A stretch of 64,000 bases of DNA from Lycium barbarum (taxonomy: Eukaryota > Streptophyta > Magnoliopsida > Solanales > Solanaceae): assembly GCF_019175385.1 (NCBI RefSeq), contig NC_083343.1, positions 49,250,457-49,314,456 of the forward strand, written 5' to 3'. Made by a program: the position numbers and the translations under genes. This document shows, one piece after another, positions 1-64,000 of this stretch (its first letter is position 1; every line of letters starts with the position of its first letter). The notes below the pieces were generated by a model, which had not been told where the DNA came from, ran no database searches, and worked only from the letters and a program-made list of their open reading frames with translations.

Positions 1-1088
1 TATCTTATTTTTGCTTTCCCTCATATCTGTAATAGCAATCCCTGTCATATAATCGTTCGAGCAAATTCTTGGATGCATAACTTAAACTATAATGGAGAAC
101 ACAACTGCGATCATAAGGTCAACCAATTGCTAGGCAAGGAGCTTTTTTGAAAACATTTCTTCTAATATCGCCCCGATCCATAAATCTCAATAAAACAACA
201 AACGAATTTATAACGCTATTTTCTCCGTTCTAATCCGTTAAAACTCTAAATAAACTTATTAACAATGAAAAAGGGACCTTAATCTTACCTTAAGTATGCA
301 TCAACCACGTCAACACTCTTCTTCTTGGCTGATTTGTAGCTCAAATTGAAGGCAACGCAACGTACAACACTTTTCTCTTCATGAGCTTCGGGATTCGGGG
401 CTTGAATTTTGATCAACACTTGGTTTTTTACTCTAAGGCTTTCCTCCCTCTCTCTCTCTCTCTAGAATTTTCTGGGTATTTTTTGTCTGAAAATGAGGAG
501 GAGAAGGCTGAAACTTCCTTTATATAACAAGGGAAATGGGCCTGACCCGGATTGGAATCGGGTTGGGCCCATTTCACTGCTCAGCTTAACCTTTCTGCCT
601 TAAAACGTCCATAACTCTTTATCCTGATGTCACATACAGGCCCACGACCTATGGTAGGAAATATAATTCAATTATCTACAACTTTAATTTTAGGAGTTTT
701 CCCTAATTCCCAAATAATGATGGGGTTTTGGTCTCGTGAAGTCAGATCACCCGAAAACGTAACTTAAAAACATCTTTTTGGAGGGCTTACACTTGGATTT
801 GGCTCAAAAGTCCTTCTTGAGTTGTGTTTAACTTCACATATATTGTCCATATAACTTATCATATGTCCTTTATAAAAATCCCATCATGTGGGCCCCACCT
901 CAGCTAACGGTTACGAGGGCTATATATCTTTTAACATATTATTCCAATCATATTGTACGAATTCCAAATATCATACTCATGCTACTACAGTCGAATTTCA
1001 TTCTTTATACTTGTGATATTTGTTCCCCCTCGAGATCACATTAAGCCGTCTGTAGCCTTAGTAACATGAAATTTTCTGGGGTGTAACA
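1..1088 (-). mobile_element. LTR D' (family of element D), 5' part, runs off the window
   Basis: On the minus strand an LTR begins at 1088 with TGTTACACCCC and runs left beyond base 1. It matches the starts of the LTRs at 16947 and 29325 closely, including the ACAGACGGCTTAATGTG segment and the block around 534-574. That block is a 41-bp imperfect palindrome (outer arms AAATGGG/CCCATTT) just upstream of a TATA-like TATATAA (minus strand of about 521-527). A splice-donor-like AAG|GTAAGA lies on the minus strand near 285-292. The five bases after the LTR start, TGAAA (1089-1093), are the expected TSD, but its partner is off the window. The LTR lies inside LTR M, so it is the younger insertion. 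Confidence 0.85.
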
Positions 1089-1884
1089 TGAAACACCGAA
1101 CCTTCATGGTCGGGTATGCTATGTTATGGATATGTATACGATATGCATATGAATATAAATATGAATATGCTATGAATACGAAAATGGATACGAAATGTAA
1201 ATGAGTACGGATATGAATACTGGAACGAATACGGATGTATGTACACAATCACGCATTAGAAATGGAAAGTCCCTATGAAAAGCAAGTGTTTATGATGATG
1301 ATACTACTATCTCCCATCCTATGCTATTTCTTATGTTGTCTATTATGCTTTCATAATGATGTTGATCATGCTTTACATACTCAGTACATTCTTCGTACTG
1401 ACGTCCTTTTGTTTGTGGACGCTGCATCATGCCCGCAGGTGGCCAAGGAGGCAGGCTTGATCCATAGCTTTATTACTCAGGGACTACATAGCGGAGCTCC
1501 ATTTCATTCGGAGCTACAGCTTTTGGTATTTATTCTTTTGTGTATATATTTATGGGCATGGCAGGGTCCTGTCCGACCTATATGATATGACATACTCTCC
1601 TTAGAGGCTCGTAGACATGTGTATATGGTTAGATGTATTTGGCCTTGTCGGCCTATATTTTTTATATCATTTTATTAGCCTCATCGACTTATGTACATTG
1701 TTGTGGGCATAGTTGTCGATGATGATATAAATGAATTGTTGACAATGGAATTAGTATGAATAATGGATGGAAAGTATGATTTAGCTATATGGCTTACCTA
1801 GATGTAAATGTGAAAGTATGATAAGAGGTGCCCGGGTGGATTAGCACTGGGTGCCCGTCGCGGCCCTCCGATTGGGTCGTGACA
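1089..1884 (+). mobile_element. LTR M, 3' part, interrupted by D'
   Basis: This is the last ~0.8 kb of a plus-strand LTR ending GGGTCGTGACA at 1884. It contains the three-hairpin module shared by most LTR families here (1382-1439) and the usual closing text GTCGCGGCCCTCC. A 116-codon open frame at 1235-1585 lies across this LTR and is not a gene: no domain is recognisable and the equivalent stretches of other LTRs carry unrelated chance frames. The 5' part of M must lie left of D', outside the window. Confidence 0.8.
1382..1439 (+). other. three-hairpin RNA module in LTR M
   Basis: CAGTAC...GTACTG, CGTCC...GGACG and a third short stem ending CGCAGG follow one another. The first two stems are fully paired here; the third is weakened (CTGCA against CGCAG). 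See the finding on this module. Confidence 0.6.
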
Positions 1885-1890
1885 TATATA

Positions 1891-1912
1891 TGTGTGTGTG
1901 TGTGTGTGTGTG
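1891..1912. repeat. (TG)n microsatellite
   Basis: Eleven TG units directly after the end of LTR M. Confidence 0.95.
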
Positions 1913-3279
1913 TTGCGGCACTCAACCCAATCCAAATTTGTGAGCATGAATGCAACATGATATCAATGCCAACAAGTGTATATCATTGACAACTGTGCCA
2001 CACATGGACACATCCAATATTAAGACCAATATCAATTCCTTTCTCTTCATAAGTCAATAACCAATAACTAAAGGATGCTAGTTCACAACCATTAATGGGT
2101 CACTAAGTATTCATATCAAAGTATCATGAAAGATGAGATTGAGTACACTGCATAATATCAATGAATGATGATAACATATCAAATTAATTGTACCACACAT
2201 GGACACCTCTCTCAATATCAATAACAAGTCAAGTTCTTTTCTCTGTCCAAGATAGTACCAATAAGTGAGGGATAAACATACCTTAATCATGATAAGATGA
2301 CTAAGCATATAATCTAGTATCACACACGTGGCAACAAGCCAATAAATCACAACAAGGCAACACACTAAAATCAAACAACTGGACCAACCTAGGAATCCAT
2401 CTCAACTTCATACCTGAAGGTGTACATTATTTATCCAACAATCAGTAACTCTACATATGATTTGTTAATCGAAGCTAACCAAAAAGGTAAGTCGTAACCT
2501 ACCTGGAATGCCGGACAGGAGCCACGAACCGTCAACCTTAGCCTTGCGCTTTCTTTGCACCTCTAAATACTCAAAGTCTAACCATATTTGAATTCTACAT
2601 TAGAAATCAAGAAAAACAATACCCATATTGCTATACTTCTAATTTAGGTCCAATTCTAACTATGGAAAACGGGGAAACGAACCCACAAGGGTAAATTAGG
2701 AAATTTAAAAGTAGAATAGGTGATTCATGCTGTAGATAATCAAAACCCACTAATCAATTGCTAGGTTAAATCAAGATTAAGCCAAATTTGGAATTTAAGT
2801 GAAACCCCCAATTTTGGGTATGAACCCTAAATCCTCAAATTAATCACTAATAATGGAAGATCTAGGCCTATCAACATTGAATTCATCAAATTCTATGGTT
2901 ATATGAGTCAATTTCATCATCAATTTTGATTTAGGAAGTCTAGAACTCATATCAAGAAATTATCATAGGAACCTATCTTCCCCTTTTGTTTCTAAAGATT
3001 TCTAGCATAGATTAAGGATTAAGGAAAGATAAAGGAATGGATTTAAGGTTACGAGACTTGCCCACAAGAGAAAGCAGCCAAAAACTACCCAAATCGCCTC
3101 AAGTGATGCTTCGAACCAAGAACTGGAGTGATAGGAAATGAAGGGTTTCAACTAAGCATTAAATAAGATTCTAGTCCCGTTATCTGCTGCAGTGGCTATA
3201 GGGAGGCTCGACCTGCTGCGGCAGCCATCCTCTAACTCACACAGCCGCTACGACAGCTATCCATCCCCTATCACTAGTC

Positions 3280-3309
3280 CGCCACAGCGGATGGCTGTCC
3301 GCTGTGGCG
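3280..3309. repeat. perfect 12-bp inverted repeat, 6-nt spacer, in LTR N
   Basis: Arms CGCCACAGCGGA (3280-3291) and TCCGCTGTGGCG (3298-3309) are exact reverse complements. It sits in a wider GC-rich cluster (3165-3400) rich in CTGCTGCGG-like words, in the position where other LTRs carry their own promoter-proximal palindrome. Confidence 0.9.
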
Positions 3310-3923
3310 ACTGGCCATCAATTTCTCACATCTGCTATGGTGATCGATCCCTCGCTATGGCGGGACTGCTATTGCGAGTCTGGTGCTGCTATAGCACACA
3401 CCAGACATCAAAAAATTCTTGGCTTTTCACAAGTTTCAACCCGAAATCTGATAATCACCCGAGGCCCCACAGATACAAGACAAACATGTATACACACATT
3501 GAAATGTGCTAAGAACTCACTTGCGGCCTCGAAATTTTCAACGGAGGTCTAATTGACCAAGTCAACCCCTAATGACCTAAGACCAACTTCCCAACAAATA
3601 GCCCAAAATGTTCCCAAGTGCCTTGGGACCAGAACCGAACATCCCACCAAGTCTCAAACAACCATCCGGACCTCTCGAAATCTATGAAGTTTCGAAAAAG
3701 GTCCGTTTACCTGAAAGTCAACTTTGGGTCAAACATATTTTTCTTACAGGCTCAAATTCTCAAAAGTCTCACTAAAATTTACCCGATTACCTTGGGAACT
3801 GTGCCACCCATCCTTGCGAGTCAAAATTTTACTAATAGGGCTCAAAAAAAGGTCAATTGGGGCAAAAGGGTCAACTGGAGAAAAAGGGTCAAAAACACTA
3901 TAATGACTAAACAGGTCATTACA

Positions 3924-5040
3924 TCATATGTATCTGGGCCTGGTTTGTCTTCTTCATGGTACCAATTAATGTGTATTTTGTTAATCATTATTTGCCCGTT
4001 TGTTAATCATCAAAACTCATATATGTATCAGTCTAGCTGATGACAACAAGTGTGGATTGAGAACGTGAAGATTTAAAGTAATAAGGTACAGTTCCACAGT
4101 ATTAAGTTAATGAGTTGGGTGAAGTTCAATTTTTGAAGTAGAGAGTGACAACATGGGATATATATTCATGAAAAAGGGAAGGAATGAGTCATCATCGACT
4201 TATGAAAGGCTGATTATACCGAGTCTTATTGAATTTGCAAGTGGTTTGATAATATTTGTCGATGACGATTATATATACTATTTTAATGATTTACGTAGGT
4301 ATAAATGGATATGGGATTTCTTTCGGTGATCAGTTGAGTTTCTAGAAATTTGACATAGCAAGGTAATCACTAGGGTGATGCGCATAGCATTTTGGTTGAA
4401 GGTTTAGATGGAATTGGATGATGGGTCTTGACTCTGAAGTTTCAGCTTGATGAAACGAAACTAACAAATTTGGAATTAGCACAATCAACTTTAGATAAGG
4501 TCAGTTTTTATGGAAATACTAAGAATTGACTCAGAATAAGCACAAATTCTTTTTGGCTGATAGGGAGTCACGATTTAGACTTGAGGTGTGTGATAACGTG
4601 TTTCCTATGGATTCTTGATACTAAATACGACTTGGAAAGGTGTGTAAGAAAGATAATAAGAATCATAGTATTTTAACTGGTTATGTTTGGCAATAAAGTG
4701 TGGCTACAACTAAAGGATTATGGTGATTATAATGCTATTGTCGAATCAATCAATTGCTTGCAGAGATGTAGCTATTAACAAATCAGGTAACTCGAGCGGA
4801 GTTAGTTCAGATATACAGGAATCAACTATAAAGGAAGTTCGGCATGGAAAATGGAGATTTAGGTGTTTCAACTAAGTTAAAGGATGATTTGACCGGTAAA
4901 GTGAACAAGTGGTGCAATCAACATAATCCTTGCACGTGGAGGCTTTTATGAGGTTTGTAATGCATCTTCTTCAACTGCTCGACAACTTTGATATTTTTGT
5001 TTACCGTTCGAGGACGAACGTTTATTTAAGTGGTAGATGA
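3924..5040 (+). mobile_element. Element L, 3' non-coding internal region
   Basis: This sequence precedes the 3' LTR of element L and was cut on the left by LTR N. I see no gag or pol similarity in any frame. It resembles the A/G-rich non-coding tracts between pol and the 3' LTR in D and E. Its right end carries the hairpin CCGTTCG-AGGA-CGAACG (5004-5020) and a worn polypurine tract (AAGTGGTAGATGA) directly before the LTR. Confidence 0.65.
5003..5040 (+). promoter_or_regulatory. PPT-adjacent hairpin and degraded polypurine tract of L
   Basis: The hairpin corresponds to AACATTCG-AGGA-CGAATGTT in A, B and D, but with CATTCG/CGAATG changed to CGTTCG/CGAACG, a pair-preserving change. The PPT has several pyrimidine substitutions. 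Confidence 0.6.
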
Positions 5041-7818
5041 TGTAATGACTGGTAAGGTCGTTTTGAGCTTTTGGACTCTTTTCCCGAAAATACCTTCTTC
5101 GTAGCTTCGTTATGGTATTTATGACTTGCAAGGATAAGTGACACAATTTTTTAGGCAATCGGGTCAGTATCAGATCAAAAATATTAAAATTGCAAGTTTT
5201 TAAGTTTAAAGAAATAAGGCAGTTTGACCAAAGTCGATATCGGGGGTAAATAGGTCCATTTTGGAGTTTCGTCAATTCCATCAGGTCCGAAACCATTTAT
5301 GACTCAGTCGGATGGTTGGTTCGGATCTCGAGGGGCTAGGGTGCATTTTAAACTTTGAATTTGAAAATAGTTAAGTTTACTATGGCCAACATCAGGTCAA
5401 GACGACCTGAGTTCAGTGCTTTGAAAGTTCCAGCAGATTCGTATGATGATTTTGCACTTGTCCACAAATTTTGGTGAGATTTTGATGAGTTCCTGTCCGC
5501 AAATTTTGGTGAGATTCTGATGAGTTTCGGATGAGTTGGGTTGTATGCTGGTTGTATTTGGTTTCGACATCATATTGAGCATATTATAACATATAAAACA
5601 AAGAAGCTCTTAATTGTGTTTTGACTGTATCATTAGATCTGTATCGTGATTTCAGAGCTATATCAACAAGAATTGTTGAATTCGACGTCGTATAAAGGAG
5701 TTATGGCCATTTTACTTCAAAATGATGTTGTTGGTTTTCTGGTAATTTTTCAAAAAAAAAAAAGCCAAATATTGTCGCGATCATGAGGAAGGAAAAATGA
5801 GTAGACAATGTTTAAAAATGCAGATAAAATAATTTTAGTATTTTGAGCATATTTTGAGTTCTAGAACTCAGGTTGTGGTGATTTTTGCGGCTTTCTTCTC
5901 GTTTTCGAAAGGGGTAAGTATCTAACCTTTATTTCAATGTCCCCCCTGATTACTTCTGTTTGTATTAATTTTTATCTGTAATTGGGTTGTATAAATTAAG
6001 GTTTTAAGCCGTAAAGTTGAGAAATGTTGAATCCTTGATTTGGTTACCGATTAGTGAATGGAATTGAATGATTTTTGAGATTTATAACCTAAGAGCTATG
6101 GTAATATGATTTTTCAATGAAATTCTAGTTTTGCCCTTAGGGGCTCAGGGTTACCTTTGGGGTTTAGAATTGAACTATAGCAATATGGGTATCATTGGAC
6201 TCGTTTAACCTCGTAGAGTACTATTTTGACTAGATTTCGATTTAGTAATGAATTACAGTTCTGACCTTCAGGGCTCGAAAGTGGCTTTTTAGGTGACTTT
6301 TTGGACCTTAATTATTATCATACAAATATGGGTGTCTACGGACTCGTATACTCACGTAGATTATGTATTTTATAGTTTTGGAGCATTCAGAGGCACCCCG
6401 TAAAGGAAAGGTGTGATCATGAGGTTCGTGGTACGTTGTTCGGCCTTTGAGGTATGTTAAGATTTTCTGGATATCGTTTGAGGGATGTTTTTAGTAACTA
6501 AATATTAAAAATGAAATAATAAGGGGTAAGGACGTAATGAGGGTCTCGTACCGGTGATGTTTTTAGCATTGGTATGAGTATCAGTGTTATGAGTAGGATA
6601 GTAATATGCTTTGTAGATACGGATCGTAACCCTAGAATGACAAAGCATATGGGAATTAGCTGTTATGTGCTATGTTTTTATATTTAATTTAACTATGTTG
6701 ATATTCATAAGGACCTCATACACTTGTGATAAACATGTTAATGAACTTGTTTGTTGTTGAGTTTGGAATTACTCACGATCTTACTTGAACTGGTTGTGTG
6801 TTAAGTCTGAAATCTCTAATGAACTTACCTAAACTTGTTGGCTATTAAGTATGGATTATTGATGAACTTACTAGAACCTTTGGTTAGTAAGTCTGAATTG
6901 TTGATGAACTTATCTAATCTTGTTAGTTATTAAGTCTTGATTTTGAGATATTCATTCTCTTATGTGTTGTGTCATGCATATGCATATGCATATGGCTGGA
7001 TCGGGTTGCACGCCTGCAACGGGTTGTATTTTATTGCAAGGTATTTGGCCTTTTAAGGTCGGTTGCATGGTATTGACTTCTTACAGCCAGGAACATGATT
7101 CCATGCAGTCCCGGAAGCTCTATGTGTGTACAACGCATACTGCATTGCATTGCCTTACTCATTACTTAATTTATTTCCTAATTGACTACTTATCTGATTC
7201 TTTGAATATCTGAATATCTGATTATCTGAATACGTGGCTTACTTGGTACCTTTGCACTCTTTACCTAGTTAATGGTTCGATTTTGAGTTAAGGTAACTGC
7301 TAAGGTAAAAAGGGGAACTTTTTTAATACTTCGTCACTACTACTTCGTTATCGATCTATGAGATATACCGAGTACACATGCTTCCCATACTCAGCCTACA
7401 CTTGCTGCACTCTTTGTGGTACAGATTAGGTTCCGACTACGAGTGGGCCCCGCGAGGCTGCTTGAGTCTGAGGTTGTGATTATAGGAGATCATGGTGAGC
7501 GACTTGGTTGATCCGCAGTACACTTTTCCCTCCTTCTTTTATTTATTCTTGTCTTTTCTTTGTATCCATATATTGTATTAGTGGATTTCAGACTGGCATT
7601 GTATTTGTAGGGGCTCTTGTACGCATGACACCAGTCTTGGGTAGTATTTGTATTTCCGCACTAGTTTCATTATAAACGACTTAGAATTTGGATATTATTT
7701 GCATATCACTTTACTTTTCTCTTAATTAACTCTAAACGAATTGGTATGATAATAGGTTGGCTTACCTATCGGGATGGGAATAGGTGCCTTAACGATTTAT
7801 GAAATTTGGGTCGTGACA
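5041..7818 (+). mobile_element. 3' LTR of element L (2778 bp)
   Basis: The LTR starts TGTAATGACTGG at 5041 after a worn PPT and ends GGGTCGTGACA at 7818. TCTTT (7819-7823) would be the right TSD, but the 5' LTR is not in the window. A strong splice-donor consensus GGG|GTAAGTAT is at 5913/5914 and a second donor-like AGGTATGTTAAG near 6450. The rather different sequence of its last kilobase lacks a clear three-hairpin module. An 83-codon frame at 6962-7213 has no recognisable domain and is taken as chance. Confidence 0.85.
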
Positions 7819-8693
7819 TCTTTTGATAGCTTGGGTGCCTGTATTGTATTAGGTAGGTTTTGCTGGAAAAGGGTCCATCATTTTATTTGAATGGCTTTAC
7901 TTAGATGCTTTACTCTATCAATTTCTTAAATTTCAAAACTCCAACTAATAATGTAAGAAACTCTTTTTGCAATAAGAAATTGTAATATTTAATATGATCT
8001 GCCAATTTGGATATTTGTTCCTCTATTAAGATACTTTAAATATAATTGCTAATGCGATGTAGATAAAACCTTTTCATTTTAGTCGAAGATCTTCCACCAT
8101 TCATAAAACCATTAAGGGAGTACCGAGCTGGCCATCTTTTCACAATATTTGACAAACCGTGAAAGGGTTTTTGACCTTAAGTAAATAAAATTGGATCAAG
8201 CCGCCTTGTAATCATAATAATTATAGACTCGTGTCCTATAGGATTTTGGAAATGGGATAAGAGTATGCAAATGATCTGCAAGCCAGTCTACTGGACTCAT
8301 TATCTTTAAGGTGATTTTCAACTAGGTAAATTGGTATAAGTTCTACTTAAAATTTGTATTTTTTGAAGATATAATTTCAGGAAACTACAATTCGCTAACT
8401 TATGTTGCAAAAATGTAGCCCATAACTTACATTACAAAGCTTTATCCCAAAAATAATAGGGTCATCTATGATAATCAACAACCCAATCCAACAAAATAGA
8501 AAACAAAACGGAACTTAGTAAAAGAATTATAGAATCCTTCGAATACATACAAAATATTTTCCATGATCAATTAAATCAAAGGCGTAATCTTGATGACCTC
8601 CTTCAGTCCATTTAGGTAGAATGTAAAATTAGAACAAAAAAAGAGGAGAAAGTGGCATCGGGTTTCGGTCCACTCAAGCCCAGGTTCGTGGCA
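7819..8693 (+). other. AT-rich stretch, possibly worn 5' LTR of element C
   Basis: No gene is visible. The last ~45 bases before the degraded PBS (CAGGTTCGTGGCATGAAAC) look like a decayed version of the usual LTR ending GGGTCGTGACA. This suggests that at least part of this stretch is the 5' LTR of element C, cut on the left by L. The rest (7824-8640) shows no LTR landmarks I can recognise. Confidence 0.35.
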
Positions 8694-8890
8694 TGAAACG
8701 TTTGGTATTAAAGCAATAGGTTCAAGTGTCTTAGGGAGTCTATGGTCTCGTGTCTAGTGGAGTTTCCTATAAATGGTTGACTACCAAGACATTTAGGATT
8801 GTCTCACCTCTTTCATACTCTAGATCATGTAATTAGTGCTATGCCTCCATGAATAATTCTAACTCATGGATATTACTCTTCTTTCAAAAA

Positions 8891-10051
8891 ATGTCTACAA
8901 AAATTATGTCAGTTACAAGCGGAAGGACTAGTACGGATGCTGCACTAGAAGTGGACTCTCAGACTCAGGCAATTGGCACCAGGGCTGAGGGACCTGCATC
9001 GAGCCAGATACCTCAAACTTCATCCCTACTGACTACTGAAAGGCGTACGAAGGTTTGTACTAAAATCACTCTGGTGTCCAGCACATCTGATATGGATGTT
9101 AGAGGAGCTATCCAGTTTCTAACCCAAATTGTTTCTACTCTAGCTCAATGTCAAGGAACGACTCCAAATACTAGTTCTCATAAGGGGTTGTCCAGTTCTA
9201 GAGGATGAAAGTTTATTCTTATGAACCCTCCAATCATAGGGTCCAATCCTAAGGAAGATCCGTAGAACATCATTGATGAGATTCAGAGGACTCTCCGAGT
9301 CATGCATGCTGCTGACACAAAAGTAGTTGAGTTTACTGCTTACTAGCTCAAGGATATTGCTATCATCTAATAAGAGTCATGGGAAGATTCCTAAGGGAAG
9401 AATGCATCTCCTGCAGTTTGGGACGAGTTTGCAGAGGCTTTTATTGATCACTTTCTGCCACTGCAGATGAGGGAGGGTAAGGCCTTAGAGTTCAAAAGGC
9501 TAAGAGAGAATGGCATGAGTGTGAATGAGTATTATCTTAAGTTTGTCTCATTAGCCAAGTATGTTGCGGATATGATTTCTACTATGAGAGACAGAGTTAG
9601 ACGATTTGTGATTGGTGTTGGACCCCACATGATTGGTGAGGCTAATATTGATACTTTGAATAAGGACATGACTATCACCAAGATTGTGGCTTTTGCCAAA
9701 TCTACAGAGGACAGGAAAAGGGATGATAGACTTAAAATGAGAAAGAGAGAGAAATCAAAAATTGAATTAAGTGTATAGGTAATATTAACCATGGAGGATC
9801 TCAAGGAAGTGGAGGCAGACCATTATTTAAAATGAGGTTATCAAGGCCTTTTCTATCCTCACCCAGTGTATCGTTTCGAGGTCCAGATATGATCAGAAGG
9901 GTAATGTCAGTAAGGAATGAGTTTCAGGGCAGCAAGATTTTATAGGCTAAAGAATTTTAGCACCCTATCTATAGCAAGCGTGGTAAGAGACACCCAGGGG
10001 AGTGTCGCATGGGTATGGATGTGTGTTATAGGGTGTGGAAAGCGATTTCAC
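8891..10051 (+). pseudogene. gag pseudogene of element C, 5' segment
   Basis: Translation shows a recognisable gypsy Gag: the stretch from about 9230 to 9700 contains IIDEIQRTLRVMHA, SPAVWDEFAEAFIDHFLP and VNEYYLKFVSLAKY, characteristic of the capsid-like domain. ATG at 8891 is chosen because it occupies the place of the gag ATG in A (a CTAAC branch-point word and pyrimidine-rich text precede it); the ATG at 8849 lies in the leader. Stops interrupt the frame near 9262 (TAG), near 9345 (TAG), near 9370 and at 9776-9778. At the 3' end the zinc knuckle begins (MDVCYRVWKA) and is cut by solo LTR G. Confidence 0.8.
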
Positions 10052-10263
10052 TGTTACACCCCATACTTTTGTACGTTAAGCATCTTTATGAGTTGGTGGT
10101 TATAGATTTGGAAAGCGGAATTATCTTTAAGATTGTATAAGATTAGATGTGTTCATCTTGAGTATATGAATGTTTAAGTTCATGTTGGCATGTGTTGGAA
10201 GGATTAGAGGATGAACAAATCGAAGAGAATATGTTTCGTCGGAGTTTGAGTTTGGGAAGAGAA

Positions 10264-10405
10264 ATACGGACCATATATCAAAATACGGACCGTACCTTGA
10301 AGTATGGTCCGTACTTTTCTCAGAAGAGAGGACATAAATTTTGTTGGGAAATACGGTCCATATATACAGATTGTGTATATATATATCCAATATTCTGGAC
10401 CATAT
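10264..10405 (+). promoter_or_regulatory. cluster of TACGGACC / GGTCCGTA words upstream of the TATA box of LTR G
   Basis: Direct and inverted copies occur at about 10264-10276, 10283-10295, 10301-10315 (inverted), 10350-10362 and 10395-10405. Copies two and three form a hairpin. The cluster ends about 120 bp before TATAAAAC. Other LTRs have unrelated words in the same place. Confidence 0.65.
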
Positions 10406-11404
10406 ATATATACGGCTAGTATTTTTGACATATTTCTATGTCGGTTTTGGCTTTTTTTTAAAAAAAATATTTTGTATACACCTCATTTTATCTCATTTCC
10501 TTCATCTCCCTTGACCTCTAACCTTCTATAAAACTCTATCCAACATACCTAATCAACCCCTAAGTAAAGTCAAAGATCAAAGAGAAGATCAAGTGCTAAA
10601 GGTATCCAAAGTATTGATTGAAGCTTGTTTCTCCTTCTTGTAGAAGCTTTGGAGGATACTCCAAGGTGAAGTAATCTTGAAATTGAAGTGTTCTTGAGCT
10701 CTTAAGGTAAGATTTCATCTTATTTCCATGTTTATGAGTTTGTATAATTGTTATGCTAGGTTTCAAGGGAAAGAAGTTGGAGGGAAGGTTCAAATATGAA
10801 CTTGAGATTATGTTGAGATGTAATCTAACTTGAGTCATGTTGTTGATGTGTTGTTGAGCTAGAATCGTATTGTAAGGATAGTAGTTGGTGTTGAGATTGT
10901 ATTAAGGAGGTTATACTTGATATGATTGGAAGAAGAAAGTGCATAAGTGTTATATACAAGCGTATATTGGGCTTTTTTGATGAGAATCTTGGGGTAAGTA
11001 ATGATGTGAAATTAAAGAGACTTATATAGGGTTGTTGTTGTGTTGTTGGCTATCAAGTGTGCTATAGTGACTAAGGAGATTGGTGTACTAGTTTGAAATA
11101 TTCGTTGTGGGTTTGTGTTGATGACTTGAGGTATGTTAAGGATATCTTTCTTTTGGCATGATCCTCTTGAATGAAACGTAAAAGTAACGCTACCCATAAT
11201 GATTCCATTCTTAGTAGCTAGAGATGTCCTATGTTGATTCATGTTCCAATGATACCGTTCATACTAAGACATTTTCCAGATTTAGTATGCTTCATAGAGT
11301 CACATGATGATGAAAACTCTATTTCATAATGATGATCAGAGGTGTAATGACCATATGTCACTCCGACAGATTCAGAATGCACTCTTATCATATTCATGCA
11401 TTGC

Positions 11405-11405
<1 letters not shown>

Positions 11406-11452
<47 letters not shown>
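11406..11452. repeat. (TA)n microsatellite in LTR G
   Basis: Continuous TA dinucleotides, about 23 units. Confidence 0.95.
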
Positions 11453-11454
<2 letters not shown>

Positions 11455-11751
11455 CCATAGTCGTTATATAAGCGTATACTTATATTATATCTATATGGGG
11501 TATGGGGAAGGTGACGACATTATATACGCACTACCACTTGATCAGCTGGTCATATGATGATGATTATGCCCACAAAGGCCAATATGATACGATGGGATGC
11601 CCACAAAGGCTTGACATGCATTATATACACTTATATACGATACTTATGCTTGTCATTAGCCCTCAGAGGCAGTTCAGATCTATCAGTTGCATTCCTTTTT
11701 GTCCTATATACTTTCATGTCTTCTTTATGTTACTTTCATGCCTTACATACT

Positions 11752-11813
11752 CAGTACTTTGTTTGTATTGACGCCCCTTTCGCTTGGGGGGCACTGCGTT
11801 TCATGCCCGCAGG
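11752..11813 (+). other. three-hairpin RNA module in LTR G
   Basis: Stems AGTAC/GTATT (weak), GCCCC/GGGGC and CTGCG/CGCAG, in the same order and spacing as in the other LTR families. Confidence 0.65.
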
Positions 11814-12281
11814 TTCAGGTAGACAAGTTGACGATCCGCCTTCGTAGGTTGCTGTTCAGTTGATATTGGAGCATTCCTTTTGTCCTGGAGTTGCTGTTGT
11901 GTTTTGGTGCGTTATATTTTTGTTATATATACGGGTATGGTAGGGCCATGTCCCGACCTATTATGTCATGTACTCTATTAGAGGCTTATAGATAGGTGTG
12001 GTAAAGTTAGACTTTGTATGGCCCCCTCAGCCTATATCTCATTGTATAGTTGTCCATGATGGTCTTGTTGGCTTGTACAGTTTTGTCCAGTATAGTTATA
12101 TAGCATTTTCTTTGGGCTCGTTCCATTTCAATATATGTCTCTTATGATTTATCAGGTTTCCATCTAATGCCTAGTGGTCCACCCTTGTTTATGATTACGA
12201 TATGACAACATGATTAGTGGGGCTCGGCAGGTAGGGCCTGGGTGCCCATCGTGGCCCTCCGGTTTAGGTCATGACAGTCAC

Positions 12282-12414
12282 TACAGAGGGATTGTCCATC
12301 AACGAGATAGGGTACCAAAGGTAATGTGGCTCGATCCACTAAATCAGCTCCTTGCAATTCTCAAGCCCCAGCAAAGCGTGGTACAACTAAGATTGGAAGC
12401 ACAGGTGAATGTCA
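12282..12414 (+). pseudogene. gag pseudogene of element C, zinc-knuckle tail
   Basis: This continues the knuckle broken by LTR G. Immediately after the TSD it reads on as LQRDCPS, supplying the last Cys of a CCHC motif whose second Cys and His are already lost. The S/Q/R-rich, low-complexity text after it is what follows the knuckle in this family. LTR H ends it at 12414. Confidence 0.7.
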
Positions 12415-12599
12415 TGTTACACCTCGCAGGTGGTACGTTAAGAAGTCGTTAGGCGTTGGTCGTCCAACTGTGAACATGAGGTTATTGTTCAGGGCATACG
12501 AGATTATATATGCTTATCTTATGGTTATGAGGGTTTAAGACCATGTATGAGAGGTATCAGAAGGATTGGAGGTGGATCGAGCGAAAAATGAAAAATTCG

Positions 12600-12712
12600 G
12601 GCGAACCAGTAGAAATTGCCTTACGCATAAGCGACAGAGCCTCTCGTTCGCGATAGCCAGGAAAATTCCAGACCATCGCGTTCGCGAGAGTCCCTCGCAT
12701 TCGCGAAGGCCA
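12600..12712 (+). promoter_or_regulatory. cluster of TTCGCGA palindromic words upstream of the TATA box of LTR H
   Basis: TTCGCGA/TCGCGAA-type words recur near 12647, 12676-12688 and 12700-12708, together with related GCGA words. TATATAAAG follows at about 12746. Confidence 0.65.
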
Positions 12713-14270
12713 TTTTTTATGTCGGTTCCACCAACTTTGGCTACTTATATAAAGGGTAAAACCCCCTTATTTTCATCAGCTTTTTCGAGAAAAAATTCAG
12801 AAAACAGTTGAGGGGTGAGGATACCACAAAATTGAGTGAGTTTTATGTGGCGGAGTGTAGTTTACGTTCGGATAGAGCGCAACGGTGATTGTAGTATCAT
12901 TTTTCGGCTAATTTTGTTTTGGATTCTAGGCGAACACCGAAGATATTGGTGTTTAGTAAGAACAAGGTATGAATCTCTTCCTATTGATATTAATCTTGAT
13001 TTGTTTACGGAGATAGAGCTGTCAAATAGCTGTAAAATAGTTTTTTTGGTGGAAATATTGGATAAACCCCATATGGAACGTTTATGATGTATTTTGGTAT
13101 TGAGAATATTATGGTTGATGTTGGTATTATTGTTGTTGTTGTTGTTGGTTGCTGAATTGAGATTTAGGGCTAGGCATATAAACAGGGGAGATGCTGCCCG
13201 ATTTTCGGCAGGATATAAAATAGTTTGATTTTAAAACATCGCACAAGTATAGTACAGTAAGTCTAACGATAGTATGCATCCTCTTGAATGTAGATTTACG
13301 AGTTCAGACGGATAAGCGTAGATAATAGGAGGCCAAACAGGTATGTTAAGGCTCGTCCTTTTCTTTTAAAAGCATGATTCCTATGATATGATTCTATAAA
13401 TATTTCCATAACCTCCTTATTTCAAAAGTTAGAAGTTCATGATTCAAGGGTATGCCTCCTTTTCTGATAATCCATAAATGCTTTCCAAAATGTCCGTATT
13501 TTCCAAACCAGAGATTTATGATTCTGTAAGTTCTTGCGACAACAACGATGGACATGTCTTTATAATGATAACGATAATGTCAAAGATGAGAATATGTCTA
13601 TGATTATGATGATGATGATTTCATGTTTAAGAATCCCAAGCTTATGAGTTCAATGTGAATATGAGAATGTTGAGCTACTTCTTGATTTTCTCAATTTTAT
13701 TCATTGATGATGACTCTATTTCTAAAGGCTCCAACGTGTATGAATTGACGCTTTATGAGATTTATGATCTTGTTCTATGTTTTCCCTTGATGTTATCCTT
13801 CATTGAGAGTCTCACCTCATAATGCTAGTTCCTTCAAGGTGAGACATGACGATCATGATGTTCTATAATATAATCGGAGGTTACCGACCTTACGTCACTC
13901 CGATAGAGTTATATCTTTTGATTGGACTCTCATGAATGCTTTGTGTATATGTATATGTATGATTACACTGTGCCTATACGGCCGGGCAGCACCACTACGG
14001 TGGGCGTAGTGGGCGGCTTATGGATAATGATAATAACACCGTGTCTATATGGCACGGGCAGCATCACTAGTGGGCGGCGTGATATGATTACCCCGGACAC
14101 GGGCTAATCATGTTATTTGATTCAGACAGTTTATGTATGAATGGGTAATATGTTTAAGAGGTAAATATGAGCATGCATGATTCCGCCTTAAGAGGCAAGC
14201 AGTTACACTGATACTCTCTTCTTATGTCTTCTATACTTCCTTATATGTTATCATACATGCCTTAAATACT

Positions 14271-14329
14271 TAGTACTCTGTTCATACCGACGTCCTTTCT
14301 TTTATGGACACGGCGTTCATGCCCGCAGG
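14271..14329 (+). other. three-hairpin RNA module in LTR H (worn)
   Basis: GTAC...ATAC and GTCC...GGAC remain, and the third stem is weakened (GGCG against CGCAG). Confidence 0.5.
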
Positions 14330-14698
14330 TAAGCAGGTTGACGCGTCTGATCCTTAGGAGCTCCATCAGCGGCATCTTGAACGCACTCCAGTTGTTCCGG
14401 AGCTACAGCTTATCGGTACTACTCCTGTGTATCTATTCGAGCATGGTGAAATCCCGCCCCGTCCTTGTGGATTTATGTATCTTATTTATAGGCTCGTAGA
14501 CAGACGTATATGGACAACCATTTCGTAACTTTGTCTGTCCATGTTGTTGTATAATATTTTGGCAAAGCTTGTTGACATATGCTTGCGGGTATAGCTATTG
14601 AAGACTATATTAAGTGAGAATGGAATGTGAGATTAGAAGTGCTCGGTATATTAGTACCGGGTACCCTTCATGGCCTCTAGTGGGGTTGTGACAGGTCA

Positions 14699-15402
14699 GA
14701 ACCGCTTGTATGCTTTAGTAGGTCGCCAGGATTAAGAGGCATCCCTTGATGTTGTCCAAGTATATTGACAGTTTTCACATATGATGTTTATGCCCTTAAG
14801 GATTCCAGATCCACTTTATCATATGTCACCCCATTTATTGTTGTGAAATTTGAGGTAGAGCCAAAAAATTTACATGAACCATTTTATGTATCTACTCTAG
14901 TTGGTGAGTTAGTACTGGCTCGATGTGTATTTAGGAGTTCTCCAGTCAAGGTGTATCATCGAAACACCATTGCAGACTTAGTTGAGTTAGAAATGGTAAA
15001 CTTTTGATGTAATCATGTGTATGAATTAGTTGTCATCATGTTATGCTAGGGTAGATTGTAGAACCAAAGTTGTTAGACTTTAATATCTCTATGAGCCAGT
15101 TTTAGAATGCAAGGTTGATGCAATATTGCCGATGGGTAGGTTTATCTCCTATCTTAAGGCCAGAAAGATGATTTCTAATGGTTGTATTTATAGAGGTTAT
15201 TAGAGGTTTTCTTCAAAGATCTTCTCGGAGTTCCTCCCGATAGGGAGATTGAGTTTGAAATTGACGTAATTCCAGGCATTAAGCTAATATCTATTCTGCC
15301 ATACCGAATGGATCCAGTAGAGTTGAAGGAATTAAAAGCTCATTTGAAACATCTTCTTGATAAAGGATTCATTAGATCGAGTATCTCAACCAGGGACACA
15401 TC
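14699..15402 (+). pseudogene. protease-RT pseudogene of element C
   Basis: The first part (14699-15007) translates to the aspartic-protease region: NRLYAL, then VYALKDSRSTLSYVTPF, where the active-site DPGST has decayed to DSRST, then ADLVELEMV. After a frameshift the linker ISYLKARKM follows. The start of RT comes next in shifted frames: [25 protein letters not shown] and [10 protein letters not shown]. The frame is broken several times. It stops at solo LTR F, inside the codons that in A encode WGAPVLF. Confidence 0.8.
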
Positions 15403-15860
15403 TGTCAGGCCCCAAACTTGGGATTTGGCGTAACACAACACTCGATGCCTGACTGCATGTGATCGAGCAAACCACATGGCTTGCTGCATCAACATAGGAC
15501 ATGTACTGATGCGGAATATGAGTTAAAACATGAATAGTCTGAATAAAACATGTGATATCATAATAATACTGAAAATACTGTTTTAAAACATAAGTGCAGA
15601 AATAATATGAAACTATGATAGTGGCCAGAAGGCTGAACATAACCTAATATCCAATGTGACCTGACTGACTAGTCTATGAAACCTCTGACATGAGTCTGAA
15701 ATACTGAATTGTTGCTGGGAAAAGACGCCCAACATACCTGACTGTCTAACATGTCATGACTACTGGAAATTAAAGACAATGCCCTAAAATAAGTGGCGCT
15801 CACCAACTAGCTGATAGGATGATGTCCTAACAAGCAGATTCGTCATCCTGAAAATTAGTA

Positions 15861-15918
15861 CCTGCATCATGAAATACAGGGCCCGGGAAAAAGGGACGTA
15901 GGTACACTGGAATTGTAC
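15861..15918 (-). other. three-hairpin RNA module in LTR F (worn)
   Basis: On the minus strand GTAC...GTAC, CCC...GGG and CTGTA...TGCAG remain. The last pair changes CTGCG/CGCAG to a still-pairable CTGTA/TGCAG. Confidence 0.5.
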
Positions 15919-16640
15919 TTGTATGTAAAGCAACTGAATGAATGCATAGTAAGTGAGGTGCTCGGGGAATGGGCAACCAAAATCAATAACATGGACACAT
16001 GAAGTAATATGAAACTGAAACTCTAAATGAAGCTATAAGTAGTAAGCATAGCTCAAGCTATAAATTGTAACTGGTAACTAAAAGTTGGACATGATCATGA
16101 TCTGGCATGATGATACTATAAAACGTGTAAAACCTGTTTTTTTAAGTGGGAGTGCTTTAGTATAACCGACAAACTGAAATCACCACGTGAGTACGTGGAG
16201 TTTGGTCTCTGGCCCGACCAGCAAAGCAATCTCATACCTTGTCGAGGTATGAGACATAAACTGACATGAATGGATCCAATAAATAATCTGAAGTTATCGT
16301 CCTAACTGGGCAGAGCGATCCTTATCCTACGTTGGCATACGTAGTTTCAGGTTTTTAAACCTTCTCGGTAGATCTATGCTACTCGAAACAATACTGAACA
16401 TGTACATGGTTGGCTTAAAAGCCCATGATTTGTAAATAGTTTTACATGAATATATGTATAATATTTTCCTAAAACAGGGATACATGTAAAAATCTGAAGA
16501 ATGGAACAATCTGGGTTCATAACTTGTATCTGAGAACTCATGGAAATGATAACATGAGCATACATTGATTACGTACAGATTCATGACAACCATAATGATA
16601 CACATGAATATAATTATCTGAAACATGATTGAACATGACA

Positions 16641-16641
<1 letters not shown>

Positions 16642-16722
<81 letters not shown>
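16642..16722. repeat. compound (CA)n(TA)n microsatellite in LTR F
   Basis: About 20 CA units are followed by about 20 TA units. Confidence 0.95.
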
Positions 16723-16724
<2 letters not shown>

Positions 16725-16946
16725 TGTTTATCTAAAATTGATATATAATTTCGTAACTCTTTGGAGAAATAGTCTTTTTGTGAATTAAGCATGTCGTAGG
16801 GAAGAAAAATGATGTCCCCACATGTATATAGAATACCTACATACCTATTAACGCTCCAATTCATCGAAATAGTTTTCTTCTATGCGAAGAACACTAGAAC
16901 CCTAGCTTTGAATCGCTTGAGAAGGACTACCTTGGAAATCCTATAT

Positions 16947-18506
16947 TGTTACACCCCAGAAAATTTCATGTTACTAAGGATACAGACGGCTTAATGTGAG
17001 CTCGAGGAGGAGCAAATATCACAAGTATAAAGAATGAAATTCTACTGTAGTAGCATGAGTATGATATTTGGAATTCGTACAATATGATTGGAATAATACG
17101 TTAAACGATATATAGCCCTCGTAACTGTAAGCTGAGGTGGGGCCCACATGATGGGATTTTTATAAAGAACATATGATAAGTTATATGGACAATATATGTG
17201 AAGTTAAACACAACTCAAGAAGGACCCTTGAGCCAAATCCAAGTGTAAGCCCTCCAAAAAGATGTTTTTAAGTTACGTTTTCGGGTGATCTGACTTCGGG
17301 AGGCCATAACCCCATCATTATTTGCGAATTTGGGAAACCTCATAAAATTAAAGTTGTAGATAATTGAAATACCTTTCCAACCATAGGTCGTGGGCCTATA
17401 TGTGACATCGGGATAAAGAGTTATGGACGTTTTAAGGCAGAAAGGTCAAGCTGGGCAGTGAAATGGGCCCAACCCGATTCCAAGTCGGGTCAGGCCCATT
17501 TCCCTTGCTATTTAAGGGAAATTTTCAGCCTTTAGCCTCATTTTTACACCGGAAAAATCCAGAATAATTGAGAGAGATAGAGAGAGAGAGAGGAAGTGGA
17601 GAATCGATCAAGTTCGAGGCCCCGAATCCCGAGGATCGTGAACGATAAAGTGTAGTACGAGTTATCATCGTCGTTTTAAGCTAAATATTGATTCTGGGGG
17701 AGGATATTTTCGTTGTTGAGCTTCTGCTAAGGTATGTATAAGATTCCTTTTATGTTATTAATAAGTTTATTTAGAGTTTTAACGGAGTAAAACGGAGAAA
17801 ATAGCGTTATAAATTCGTTTGTTGTTTTGTTGAGATTTATGGATCAGGGTTGTTTTAGTTGGATTGAATGGATGGAATTAGCTGAGTTATGATGTATACT
17901 AATTTTTGATGTTGTTGACAAGTTGCTGTTCCTGAAATGGGAGAATAAAGTGTATGAAGATAAAATATACAAAGCATATACCGGGCTGTTTTTATATGAT
18001 TTTCGTGGCGTTTTGTGACAATATTTTGGGGCTGTTTGGTGGTTGTTATGAATTTTTTTGTGGGCTGGAATATCGTGGGATTGGCTGTAGTTGTTGTTGT
18101 TGTTGTTGTGTTTGTTGTTATACAATAGATATACGAAAATAAAGAAGTGTATACAAGCATTGGTATACGAATGTATATTGGGCTGTCTTGGAAGTGATTT
18201 AAGAATGGATTTAATTCTAGTTTGATATGAAATTATTGGTGTTGTTGTTGTTGGTATTTTGATTGATGTTTAGCTAAATTGGAATCTCGAGGATTGTTAA
18301 GTTTTCAGGGGAAATGCTGCCCGAATTTCGTTAAGTTTCATTCGTACTTGGATTGGTTAGTAAGTGATGTGGATGATCTAACTGTGGCTTATGTTATCTT
18401 AATTTTAGACCTACGAGCTCGAGAAGTAGACGTTGGACATTTAAATAAGCTTTAAAGGTATGTAAAGCTAACTTCTCCTTCTTTTGGCATGATCTTTATG
18501 AAACAA
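16947..18506 (+). mobile_element. 5' LTR of D, truncated at its 3' end
   Basis: It aligns with 29325-30899 of the 3' LTR up to the word GAAACAA (18500-18506), then departs into internal sequence. About 1.26 kb of the LTR is missing. A 41-bp imperfect palindrome (17461-17501) is followed by TATTTAA (about 17509). A splice donor AAG|GTATGT lies at 17731/17732 and a second AGGTATGTAAAG near 18460. A (GTT)n tract lies at about 18087-18110. The 3' LTR carries a short extra GAGAGTTAGAGAG stretch in its leader region (about 29970). Confidence 0.88.
17461..17515 (+). promoter_or_regulatory. palindrome and TATA-like box of LTR D
   Basis: Arms AAATGGGCC/GGCCCATTT (9 bp exact) and CAACCCGA/TCGGGTCA (7 of 8) form a nested inverted repeat at 17461-17501, 8 bp before TATTTAA. 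The same structure is at 29839-29879 and, on the minus strand, 534-574. Confidence 0.65.
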
Positions 18507-20208
18507 CGAAGCGGAATGAGTGCCAGAAAATGATTGGGACGATAAGAACAAATAGGGATGAACGGAATACACTTTGAAAAAAAGAAAGGGATTATGCAGG
18601 AGTAGTGGTTTCTGAAGGATACAGGGGTAGCATGAGATTCCTCGTGCACAGAATAAAAGATGGACATAGACTGGAAAATTAAAGGAGTTCTAAAGGAAAC
18701 ACCTAATATAAACGTGATCAATTGAGTACGAGTATGAAATAGAAAGGAAAATATATAGCTACGAACTTAAAGGTGCAGTACGACGACAAGGTGGTAAGAT
18801 AAGACCATTATTAAGACGAATTCAATATGATTTTGAGTAAGTTAGAAGTTAGCGTTGGGTACACAACAAGGGTGAAAGAGCATAAGGCATAAAGGAGTAC
18901 CGCGTGTATATGACTTCACCTCGGAGAGAGAGAAATCCTTAAAGGATAAGGACTGTAAGCCTGAGGAACAAATGAGGTATTGTGAATTTATTAAAGGAAA
19001 TAGATGATATAGGTTGGGGTAAAGATAATGTTACAAGAGAGCCTTGGATACTTATCACCGGGATATGAGTGCTACCTGATTGAGAATTTAGAACGACTAC
19101 AAGTACTAAATAATTATTGATTGGAGTAAGTGGAATGTGGCCTTGGATGAGTTGCTACATTGGTTGGATTACTCGAGTACGAATTATCACATAAGATTTT
19201 ATACTATATATGGAAAGGTTCTCATCGCTTCACGATTTTGTTAAGGTTTCGTACGTGGATAATCAAAGTTATATATTATAAAGAAATACATGAGTATGGT
19301 ACAGTATACCGAGTGAATTGGAAGAAGGATCGGGTGAATTTGAGATTGGAAATAGGGACATGGAGCGGAATATAAACAGATAATGGTATAAGTACAACCC
19401 CAAAGGGGGGAAGCGGGTGAAAGAAAAGCAAGTATAGATGGAAACAATTGACACTACAATATATTTAATATGGATACTCAAACTTCAAGTGAGATCCCAT
19501 GCTGAAACAAGTTGGTAAGATCTGAAAGCTAGCGAGAAACGGATGGTAGTCAAAATGGTATTTGAGACAGTGCTGAGAATTATTTATAAAGATCTTGAAT
19601 GATATGACATTAAAAGGTAGGTTCTATGAAAAGAAAGAGTACGATAAGAGAATGGTAACGACTAATTTAAGCGATATTACGAAGAATAGCAATGATATAC
19701 TAGATTAGAGGCTAAGATTTGGCAACAGAGTTGTGCGCTAATGATATTGTGACTTATAAGTAGCAAAAGGAGGGGATAGAAAATCTCCTACAGTAGGATA
19801 TGAGAAAATCAAAGGGGTGAATAAAGGAAGGAAAGGAGTATGATAAGATAGGCTACGAGTGAGTTTTGATACGGATGAGATATGTAAAGCAGAATGAACC
19901 AGGAGGAAGAAGAGCTAGGGATAAGATTGGATATATTTTATACAAGTTGTACAAGAATAGTTATACAACCTACGAATATTTGTATGCTGAGAATGAGACC
20001 AAGTGAGTACTGGATAAGAAGAGCAACGATTCAGAAACAACAATGCGGTTGCGATATTTTGGATATATTAAGGAAAGGTGTGAGATGGTTTGAACCAAAG
20101 TACCGAGTTAGTACTGAGGGCAGATAGGACATGGCGATAGCTGAGCCCCGATACCGATTGAAAGATACAAGAGTAAAATACCATATAAACCATACAGACT
20201 AGCGAAAT
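18507..20208 (+). other. Element D internal non-coding region, left part
   Basis: This is A/G-rich on the plus strand with no gag-pol similarity in any frame. The short frames at 19160, 19241 and 19894 overlap on opposite strands and show no domain. It is probably the spacer between pol and the 3' LTR. Element E interrupts it; GAAAT (20204-20208) is the left TSD of E. Confidence 0.6.
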
Positions 20209-23200
20209 TGTTATATCCCGCATTTTGTGCAATCGGATGATTCAAGGCAATTGCGGGAGGACAACAAGCAAGGCCATATTTTATTTTGTTTGGCACATGA
20301 GTGCTTATGAAAAATCTAGAAGTGGAAATATGGAGAAAGACGAAGGGAAAAATTGGAAGTTGGAAAAATGTTTCATAAATTACAAGAACTAGTCAAAAAT
20401 ACAAAGTGGGCTTGAAAGTTTTTTTTTGGAAAATTTGAGGCCCAACCAGCCATAGGGCATGGGCTAGGCCCATGACTACTTAATTCATGATATTAAATAG
20501 GACGACTAAGTCATCTTTATCACAATAATCTCTAGAATTTTCAAGAAGAGGAGAACAAGAGAAAGAAGAGGAGAAGTTCTAGGGCCCTTCGGCCATAGAG
20601 GAATTCCCAAGAAACATTTGCAAAAATTCCTTCAAAAATCATTTTCTACCAAGTAAAGGGTGCTTAACAAGGTGGAGTTGTTGTTGGAGCAAGAAAGATT
20701 CATAATCATACAAGTTGCCAAGTTGTAGTCAAGTGAGAAGTTGAAGAAGAAAAGGTGAATTTTAATCTTGTTTTATGTGTTATACATGGTTTATATGTGT
20801 TGTAGTATGCTAAAATGGATGAAATTCATGAAAGACAGGGATATGGTATGTGGCCGTGCATGTGTATATATATGTAGGAATCATATTTCAATTATTTTGT
20901 TTAGTGTTTGGTTGTTGTTGTTGTAAATACTATATTGATAATGTAAGTTGAATGAATTTGGAGAGAAGGTAGTTGTGTGTGCATGATGAAGCCGTGAGTG
21001 TGTAATGTGTATGTGGCCGTGTATACATGATGTATAGTCGTGTATATTGGTGAGTTGTGCAAGAATAATGAGCGAGTTGTAATTAATATTTTAGTTGTTG
21101 TGTTGTAGATCTCATATTACAAATAAAGACTTGATAAGATTGGTGAAGTATTGGTAAGTGGAAGATTGTGTATATTGAAATATAATGTTTTTGCATGGAT
21201 AGCATGTAATGGTATTAGTATGATGTTGTTGGAATATATGTTATAAGGTTGCTATTGTACTCATTGAAGTCGGAAGGTTTTGAAGAAAGAGGTAAATTGA
21301 GATCATGTCTTGAATGAAATATGTGAATTGCTAGTGTGATTGTTGAGTTGTGTTAATAGTTTGGCCGGGTTTGAATTCCCGGGTTGTTGTTGATTGAAAA
21401 CTTGCTAAGTTGAATGTCGAGGATGGTATATTTACAGACGAAGTGCTGCCGAAATTTCGGTAGCCAAGTATTACCTTAAGATTTCAACTCTAAGTATCCT
21501 AATAAGAGTTTTGGTAAATATGACCAATTTGCAGATTTTGACGAAATTGCAACGTGAATTCGGAGTAGCAAAAGGAGCGGAAAGAGGTATGTAAGGCTTC
21601 ACCTTTCTTTCTATGGCATGTCTTAGACGTAATAAGTTGGGTACGAGCCTCGGGGACAACTCTATTACCCGGAATCCGCATCCAAAGTTTCCCTTTTTTT
21701 CCTTTAGTAGAATTGAACTAGAAAGTGCGCGAAATGTTAGAAAGACCTCCTAAACCCCTAGAACTTGTATAAATGGGACCCGACTACTATAAAACCCCTC
21801 ACAAGTAACGCCATGACAGGCAACATATGCAAATCGTATACGCTACCTCATTCGGGCCGAGGTGGGCCCGTTGCTCTCGGATTTTCCTTATAGTTCTGTT
21901 TGACTTACTTAAAGTTGAATCCAAAGAGGGCCTTTGATCCCGATCCCGTTACTAAATGATAAGTACTATAACTACTCTAACGAGAATACTTCTATGATGA
22001 CAATGATAACGGCGATTTTAGACAAGAGAATATGCCTATGATAAGTACGACCGGAACGATTCTACGGCTAAGATTTCTAAGCTAAGGATTCAATGTGAGT
22101 ATGAAAGTAATAAACTAGTTCTTGAACCTTATTTCCACCTCCTAGCTATGATGCTATTTCCTAAGGAATCCAAAGCCTATGAGTTGACGTCTATGATGCC
22201 ATGATTCCATTCTATGTTTACTGTTGATACTATTCTCCGTTGGTAGTCTTGCCTTAAAATACTTGTTGCTTCAAGGAGAGACAAAGCGACCACGATTGTT
22301 CCATAGTGTAATAGGAGGTCAACGACCTTACGTCACTCCGATGGCTAAATGATTTTTCTTTGGCTCTCTTGCGTGCTTATATGACATATGTATATAAGAT
22401 ATGTAAATGTATATAAGACACGTATATGTATATGATAAAAGATCCAGAGCGCTATAGACGCTGATATATGCACATGATACACGTATATGTATATGATGAA
22501 AGAGGCAGAGCGCTATAGACGCTGATATACGTACATGATATATGCATATGTATACGGGGAAGATGGAGATAAGGGCAGAGCGTTATATACGCATATCCAC
22601 CTGATCAGTTGGCATTACATGACATGATATCATCCCGGACGCGGGATGTGTATATTTATGGTTAAATGGATCGGCTGCCGACGCCTCGGCTACATGACAT
22701 GTTCTACTTTTATAGATATATATGAACAAGAAAATATTTTCAAGGGAAAGCTAAGCATGCATGGCATCTGCCCAAGGGCACTTATATGTACAGGTTATGT
22801 TTCTACCTCAGGACACGTGTTATAACTCTTTTATGTCAATATCCCTGTTTTATATTTTCCGTATATTACTATTCATGCCTTATATACTCGGTACACTATT
22901 CGTACTGACGTCCCTTCTTGTGGACGCTGCGTTTCATGCCGCGCAGGTCAGCAGACAGGCGGGTTTGGTTCTTAGGAGCTCTACCAGCAGCACTTGACAG
23001 CGCTCCAGTTGTTCCGGAGCCTCACTTCCTTGGTACTATCTTGTGTATATATATATTCGGGCACGGCAGTACCCGGCCCTTTCTATGTATATGTGTACTA
23101 TGTCTAGAGGCTCGTAGACAGATATGTATAGGTAGATGTCTTATATTTTGAATTGTTCGCGTCTCTGTATAATGTGACAGCAACGCTTACTAGTCTATGT

Positions 23201-23358
23201 TTATGATGACGCGGCTAATGTTAAAGCTTAGCAATGAAAAAAAAAAACGTATAGCACAGTTCCTACGGCCCGCTTAGAAGTAAAGGTAAAAATGATAGAT
23301 AAGGGGTGCTCGGTACATGTATCGGGTACTCGTCGCGGCCCCTAGTCGGGTCGTGACA
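20209..23358 (+). mobile_element. 5' LTR of E
   Basis: Starts TGTTATATCCCGC, ends GGGTCGTGACA. Upstream of the TATA-like TTAAATA (about 20494) is GGCCCAACCAGCCATAGGGC followed by ATGGGCTAGGCCCAT, the latter containing the inverted arms ATGGGC/GCCCAT. A splice donor AAAAG|GTGAAT is at 20754/20755 and a second AGAGGTATGTAAGG near 21585. Two 61-bp minisatellite units lie at 22444-22565, and the three-hairpin module at 22889-22947. Frames in the LTR (21471-21681, 22761-23151) recur in the 3' LTR because the LTR is duplicated and are not genes. Confidence 0.9.
22889..22947 (+). other. three-hairpin RNA module in E 5' LTR
   Basis: Stems GGTAC/GTACT, CGTCC/GGACG and CTGCG/CGCAG are all intact. In the 3' LTR (27850-27908) the third stem has a C-to-T change giving a G.U pair. 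Confidence 0.68.
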
Positions 23359-23362
23359 GAAG

Positions 23363-23374
23363 TGGTATCAGAGC
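23363..23374 (+). promoter_or_regulatory. PBS of E for initiator tRNA-Met
   Basis: TGGTATCAGAGC is complementary to the 3' end of plant initiator tRNA-Met and begins 4 bases after the LTR end, as in A and B. Confidence 0.93.
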
Positions 23375-23418
23375 AGTTCGGTCCTAGGGGTTTGTCTACG
23401 AGTCGTGTCCAGTAGAGT

Positions 23419-23458
23419 CTTGTTTATGGGTGTGTAGCGCGCCACACTTATAAACAGG
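23419..23458 (+). other. leader hairpin of E with GCGCGC loop
   Basis: A 16-bp stem (23419-23434 with 23443-23458, including three G.U pairs) closes an 8-nt loop TAGCGCGC whose last six bases are self-complementary. The corresponding hairpins in A and B have the same stem and a TTGTGCAC loop. It lies 44 nt after the PBS. This geometry resembles retroviral dimer-initiation hairpins. Confidence 0.7.
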
Positions 23459-23543
23459 AGGATGCAGGGCATTTAGGAAATATGACCTTCTTTGTCTTCT
23501 AGATCGTGCGATAGAGCTATGTTACCAGGCTTCCTTGTTCTTT

Positions 23544-23568
23544 TCTTAATTCTATGTTTCGATTTCAG
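23544..23568 (+). promoter_or_regulatory. putative branch point and splice acceptor before the E ORF
   Basis: CTTAAT (branch-point-like), then T-rich text and TTTCAG ending at 23568, two bases before ATG 23571. The equivalent position in A and B reads CTAAC/CTAAT ... TTTGCAG. Pairing it with the donor at 20754 would define a 2814-nt intron. Confidence 0.55.
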
Positions 23569-23570
23569 TA

Positions 23571-24194
23571 ATGTCGATGAAGAGATCAGCCCCAGATAGT
23601 GGGCGCACCAGTAAGGCCCCTAGAGTATCTCCAGAGCCGAGCAAGAGGAGCCTCGGCTATTCGATTAAGTCAGATCCGTCAGAGGACCCAGCTACAATTC
23701 CTCCAGAGTTCCTGACTCCCAGAGCAGAGGATCCTGCGGAGGACAGCTATGATACAGATCCGTCGGAGGACCCCGCAACAATTCCTCCAGACTTTCTGAC
23801 CCCCAGAGCAGGGGATTCCACGGATGGTGACTATGATACAGATCCCTCAGAGGATTCGACGATGACTCCTCCAGAGCTTCTTACCTCCAGGGAGGAGGAT
23901 AGTTATGGCACAGACCCGTCAGAGCACTCTTCTGGGACGACGGAGGAGGAGGATTCCGGGGATATGCCAGTTGTACCTGTGATGGAGCACTATGCCAGTC
24001 CGGCCACCTCGGAGAGTGCTACGGATTACTCCTGTCCCTTGTCCTGGCCATCAGTGAACCAGGAATCGCCTGGTTATCTATACTCTTCCGAGTCGGATGC
24101 GAGAAATGACGAGAGTCAAACGAGCGGAGAGCAGACAGACGAGGATGGGGGGCATACTTCACATGGCAGCTCCCCGAACCAGGCTCGAGATTGA
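23571..24194 (+). CDS. 207-aa acidic S/P/D/E-rich repeat protein of non-autonomous element E, function unknown
   Basis: The ORF occupies the place where A and B carry gag. ATG 23571 is the first ATG after the acceptor-like CAG and corresponds to the gag ATG position. The N-terminus (residues 1-30) is basic and Ser/Pro-rich (KRSAP, KAPR, SKRS). From residue 35 the word DPSED starts imperfect repeats of 28, 28 and 24 residues (at 35, 63, 91 and 115) with cores TIPPEFLTPRA and TIPPDFLTPRA. The rest is acidic and Ser/Thr-rich, with no Cys knuckle, no DPGST, no RT motif, no signal peptide and no membrane segment. It is predicted disordered. The frame is open across all 207 codons although it lies in a heavily mutated neighbourhood, which suggests recent insertion or selection on the source copy. 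I do not recognise a family. It could be a captured host fragment, a highly altered gag start or an element-specific cofactor. Confidence 0.6.
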   Translation: MSMKRSAPDSGRTSKAPRVSPEPSKRSLGYSIKSDPSEDPATIPPEFLTPRAEDPAEDSYDTDPSEDPATIPPDFLTPRAGDSTDGDYDTDPSEDSTMTPPELLTSREEDSYGTDPSEHSSGTTEEEDSGDMPVVPVMEHYASPATSESATDYSCPLSWPSVNQESPGYLYSSESDARNDESQTSGEQTDEDGGHTSHGSSPNQARD

Positions 24195-24536
24195 TCGGCT
24201 ACAGGTATATGAGATTTTCTTTGAAACTTTCTATGTATACGTAATCTCTGCAAAATACTAAATAATGACGGCAGACAGAAATTCAAAAGGGGCCAAGGAC
24301 TTAGCGGTTAGGAGTAATGGCGATTGAGATGTCTCCGCCACCAGTGCGAATTTAGGAACCCCGGATAAAAGATAGTCATATGTACGGATGGGAGTGACTA
24401 GCGAAGATTTAAACAGAGGCAATATAGAAATTGTATGGTCCCGAAAGTGAAGACAGGAGCGGGACCCGCCGTAAGGATGTTTTGGGAAGTCGTTAGAACC
24501 CCGACTTACCTTAAATGATGTGACAAAGGTCGTGCG
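24195..24536 (+). other. E internal spacer between ORF and 5S-like segment
   Basis: A/G-rich, with stops in all frames and no recognisable feature. Confidence 0.6.
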
Positions 24537-24660
24537 GGGCAGTCGATATAATTATACCAGCATTCACGTATTAAAATGCATTAAAGTTTCAAGGTTAAGC
24601 GTGCTGGGGTGAGAGCAATTTCACGATGGGTGACCCCCTGGGAAATATGCTGAAAATTCC
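24537..24660 (+). pseudogene. 5S-rRNA-derived segment inside element E
   Basis: About 124 nt align by eye with plant 5S rRNA along its length. ATACCAGCA (24554-24562) matches the 5' part. The middle matches with many C/T and G/A differences. The 3' half is well kept: GTTAAGCGTGCT (box A, ends 24605), GGGGTGAGAG (intermediate element, 24606-24615) and GATGGGTGACC plus CCCTGGGAA (box C, 24625-24644). So the internal Pol III promoter elements are nearly intact while the rest drifts. It is not a normal 5S gene: it is isolated, diverged and has no T-run terminator directly after it. 5S sequence inside LTR elements is known from the small Cassandra elements, where it is in the LTR; here it is in the internal region. 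Confidence 0.8.
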
Positions 24661-25070
24661 ATAAATGTGGGAACAAACGACGAATGTGAAATTAGGTAGT
24701 CTAGAGTAAACTAGAGTGTACGAAGTGGTTAAAAACCTTATAGAAGTCGGGTAAGTGGGGACAGGCTAGACTAGCAGAAGGATTTTACAATTGTAAAGGA
24801 TCGCGGAAAGCGACGATTATCTAAAGGGCATAGGCGTGTGCAGACCCTCTTAATAAAGGAAGGGAGAACATGTTAGACCTAAAATGAACTATGACGACTC
24901 AAGATCCAATAAAGGGGACTTATTAACGCAGGGCCAGTATTCGTAACTAACTTAAATGACCTATGACATAAAGGCAACCTAAGCCCTTAAAATGGATATG
25001 CTAAGCGACATGTGAGGTATCTATGAAGGAGACCTCCCCGAAGTATTATACTACGCTACAAGGCCAGTTT

Positions 25071-25106
25071 AACATTCGAGGATGAATGTTCTAAAGGGGG
25101 GGAGGA
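25071..25106 (+). promoter_or_regulatory. PPT and adjacent hairpin of E
   Basis: AACATTCG-AGGA-TGAATGTT (25071-25090, one G.U pair) is followed by the polypurine tract AAAGGGGGGGAGGA (25093-25106) directly before the 3' LTR. Confidence 0.9.
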
Positions 25107-28100
25107 TGTTATATCCCGCATTTTGTGCAATCGGATGATTCAAGGAAATTGCGGGAGGACAACAAGCAAGGCCATATTTTATTTTGTTTGGCACATGAGT
25201 GCTTATGAAAAATCTAGAAGTGGAAATATGGAGAAAGACGAAGGGCAAATTTGGAAGTTGGAAAAATGTTTCATAAATTACAAGAACTAGTCAAAAATAC
25301 AAAGTGGGCTTGAAAGTGTTTTTTTGGAAAATTTGAGGCCCAACCGGCCATAGGGCATGGGCTAGGCCCATGACTAATTAATTCATGATATTAAATAAGA
25401 TGACTAAGTCATCTTTATCACAATAATCTCTAGAATTTTCAAGAAGAGGAGAACAAGAGAAAGAAGAGGAGAAGTTCTAGGGCCCTTCTGCCATAGAGGA
25501 ATTCCCAAGAAAAATTTGCAAAAATTCCTTCAAAAATCATTTTCTACCAAGTAAAGGGTGCTTAACAAGGTAGAGTTGTTGTTGGAGCAAGAAATATTCA
25601 TAATCATACATGTTGCCAAGTTGTAGTCAAGTGAGAAGTTGAAGAAGAAAAGGTGAATTTTAATCTTGTTTTATGTGTTATACATGGTTTATATGTGTTG
25701 TAGTATGCTAAAATGGATGAAATTCATGAAAGAGAGGGATATGGTATGTGGCCGTGCATGTGTATATATATGTAGGAATCATATTTCAATTATTTTGTTT
25801 AGTGTTTGGTTGTTGTTGTTGTAAATACTATATTGATAATGGAAGTTGAATGAATTTGGAGAGAAGGTAGTTGTGTGTGCATGATGAAGCCGTGAGTGTG
25901 TAATGTGTATGTGGCCGTGTATACATGATCTATAGTCGTGTATATTGGTGAGTTGTGAAAGAATAATGAGCGAGTTGTAGTTAATATTTTAGTTGTTGTG
26001 TTGTAGATCTCATATTACAAATAAAGATTTGATAAGTTTGGTGAAGTATTGGTAAGTGGAAGATTGTGTATATTGAAAAATAATGTTTTTGCATGGATAG
26101 CATGTAATGGTATTAGTATGATGTTGTTGGAATATATGTTATAAGGTTGCTATTGTACTCATTGAAGTCGGAAGGTTTTGAAGAAAGTGGTAAATTGAGA
26201 TCATGTGTCTTGAATGGAATATGTGAATGGCTAGTGTGATTGTTGAGTTGTGTTAGTAGTTTGGCCGGGTTTGAATTCCCGGGTTGTTGTTGATTGAAAA
26301 CTTGCTAAGTTGAATGCCGAGGATGGTATATTTACAGAGGAAGTGCTGCCGAAATTTCGGTAGCCAAGTATTACCTTAAGATTTCAACTCTAAGTATCCT
26401 AATAAGAGTTTTGGTAAATATGACCAATTTGCTTATTTTGACGAAATTACAACGTGAATTCGGAGTAGCAAAAGGAGCGGAAAGAGGTATGTAAGGCTTC
26501 ACCTTTCTTTCTAGGGCATGTCTTAGACGTAATAAGTTGGGTACGAGCCTCGGGGACAACTCTATTCCCCGGAATCCGCATCCAAAGTTTCCCTTTTTTT
26601 CCTTCAATAGAATTGAACTAGAAAGTGCGCGAAATGTTAGAAAGACCTCCTAAACCCCTAGAACTTGTATAAATGGGACCCGACTACTATAAAACCCCTC
26701 ACAAGTAATGCCATGACAGGCAACATATGCAAATCGTATACGCTACCTCATTCGGGCCGAGGTGGGCCCGTTGCTCTCGGATTTTCCTTATAGTTCTGTT
26801 TGACTTACTTGAAGTTGAATCCAAAGAGGGCCTTTGATCCCGATCCCGTTACTAAATGATAAGTACTGTAACTACTCTAACGAGAATACTTCTATGATGA
26901 CAATGATAACGGCGATGTTAGACAAGAGAATATGCCTATGATAAGTACGACCGGAATGATTCTACGGCTAAGATTTCTAAGCTAAGGATTCAATATGAGT
27001 ATGAAAGTAATAAACTAGTTCTTGAACCTTATTTCCACCGCCTAGCTATGATGCTATTTCCTAAGGAATCCAAAGCCTATGAGTTGACGTCTATGATGCC
27101 ATGATTCCATTCTATGTTTACTGTTGATACTATTCTCCGTTGGTAGTCTCGCCTTAAAATACTTGTTCCTTCAAGGAGAGACAAAGCGACCACGATTGTT
27201 CCATAGTGTAATCGGAGGTCACTGACCTTACGTCACTCCGATGGCTACATGATTTTTCTTTGGCTCTCTCGCGTGCTTATATGACATATGTATATAAGAT
27301 ATGTAAATGTATATAAGACACGTATATGTATATGATAAAAGATCCAGAGCGCTATAGACGCTGATATATGCACATGATACACGTATATGTATATGATGAA
27401 AGAGCCAGAGCGCTATAGACGTTGATATATGCACATGATACACGTATATGTATATGATGAAAGAGCCAGAGCGCTATAGACGCTGATATACGTACATGAT
27501 ATATGCATATGTATACGGGGAAGATGGAGATAAGGGCAGAGCGTTATATACGCATATCCACATGATCAGTTGGCATTACATGACATGATATCGTCCCGGA
27601 CGCGGGATGTGTATATTTATGGTTAAATGGATCGGCTGCCGATGCCTCGGCAACATGACATGTTCTACTTTTATAGATATATATGAACAAGAAAATATTT
27701 TCAAGGGAAAGCTAAGCATGCATGGCATCTGCCCAAGGGCACTTATATGTACAGGTTATGTTTCTACCTCAGGACACGTGTTATAACTCTTTTATGTCAT
27801 TATCACTTTTTTATATTTTCCGTATATTACTATTCATGCCTTACATACTCGGTACACTATTCGTACTGACGTCCCTTCTTGTGGACGCTGTGTTTCATGC
27901 CGCGCAGGTCAGCGGACAGGCGGGTTTGGTTCTTAGGAGCTCTACCAGCAGCACTTGACAGCGCTCCAGTTGTTCCGGAGCCTCACTTCCTTGGTACTAT
28001 TTTGTGTATATATATATTCGGGCACGACAGTACTCGGCCCTTTCTATGTATATAGTACTATGTCTAGAGGCTCGTAGACAGATATGTACAGGTAGATGTC

Positions 28101-28317
28101 TTGTATTTTGAATTGTTCGCGTCTCTGTATAATGTGACAGCAACGCTTACTAGTCTATGTTTATGGTGACGCGGCTAATGTTAAAGCTCAGCAATGAAAA
28201 AAAAAACGTATAGCACAGTTCCTACGGCCCGCTGAGAAGTAAAGGTAAAAATGATAGATAAGGGGTGCTCGGTACAAGTATCGGGTACTCGTCGCGGCCC
28301 CTAGTCGGGTCATGACA
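25107..28317 (+). mobile_element. 3' LTR of E
   Basis: A full 3211-bp copy of the 5' LTR with scattered substitutions. It has three instead of two 61-bp minisatellite units (27344-27526). Ends GGGTCATGACA at 28317, followed by the TSD GAAAT. Confidence 0.92.
27344..27526 (+). repeat. 61-bp minisatellite, three units (two in the 5' LTR)
   Basis: Units start with CCAGAGCGCTATAGACG at 27344, 27405 and 27466. In the 5' LTR they start at 22444 and 22505. One unit exactly explains the LTR length difference. Confidence 0.9.
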
Positions 28318-28322
28318 GAAAT

Positions 28323-29310
28323 GATGTTAAGATATTCTTGGGCTCATTTGAGCACCTTCGCATATTCTTGTAAAGATTGCAGCATAAGGCGTGACAGAAA
28401 AAACTTAGAGTAAAATCTGAGTAAAGAGGCAATAGGATGGTTTGAATTAAAAGTAAAGAAACGACGCGAGATAATATGCCTAAAGTATTACAAGTTGGAT
28501 TAAGGGAAATAGCGAAAAGGTTTAAGCGAGACGAACAGAGCAAGCTGATTATTGGATGACAGTGAATTTATATGTCAAATAAAAAAAAATTCTTTTAGAA
28601 TTATACCAGCTAATGATAGTCAGATCACAGAGCAGCTATGTAAAGTTATAACATGAGGGAACTCCAGCGCTACTTGATAGCCAACTCTAAAGATCGAGAT
28701 TAAGAACTAAAAGCAAAGTGACAGTTAAAATCGTTTAATAAGAAAGTCGAGAAGTGATACATGATGGTGAAGATTCCAGAGTATGGACTGTAACACAGAG
28801 CAATGTATGGTTATTGAAGAAAAATAATGTTACACCAAGGGAAATTTCGTCTTATTCGTAGAGTCTGCGAAGGGTCTACAGGTTCCCAGAGGCATGAAAT
28901 ACTCCAGGGATTGTAAAGTCTAATAAATCGACGAGGGACGTCTATGCGTGAGAGGTAAGATGAGGTGAACGATACATCTTAAAGGAGTAAATATAGAAGA
29001 AGAAAGAGTCGAGTTAAGACTACGTGCACCAGGAGAGAGTAAGATTTCAGCGGAAGAGCTCGCAATACAATCGTTAACCAACTGCGAAATGAAAAGGAGA
29101 GTAAAGACAACGGCGTAGAATTATCACCTCGAGAGGCATGAACAAGAACAAATATTATGGGAATGGTTACTTAGAGATCTGGAATGCGTTACAATAAACT
29201 GAAGGGATCGACTAATGAAGGAGGCATGTGCAGGGCATAATTCAGTAAAAGAACGTTTAAGGAAGTATTGGAAGTGCAGAATTAGTTTAACATTCGAGGA
29301 CGAATGTTCC
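28323..29310 (+). other. Element D internal non-coding region, right part
   Basis: Continuation of D after E. A/G-rich; no gag-pol similarity. It ends in the hairpin AACATTCG-AGGA-CGAATGTT (29289-29308). Confidence 0.65.
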
Positions 29311-29324
29311 AAAGGGGGGAAGGA
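29311..29324 (+). promoter_or_regulatory. polypurine tract of D
   Basis: AAAGGGGGGAAGGA directly before the 3' LTR start; it primes plus-strand DNA synthesis in this element class. Confidence 0.9.
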
Positions 29325-31292
29325 TGTTACACCCCAGAAAATTTCGTGTTACTAAGGCTACAGACGGCTTAATGTGAGCTCGAGGAGGAGCAAATATCAC
29401 AAGTATAAAGAATGAATTTCTACTGTAGTAGCAAGAGTATGATATTTGGAATTCGTACAATATGATTGGAACAATACGTTAAAAGATATATAGCCCTCGT
29501 AACCGTAAGCTGAGGTGGGGCCCACATGATGGGATTTTTATAAAGAACATATGATAAGTTATATGGACAATATATGTGAAGTTAAACACAACTCAAGAAG
29601 GACCCTTGAGCCAAATCCAAGTGTAAGCCCTCCAAAAAGATGTTTTTAAGTTACGTTTTCGGGTGATCTGACTTCGGGAGGCCATAACCCCATCATTATT
29701 TGCGAATTTGGGAAACCTTATAAAAGTAAAGTTGTAGATAATTGAAATACCTTTCCAACCATAGGTCTTGGGCCTATATGTGACATCGGGATAAAGGGTT
29801 ATGGACGTTTTAAGGCAGAAAGGTCAAGCTGGGCAGTGAAATGGGCCCAACCCGATTCCAAGTCGGGTCATGCCCATTTCCCTTGCTATTTAAGGGAAAT
29901 TTTCAGCCTTTAGCCTCATTTTTACACCAGTAAAATCCAGAATAATTGAGAGAGATAGAGAGAGAGAGAGGAGAGTTAGAGAGAGGAAGTGGAGAATCGA
30001 TCAAGTTCGAGGCCCCGAATCCCGAGGATCGTGAACGATAAAGTGTAGTACGAGTTATCATCGTCATTTTAAGCTAAATATTGATCCTGGGGGAGGGTAT
30101 TTTCGTGGTTGAGCTGCTGCTAAGGTATGTATAAGATTCCTTTTATGTTATTAATAAGTTTATTTAGAGTTTTAACGGAGTAGAACGGAGAAAATAGCGT
30201 TATAAATTCGTTTGTTGTTTTGTTGAGATTTATGGATCAGGGTTGTTTTAGTTGGATTAAACGGATGGATTTAGCTGAGTTATGATGTATAATAATTGTT
30301 GATGTTGTTGACAAGTTGTTGTTCCTGAAATGGGAGAATAAAGTGTATGAAGATAAAATATACAAAGCATATACCGGGCTATTTTTATATGATTTTCGTG
30401 GCGTTTTGTGACAATATTTTGGGGCTGTTTGGTGGTTGTTATGAATTGTTTTGTGGGCTGGAATATCGTGGGATTGGCTGTAGTTGTTGTTGTTGTTGTT
30501 GTGTTTGTTGTTATACAATAGATATACGAAAATAAAGAAGTGTATCCAAGCATTGGTATACGAATGTATATTGGGCTGTCTTGGAAGTGATTTAAGAATG
30601 GATTTAATTCTAGTTTGATATGAAATTGTTGGTGTTGTTGTTGTTGGTATTTTGATTGATGTTTGGCTAAATTGGAATCTCGAGGATTGTTAAGTTTTCA
30701 GGGGAAATGCTGCCCGAATTTCGTTAAGTTTCGTTCGTACTTGGATTGGTTAGTAAGTGATGTGGATGATCTAACTGTGGCTTATGTTATCTTAATTTTA
30801 GACCTACGAGCTCGAGAAGTAGATGTTGGACATTTAAATAAGCGTTAAAGGTATGTAAAGCTAACCCTTCCTTCTTTTGGCATGATCTTTATGAAACAAA
30901 TAGATGACGTATGTATGATTTCAAAAAGCTGCTATTCTTAGAGACACTAGGATGGCTAATGTACTTTATTCCCAGGACTTATTTTATTATGTCTTGATAC
31001 GTGTCTATGATTCCAGAAATCCTATTTGATATAATCCATTGTGACATTCGAAGGGTACTTGATATGATTATCGTTTTGATTTTCAAATGATAGTTCATTT
31101 TGATTATTCTATCGAGTCTCAGATATGATTTAGTTTGCATATGGTTTCTCACTACTCTCCTCGTGCATGCCTCAATATGTCTTTCATCGAGTCCCGGGTC
31201 GGGTTTGTTATCGTGCACAGTTTTACTGCATTGTTCACCGGGTCCCTCACTAGAGGGTCGGGTATGGTATGTATATATATATATATATGTAT

Positions 31293-31388
31293 ATGATGGT
31301 GTTATGATGTGATGATGTGATGGTGTTATGATGTGATGATGTGATGGTGTTATGATTTGATGATATGATGGTGTTATGATGTGATTAT
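31293..31388 (+). repeat. minisatellite of GATGGTGTTATGATGTGAT-type units in D 3' LTR
   Basis: About four imperfect tandem units of roughly 24-27 bp. Confidence 0.85.
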
Positions 31389-31578
31389 GGCGCCAATGAT
31401 GGTATATGGCGACCTTATTCACCGAGTCCCATAATGGGCCGGATATGATATATGATATTGATATGCATGATTTTCATTTCATAAGGCAAGTGTATTGATA
31501 TTTTAAAAGTCAAACTTGTTTCTAGTAATCTCTATTTCAGTTATGATCCTCTTTATTGTATTTCATGTTTTATATACT

Positions 31579-31636
31579 CAGTACATATTCCGTACTGACC
31601 CCCTTTCTTCCGGGGGCTGCGTTTCATGCCCGCAGG
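31579..31636 (+). other. three-hairpin RNA module in D 3' LTR
   Basis: CAGTAC/GTACTG (with one extra C in the loop), CCCCC/GGGGG and CTGCG/CGCAG are all paired. Confidence 0.68.
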
Positions 31637-32166
31637 TACAGATAGTCGGTTTGGTGACCCTTCAGCATAGGACTTCTACTCAGCTGTCTTGGAGAGCTCC
31701 GTTATTCTGGAACCTAGACTTTTGGTACAGATCTTATGGTGTATATATATATATGTTTACCCAGGGGTACGGCGGGGCCCTGTCCCGTCATATTTCGCTA
31801 TCGATATTCTTAGAGGTCTGTAGACATATGTGTGGGTTGTGTATAAGTTCTGTTCAGTTGTGTCTATACGATGTGCTATGGATATGTTCGTCTGTAATGG
31901 CAGCCTTGTCGGCTTGCATATGATATGATGTTCGTTTGTAGTGGCAGCCTCGTCGGCTTTATCATTTTATGATTTGATTAGTTGTGACCACTCAGGGGAC
32001 AGTATATCTGGATATATATATACATGACAACGTTATGAACCTTGGAATTCTTTTGCGAGTTTCCATATTGTTCATAGATTCAGTTTGACTACATCCATCA
32101 GGCACGTATACGAGTGTCCAGGTCGGGCACTAGTCATGGCCCACGGGGTTGGGTCGTGACATATAT

Positions 32167-32660
32167 TTCGTTTAAGAATCATGTATTTAGTGCTAGCATT
32201 GATTAAGAATCATAGGAATGGTCTTACATTGGTGGGAGGTTGAGAGGAGAGGGAAATGTCATTCATGGGTTTTTTTGCGAAGTTAGAATGACTGAAAATG
32301 ATTTTTTGGGTTAACTGTTGAATTTATAGGACTGGGTTTGGGATGGGCTGGCTTGCTGAGCGAGCTCCAAAGTGAGGGGATTCCTCACCATGCGCTTTTC
32401 TCAACAATCCCTATAGCGAGTTACTTCCTCCCTTTGGGTTTCGCTCATCGAGCCCTTCAGTTTCTCCATACATAGTCAATTTTCCAATATCGTGTTTTTG
32501 ATACCTTGTGCGTCGCTGAGTGAGGCATATAGCGAGATCCTCTCTCTCTCTTTGGAGCTCGCTTAGTGAGCTCCCTCTGCCTCGCAACACTAAGAAAAAT
32601 TTCGCTATTCTGTTTCTATAGTTTATGCTATAGTTCTGGATTACGGAATGTTACAGCATC
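32167..32660 (-). mobile_element. Solo LTR F, right part (LTR to 32655) and TSD
   Basis: On the minus strand this is the LTR start (TGTAACATTCCG from 32655). GCATC (32656-32660) is the right TSD partner of ACATC at 15398. It carries GAGCGAGCTC / AGCGAG / CTCGCTTAGTGAGCTC words (32350-32590), F's version of the promoter-proximal inverted-repeat cluster. Across the insertion the RT reading of element C rejoins. Confidence 0.85.
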
Positions 32661-32838
32661 AGTCTTATTTATCTGAAAGAAGGATGGATAGTTGGGAATG
32701 TCCATTGACTACCGTCAATTGAATAAGGTCACGATTAAGAATAAGTATTTGGTTCCTAGAATTAATGAATTATTCAATTAACTTCAGGGTTCCCTATGTT
32801 TTTCCAAGATTGACCTTAGATCAGGATACCATCAGTTG
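32661..32838 (+). pseudogene. RT pseudogene of element C, middle piece
   Basis: Shifted-frame translation shows the RT core seen intact in A: the text corresponding to [14 protein letters not shown] is at 32700-32740 ([20 protein letters not shown]), then [15 protein letters not shown] up to 32843, where B is inserted. At least one frameshift and a TAA stop lie in this piece. Confidence 0.8.
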
Positions 32839-32843
32839 AAGGT

Positions 32844-34768
32844 TGTCACGACCCAACCCCGTAGGCCGTGACTAGTGCCCGATCTGGGCACCCGAACCCA
32901 TCTATCGAATATTATCTCAAATTCTATCAAACGACTTCTAGTGTATGGTAGAAGCCGACGAGGCTTTATTTCAAATTTAGATAATTTCCAGAAAACAATT
33001 TCGGCAGAGTTTCCTTTGTTTTACGGACTATCCAATATACCCTGCACGCAGAAAATACCAACAAAGGCCACACAGGGCTAACAAAGCAATGTATAAACAT
33101 ATGCGGACCGGCCGCCTCGGCGTATAGGATCTCCCAAACAACATATGCGAACCGGCCGCCTCGGCGTATGGGATCGCCCAAACGACATGTACACACATCA
33201 GTACAGAAAGACCCTAACCCACAGACATATCCACAGACCTCTAAACAGACTGACAGAACTATATGACGAGACAGGGCCCCGTCGTACCCCTGAATGACGT
33301 ACATATATACAATGACAGGAGACTGTACCAAAAATATAGGCCTCGGATAAGAGAGCGCCTCAGAAAAGCAGAGTATGACCCTAAGCAGGCGGATCAGCAA
33401 ACCTGTCGTCTGTACCTGCGCGGCATAAAAACGCAGCCCCCGAAGAAAGGGGGTCAGTACGAAATATGTACTGAATATGTAAAGCCTGAATTACAGAGAC
33501 AAAATCATAACTGGTACAGAACGTACAGAAAAAGTGAGTAGAAAATCCAGAGTATCAAATACATATTTTCAAAACATGCGGAGTGTGTACAGAAACATAT
33601 GTCATATCAAATCCGGCCCTGCCATGGGACTCGGCAAACAGAACGTGGCCACCCTCCCGACGCTGGTGCCATAACACAGAAGAATCAGAATAGGGGGATA
33701 ACCCCGTAACATAATATGTCATATCAGATGGCCATAGCAAATCATATCAGAACAAGCGTACATGGCACAGCATACTCCATAAACCCATGTACGCGTATAC
33801 CTACCCCTCACATCGAGGCACGGCGAACAATGCAAAGGATCACGCTTGACAACATATCCTGGCCCGGGCTCAGTGTGGGAAACATTGGGGCATCCACGAG
33901 TGGAGTAGTGAGAAACTAATGCAATTAAAATACCAAAAATGTTTTCATAGACTCGATGAGGCATATCAAGACAAACCGATCCAATGAAGTTGGACGGGAT
34001 CATAATAAATGAGTTTCGAGTATCATAATGAATTACAAAAGTATGACCTTTCTGAAATCGTTCCGAGTGTCAAAAGGAGTTATCAGACTTAATGGAATAT
34101 TCGAAACAATGTTTGTTAGGTAATTAGAATAGTAGTTCAAACATTTCTTTCAAAAACCGCTTGAAAAATAAGACTTAAGTACAATAAGGGCAAAACCGGG
34201 AATAATGGGCCCACCTCGGAACAAGCAAGGCGGTGGGCTCAAGTTACACATTTTAAGCTTATGGGGTCACCTACAAAGTTTCTACGGACGTTCTATAGCT
34301 TTCCAAGTAGTTTGGGGAAAGTTTGCATGATTACCAAGAATACAAACCAAAAAGGCTCAGTCTTACTGAAGGAAAAAGCGAGATTTTTAATTGCGGATTC
34401 CGATGGGCAGAAAGTCTTTCGAAGCCCGAATTTGATTCTAATACACTTAGGCATGCCAAAAGAAAGATCGGGGTAGCTTTACATACCTTTTGAGCTTTTT
34501 AAGCCTATCCAAGCTCACTCCCCGTTTCGTTGAAAATCTGTAAATGGTCACATTTACCAATTGTAAGTTATAGATGCTACGAATTCAATTCAACTCATAT
34601 TTGTCTACCGAAATTTCGGCAGCACTTCCCCTATACATATAGCACCCCCGAGAATTCAACTCGGTTCAAAACCATCAACAACAACCCAACAACAAACATC
34701 AACAACAACAACAATCACTATAACGCAACATAACTTATTTAGCCATCTTTTCAATACAATGTCATAAC
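32844..34768 (-). mobile_element. 3' LTR of B, distal part
   Basis: Starts on the plus strand with TGTCACGACCC and aligns with 52128-54047 of the 5' LTR. The three-hairpin module is at 33415-33473. ATAAC (34764-34768) is the TSD of A. Frames at 32875-34003 recur in the 5' LTR and are not genes. Confidence 0.9.
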
Positions 34769-35058
34769 TGTTATATCCCGTGTTTTCACACGTTGGAAGA
34801 ATTTGAAAACAATCTTGATTTGTGAGAAATAAGGTCAATTTGATATTTTGTTGAACATAGGAGTTATGTATGAAAGATTAGAGTCATGGAGGTGTGGGAC
34901 AAAGCTAAGGGCAAATTTGGAATTTTGGAAATTAGTTTCGGGAATTACAAAATGTGATTCACAAGTTATTGGGCTCAAATATTTAAGTGGAATTGAGGCC
35001 CAAAGAGGGGACCTTGGCCGGCCACTTTGGCTTGGTCCAAGCCCATTTTATGGGTCAT

Positions 35059-35096
35059 GTGCTTGGTCATGTGACCAAGCACTTCAATTATATACA
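35059..35096 (+). promoter_or_regulatory. palindrome and TATA box of LTR A
   Basis: GTGCTTGGTCA (35059-35069) and TGACCAAGCAC (35072-35082) are exact 11-bp inverted arms around two bases. TATATACAC follows within ~10 bp. The 3' LTR copy is at 43194-43217. Confidence 0.75.
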
Positions 35097-35335
35097 CATT
35101 AGAAGACTAGGATAAGATCAACAAGAAGATAAACAAGAGCAAAAATTAGAAGAAGAGAAGGAAGGTCTCGGGTTTGGGAGGAAAATTTGGCTACCAAAAA
35201 TATTGTTCAAAAAATTGTTCTCTTGTTGGATTTCCACTAATTCAAGGTCCCTTTGTAACTTGGTATAGTTGGTTTGGAGGGAGAAGCTTTAGATTCATCA
35301 AACTGATCATATCTCCAAGTGAAGAAGACTTGAGG

Positions 35336-35348
35336 AAAAGGTAAGAAT
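35336..35348 (+). promoter_or_regulatory. putative splice donor in LTR A
   Basis: AAAAG|GTAAGAA matches the plant 5' splice consensus. With the acceptor at 37901 it would give a 2561-nt intron and a 5' UTR of roughly 230 nt. Confidence 0.5.
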
Positions 35349-37150
35349 TTCTCCCTTATCTTTGTGTTATTAAGTCTTGTTTGTGTTGTAGTATATAGAA
35401 ATGTGTTGATTGTATGGAAAAATGGAAATTTGTGAAGCGGGTTTGGAATATGGCTTGTAGCCGTGTGTATGTATTGGTGGTATAGCCACAATGTGTTGAA
35501 TTCATGTTATATTCTCGTTGTGGTTGTGATGAAATGCATATTGGAATAGGAAGTTGAATGATTTAGTTGAAGTTGACAAAAAAGGCTTTTGGCGGTGTGG
35601 TATGTTGGATTTGGGATGGAAATGAATTAAGTTGTTTAGTATGTTAGTGTGTTATTGGGATGGTTGCAATGTAAATGAAGTTAGAATGATATAAGTTTGT
35701 ATTGAATTGGAATGTAGGAACCTATGTCGTTTTAGTATGATTTTTCCGACATTAAGAAAATGAAGTTGTTTAGTTGCTAATTGTGATGATCTTGATTGTT
35801 AATGAATGTGAAATCATTGATATCAGTTTGAAAGTTTGGGTTAGAATGAAGGTTATGTCAACTTGTTAGAAAGATGACTAGTTGAAGGATATTTGTGTTT
35901 TTAATGTTCGTTGTTGATGTTGATGTTGTCGTTTGGGTTGTGGTTGATGGTTTCTAACCGAGTTGAATTCTCGGGGGTGCTATATGTATAGGGGAAGTGC
36001 TGCCGAAATTTTCGGTAGACAAATATGCATTAAGTTGAAATCATGGCATCCATAACTCACAACTGGTAAATGTGACCATTTGCAGATTTTTGACGAAACG
36101 GGAAGTGAGCTTGGATAGACTCAAAAAGCTCAAAAGGTATGTAAAGCTAACCCGATCCTTCTTTTGGCATGCCTAAGTGTATTAGAATCGAATTCGAGCC
36201 TCGAAAGGCTTCCTGCCCCTCGGAATCCGCAATTGAAAATCTCGCTTTTTCCTTCAGTAAGATTGAGCCCATTTGGTGTGCTTTCCCTGAAATTATGCAA
36301 ACTTTCTCTAAATTACTTGTAAAGCTATAGAATGTCCGTAGAACCTTTTTAGGTGACCCCATAAGCTTAAAAGGGCATAATTTGAGCCCACCGCCTTGTT
36401 TGTCCCGAGGTGGGCCCGCTATTCCTGGTTTTTCCCTTAATGTACTTAAGTCTTCTTTTCGAGCAGTTCTTAAAAGAAACGTTTTGACTACTATTCTAAT
36501 TACCTAACAAACATTGTTTTAAATATTCCATTGAGTCCGATAAATTGTTTTGACACTCGGAACGATCTCAGAAAGGTTATACTTCTGTAATCCATTATGA
36601 TATCCGAAACTCGTTTATTATGTTCCCGTTCGACTTCATTGGATCGGTTTGTCTTTGATATACCTCATCGAGTCTATTAAAACATTTATGATATTTTAAT
36701 TGCATTAGTCTCTCACTACTCCATTCGTGGATGCCCCAATGTTTCCCACACTGAGCCCGGGCCAGGATATGTTGTGAAGCGTGATCCTTTGCATTGTTCG
36801 CCGTGCCTCGATGTGAGGGGGAAGGTATACGCGTACATGGGTTTGTGGAGTATGTTGTGCCATGTACGCTTGTTCTGATATGATTTACTATGGCCATCTG
36901 ATATGACATATTATGTTACGGGGTTATGCCCCTATTCTGATTCTTCTGTGTTGTGGCACCAGCGTCGGGAGGGTGGCCACGTTCTGTCTGCCGAGTCCCT
37001 TGGCAGCGGCCGGATTTGATATGACATATGTTTCTGTACACACTCCGCATGTTTTGAAAATATATATCTGATACTTTGTATTTTCTGGTTACTTTCTGTA
37101 CGTTCTATACCAGTTATGATTTTGTTTCTGCAACTCAGGCTTTATATATT

Positions 37151-37209
37151 CAGTACATATTTCATACTGACCCCCTTTCCTCTGGGGCTGCGTTTTCATG
37201 CCGCGCAGG
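37151..37209 (+). other. three-hairpin RNA module in A 5' LTR
   Basis: CAGTA/TACTG, CCCC/GGGG and CTGCG/CGCAG. In the 3' LTR (45286-45344) the first stem is a full CAGTAC/GTACTG and the second a full CCCCC/GGGGG. Confidence 0.68.
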
Positions 37210-37704
37210 TACTGACGACAGGTTTGCCGATCCGTCTATCTAGGATATCTTTTCCACCATTTGGAGCGCTCTTATATTCAGAGCCATCTTTTGGTACAGT
37301 CTGTCACTTCTATATATGTATATTCTCGTTCATGAGTACGGCGGGGCCCTGTCCCGCCATATGATTCTGTTGATCTGTTTAGAGGTCTGTAGACATGTTT
37401 GTGGGTTGGGATCTTTCTGTACAGCTGTGTGTATATGTTGTGTTTGGGCGATCCTATTCGCCGCGACGGCCGGTCCGCATATATTTAAATGTTACTCTGT
37501 TGGCCCTGTGTGGCCTTTGTTGGTATTTTCTGCGTGCAGGGTATATGGGATAGTCCGTAAAACAAAGGAAACTCTGCCGAAATTTTTCTGGAAATTATCT
37601 AAATTGGAAATAAAGCCTTGTCGGCTTCTGCTATATACTAGAATGTGTTTGAGTGCCCAGATCGGGCACTAGTCACGGCCTACGGGGTTGGGTCGTGACA
37701 AAAT

Positions 37705-37716
37705 TGGTATCAGAGC
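37705..37716 (+). promoter_or_regulatory. PBS of A for initiator tRNA-Met
   Basis: TGGTATCAGAGC, 4 bases after the LTR end. Confidence 0.95.
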
Positions 37717-37757
37717 GGTTCGTCCTCGGAATGTCTACAGACCGTGTCTAGTAGAGT

Positions 37758-37797
37758 CTTGTTTATCGGTGTGTTGTGCACCACACCTATAAACAGG
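37758..37797 (+). other. leader hairpin of A with GTGCAC loop
   Basis: A 16-position stem (37758-37773 with 37782-37797, one C.T mismatch and one G.U pair) closes the 8-nt loop TTGTGCAC, which ends in the self-complementary hexamer GTGCAC. It starts 41 nt after the PBS. See the finding on dimerisation. Confidence 0.7.
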
Positions 37798-37878
37798 AGG
37801 CTACAGGGCATTTAGGATACTACCCTTCTTTCTGTCTTAGATCGTGCGATAGAGCTGTGTTATCAGGATGATTCCTCC

Positions 37879-37901
37879 CTAACGAATTGTTACATTTGCA
37901 G
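37879..37901 (+). promoter_or_regulatory. putative branch point and splice acceptor before gag of A
   Basis: CTAAC (37879-37883), a T-rich stretch and TTTGCAG ending at 37901, two bases before the gag ATG. B has CTAAT and TTTGCAG at the same place. Confidence 0.6.
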
Positions 37902-37903
37902 TT

Positions 37904-40900
37904 ATGCCTCCAAAAAAGGCGACAGCGGCCCAAAAGGCCAAGGCAGCAGCTGTGGGAGAGACTAGTCGGGCCCAGAGGGTTACCAGGGCCCATGCTCATA
38001 TTGCTCCTGATGTTTTTCCCCCGGCAGAGGGCTCTTCCACACCGCCACATGTAGAGGCGATTGGAGCAGCAGCAGCTGCAGGTCGAGGAGCGGCTCCACC
38101 GCCAGCTCCCGCAGTTCCAGTACTTCAGCCTCCAGCTCCACGGCCAGGGACTGAGGATCAGACTATGAGAGAGGCAGTCCAGCTATTGACCAGACTTGTG
38201 GCAGGACAGGTTCAGGGGCACGGATTGGGAGGTGACCGAGCATATAGGCGTGACAGTTCGAGAGCTCGTGAGTTCTTGACTTGTGGCCCTCCAGAGTTCT
38301 TCGGGACAAAGCCCGAGGAGGATCCTGAGGAGTTTATCAGGAAGATGCGGCGCACCTTACATTTGATTAATTCTTCTGCGACAGAGTCAGTCACATTGGC
38401 TTCGTACCGGTTGTATGATGTAGCGGCTAATTGGAACGAGTCATGGGAGTTATCCAGAGGCGACGGCGCTCTCCCAGCAGTTTGGGATGATTTTTCTCAG
38501 GCTTTTCTTAGCCATTTTCTGCCTCCGGAGCTACGGCGGGCCAAGGCTGACAGATTCTTATTGCTGAGACAGAGGGGTCGCAGTGTTCGAGAGTACAGTA
38601 TGGAGTTCGACTCATTGGCCCGATACGCACCTGCTGTGGTAGCTACTATGGCTGACAGGATGCACAGGTACATTATGGGGCTGGACCGTTATTTTGTCGA
38701 CAGCTGTTTGGTATTGGCTGCTCAGCCCGACATGGATATTGCCCGGATTCAGGCGCACACCCAGGGCATGGAGGACCGGCATAGGGAGCGTCAGCCTGAT
38801 AGGAGTCAGGATCGGAGACAGCCCAAGAGGGCCAGATCGTCCGGGTATTCTGGAGATTTTCGGGGCAGACAGCCTCAGCAGCAGCAGCAGCCTAGCAGAC
38901 ATCTATCCCAGCCGGCACAGAGCACACCTCCACAGCCGACAGGTCGCAGGTTTGATAGCCCAGGGTATTCAGGAGCAGGTCAGAGCTCCAGGGCTTCAGG
39001 TTCGCGGACAGACAGGGGTTCTGGTCAGACGAGGCCACCTAGGCCTCAGTGTTCTTATTGTGGCAGATATCATCCAGGAGAGTGCTACAGAGCCACCGGT
39101 GCATGTTTTTCTTGTGGCCGTCAGGGCCATTCTGTGAGAGATTGCCCGTATAAGGGTAGTTCGGGTGGTGCAGCGCAGCCTACCGGGTCAGCCGCCGGGT
39201 CTTCATCTTCATCAGGGGCTATGCACCCTACGGGGCCAGGTACTTCAGCACCAGCGGGTCGCGGCAGAGGCCGTGGTGGAGCTTCTGGTACTAGCGGTCC
39301 TTCGAACCGCATTTATGCTCTGTCCAGCCGCCAGGATCAGGAGGCATCGCCTAATGTCATTACAGGTACATTATTGGTTTTCTCTCGGTCTGTGTATGCA
39401 TTGATTGATCCAGGTTCGACTTTTTCATATATTTCGCCTCTGGTTGCTAGTAAAATTGGTATAACGTCTGAACCTATAGAGCCGTTTGAGTTAGCCACAC
39501 CGATTGGGGACTTTATTGTAGCAAAACAGGTATATAAAAACTGTTCTGTAATTGTATGTGGCCGTGACACTAAGGCAGATCTGGTGGAGTTAGATATGGT
39601 CGAGTTCGATGTTATTATGGGAATGGACTGGCTAGCCTCCTGTTATGCTAATGTTGACTGCCAAAATAAGGTAGTTCGTTTCCAGTTTCCCGGGGAGCCA
39701 GTTATAGAATGGGTCGGTAATACAACATCGCCGAAAGGTAAGTTTATTTCATACCTTAAGGCGAAGAAAATGATCAGAAAGGGTTATTTTTATCATCTGG
39801 TTCGGGTACAAGACTTGACAGCAGAAATGCCGACTCTTCAGTCAGTTCCCGTGGTTAATGAATTTCCGGATGTATTCCCAGATGAGCTTCCAGGCCTTCC
39901 TCCGGAGCGGGAGATAGATTTTACTATTGATTTGCTTCCAAATACTCAACTGATATCTATTGCCCCGTACAGAATGGCACCGGCAGAATTGAAAGAACTG
40001 AAAGAGCAGTTGAAGGATCTGTTAGAAAAAGGCTTCATCAGGCCCAGTACTTCGCCTTGGGGAGCCCCGGTATTATTTGTGCGTAAGAAAGACGGGTCGC
40101 TGCGTATGTGTATTGATTATCGGCAGCTGAATAAGGTAACTATAAAGAATAAATACCCCCTCCCCAGAATTGATGACTTGTTTGATCAGTTGCAGGGCGC
40201 CAAATATTTTTCGAAGATAGATCTTCGGTCAGGTTATCATCAGGTACGGGTACGAGAGGCTGATATTCCTAAGACAGCATTCCGGACCAGATATGGGCAT
40301 TATGAATTCAGAGTTATGTCTTTTGGGCTGACTAATGCTCCTGCGGTATTCATGGATTTAATGAACCGGGTATTCAGGCCGTTCTTAGACATGTTCGTAA
40401 TTGTATTTGTCGATGATATCCTGGTTTATTCTCGGTCCGAGGCAGAGCATGCAGATCATCTGAGAGCGGTACTTGGGGTACTTCGGCATCGGAAATTATA
40501 TGCAAAATTTTCTAAATGTGAATTCTGGCTGGCTTCAGTGGCATTCCTGGGGCATATTATTGCAGCTGATGGTGTCCGGGTGGATACACAGAAGATTGAG
40601 GCCGTGAAAAATTGGCCCAGACCCACGACGCCCACAGAGGTACGTATTTTCCTGGGGTTAGCAGGCTATTACAGAAGATTTGTGGAAAAGTTTGCTTCGA
40701 TTTCAGCGCCTTTGACAAGGCTAACTCAGAAGGGAGCCAAGTTCCAGTGGACTGATGCTTGTGAATGAAGCTTCCAGTAGCTGAAAGAGAAGCTGACTAC
40801 AGCCCCAGTTCTGACTCTTCCAGAGGGACCCGATGGATATGTTATTTATTGTGACGCTTCTGGCGTGGGATTGGGCTGTGTATTGATGCAGCACGGCAGA

Positions 40901-42793
40901 GTTATAGCTTATGCTTCTCGGCAATTGAAAAAGCATGAAAAGAATTATCCTACTCACGATCTGGAGCTTGCAGCGGTGATCCATGCCCTGAAGATATGGA
41001 GACATTATTTATATGGCGTTCATCTTGATATCTATACAGATCATAAGAGTCTCCAGTATATTTTCAAGCAGAAAGAGCTTAATTTGCGGCAGCAGAGGTG
41101 GCTGGAGCTCCTGAAAGACTATGATGTGGATATTCTGTATCATCCGGGCAAGGCTAATGTTGTTGCAGATGCGCTTAGCCGGAAATCTATGGGCAGCTTG
41201 GCAGATTTACAGCCAGACAGGAGAGAGATAGTGCGTGACATTCATCAGTTGGCTAATCTTGGGGTTCGTCTGGCCGATTCTGGAGGTACACGGATTTCTG
41301 TCCGAGGGGTTTCTGAATCATCTATTAAGGAAGATATCAAGCGGTATCAATATGAAGATCCTGTTTTGGCTCGATACAGAGACACAGCCTATGATAAGGA
41401 GAAGACTCCGTTCGAGTTCACTCCGGACGGGACTTTATTAGTCAGGGGCAGGTTGTGTGTACCTGATATTGCAGGCCTTCGGCAGCAGGTTATGAGTGAG
41501 GCACATTATGCTCGCTATTCGGTCCATCCTGGGTCTACGAAGATGTACCATGATCTTAGATGCCTATACTGGTGGGATGGCATGAAACGGGATATCGCAG
41601 AGTTCGTCGCCCAGTGTCCCAATTGTCAACAGGTCAAAATTGAACATCAGAAACCGGGTGGACTGTTGCAAGAAATGGAAATTCCGACATGGAAGTGGGA
41701 GATCATTAATATGGACTTCATTACAGGTTTGCCTCGCACTCCACGGAAGTATGATTCCATCTGGGTTATTGTTGATAGGCTGACAAAATCAGCCCATTTT
41801 CTCCCCGTCAGAACTACTTACTCCGCTGAGTATTATGCCAGGCTTTATATTAAAGAAATTGTGCGACTTCATGGAGTTCCTATATCTATTATCACTGACA
41901 GAGGTGCTCAGTTCACAGCGAACTTCTGGAGATCTTTTCAGGAAGGATTAGGGACTCAGCTGAGCCTGAGCACAGCTTTTCATCCTCAGAGTGACGGACA
42001 GGCCGAGCGCACTATCCAGACGCTTGAAGATATGTTGCGGGCCTGTGTTATTGATTTCAGAGGTAGCTGGGAGGATCACTTGCCATTGATTGAATTTTCT
42101 TATAATAACAGCTACCATTCCAGCATCCAGATGGCTCCGTACGAGGCTTTATATGGTAGGAAATGCAGGTCACCTATCAGCTGGTTTGATATTGGCGAGA
42201 CAGAGTTAATTGGCCCAGATATGATCCAGCAGGCCGTTGATAAGGTGAAACTTATTCGGGAGCGGCTATTGGCAGCCCAGAGTCGACAGAAATCATACGC
42301 TGATAAACGACGTCGTCCTTTGGAATTCCAGGTTGGTGGTTGGGTATTTCTGAAGGCATCGCCTATGAAAGGCGTGATGCGGTTCGGCAGAAAGGGTAAG
42401 CTCAGTCCGCGTTATATTGGGCCATATCAGATTGTTAGAAAAATTGGAAATGTCGCCTATGAGTTAAATCTGCCATCTGATTTGGAGGCGGTGCATCCGG
42501 TATTCCATGTATCTATGCTCCGCAAATGCATTGGTGATCCCTCCAGAATATTTCCTGCGGATGATATTCAGGTGACGGAGCAGTTATCTTATGAGGAGCA
42601 GCCCGTAGCTATTTTGGACCGCCAGGTAAGAAAGCTCCGAAACAAAGATGTAGCCTCTGTTAAGGTGCTGTGGCGGAATAACAATAGGGAAGAAATGACC
42701 TGGGAGGCCGAAGAGGAAATGAAGAAGAAGTATCCTCATTTGTTCCCTACGCCCGCAGGTAATCTTGAATCTTTGTTTAATTCCATTCAATAA
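37904..42793 (+). pseudogene. gag-pol polyprotein of element A, one frame with two premature stops
   Basis: A single frame of 1629 codons (plus its terminal stop) encodes the retrotransposon polyprotein. It is broken by TGA at 40766-40768 and TAG at 40778-40780, between RT and RNase H. Domains by residue: N-terminal A/P-rich tail; Gag capsid-like region about 90-290 ([17 protein letters not shown]); CCHC knuckle C401-C404-H409-C414; protease with DPGST at 502-506; RT with IDYRQLNK and VDD around 836-838; RNase H starting near D984; integrase zinc finger H1201, H1208, C1238, C1241; DD35E triad D1271, D1332, E1368; and a C-terminal chromodomain about 1573-1617 ending KYPHLF. Chromodomains of this group direct integration to methylated heterochromatin. 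ATG 37904 follows the acceptor-like CAG and the MPPKK start is shared with B. TGA is a C-to-T change relative to B, and TAG a T-to-A change. No frameshift was seen, so this copy is nearly intact but not functional as read. Confidence 0.93.
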
Positions 42794-42867
42794 CGAATGT
42801 GTGTCATATGTGCCATCTATAAACAGACACTCCCCCGGAGTATTCTCAGACCCTATAATATTAATTT

Positions 42868-42903
42868 AACATTCGGGGACGAATGTTCTAAAGGGGGGGA
42901 GGA
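42868..42903 (+). promoter_or_regulatory. PPT and adjacent hairpin of A
   Basis: AACATTCG-GGGA-CGAATGTT (42868-42887) has an 8-bp perfect stem with a GNRA-type loop. The polypurine tract AAAGGGGGGGAGGA (42890-42903) directly precedes the 3' LTR. Confidence 0.92.
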
Positions 42904-45835
42904 TGTTATATCCCGTGTTTTCACACATTGGAAAAATTTGAAAACAATCTTGATTTGTGAGAAATAAGGTCAATTTGATATTTTGTTGAACATAGGAGTT
43001 ATGTATGAAAGATTAGAGTCATGGAGGTGTGGGACAAAGCTAAGGGCAAATTTGGAATTTTGGAAATTAGTTTCGGGAATTAAAAAATGTGATTCACAAG
43101 TTATTGGGCTCAAATATTTAAGTGGAATTGAGGCCCAAAGAGGGGACCTTGGCCGGCCACTTTGGCTTGGTCCAAGCCCATTTTATGGGTCATGTGCTTG
43201 GTCATGTGACCAAGCACTTCAATTATATACACATTAGAAGACTAGGATAAGATCAACAAGAAGATAAACAAGAGCAAAAATTAGAAGAAGAGAAGGAAGG
43301 TCTCGGGTTTGGGAGGAAAGTTTGGCTACCAAAAATATTGTTCTAAAAATTGTTCTCTTGTTGGATTTCCACTAATTCAAGGTCCCTTTGTAACTTGGTA
43401 TAGTTGGTTTGGAGGGAGAAGCTTTAGATTCATCAAAGTGATCATATCTTCAAGTGAAGAATACTTGAGGAAAAGGTAAGAATTTCTCCCTTATCTTTGT
43501 GTTATTAAGTCTTGTTTGTGTTGTAGTATATAGAAATGTGTTGATTGTATGGAAAAATGAAAGTTTGTGAAGCGGGTTTGGAATATGGCTTGTAGCCGTG
43601 TGTATGTATAGGTAGTATAGCCACAATGTGTTGAATTCATGTTATATTCCAGTTGTGGTTGTGATGAAATGCATATTGGAATAGGAAGTTGAATGATTTA
43701 GTTGAAGTTGACAAAAAAGGCTTTTGGCGGTGTGGTATGTTGGATTTGGGATGGAAATGAATTAAGTTGTTTAGTATGTTAGTGTGTTATTGTGATGGTT
43801 GCAATGTAAATGAAGTTAGAATGATATAAGTTTGTATTGAATTGGAATGTAGGAACCTATGTCGTTTTAGTATGATTTTTCCGACATTAAGAAAATGAAG
43901 TTTTTTAGTTGCTAATTGTGATGATCTTGATTGTTAATGAATGTGAAATCATTGATATCAGTTTGAAAGTTTGGGTTAGAATGAAGGTTATGTCAACTTG
44001 TTAGAAAGATGACTAGTTGAAGGATATTTGTGTTTTTAATGTTCGTTGTTGATGTTGATGTTGTCGTTTGGGTTGTGGTTGATGGTTTCTAACCGAGTTG
44101 AATTCTCGGGGGTGCTATATGTATAGGGGAAGTGCTGCCGAAATTTTCGGTAGACAAATATGCATTAAGTTGAAATCATGGCATCCATAACTCACAACTT
44201 GTAAATGTGACCATTTGCAGATTTTTGACGAAACGGGAAGTGAGCTTGGATAGACTCAAAAAGCTCAAAAGGTATGTAAAGCTAACCCGATCCTTCTTTT
44301 GGCATGCCTAAGTGTATTAGAATCGAATTCGAGCCTCGAAATACTTCCTGCCCCTCGGAATCGGCAATTGAAAATCTCACTTTTTCCTTCAGTAAGATTG
44401 AGCCCATTTTGTGTGCTTTCCCTGAAATTATGCAAACTTTCTCTAAATTACTTGGAAAGCTATAGAATGTCCGTAGAACCTTTTTAGGGGACCACATAAG
44501 CTTAAAAGGGCATAATTTGAGCCCGCCGCCTTGTTTGTCCCGAGGTGGGCCCGCTATTCCTGGTTTTTCCCTTAATGTACTTAAGTCTTCTTTTCGAGCA
44601 GTTCTTAAAAGAAACGTTTTGACTACTATTCTAATTACCTAACAAACATTGTTTTAAATATTCCATTGAGTCCGACAAATTGTTTTGACACTCGGAACGA
44701 TTTCAGAAAGGTTATACTTCTGTAATCCATTATGATATCCGAAACTCGTTTATTATGTTCCCGTTCGACTTCATTGGATCGGTTTGTCTTTGATATGCCT
44801 CATCGAGTCTATTAAAACATTTATGATATTTTAATTGCATTAGTCTCTCACTACTCCATTCGTGGATGCCCCAATGTTTCCCACACTGAGCCCGGGCCAG
44901 GATATGTTGTCAAGCGTGATCCTTTGCATTGTTCGCCGTGCCACGATGTGAGGGGGCAGGTATACGCGTACATGGGTTTGTGGAGTATGCTGTGCGATGT
45001 ACGCTTGTTCTGATATGATTTACTATGGTCATCTAATATGGCATATTATGTTACGGGGTTATGCCCCTATTCTGATTCTTCTGTGTTGTGGCACCAGCGT
45101 CGGGAGGGTGGCCACGTTCTGTCTGCCGAGTTCCTTGGCAGGGGATGGATTTGATATGACATATGTTTTTGTACACACTCCGCATGTTTTGAAAATATAT
45201 ATCTGATACTTTGTATTTTCTGGTTACTTTCTGTACGTTCTATACCAGTTATGATTTTGTTTCTGCAACTCAGGCTTTACATATTCAGTACATATTTCGT
45301 ACTGACCCCCTTTCCTCGGGGGCTGCGTTTTCATGCCGCGCAGGTACTGACGACAGGTTTGCCGATCCGTCTGTCTAGGATATCTTTTCCGCCATTTGGA
45401 GCGCTCTTTTATTCAGAGCCATCTTTTGGTACAGTCTGTCACTTCTATATATGTATATTCTCGTTCATGGGTACGGCGGGGCCCTGTCCCGCCATATGAT
45501 TCTGTTGGTCTGTTTAGAGGTCTGTAGACATGTTTGTGGGTTGGGATCTTTCTGTACAGCTGTGTGTATATGTTGTGTTTGGGCGATCCCATTCGCCGCG
45601 GCGGTCGGTCCGCATATATTTAAATGTTACTTTGTTGGCCCTGTGTGGCCTTTGTTGGTATTTTCTGCGTGCAGGGTATATGGGATAGTCCGTAAAACAA
45701 AGGAAACTCTGCCGAAATTTTTCTGGAAATTATCTAAATTGGAAATAAAGCCTTGTCGGCTTCTACTATATACTAGAATGTGTTTGAGTGCCCAGATCGG
45801 GCACTAGTCACGGCCTACGGGGTTGGGTCGTGACA
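42904..45835 (+). mobile_element. 3' LTR of A
   Basis: Same length as the 5' LTR (2932 bp), about 55 substitutions and no net indel by my reading. Duplicate frames such as 42983-43237 mirror those of the 5' LTR. Confidence 0.95.
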
Positions 45836-47095
45836 ATAACCTTCACCTTAACCTTAACTTTCAAACTAATCTCAACGATTTCACATTCATTATCAATCTA
45901 GATCACCACAACATAGTTTAGATGCATTTCATATCGTTTCCTTAAATTATACACACGATATACATAATATACAAACTTTCCACCAAAGTCATAACTCATT
46001 CAAAACTTCTAATCTTTGGCATACATATTCATAACATGTTTCCAACTTCCAAATCTATCAATGATCATCATAATTAGCAACCTAATAACTTCATTTTTCA
46101 TAATGTCGTAAAATCATACTAAAGCGACATAAGCTTCTACATTCCATTTCAATACAAACTTATATCATTTTATCTCCATATACATTGCAAGCATCATAAT
46201 AACACAACTAACACATTAAACAAATTTAATCCATTTCCATTCCACACACTCCAAACCACACGGCCAAACACCCCACTCACAACTTCTATCAAATTCATTC
46301 AACTTTCATTCCTAATATGCATTTTACCACAACCACAACTAGAATATGGCATAATTTCAACTCACCATAATTATACAACATATGTACACACACGGCCATG
46401 TACTATATCTCCTACCCACTTTGCAAACTTCCATATTTCCATACAATCAATTCATTTCTACATACTACAACATAAACATGACTTCATAACACAAGAACAA
46501 GGGATAATTTCTTACCTTTTGCCTCACTCTTCTTCACTTGAATGTATGGTCACTTTGATGAATTTAATGCTTCTCTCTCCAACCCAACTACACCAAGTTG
46601 AAAAGGGTACTCAACTTAGTAAGGAAATCACAAGAGAAAAATTTTTAGATCAAGATTTTTGGTGGTGAATTTTCCACACCAAACCCGAAACCCTCTTCTC
46701 TTCTTTCTCTTGTTTTTTTTTTTTTTTTTTGTCTTCTAAGTTCTAGAATTATCTTAGTCTTTATCCATGTATATACTAGTTGATCACATGACTAAGCACA
46801 TGATCAACTAAGTGGAATTGAGCCAAGACCAAGAGCTTGGCCGGCCACCCCAAGCAACATTGGGCCTCATTTTTCTTCATTTCCATTTTTGGCCCAATGA
46901 CATATAGTCCACGTTTTTTAATTCCCGAAACTAATTTTCAAAATTCCAAAATTTCCCTTAGTCCCCCTCGACACTTCCACATTAATATTCTTTCACAAAC
47001 AACTCATATGCTAAATGTAATCAATTATGACTCTATTTCATACAAGTCAAGATTATTTCTAATTTTTCAAATGTGCGAAAACACGGGATATAACA
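45836..47095 (-). mobile_element. 3' LTR of B, proximal part
   Basis: Begins with the second TSD copy of A (ATAAC 45836-45840), aligns with 54048-55308 and on the minus strand starts TGTTATATCCCGTG at 47095. It contains the palindrome arms AGTTGATCA/TGATCAACT (around 46779-46810) and a donor AAAAG|GTAAGA (minus strand, about 46510-46520). Confidence 0.92.
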
Positions 47096-47142
47096 TCCTC
47101 CCCCCCCCCCCCCCCCCTTTAGAACATTCGTCCTCGAATGTT
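47096..47142 (-). promoter_or_regulatory. PPT of B with a 19-G run, and adjacent hairpin
   Basis: The plus strand reads TCCT, then 19 C, then TTT; on the minus strand this is a polypurine tract whose G-run is about 19 long, against 6-7 in A, D and E. The hairpin AACATTCG-AGGA-CGAATGTT is at 47123-47142. Confidence 0.9.
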
Positions 47143-47229
47143 AGATTATTCTTATAGGGTTTAAAATGGCTTCGGGGGAGTTTCTGTTTATAGACAGCAC
47201 ATATGGTACACATTCATAACTGAATATAA

Positions 47230-50200
47230 TTACGCAAGAATTTTTAAATTACCTGTGGGCATAGGGAACAGATGAGGATATTTCTTCTTCATCTCCTCTT
47301 CTGCCTCCCAGGTCATTTCCTCCCTATTATTGTTCCGCCACAGCACCTTAATAGAGGCTACATCTTTGTTCCGGAGCTTTCTTACCTGGCGGTCCAAAAT
47401 GGCTACGGGCTGCTCCTCGTACGATAACTGCTCCGTCACCTGAATATCATCTGTAGGAAATATTCTGGAGGGATCACCAATGCACTTGCGGAGCATGGAT
47501 ACATGAAATACCGGATGTACCGCTCCCAAATCAGATGGCAGATCTAACTCATAGGCGACATTTCCAATCTTCCGAATAATCAGATAAGGCCCAATATAAC
47601 ACGGACTAAGCTTACCCTTTCTGCCGATCCGCATTACGCCTTTCATAGGCGATACCTTCAGAAATACCCAATCACCAACCTGGAATTCCAAAGGACGATG
47701 TCGTTTATCAGCGTACGATTTCTGTCGACTCTGGGCTGCCAATAGTCGCTCCCGGATAAGTTTCACCTTATCAACTGCCTGCTGGATCATATCTGGGCCA
47801 ATTAACTCTGTCTCGCCAATATCAAACCAGCCGATAGGTGACCTGCATTTCCTGCCATACAAAGCCTCGTACGGAGCCATCTGGATGCTGGAATGGTAGC
47901 TATTATTATAAGCAAACTCTATCAATGGCAAGTGGTCATCCCAGCTACCTCTGAAATCAATAACACAGGCCCGCAACATATCTTCAAGCGTATGGATAGT
48001 GCGCTCGGCCTGTCCGTCACTCTGAGGATGAAAAGCCGTGCTCAGACTCACCTGAGTCCCTAATCCCTCCTGAAAATGTCTCCAGAAGTTTGCCGTGAAC
48101 TGGGTACCTCTGTCAGTGATAATAGATATAGGAAATCCATGAAGTCACACAATTTCTTTAATATAAAGCCTGGCATAATCCTCAGCGGAGTAAGTAGTTC
48201 TGACGGGGAGAAAATGGGCTGATTTCATCAGCCTATCAACAATAACCCAGATGGAATCATACTTCCGTGGAGTGCGAGGCAAACCTGTAATGAAGTCCAT
48301 ATTCATGATCTCCCACTTCCAAGTCGGAATCTCCATTTCTTGTAACAGTCCACCCGGTTTTTGATGTTCAATTTTGACCTGCTGACAATTGGGACACTGT
48401 GCGACGAACTCTGCGATATCTCGCTTCATACCATCCCACCAGTATAGGCATCTAAGATAATGGTACATCTTCGTAGACCCAGGATGAACAGAATAGCGAG
48501 CATAGTGTGCCTCGCCCATAACCTGCTGCCGAAGCCCTGCAATATCAGGTACACACAACCTGCCTCTGTATAGTAAGGTTCCGTCTGGTGTAAACTCGAA
48601 CGGAGTCTTTTCCTTTTCATGGGTTGTGTCTCTGTACCGAGCTAAAACAGGATCTTCATATTGATGCCGCTTGATATTTTCCTTAATAGATGATTTGGAA
48701 ACCCCTCAGACAGAAATCCGTATACCTCCAGAATCGGCCAGACGAACCCCAAGATTAGCCAACTGATGAATATCACGTTCTATCTCTCTCCTGTCTGGCT
48801 GTAAATCTGCCAAGCTGCCCATAGATTTCCGGCTAAGCGCGTCTGCAACAACATAAGCCTTGCCCGGATGATACAGAATATCCACATCATAGTCTTTCAG
48901 GAGCTCCAGCCACCTCCGTTGCCGCAAATTAAACTCTTTCTGCTTGAAAATATACTGGAGACTCTTATGATCTGTATAGATATCCACATGAACGCCATAT
49001 AAATAATGTCTCCATATATTCAGGGCATGAATCACCGCTGCAAGCTCCAGATCGTGAGTAGGATAATTCTTTTCATGCTTTTTCAGTTGCCGAGAAGCAT
49101 AAGCTATAACTCTGCCGTGCTGCATCAATACACAGCCCAATCCCACGCCAGAAGCGTCACAATAAATAACATATCCATCGGGTCCCTCTGGAAGAGTCAG
49201 AACTGGAGCTGAAGTCAACTTCTCTTTCAGCAACTGGAAGCTTCGTTCACATGCATCGGTCCACTGGAACTTAGCTCCCTTCTGAGTTAGCCTTGTCAAA
49301 GGCGCTGAAATCGAAGAAAACTTTTCCACAAATCTCCTGTAATAGCCTGCTAACCCCAGAAAACTCCGTACCTCCGTGGGCGTCGTGGGTCTGGGCCAAT
49401 TCTTTACGGCCTCAATCTTCTGCGTGTCTACCCGGACACCATCAACTGCAATAATATGTCCCAAGAATGCCACTGAAGCCAGCCAGAATTCACATTTAGA
49501 AAATTTTGCATATAATTTCTGATGCCGAAGTACTCCAAGTACCGCTCTCAGATGATCTGCGTGTTCTTCCTCGGATCGAGAATAGACCAGAATGTCATCG
49601 ATAAATACAATTACGAACATATCCAAGAATGGCATGAATACCCGGTTCATCAGATCCATGAATACCGCAGGAGCATTAGTTAACCCAAAAGACATAACTC
49701 TGAATTCATAATGCCCATATCGGGTCCGGAATGCTGTCTTAGGAATATCGGCCTCTCGTACCCGCACCTGGTGATAGCCTGACCGAAGATCTATCTTCAA
49801 AAAATATTTAGCGCCCTGCAACTGATCAAACAAATCATCAATTCTGGGGAGGGGGTATTTATTCTTTATGGTTACCTTATTCAACTGTCGGTAATCAATA
49901 CACATACGCAACAACCCGTCCTTCTTACGCACGAATAATACCGGGGCTCCCCAAGGCGAAGTACTGGGTCTGATAAAGCCCTTTTCTAATAGATCCTTCA
50001 GCTGCTCCTTCAATTTCTTTAGTTCTGCAGGTGCCATTCTGTACGGGGGAATAGATATAGGCTGAGTATCTGGCAACAAGTCAATAGTAAAATCTATCTC
50101 CCGCTCTGGAGGAAGACCTGGAAGCTCATCTGGGAATACATCTGGGAACTCACTAACTACTGGATCTGACTGAAGAGTCGACGTTTTTGCTTTCAAGTCT

Positions 50201-51923
50201 TGCACACGAACCAGATGATAAATATACCCCTTTCTAATCATCTTCCTCGCCTAAAGGTATGAAATAAACTTACCTTTCGGCGATGCAGTATTACCGGCCC
50301 ATTCTATAACTGGCTCCCCAGGAAACTGGAAACCTCAAATGGCTCTATAGGCTCAGATGTTATACCAATTTTATCAGCAACAAGAGGCGAAATATATGAT
50401 AAAGTCGAACCTGGATCAACTAGTGCATACACAGACTGAGAGAAAACCAATAGTGTACCTGTAACGACATTAGGCGATGCCTCCTAGTCCTGGCGGCTGG
50501 CCAAAGCATAAATGCGGTTCGAAGGACCGCTAGGACCGGAAGCTCCACCACGGCCTCTGCCGCGACCCGCTAGTGCTGATGTACCCGGCCCCGTCGGGCG
50601 CATAGCTACTGATGAAGATGATGACCCAGCGGCTGATCCGGTAGGCTGCGCTGCACCACCCGAACAACCCTTATACGGGCAATCCCTTACAGAATGGCCC
50701 TGACGGCCACAAGAAAAACATACACCGGTGGCTCTATAGCACTCCCCAGGATGGTATCTGCCACAGTAGGAACACTGAGGCCTAGGTGGCCTCATCTGAC
50801 CAAAACCCCTATCTGACCGCGAACCTGAAGCCCTGGAGCTCTGACCTGCTCCAGCATACCCTGGGCTATCAAATCTGCGACCTGTAGGCTGTGGGGGTGC
50901 GCTCTGTACCGGCTGGGATGGATATCTGCTAGGCTGCTGCGGCTGCTGAGGCTGTCTGCCCCGAACATCTCCAGAATACCCGGCTGATCTGGCCCTCTTG
51001 GGCTGTCTCCGATCCTGACTCCTATCGGGCTGATGACCCCTGTACCGGTCCTCCATGCCCTGGGTGTGCGCCTGAATACGGGCAATATCCATATCGGGCT
51101 GAGTGGCCAATACCAACAACTGTCGACAAAATACCGGTCCAACCCCATAATATACCTGTGAATCCTGTCAGCCATAGTAGCTACCACGGCAGGTGCATAT
51201 CGGGCCAATGAGTCGAACTCCATACTGTACTCTCGAACACTGCGACCCCTCTGTCTCAGCAATAAGAATCTGTCAGCCCTGGCCCGCCGTAACTCCGGAG
51301 GCAGAAAATGGCTAAGGAAAGCCTGAGAAAAATCATCCCAAACTGCTGGGGGAGCGCCGTCACCTCTGGATAACTCCCATGACTCATACCAATTAGCCGC
51401 TACATCATACAACTGGTACGAAGCCAATGTGACTGACTCTGTCGCGGAAGCATTAATAAAATGCAAGGTGCGCCGCATCTTCCTGATAACCTCCTCAGGA
51501 TCCTCCTCGGGCTTTGTCCCGAAGAACTCTGGAGGGCCACAAGTCAGGAACTCACGAGCTCTCGAACTGTCCCGCCTGCCAGTGCGGTCACCTCCCAATC
51601 CATGCCCCTGAACCTGTCCCGCCACAAGTCTGGTCAACAACTGGACCACCTCTCGCAGAGTACCATCGTCCGCCCCTGGCTGGGGAACTGGAGGCGCGGC
51701 CGTTGGAGCCTCTGGAGCTAATGGTGTAGCCGCCCCGACCCCTAGTGGCAGCGACTGGTGCTCCAGACTCCTCTGATGATGAAGACGTAGTAGAGTCTGC
51801 TGGCCGGGATGCAATATCACGCATCATCTGAGCAAGGGTCCGAGTACCCCTTCGAGCTCGACTCGTCTCTCCGGCCGCTGCTGACTTGCCCATCTGGGCA
51901 GTTGTCACCTTCTTCGGAGGCAT
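47230..51923 (-). pseudogene. gag-pol remnant of element B
   Basis: Same domain order as A, read right to left, but broken. ATG at 51923-51921 (MPPKK) follows an acceptor-like TGCAG; the open frame extends three bases upstream only through a GTG codon. Pieces: gag start 51588-51923; gag body 50792-51820 in a shifted frame; gag knuckle 50484-51119 after a 1-bp deletion near 51117; a protease region with about 187 bp deleted at about 50330 (DPGST side kept, the following part lost); RT-RNase H 48706-50241; integrase zinc finger and first Asp 48145-48558; rest of integrase plus chromodomain 47230-48051. Nonsense codons at 50484 (CAG to TAG), 48706 (CGA to TGA) and 48145 (CGA to TGA) are all C-to-T relative to A. 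The copy is dead. Confidence 0.93.
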
Positions 51924-52030
51924 CACTGCAAATATAACAATTCATTAGGGAGGAGTCATCCTGATAACACGGCTCTATAGCACGATCTATGACAAGAAAG
52001 AAGGGTAACATCCTAAATGCCCTGTAGCTT

Positions 52031-52070
52031 CCTGTTTATAGATGTGGTGCACAACACACCGATAAACAAG
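52031..52070 (-). other. leader hairpin of B with GTGCAC loop
   Basis: Same stem as in A, with one pair now G.U, and an identical TTGTGCAC loop. The 3' arm is on the left in plus coordinates. Confidence 0.7.
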
Positions 52071-52111
52071 ACTCTACTAGACACGATCTGTGGACACTCC
52101 GAGGACGGACC

Positions 52112-52123
52112 GCTCTGATACCA
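52112..52123 (-). promoter_or_regulatory. PBS of B for initiator tRNA-Met
   Basis: Plus-strand GCTCTGATACCA is the complement of TGGTATCAGAGC and lies 4 bases from the LTR end. Confidence 0.95.
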
Positions 52124-52127
52124 CTTT

Positions 52128-55100
52128 TGTCATGACCCAACCCCGTAGGCCGTGACTAGTGCCCGATCTGGGCACCCGAACCCATCTATCGAATATTATC
52201 TCAAATTCTATTAAACGCCTTCTAGTGTATGGCAGAAGCCGACGAGGCTTTATTTCAAATTTAGATAATTTCCAGAAAAAAATTTCGGCAGAGTTTCCTT
52301 TGTTTTCCGGACTATCCAATAAACCCTGCACGCAGAAAATACCAACAAAGGCCACACAGGGCTAACAAAGCAATGTATAAACATATGCGGACCGGCCGCC
52401 TCAGCGTATAGGATCGCCCAAACAACATATGCGGACCGGCCGCCTCGGCGTATGGGATCGCCCAAACGACATGTACACACATCCATACAGAAAGACCCTA
52501 ACCCACAGACATATCCACAGACCTCTAAACAGACTGACAGAACTATATGACGGGACAGGGCCCTGTCGTACCCCTGAATGACGTACATATATACAATGAC
52601 AGGAAACTGTACCAAAAATATAGGCCCCGGATAAGAGAGCGCCTCAGAAAAGCAGAGTATGACCCTAAGCAGGCGGATTAGTAAACCTGTCGTCTGTACC
52701 TGCACGGCATAAAAACGCAGCCCCCGAAGAAAGGGGGTCAGTACGAAATATGTACTGAATATGTAAAGCCTGAATTACAGAGACAAAATCATAACTGGTA
52801 CAGAACGTACAGAAAAAGTGAGTAGAAAATCCAGAGTATCAAATACATATTTTCAAAACATGCGGAGTGTGTACAGAAACATATGTCATATCAAATCCGG
52901 CCCTGCCAAGGGACTCGGCAAACAGAACGTGGCCACCCTCCCGACGCTGGTGCCACAACACAGAAGAATCAGAATAGGGGGATAACCCCGTAACATAATA
53001 TGTCATATCAGATGGCCATAGCAAATCATATCAGAACAAGCGTACATGGCACACCATACTCCACAAACCCATGTACGCGTATACCGGCCCCTTCACATCG
53101 AGGCACGGCGAACAATGCAAAGGATCACGCTTGACAACATATCCTGGCCCGGGCTCAGTGTGGGAAACATTGGGGCATCCACGAGTGGAGTAGTGAGAGA
53201 CTAATGCAATTAAAATACCAAAAATGCTTTCATAGACTCGATGAGGCATATCAAGACAAACCGATCCAATGAAGTCGGACGGGATCATAATAAATGAGTT
53301 TCGAGTATCATAATGAATTACAAAAGTATGACCTTTCTGAAATCGTTCCGAGTGTCAAAACAGGTTATCAGACTTAATGGAATATTCGAAACAATGTTTG
53401 TTAGGCAATTAGAATAGTAGTCCAAACATTTCTTTCAAAAACCGCTCGAAAAATAAGACTTAAGTACAATAAGGGCAAAACCGGGAATAATGGGCCCACC
53501 TCGGAACAAGCAAGGCGGTGGGCTCAAGTTACACATTTTAAGCTTATGGGGTCACCTACAAAGGTTCTACGGACGTTCTATAGCTTTCCAAGTAGTTTGG
53601 GGAAAGTTTGCATGATTACCAAGAATACAAACCAAAAAGGCTCAGTCTTACTGAAGGAAAAAGCGAGATTTTCAATTGCGGATTCCGATGGGCAGAAAGT
53701 CTTTCGAAGCCCGAATTCGATTCTAATACACTTAGGCATGCCAAAAGAAGGATCAGGGTAGCTTTACATACCTTTTGAGCTTTTTAAGCCTATCCAAGCT
53801 CACTCCCCGTTTCGTCGAAAATCTGTAAATGGTCACATTTACCAATTGTAAGTTATAGATGCTACGAACTCAATTCAACTCATATTTGTCTACCGAAATT
53901 TCGGCAGCACTTCCCCTATACATATAGCACCCCCGAGAATTCAACTCAGTTCAAAACCATCAACAACAACCCAACAACAAACATCAACAACAACAACAAT
54001 CACTATAACGCAACATAACTTATTTAGCCATCTTTTCAATACAATGTCATAACCTTCACCTTAACCTTAACTTTCAAACTAATCTCAATGATTTCACATT
54101 CATTATCAATCTAGATCACCACAACATAGTTTAGAAGCATTTCATATCGTTTCCTTAAATTATACACACGATATACATAATATACAAACTTTCCACCAAA
54201 GTCATAACTCATTCAAAACTTCTAATCTTTGGCATACATATTCATAACATGTTTCCAACTTCCAAATCTATCAATGATCATCATAATTAGCAACCTAATA
54301 ACTTCATTTTTCATAATGTCGTAAAATCATACTAAAGCGACATAAGCTTCTACATTCCATTTCAATACAAACTTATATCATTTTATCTCCATATACATTG
54401 CAAGCATCATAATAACACAACTAACACATTAAACAAATTTAATCCATTTCCATTCCACACACTCCAAACCACACGGCCAAACACCCCACTCACAACTTCT
54501 ATCAAATTCATTCAACTTTCATTCCCAATATGCATTTTACCACAATCAAAACTAGAATATGGCATAATTTCAACTCACCATAATTATACAACATATGTAC
54601 ACACACGGCCATGTACTATATCTCCTACCCACTTTGCAAACTTCCATATTTCCATACAATCAATTCATTTCTACATACTACAACATAAACATGACTTCAT
54701 AACACAAGAACAAGGGATAATTTCTTACCTTTTGCCTCACTCTTCGTCACTTGAATGTATGGTCACTTTGATGAATTTAATGCTTCTCTCTCCAACCCAA
54801 CTACACCAAGTTGAAAAGGGTACTCAACTTAGTAAGGAAATCACAAGAGAAAAATTTTTAGATCAAGATTTTTGGTGGTGAATTTTCCACACCAAACCCG
54901 AAACCCTCTTCTCTTCTTTCTCTTGTTGTTTTTTTTTTTTTTTGTCTTCTAAGTTCTAGAATTATCTTAGTCATTATCTATGTATATACTAGTTGATCAC
55001 ATGACTAAGCACATGATCAACTAAGTGGAATTGGGCCAAGACCAAGAGCTTGGCCGGCCACCCCAAGCAACATTGGGCCTCATTTTTCTTCATTTCCATT

Positions 55101-55308
55101 TTTGGCCCAATGACATATAGTCCACGTTTTATAATTCCCGAAACTAATTTCCAAAATTCCAAAATTGCCCTTAGTCCCCCTCGACACTTCCACGTTAATA
55201 TTCTTTCACAAACAACTCATATGCTAAATGTAATCAATTATGACTCTATTTCATACAAGTCAAGATTATTTCTAATTTTTCAAATGTGCGAAAACACGGG
55301 ATATAACA
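52128..55308 (-). mobile_element. 5' LTR of B (3181 bp)
   Basis: On the minus strand it starts TGTTATATCCCGTG at 55308 and ends GGGTCATGACA at 52128. It keeps the empty target site of A (around 54041-54050). Promoter palindrome arms AGTTGATCA (54991-54999) and TGATCAACT (55014-55022) lie next to TATATAC (54983-54989). The splice donor AAAAG|GTAAGA is at 54728, and the three-hairpin module at 52699-52757. Confidence 0.94.
52699..52757 (-). other. three-hairpin RNA module in B 5' LTR
   Basis: Minus strand: CAGTAC/GTACTG, CCCCC/GGGGG and CTGCG followed by CGTGCAGG (weakened third stem). The 3' LTR copy is at 33415-33473. Confidence 0.65.
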
Positions 55309-55313
55309 AAGGT

Positions 55314-56011
55314 TAAGGAAGTTGATAGTTCAAAGTCCTCTTTCAGCACCCATTATGGTCATCTTGAATTTTTTGTTATGTATTTTTGGGTTGACGAATG
55401 CGCTAGTAGCTTTCATGGATCTCAGAACAGAGTTTTGAAGCCTTATCTTGACTTATTCATAATTGTATTCATCGACGAGATCCTGGTTTATTCTCGTACA
55501 GAGACTGCCGTGCGGAGGATCTGAAAGTTTTGTTGTAGAACATCAAGATTGTAAGCTATATGCAAAAATTTTGAAGTGTGAATTTTTGATGATATCTGTA
55601 GCGTCTTTAGGCCACATAATTTCTGGTGAAGGTATAAGGTAGACTTTCAGAAAATTGAGGTTGTGACGAATTTCCTAGACCCACAAGAATAACAGAGATA
55701 AGGAGTTTCTAGGTTTAGCGGGATACTACAAACGTTTTGTTGAGGGTTTTTACTGTATCTCTTCTCTGTTAACTAAGTTTACTCAGAAGAAGGCAAAGTT
55801 TCAATGATCAGATGAATGTGAGAAAAGTTTTCAGGAGCTGAAATGAAGTTGACTTCTGCTCCAGTTTTGACGTTACCAGAGGGAATCGATGGGTTCGTGG
55901 TTTATTGTAATGCCTCAGGAGTTGGTCTTGGGTGTGTTTTGATGTAACATGGGAAGGTGGTAGCTTATTCTTCTAGAAAACTTAAAATTCATAAAAAGAA
56001 TTATTCGACTC
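55314..56011 (+). pseudogene. RT-RNase H pseudogene of element C
   Basis: Continues the RT of C after B. The text corresponding to YGHYEF...SFGLTNAP is decayed but recognisable (YGHLEFFVMYFW). The catalytic strand reads IVFIDEILVYSRTE, so the second Asp of IDD is Glu. RNase H begins near 55870 ([20 protein letters not shown] in shifted frames) and ends at KKNYST before LTR I. Several indels and stops (TGA near 55806, TAA near 55946) break the frame. Confidence 0.82.
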
Positions 56012-57426
56012 TGTCATGATCCAAAATTCCAAAATGGTTGTGAGGGCACCTATCCTAACCCATAGGCGAACCTAACCAAAACTAATATTTTAACAATCAT
56101 AAAGCAAAAGAATAAAGTAAGAAAACTCATATACTCCAATAATAAGGCTTCATAACTTGTAAATGTGGAAACTTTGTTACACCTCCCTAAAACCTAGAGT
56201 CACAAGTATAAGAGCTACTAACTCCGAAATGATAAAGACAGAAAAATAAAGATGGGAATGGAGTCTAGTGTGGTGGTACAGCCAGCAACTCACTCTAATC
56301 TCCAAATCACGCCTCAACGATCGATTGGATCTCATCCTCTACTCAAAGCCGGATCTGAACCTACATACAAAAGGTGCAGCAAGTGTAGAGTGAGTACGGG
56401 AAGTACGCATACCCAACAACATCGTTGACCTAACTAAACTGAAGTGATGATGAGGGTTGGTTCTTTAGATACTCATCTCATTGCTTTATTAGTATTAAGT
56501 TCCTCAATTTATAAACAGTCAAGCATTTAAGATAGGAAAGTCCAGAATTAAATCGATTCATAAAGCTTATTCCCTTCTAATTACTCATATAAGGTTTTCA
56601 AATAAATAATATAGTCAAGTATGAATGGTATAATATGCAATGGACAATATACACCAATATACACATGCTCCTGCAGTAGGTTTCACGTGACCCATGGGGG
56701 ACTCATGAGGTCCATATACTCACTCGGAATTCCAGATCCTCTACATCAGCATCGGGTCCCAGCTAATCAGGTTGTTATATCATCATCACTCCAACCATGT
56801 ACCATATCCAATCTGGCCTCTACAGACCATTCCTCAATCTCATTAATCGTATATCAACAATGTCATGAAATGCAGATGCGTACACCATGCAAATGCATAA
56901 TATCAATTCAACGTCAAGAATATTTCCTTATTCATAATTTAGATGAGATGTGGAGTGATGAATGCATAGTGAAACAATATTCATAAGTATAAGTCAAACA
57001 GGGCTACCATGAGCCCACATAATCAATAACCATGCTAAACAAGTAGATTTATCAGTACCTCCAATGCCCTTAGGTTCAATCATACATTCCCCGCCATACG
57101 AATATTCCATTTTTCATTAATTACCCATACAAGTACACAGTGCCTGCACAAGTGTGCGTCACCTCACGAGTAAGGGAACCCCAATCCCTTATTACACCTC
57201 TTAATTACATTAGCCAACTAAAAACACTACATAAGGGCTCTAGTAAGTATCAACTTGCCTTAGATTTGAAGTCTCAAAGCTCACGAACGATCCCAAACTT
57301 GATCTGCATGAAGATTAAGCCTCCCGGATGCTCTACCGCGTCAAAACTTCAAAACCAGTACAATCTAGTAAAATTAATACTCTGCGAGGTTAGACCAACG
57401 ATACCCATATTGCTATACTATAATTC
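56007..57426 (-). mobile_element. LTR I (L/N family), left part
   Basis: The LTR end TGTCATGATCC starts at 56012 after GACTC (56007-56011), the candidate TSD inside the RNase H of C. The word ACCCATATTGCTATAC (about 57399-57414) is shared with LTRs N and L. It stops at solo LTR J1. Small frames at 56621-57454 carry no domain. Confidence 0.75.
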
Positions 57427-59671
57427 TATCACTACCCAAACTGAAGGGCCATGACGGGCACCTGACCATACTAGTCAAGCACTACCTAACATATATCTGT
57501 AACATTAACATAAATATAGGTGGGCCGATAGGGCCATCATATGACTCTCAGTAAACTCACAAGGAACATGTATGTATCAATCTATTCTGAAAGACTCATC
57601 TGACTATACTGGACATTATCTGTCGGTACATAACTAACTACATGCCTCGACTGGAAAACATAACACAACGTGGCTGGGACAGGGCCCCGCCATACCAATA
57701 CACATGTGCATATATCATATCTGCCCTTCTGTGGGCATCATCATCATCATTGTGTACCAACTTATTAGGTGGTAATGTGTATATAATGCTTATCGCTTTC
57801 CCCATACCCCACATACATATAATATATTCATATATAACGCCTTTTGGTCATGGGTCAATGTGCATATCTATAAATGAATGCAATGCATAAGCAAGCTGAA
57901 TAAATAGAACTCTCGGAGTGACATAAAGTCGTGCTACCTTCGATAAAAATCTTTGAGCTAACATCATCATTATATGTAATCTCAAGATCCATGGACAGAA
58001 GGAATAATCATAAAAAGGGGTACAAGAACATCAAAGACTATAGTACTCCTAATAATTCTAAGAGTAGAGTAATATGTAGGTTCGTTCAAGTAATATAGAG
58101 GTTCATTCATTCGTTCATATCATAAGGATCATGCCAAAATGAAAGAAAGGATAGCTTTAACATACCTGGATAATTCTCTTCTCAATCCACAACAAAGCTT
58201 AACATAGTCCTCTTGCGTCTACAACAAGTGAAATGATATTGTCATCAACAAACAGTGTCGCAACTATCATACTTTGATAATATTATAACCTACAGAAAAT
58301 CGGGCAGCACATCCCCTGTTTATATTACATCCCAAAGACCACTAAGGGTCATCAAATAGCCCAGCAACAATAACAACAATAGCAACAATAACAACTATTC
58401 AATATAAGCTTCTCCGATTACCTTAACAACCATATTGAGCGGCAGGCTCGTTTTATAAATAACGAAACATAATTTGAATCCAATTCTGGTTCCATAAATC
58501 AGTATACAAGCTTCATAAAATCATACATATTCTTGCCATGTAATTTTAAGCCAAAGCATCATAAACAACCTTCAAAACAGTCCACACGCCAAACATTTCA
58601 ATCTTCACTTTCAATCTTAAGTTTCATATGTTTCGTTCATCAATTCACTTGATAAACATATAGAAATGCATAACAACAGAAACCATATCATAATCATGTT
58701 ATTTTCCCTTTTTTGCAGCCACAACAAGTCATACATATAGTCTTAAAATGGTCCACAAAGAGACGACAACACCCTTATGCCATATCAAGTTCTATCTTGT
58801 GGTTTTGCACCCAAATAACACAACCCACATAGAATTAACCTTAAGCACAACCAAGAACATAATCTACTTACCTCAATCAGTAGATATGAATCAAAATACA
58901 TAGATGGTTCAGCTCACAACCACCCTTAATCACACCATAACACCATAGAGCAACTTCTTGTAGTCTTCAACACTTTGGTAGAGCCTTTGAGAACTGTTAG
59001 AGAGGGTTAGGAGGAGTGTATGGAAGAAGTTGGATCGAATTATGAGAAAAATGGTCATCGAAATCGTTTTTAAAACGAAGTAGGTCGGCCAACGCCTAAG
59101 TGGGCCCCAAACTGGCTGACTGTGCAGTGTCGCGAAAATGCAAATATCTCTCTATTCCGATGTCGTATAGACGAATGGTTTAATGCGTTGGAAACTAGAC
59201 TCGTAGACCTTCAATTTGATGGGTGGAACAGCCCGTAATTGAAAGTATATTGGGAGAAAATCTCAGTTGACATCTGACCCCAAATTTGAGCAAACTTATA
59301 AATGTAACTTGGGATGACTTTTGTTGACTTTTATTTTGCAACTTGCTTTACTTCAAAACTTAAGATACGAATGTTATACGACTCGAGTAACTTAAAACAA
59401 GACCTCCTTAGTATATTAAGCACTCCTAGTTTGACCCCGAAGTGCGGGTTATAACATTCTCAAACTTGCCGACTTTTGACGAAACTTATTTTTTCCGATT
59501 CATTTGGCGTCCAACCTTTCCAACACTTACCAAACATGATTACAAACTCTCATATACATAGGATGATCATGTAGAATACCTCATGACCTCGATGAAATTT
59601 TTGCTTTCTCAATCTACGTTGATTAACTCACGACGAAACTCAACGTAAAAAAGTACGGGTGTAACAAATTT
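57422..59671 (-). mobile_element. Solo LTR J1 with TSD (LTR 57427-59666, ~2240 bp)
   Basis: On the minus strand it starts TGTTACACCCGTAC at 59666, like LTR G, and ends near 57427 (terminal TGT decayed to TAT). Flanks AATTC (57422-57426) and AATTT (59667-59671) match at 4 of 5. On both sides the sequence is LTR I, continuous with LTR L near 6150-6180. A donor GAG|GTAAGTAG lies on the minus strand near 58871. The three-hairpin module expected near 57700 is missing by deletion. The word TGTTATAACCCGC at 59456 looks like an LTR start but is internal. Confidence 0.72.
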
Positions 59672-60826
59672 AGAACCCAAAAGGTAACCCCGAGCCTCCA
59701 AGGGAAAAACCAAAATTTGCTGAAAATTTGGTTTACCCATAACCCGTAGGTTATAAACCCAGAAAATCAACCAAAACCAACCGTGAATCGACTTCCAATT
59801 AAAGGAACTTACCATTTCACAATTTTGGGGCTCAAAACCCCAATTTCTACAACCCAAACACAGATAAAAATGATAACTAATGAAATAATCATGTGGAAAT
59901 GCCAAAGTAAAAGTTAGATAGAAAACAAGAAGAATGTCGTGAAATCTCCCAAATCGGAGCTCTCAAGATATGATGAAAATACCAAATAGTCGAAGTCTGA
60001 TTTTTTTTAATAATTGACTGGGACTTTTAGTGACGCTTCACGGTAGTGACAAAAGGCTTTATGCTCGCGAAAGAAGCTCAACGCTTGTGACTAAAGCCTT
60101 TGTGATTGCAATAAATTCCCTCGCCATCGCGAATAAGGATTCACGATCTAGATCGCGACCTAGCTGTAGCAGGACCAGATATTTAAGCTAAAATGGCCAT
60201 AACTTCCTTATACAACCTTGAAATTTTGACGATTCTTTTGCTATGATTCTATAAAAATGATACGGATCTAATGTTTCAATCAAAACACAATTAAGAGCTC
60301 ATTTGATCAATAGGGTACCCTTTATGCCCAAAGAAACGACACCAAAACATCAAATATGAGCGTGACACAATCTTAATTAATTTGAAACTCATATGAATGT
60401 GACCAAAATCTGCGGACAAGTCAAAACTTATCATATGAAGCTGGTCGAATTCTTAAAACCTCGAGACAAGATCTTCTTGACCTGATGTTCACCCTGGTCA
60501 ACTCAAATCCTTTAACTTAACTAGTTTCTCAACCAAAGGTCCAAATAACTTTCGAACCCCTTCGGACCCGAACCAATTACTCTAGTATGCCATAAATCAC
60601 ATTCCGAACCTAATGAAATCGTAAAAACTTCAAAAAAGATGCATTTATCCCCAATGTTGACTTTGGTCAAACTTCCTCATTTCCTTAACCTAAGAGCTTC
60701 CAATTTTGCTAAAACTAATCTGAAACTCATCTAATTGCCTCGGTAACTGTGCCACCTATTCCTGTAAGTCATAAATGCCAAGATGAAACTACAAGAAGGG
60801 TATTTGGGAAAAACAGCCCTAGGACG
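59672..60826 (-). mobile_element. LTR I, right part, lacking its first ~60 bp
   Basis: Aligns with the first ~1.1 kb of LTR L (for example the segment at 60640-60780 with 5160-5290). It carries an inverted repeat AAAGGCTTTA/TAAAGCCTTT (about 60053-60103) in the promoter-proximal region. The LTR start is absent: at about 60826 it passes directly into a J-type leader and PBS. Confidence 0.65.
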
Positions 60827-60830
60827 AACT

Positions 60831-60842
60831 GCTGTGATACCA
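60831..60842 (-). promoter_or_regulatory. PBS beside J2
   Basis: Plus-strand GCTGTGATACCA is the complement of TGGTATCACAGC, one base off the initiator tRNA-Met PBS, 4 bases from the J2 LTR end. Confidence 0.75.
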
Positions 60843-60846
60843 CTTT

Positions 60847-61123
60847 TGTTACTACCCAAACTGGAGGGTCACGACAGACACCTGACCATACTAGTCATGC
60901 ACCACCTTACATATATCTGTAACATTAACATAAAGATAGGTGGGCCGATAGGGCCATCATATGACTCTCAATAAACTCACGAGGAACATGTATGCATCAG
61001 TGTGTTCTGAAAGACTCATCTGACTGTACATCATCTGACTATACATAATAGTCTACAAGCCTCTACTGGAAAACATAACATAACGTGGCCGGGACAAGGC
61101 CCCGCCATACCCATACACATGTG

Positions 61124-61194
<71 letters not shown>

Positions 61195-61909
61195 ACACAC
61201 GACCATGCTAACTCCTGGAATCTCCGAGACAAATGGAGTGGATCAACCTCATCCGCTGAGCTGACATCCTAATAGATGGATCACCAACCTGTATCTCAGA
61301 ACCCGCGGGAATGAAATGCTGCCCCCCAAGCAATAGGGGAGTCAGTACGAATAATGTACCGAATATGTAAGGCATGAAAACAACATATACGTATGAACCA
61401 TGAAAAGCATCTAAGATATATGAGTTAATCTGTGTATTTGAATGTATATGTGTGATCGTTTATCAAGAAATGTCTATATAACTGGAAGTGCCCCTCAAGG
61501 CGTATGACATGCATGCTTTCTTTCAAAAATCATATACATTAGTCATTGTATAATTGTTAGTGCTGTGGAACATACAACTCGATCCATAATGTTAGTGCTG
61601 CGGAATGTGCAGTCCGATCCATATATCATATTGGCCGTTCTGTGGGCATTGTCATACTCATCATCATTGTGTACCAACTGATCAGGTGGTAATACGTATA
61701 TAATGCCTATCCCTTTCCCATACCCTTCGTACATATAATATACGGGTATATAACGCCTTCTGGTCATGGGTCAATATACATATGTATAAATGAATGCAAT
61801 GCATAAGTAAGCTGAATAAATAGAACTCTTGGAGTGACATAAAGTCATACTACCTTCGATAAACATCTTTGAGTTAATATCATAAGTATATGTAATCTCA
61901 AGACCCTAG
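60847..61909 (-). mobile_element. LTR J2, 3' portion (truncated)
   Basis: Its LTR end is at 60847 and it matches J1 and J3 over about 1 kb. It stops at CTCAAGAC (61909), where the leader of the next unit begins. A worn three-hairpin module is at 61312-61361. The 74-codon frame 61543-61767 is not a gene. Confidence 0.75.
61126..61190. repeat. (AT)n microsatellite in J2
   Basis: Uninterrupted AT dinucleotides over ~65 bp. Confidence 0.95.
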
Positions 61910-61917
61910 GGTGAACT

Positions 61918-61929
61918 GCTCTGATACCA
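61918..61929 (-). promoter_or_regulatory. PBS beside J3
   Basis: Plus-strand GCTCTGATACCA, exact complement of TGGTATCAGAGC, directly before the J3 LTR end. Confidence 0.85.
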
Positions 61930-61933
61930 CGTT

Positions 61934-62631
61934 TTTCACGACCCAAATTGGAGGGCCATGACGGGCACGAAACCATACTAGTTAAGCATCACCTGACATA
62001 CATCTGTAACATTAACATAAAGATACGTGGGCTAATACGACCATTATATGACTCTCAATAAAGTCACAAGGAACTTGCATGTACCAATCTGTTATGAAAG
62101 ACTCATCTGACTGTACATCTGACTCTACTAGACTGTCTACAGGCCTTTACAGGAAAAAACATAACACAACGTGGCTGGGACAGGGCTCCGCGATATCCAT
62201 ACACATGTGCATATGTATATATATATATACATACATGCATACGACCCTGCTGACTCTTGGCATCTTCGAAAAAAATGGAATGCATACCTCATCCGCTGAG
62301 CTCACATCCTAATAGATGGATCATAAACCTGTATCTCAGAACCCGTGGGCATGAAATGCAACCCCCAAAGCAATAGGGGAGTCAGTACAAATAATGTACC
62401 GAATATGTAAGGCATGAAAACAACATATACGTAAGAACCATGAAAAGCATCTGAGATATATGAGTTAATCTGTATATCTGAATGTATCTGTGTGACCATT
62501 TATCTTGAAACGTCTGTACAACTCTATATAACTGGAAGTGCCTTTGAGGGCGTATGAAATGCATGCTTTCTTTCAAAAATCATATACATTGGTCATAGTA
62601 TAACTGTTAGTGCTGTGGAATGTACAACCCG
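61934..62631 (-). mobile_element. LTR J3, cut by LTR K
   Basis: Third copy of the J family; same order of landmarks as J2, with the hairpin module at 62342-62401 (partly decayed). It is interrupted at 62631 by K; ACCCG (62627-62631) is the candidate TSD of K. Confidence 0.75.
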
Positions 62632-63273
62632 TGTCACGACCCAGCTAGGGGCCGCGACGGGTACCCGAGGCTGACCACCGAGCACCCCTCATTTCCTCAC
62701 TTGTCATAGTCATTTACGCTTCTTTATCATTCACAAATTCATAATTGCATGAAAATCATTTTTCGGTGGGAAAACACAATTAGTCTATATATATATAAAT
62801 GCCTCATTAGGCTATAAAAATAATATATATAATATATATATGCATGCTGTAGTAGATTTGTTAGACCATCTAACCCACACTACGCACCTACGAGCCTCTA
62901 CTGACATACTATACATGTAGACGGAACAAGACTCCGTCATGCCCAAAATATACATATGTACCAAAAGAATAATCATAAGCACCTCCGAACAATGGAGTGC
63001 TGTCAATCAGCTGACAGCTCCTAAGAATCCAGATCGAGCTCGCCTCCCTGTCTACCTGTGGGCATGAACACAGCGTCCAAAGAAACCAGACGTCAGCACG
63101 AATGTTGTACTGAGTATGAGAGGCATGAACAATAACAACACATCAATAACTAAATGAGACAACAAGTATGGAGCAACTGTACTTGACTGGGAATCATATG
63201 AAAAGAAATGCATGCTGACTTACTTTTATGCTTATCATCATCTCATGTATGCATATCATATATATATATAAAC
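62632..63273 (-). mobile_element. LTR K, cut by LTR O
   Basis: Starts on the plus strand with TGTCACGACCCAGC, the LTR end of the E/M style (GGGGCCGCGACGGGTACCC). The three-hairpin module at 63055-63112 has CTGTG/CACAG in place of CTGCG/CGCAG. It is interrupted at 63273; TAAAC (63269-63273) is the candidate TSD of O. Confidence 0.75.
63055..63112 (-). other. three-hairpin RNA module in LTR K
   Basis: The third stem carries a double compensatory change (CTGTG/CACAG) and the second reads CGTCT/GGACG. Confidence 0.65.
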
Positions 63274-64000
63274 TGTCACACCCCGACCTCGCTGGGGTGT
63301 GATGGGCACCCGACCCTTACTTAGGGCCGAGCGAACCCTCAGACTCTCGCTGCACATAAAATCACGTCAACTCTTTTTTTTTTCTTTAAAACAAATAACA
63401 AAGTACATAGCAAAACTTTTCTTTCAGAAATATTCTTTCTCGTGGCTTTCAAGCCGAACAAACTTGTGATCATACAAAATTCATTACGTACACAGACCGA
63501 CAACCAATACCCACGACACTGTCTGCAAAGTCTCTAATAAGATCCCAAAAGCATAACATACAGAATCTGACTCGGCAGCACTCCGAGAACAAATGGAGCT
63601 TGCCATCTGCACTGGAACATCTTCCATCTGTCCTCAACTCAACTGGGAGTACCTGCGCGGCATGAAACGCAGCCCCTGAAGAACAGGGGGTCAGTACGGA
63701 AATGTACCGAGTATGTAAAGCGGAAATATAACAATATAAGCAAAACCGAGCCAGAAGTATTGGAATAGAACAGGTAGTATCGGATCCAAGTCCGAAACGG
63801 AAATACAGAGTGTGTGGCCAGGACCACGATATATATCATAAGCACGGGGTGTAGCCGTCCGAATCGTGATATGAAACAGAGGTACAAAGCCTAACTGGCA
63901 GGATCATCGTGCGGATCGGGGCACAGAGTGCGACTGACATACCCGCAACCGAAGCTAGGGGTGTAGAACTATAGCCGACTGAGGCATAGTCCGGCTCAAT
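63274..64000 (-). mobile_element. LTR O, 3' portion, runs off the window
   Basis: The LTR end TGTCACACCCCGACC is at 63274. The module at 63652-63709 has CGGTAC/GTACTG, CCCCTG/CAGGGG and CTGCG/CGCAG. The remaining sequence shows no coding similarity. Confidence 0.72.
63652..63709 (-). other. three-hairpin RNA module in LTR O
   Basis: All three stems pair. The second stem is extended to six pairs by a further compensating change. Confidence 0.68.

Follow-up and report, generated by a model that had tools for sequence, protein, structure and literature searches.

To our knowledge, little is known about how plant LTR retrotransposons choose the RNA that is packaged. In retroviruses, the sequence of events is established: two genomic RNAs kiss through hairpin loops, the contact may extend into a longer duplex, Gag binds, and the RNAs are packaged. 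The two common loop types of HIV-1 are GCGCGC and GUGCAC; in the 9-nt HIV-1 loop, purines flank the palindrome on either side. The HIV-1 leader hairpin SL1 carries a loop palindrome above an internal loop ('loop B') (PMC516450). For yeast Ty3, six palindromes are described, with three each in the 5' UTR and the GAG ORF. The last, PAL6 (CUGCAG, nt 391-396), is 6 nt long and lies towards the apex of a short hairpin close to the 5' end of the RNA; its deletion abolishes dimerization in vitro (PMC11381356). For Ty1, palindromes at the 5' end of the RNA have been proposed to start dimerization (PMC4974528, PMC5454406). Barley BARE2, which is unable to make Gag, is said to keep the dimerization and packaging signals and is packaged in BARE1 particles (PMC3735527), and the fungal GalEa copia elements possess a Conserved Hairpin Site, a conserved leader hairpin with a palindrome (PMC5445492).

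Such dimer signals are already known in retroviruses, Ty1 and Ty3, and have been named for barley BARE; among the titles and abstract openings of the open-access literature that our searches found, none concerned such a signal in a plant Ty3/gypsy element. The new findings are that covarying palindromes occur as a natural series within a single genome and that autonomous and non-autonomous families share them. Loop-loop dimerization, known from retroviruses and yeast Ty1 and Ty3, is suggested to operate in plant chromoviruses as well.

The window, that is, the whole 64,000-nt stretch of the Lycium barbarum genome analyzed here, contains the LTR retrotransposons denoted E, A and B, with the following features.

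20209-23364, plus strand: 5' LTR of E, with BLAST-aligned ends (3' LTR at 25107-28323, 95.6% identical)
23363-23374, plus strand: PBS of E, TGGTATCAGAGC, by sequence match
23411-23478, plus strand: conserved leader block of E, AGTAGAGTC ... CATTTAGGA, from the genome pattern and alignment
23419-23458, plus strand: hairpin of E, loop TAGCGCGC, from sequence and fold energy (z -4.92)
23437-23442, plus strand: loop palindrome GCGCGC of E, the same hexamer as in 49 of 98 sampled copies
23571-24194, plus strand: acidic 207-aa ORF of E, with no Pfam match, the sole ORF of at least 200 aa in E
34769-37701, plus strand: 5' LTR of A, by BLAST (3' LTR at 42904-45836, 98.1% identical)
37705-37716, plus strand: PBS of A, TGGTATCAGAGC, by sequence match
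37758-37797, plus strand: hairpin of A, loop TTGTGCAC, from sequence and fold energy
37776-37781, plus strand: loop palindrome GTGCAC of A, from sequence
37904-40768, plus strand: gag-protease-RT ORF of A (Retrotrans_gag, RVP_2, RVT_1)
40865-42793, plus strand: RNase H-integrase-chromodomain ORF of A, by Pfam domain matches
45836-47095 plus 32843-34768, minus strand: 3' LTR of B, split by A, by BLAST
52031-52070, minus strand: hairpin of B, loop TTGTGCAC, from sequence and fold energy
52047-52052, minus strand: loop palindrome GTGCAC of B, from sequence
52112-52123, minus strand: PBS of B, TGGTATCAGAGC, by sequence match
52127-55308, minus strand: 5' LTR of B, by BLAST

E, with LTRs of 3.2 kb and about 1.7 kb between them, has the organization of a non-autonomous LTR retrotransposon, with LTRs and PBS and without gag or pol. 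A shows the chromovirus order of gag, protease, RT, RNase H, integrase and C-terminal chromodomain in two ORFs; the chromodomain scores 26.5 bits (cut-off 25.1), and the integrase core (rve) 29.2, under the cut-off of 32.6. B is 86-88% identical to A at the DNA level and 94% over one RT piece, and the putative Tekay/Del label given to both in an earlier, sequence-only reading of the window fits the domain order. A (34769-45836) sits within the 3' LTR of B (region 32843-47095) and is therefore the younger insertion. We take the PBS TGGTATCAGAGC to be complementary to the initiator tRNA-Met. The 207-aa protein of E is repeat-rich and has relatives of about 52-80% identity in other elements with either loop type. 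Elsewhere in the window, the minus strand of 57397-62631 holds three related stretches spaced 1.1-3.4 kb apart, with LTR-end/PBS-like junctions at 60842 and 61929, the stretch at 57.4 kb having no clear PBS.

The three 40-nt hairpins lie where the sequence-only reading had placed them, 44 nt after the PBS in E and 41 nt in both A and B. Each consists of a 16+16 stem and an 8-nt loop; as had also been noted, self-complementarity covers the final six bases of every loop, and GCGCGC and GTGCAC differ exactly at the partner positions 2 and 5. The accompanying statement that stem differences are G.U or otherwise tolerated needs correcting: at stem position 10, E has G.U and both A and B have a C.U mismatch. 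In the predicted fold of 68 nt, a 17th pair (U-A) closes the stem in A and B, and beneath it a 2x2 internal loop of purines leads to a 4-bp lower stem, GTAG/CTAC, which is weaker in the E copy (absent from the 68-nt fold, three pairs in a 190-nt fold) and also lies outside the consensus fold of 34 leaders. Each hairpin has a better fold energy than 200 of 200 dinucleotide shuffles (z -4.92 for E, -4.07 and -4.04 for the other two). A scan of 20000-55000 against Rfam gave no family at the gathering score. By themselves, three window copies would be weak evidence. A degenerate fourth leader (8703-8900) is flanked by similar sequences (GTGTCTAGTGGAGT, CATTTAGGA) and has a PBS-like site at 8703; the hairpin is missing from it (22 of 200 shuffles fold equally well, z -1.24).

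As in HIV-1 SL1, the Lycium leader hairpins have a loop palindrome with an internal loop below. They differ in that the Lycium loop is 8 nt long, with two unpaired bases on the 5' side and none on the 3' side, and in that several loop palindromes coexist in the Lycium genome. The resemblance is one of kind, not of descent, and we claim no homology. Ty3 is likewise a Ty3/gypsy element with a 6-nt palindrome in an apical hairpin, but the sequence is another, and the Ty3 report describes an experiment on one element, whereas the evidence for the Lycium leaders is comparative only. Ty1 is a Ty1/copia element with three PAL sites and a pseudoknot nearby. BARE1 and BARE2 are plant LTR retrotransposons too, but of the Ty1/copia superfamily; in the GalEa elements, the palindrome is one arm of the stem, and there is no PBS.

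The 1.67-Gb source genome was searched with the pattern AGTAGAGTC N{38,62} GGGCATTTAGGA, in which the flanks alone are fixed. This search yielded 11,890 flank-defined leaders, and the reversed-pattern control yielded 0. The first 100 places listed were taken for alignment, and every one lies within 6.6-30.0 Mb of contig C1 (99 rows aligned, 87 distinct); the overall scope is this one genome, with samples consisting mostly of first-listed places on one contig. The tabulation of loop hexamers that the sequence-only reading had proposed came out in its favor: among the 100 listed places, 72 of 98 copies have a palindromic hexamer at one fixed position of the loop (one aligned row is gapped there), and the best other 6-column window of the alignment is palindromic in at most 29 of 99. 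The sampled hexamers include GCGCGC (49 copies), GTGCAC (18), GCATGC (2), GCCGGC (2) and GACGTC (1), and 21 of the 26 non-palindromic ones are one base away from a palindrome. Such non-palindromic copies are expected of dead elements and may also reflect relaxed constraint in some lineages. Over the 87 distinct rows, 1712 of 1782 stem cells are paired; for several of these pairs, the search pattern itself dictates the 5' base. A PBS (3 or fewer mismatches) lies upstream of the leader in all examined loci except L027, at a distance of 33-39 nt from the conserved block wherever it was found, except for 27 nt in L049. The axis of the palindrome is offset by one base from that of the hairpin (column pairs sum to 57 and 55).

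Between families, the loop palindrome is kept while its letters change, from GCGCGC to GTGCAC, GCCGGC, GACGTC, GAGCTC and perhaps GCATGC. In leaders with GACGTC or GAGCTC, most of the stem sequence differs as well, with the pairing restored. A whole-genome search with the flank pattern and three non-T bases required inside the 5' arm found 25 divergent-stem leaders (control, 0) with the same 16/8/16 plan, in which, for example, CTTGAGGAATGGTACG pairs with CGTACCCATCCTCGAG. The hexamer is palindromic in 13 of these (GACGTC in 10, GAGCTC in 2, AACGTT in 1) and non-palindromic in 12; other windows are also palindromic, in 8 of 25 rows at three places, as shared ancestry allows in such a set.

Covariation was assessed on 34 hand-picked distinct rows, 23 from the divergent-stem search, 2 further ones with divergent stems and 9 with the common stem. 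The shuffle statistics given here ignore relatedness, and the slid controls keep it but favor a structure that was itself derived from the aligned rows. At the three loop pairs, 93.1% of cells hold standard pairs vs 64.3% in shuffles, and the covariation score of the loop pairs is 0.705 vs 0.213, reached by 0 of 500 shuffles (slid controls, 0.04-0.17); for the whole structure, 88.9% of cells are paired vs 78.5%, with a score of 0.382 vs 0.201, again reached by 0 of 500 (slid controls, 0.08-0.15). On two of the five measures, those that the program describes as least inflated by relatedness, the loop pairs are not extreme (129 of 500 shuffles do as well for both-side changes and 25 of 500 for pair types), and the corresponding values for the whole structure are 2 of 500 and 12 of 500. 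RNAalifold predicts 15 pairs in the 34 leaders, 10 of them with both-side changes. The kissing-loop hairpin with a covarying loop palindrome, first proposed from the window elements, is thus upheld by at least five recurrent palindromes and by re-paired stems.

For a total of 74 loci and window elements, the DNA downstream of the leader was compared with the gag of A and the ORF of E; the loci are a non-random sample, taken for their similarity to E, by their place in the list or individually. The suggestion that loop types divide autonomous from non-autonomous RNA is contradicted: both GCGCGC and GTGCAC occur with and without gag. GCGCGC is preceded by TA in 22 gag-bearing elements and by TT in 9, and GCGCGC leaders also occur on three E-type elements (E, L013, L029); GTGCAC leaders are found on 10 gag-bearing elements and on two elements with an E-type ORF (L016, L018). 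L018 is a gag-less relative of E with GTGCAC and a 3' LTR, and the stretches fetched for it contain no gag or pol match. L016 was rejected as a clean gag-less GTGCAC element because pol pieces lie just downstream, which leaves L018 as the one element that carries the claim. In a gag tree of 50 rows and 171 columns, built by a quick method with 25 of 47 forks weak and with the loop labels of five of L024, L031, L037, L043, L034 and L063 set by hand from the sequence, the 10 GTGCAC rows all group in a single clade (support 99), and GCATGC turns up at two positions.

The leader of E is 98-99% identical over 151 nt to those of the gag-bearing L008-L012 and L014. With these 151 nt as the query, 39 other places at 97-99% were found among the 40 scored of 2,258 candidates; seven such places were taken as loci, of which six have gag matches and one, L013, has an E-type ORF. 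Further places with an E-like leader had gag matches in 14 of 14 checked. Given near-identical leaders on gag-bearing elements, E appears matched to a helper that shares its loop type rather than to A or B. The regions between the LTRs of E and A are alike in just two stretches, namely the leader, as far as 23529, and some 107 nt of the 3' end; the leader stretch including the LTR end spans 211 nt at 80.6% identity, and the 3'-end stretch, at 79%, reaches into the 3' LTR. That E and A share the leader alone was rejected, as a lenient threshold gives LTR stretches at about 70-79% along with the 3' ends of about 107 nt.

The leader also occurs on elements without a long ORF. L061 and four relatives, with AA-GCGCGC or decayed forms, have no ORF longer than 96 aa in the sequence examined. 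Identity to L061 across the LTR end, PBS and leader is 88% over 175 nt for E and 82% for A, and the LTR side of L061 resembles other repeats in the window; downstream of the leader, the two members compared (L061, over 2.9 kb, and L022) have nothing in common with the window. L045, with a GCCGGC loop and LTRs 95.2% identical over 1.9 kb, has no ORF longer than 105 aa; its leader is 87% identical to that of E over 113 nt and 82% to that of A over 121 nt, and, among the matches listed, its LTR partly matches the A and B LTRs at 67-69%. A leader shared across different interiors would look like a cis-acting replication signal.

From the observed structure, position and copy number of the hairpin, the covariation of its stem and loop palindrome, and the leader common to different interiors, we infer that the leader RNA of these plant Ty3/gypsy chromoviruses probably carries a dimer-initiation hairpin, which would act by kissing, followed by packaging by Gag. 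The stem of about 17 pairs would display the 8-nt loop with its six self-complementary last bases, through which two genomic RNAs of equal loop type would kiss. The kissing dimer may then open into a longer duplex, given that the entire hairpin is an inverted repeat, and Gag would bind the dimer and the adjoining conserved leader and take both RNAs into virus-like particles. Because its axis is offset from that of the stem, the palindrome lies outside the stem symmetry and cannot pair within one loop, but only in trans; pairing with a second molecule would be the plain reason for its conservation. Under the main alternative, the hairpin is a Gag-binding or packaging, reverse-transcription or translation element read as a folded monomer, with an incidental palindrome. 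The most constant features are indeed the stem shape and the flanks (the flanks partly by search design), and a leader common to gag-less families fits any cis signal, but a monomer gives no reason for loop self-complementarity to persist through double changes, with varying letters and constant symmetry, and we consider this explanation improbable.

The kinds of base change in the loop bear on another alternative, in which the palindromes arose without selection, through CpG decay of an ancestral GCGCGC or through templated quasi-palindrome correction during reverse transcription. GTGCAC and GCATGC are double-deamination products of GCGCGC, reachable by two CpG deaminations, so these switches weigh less than transversions, and many of the non-palindromic copies are single-step transition variants. 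GCCGGC, GACGTC and GAGCTC, however, require transversions. Within the common stem, C at hexamer position 3 with C or G at position 4 gave 2,787 genome matches, and among 100 listed of these, 96 are C-G (86 exactly GCCGGC) and 4 are C-C, whereas the G-G center gave 57 matches genome-wide, 0 of them palindromic. The central palindromic double transversion thus constitutes a large family, with thousands of copies, and each single transversion is at background level. A or G at position 2 with a GC center gave 116 matches, 2 of 100 listed being palindromic (GGGCCC); lone position-2 changes are scattered copies that founded no large families. Moreover, GTGCAC is common to one gag clade and is therefore inherited rather than single-copy decay, and correction of the stem would not create a palindrome whose axis differs from that of the stem. 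Mere decay was rejected on the strength of the transversion families and the GTGCAC clade, and a purely mutational origin is very unlikely. A DNA-level signal, either a methylation target or a dyad-symmetric site bound by a protein, is scarcely credible: sites of this kind typically contain palindromes and inverted repeats, and the strand test on rare stem variants (25 G.U vs 17 A.C, p 0.28) is not significant, but with several hexamers and re-paired stems there is no DNA word that stays constant, 3 of 15 stem pairs most often have G.U (179 G.U vs 17 A.C cells over all pairs), which breaks DNA symmetry, and the PBS-to-block distance is nearly fixed (33-39 nt, except 27 in L049).

An extension of the kissing-loop model, which we regard as possible but rather doubtful, is that the loop hexamer serves as a self-recognition code. 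Poorly matching palindromes (GCGCGC, GTGCAC, GCCGGC, GACGTC and GAGCTC) would then form RNA-dimer compatibility groups that limit cross-packaging and recombination, and non-autonomous families would carry the code of their helper. One genome offers thousands of natural variants of the candidate dimer signal, including matched loop changes, so that both the kissing model and the pairing of helpers with non-autonomous elements are directly testable with natural sequences alone.

Outside the source genome, DNA patterns and protein queries detected no related loci in viral contigs, and the DNA pattern had no match in genome contigs. An RT query of the genome contigs gave six loci, five of them short contigs that would represent plant contamination. 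L001-L005 are filed as bacterial (Labilibacter, Mycobacterium, Robertmurraya and two MAGs), carry a chromovirus-like RT with 67-83% identity and are probably contamination of this kind. Of the six RT loci, only L001 yielded a PBS and leader; its hairpin next to the PBS is a different one, with a non-palindromic loop, and the device is thus not universal in the wider clade. The leader DNA had no match in plasmids, and phages gave no match; three plasmid records match the RT, all at less than 60% identity. In one of these, H1, a Wolbachia endosymbiont plasmid record (NZ_CP087956.1), the RT is 48% identical to that of A and perhaps belongs to a retrotransposon of the insect host.

Within the source genome, GCCGGC leaders recur mostly at intervals of 5.1-5.7 kb (also 7.4 and 11.4 kb), as if in tandem arrays; such spaced leaders are found at G000 C1:25236279-25264327, 53645896-53656450 and 53979121-53991654.
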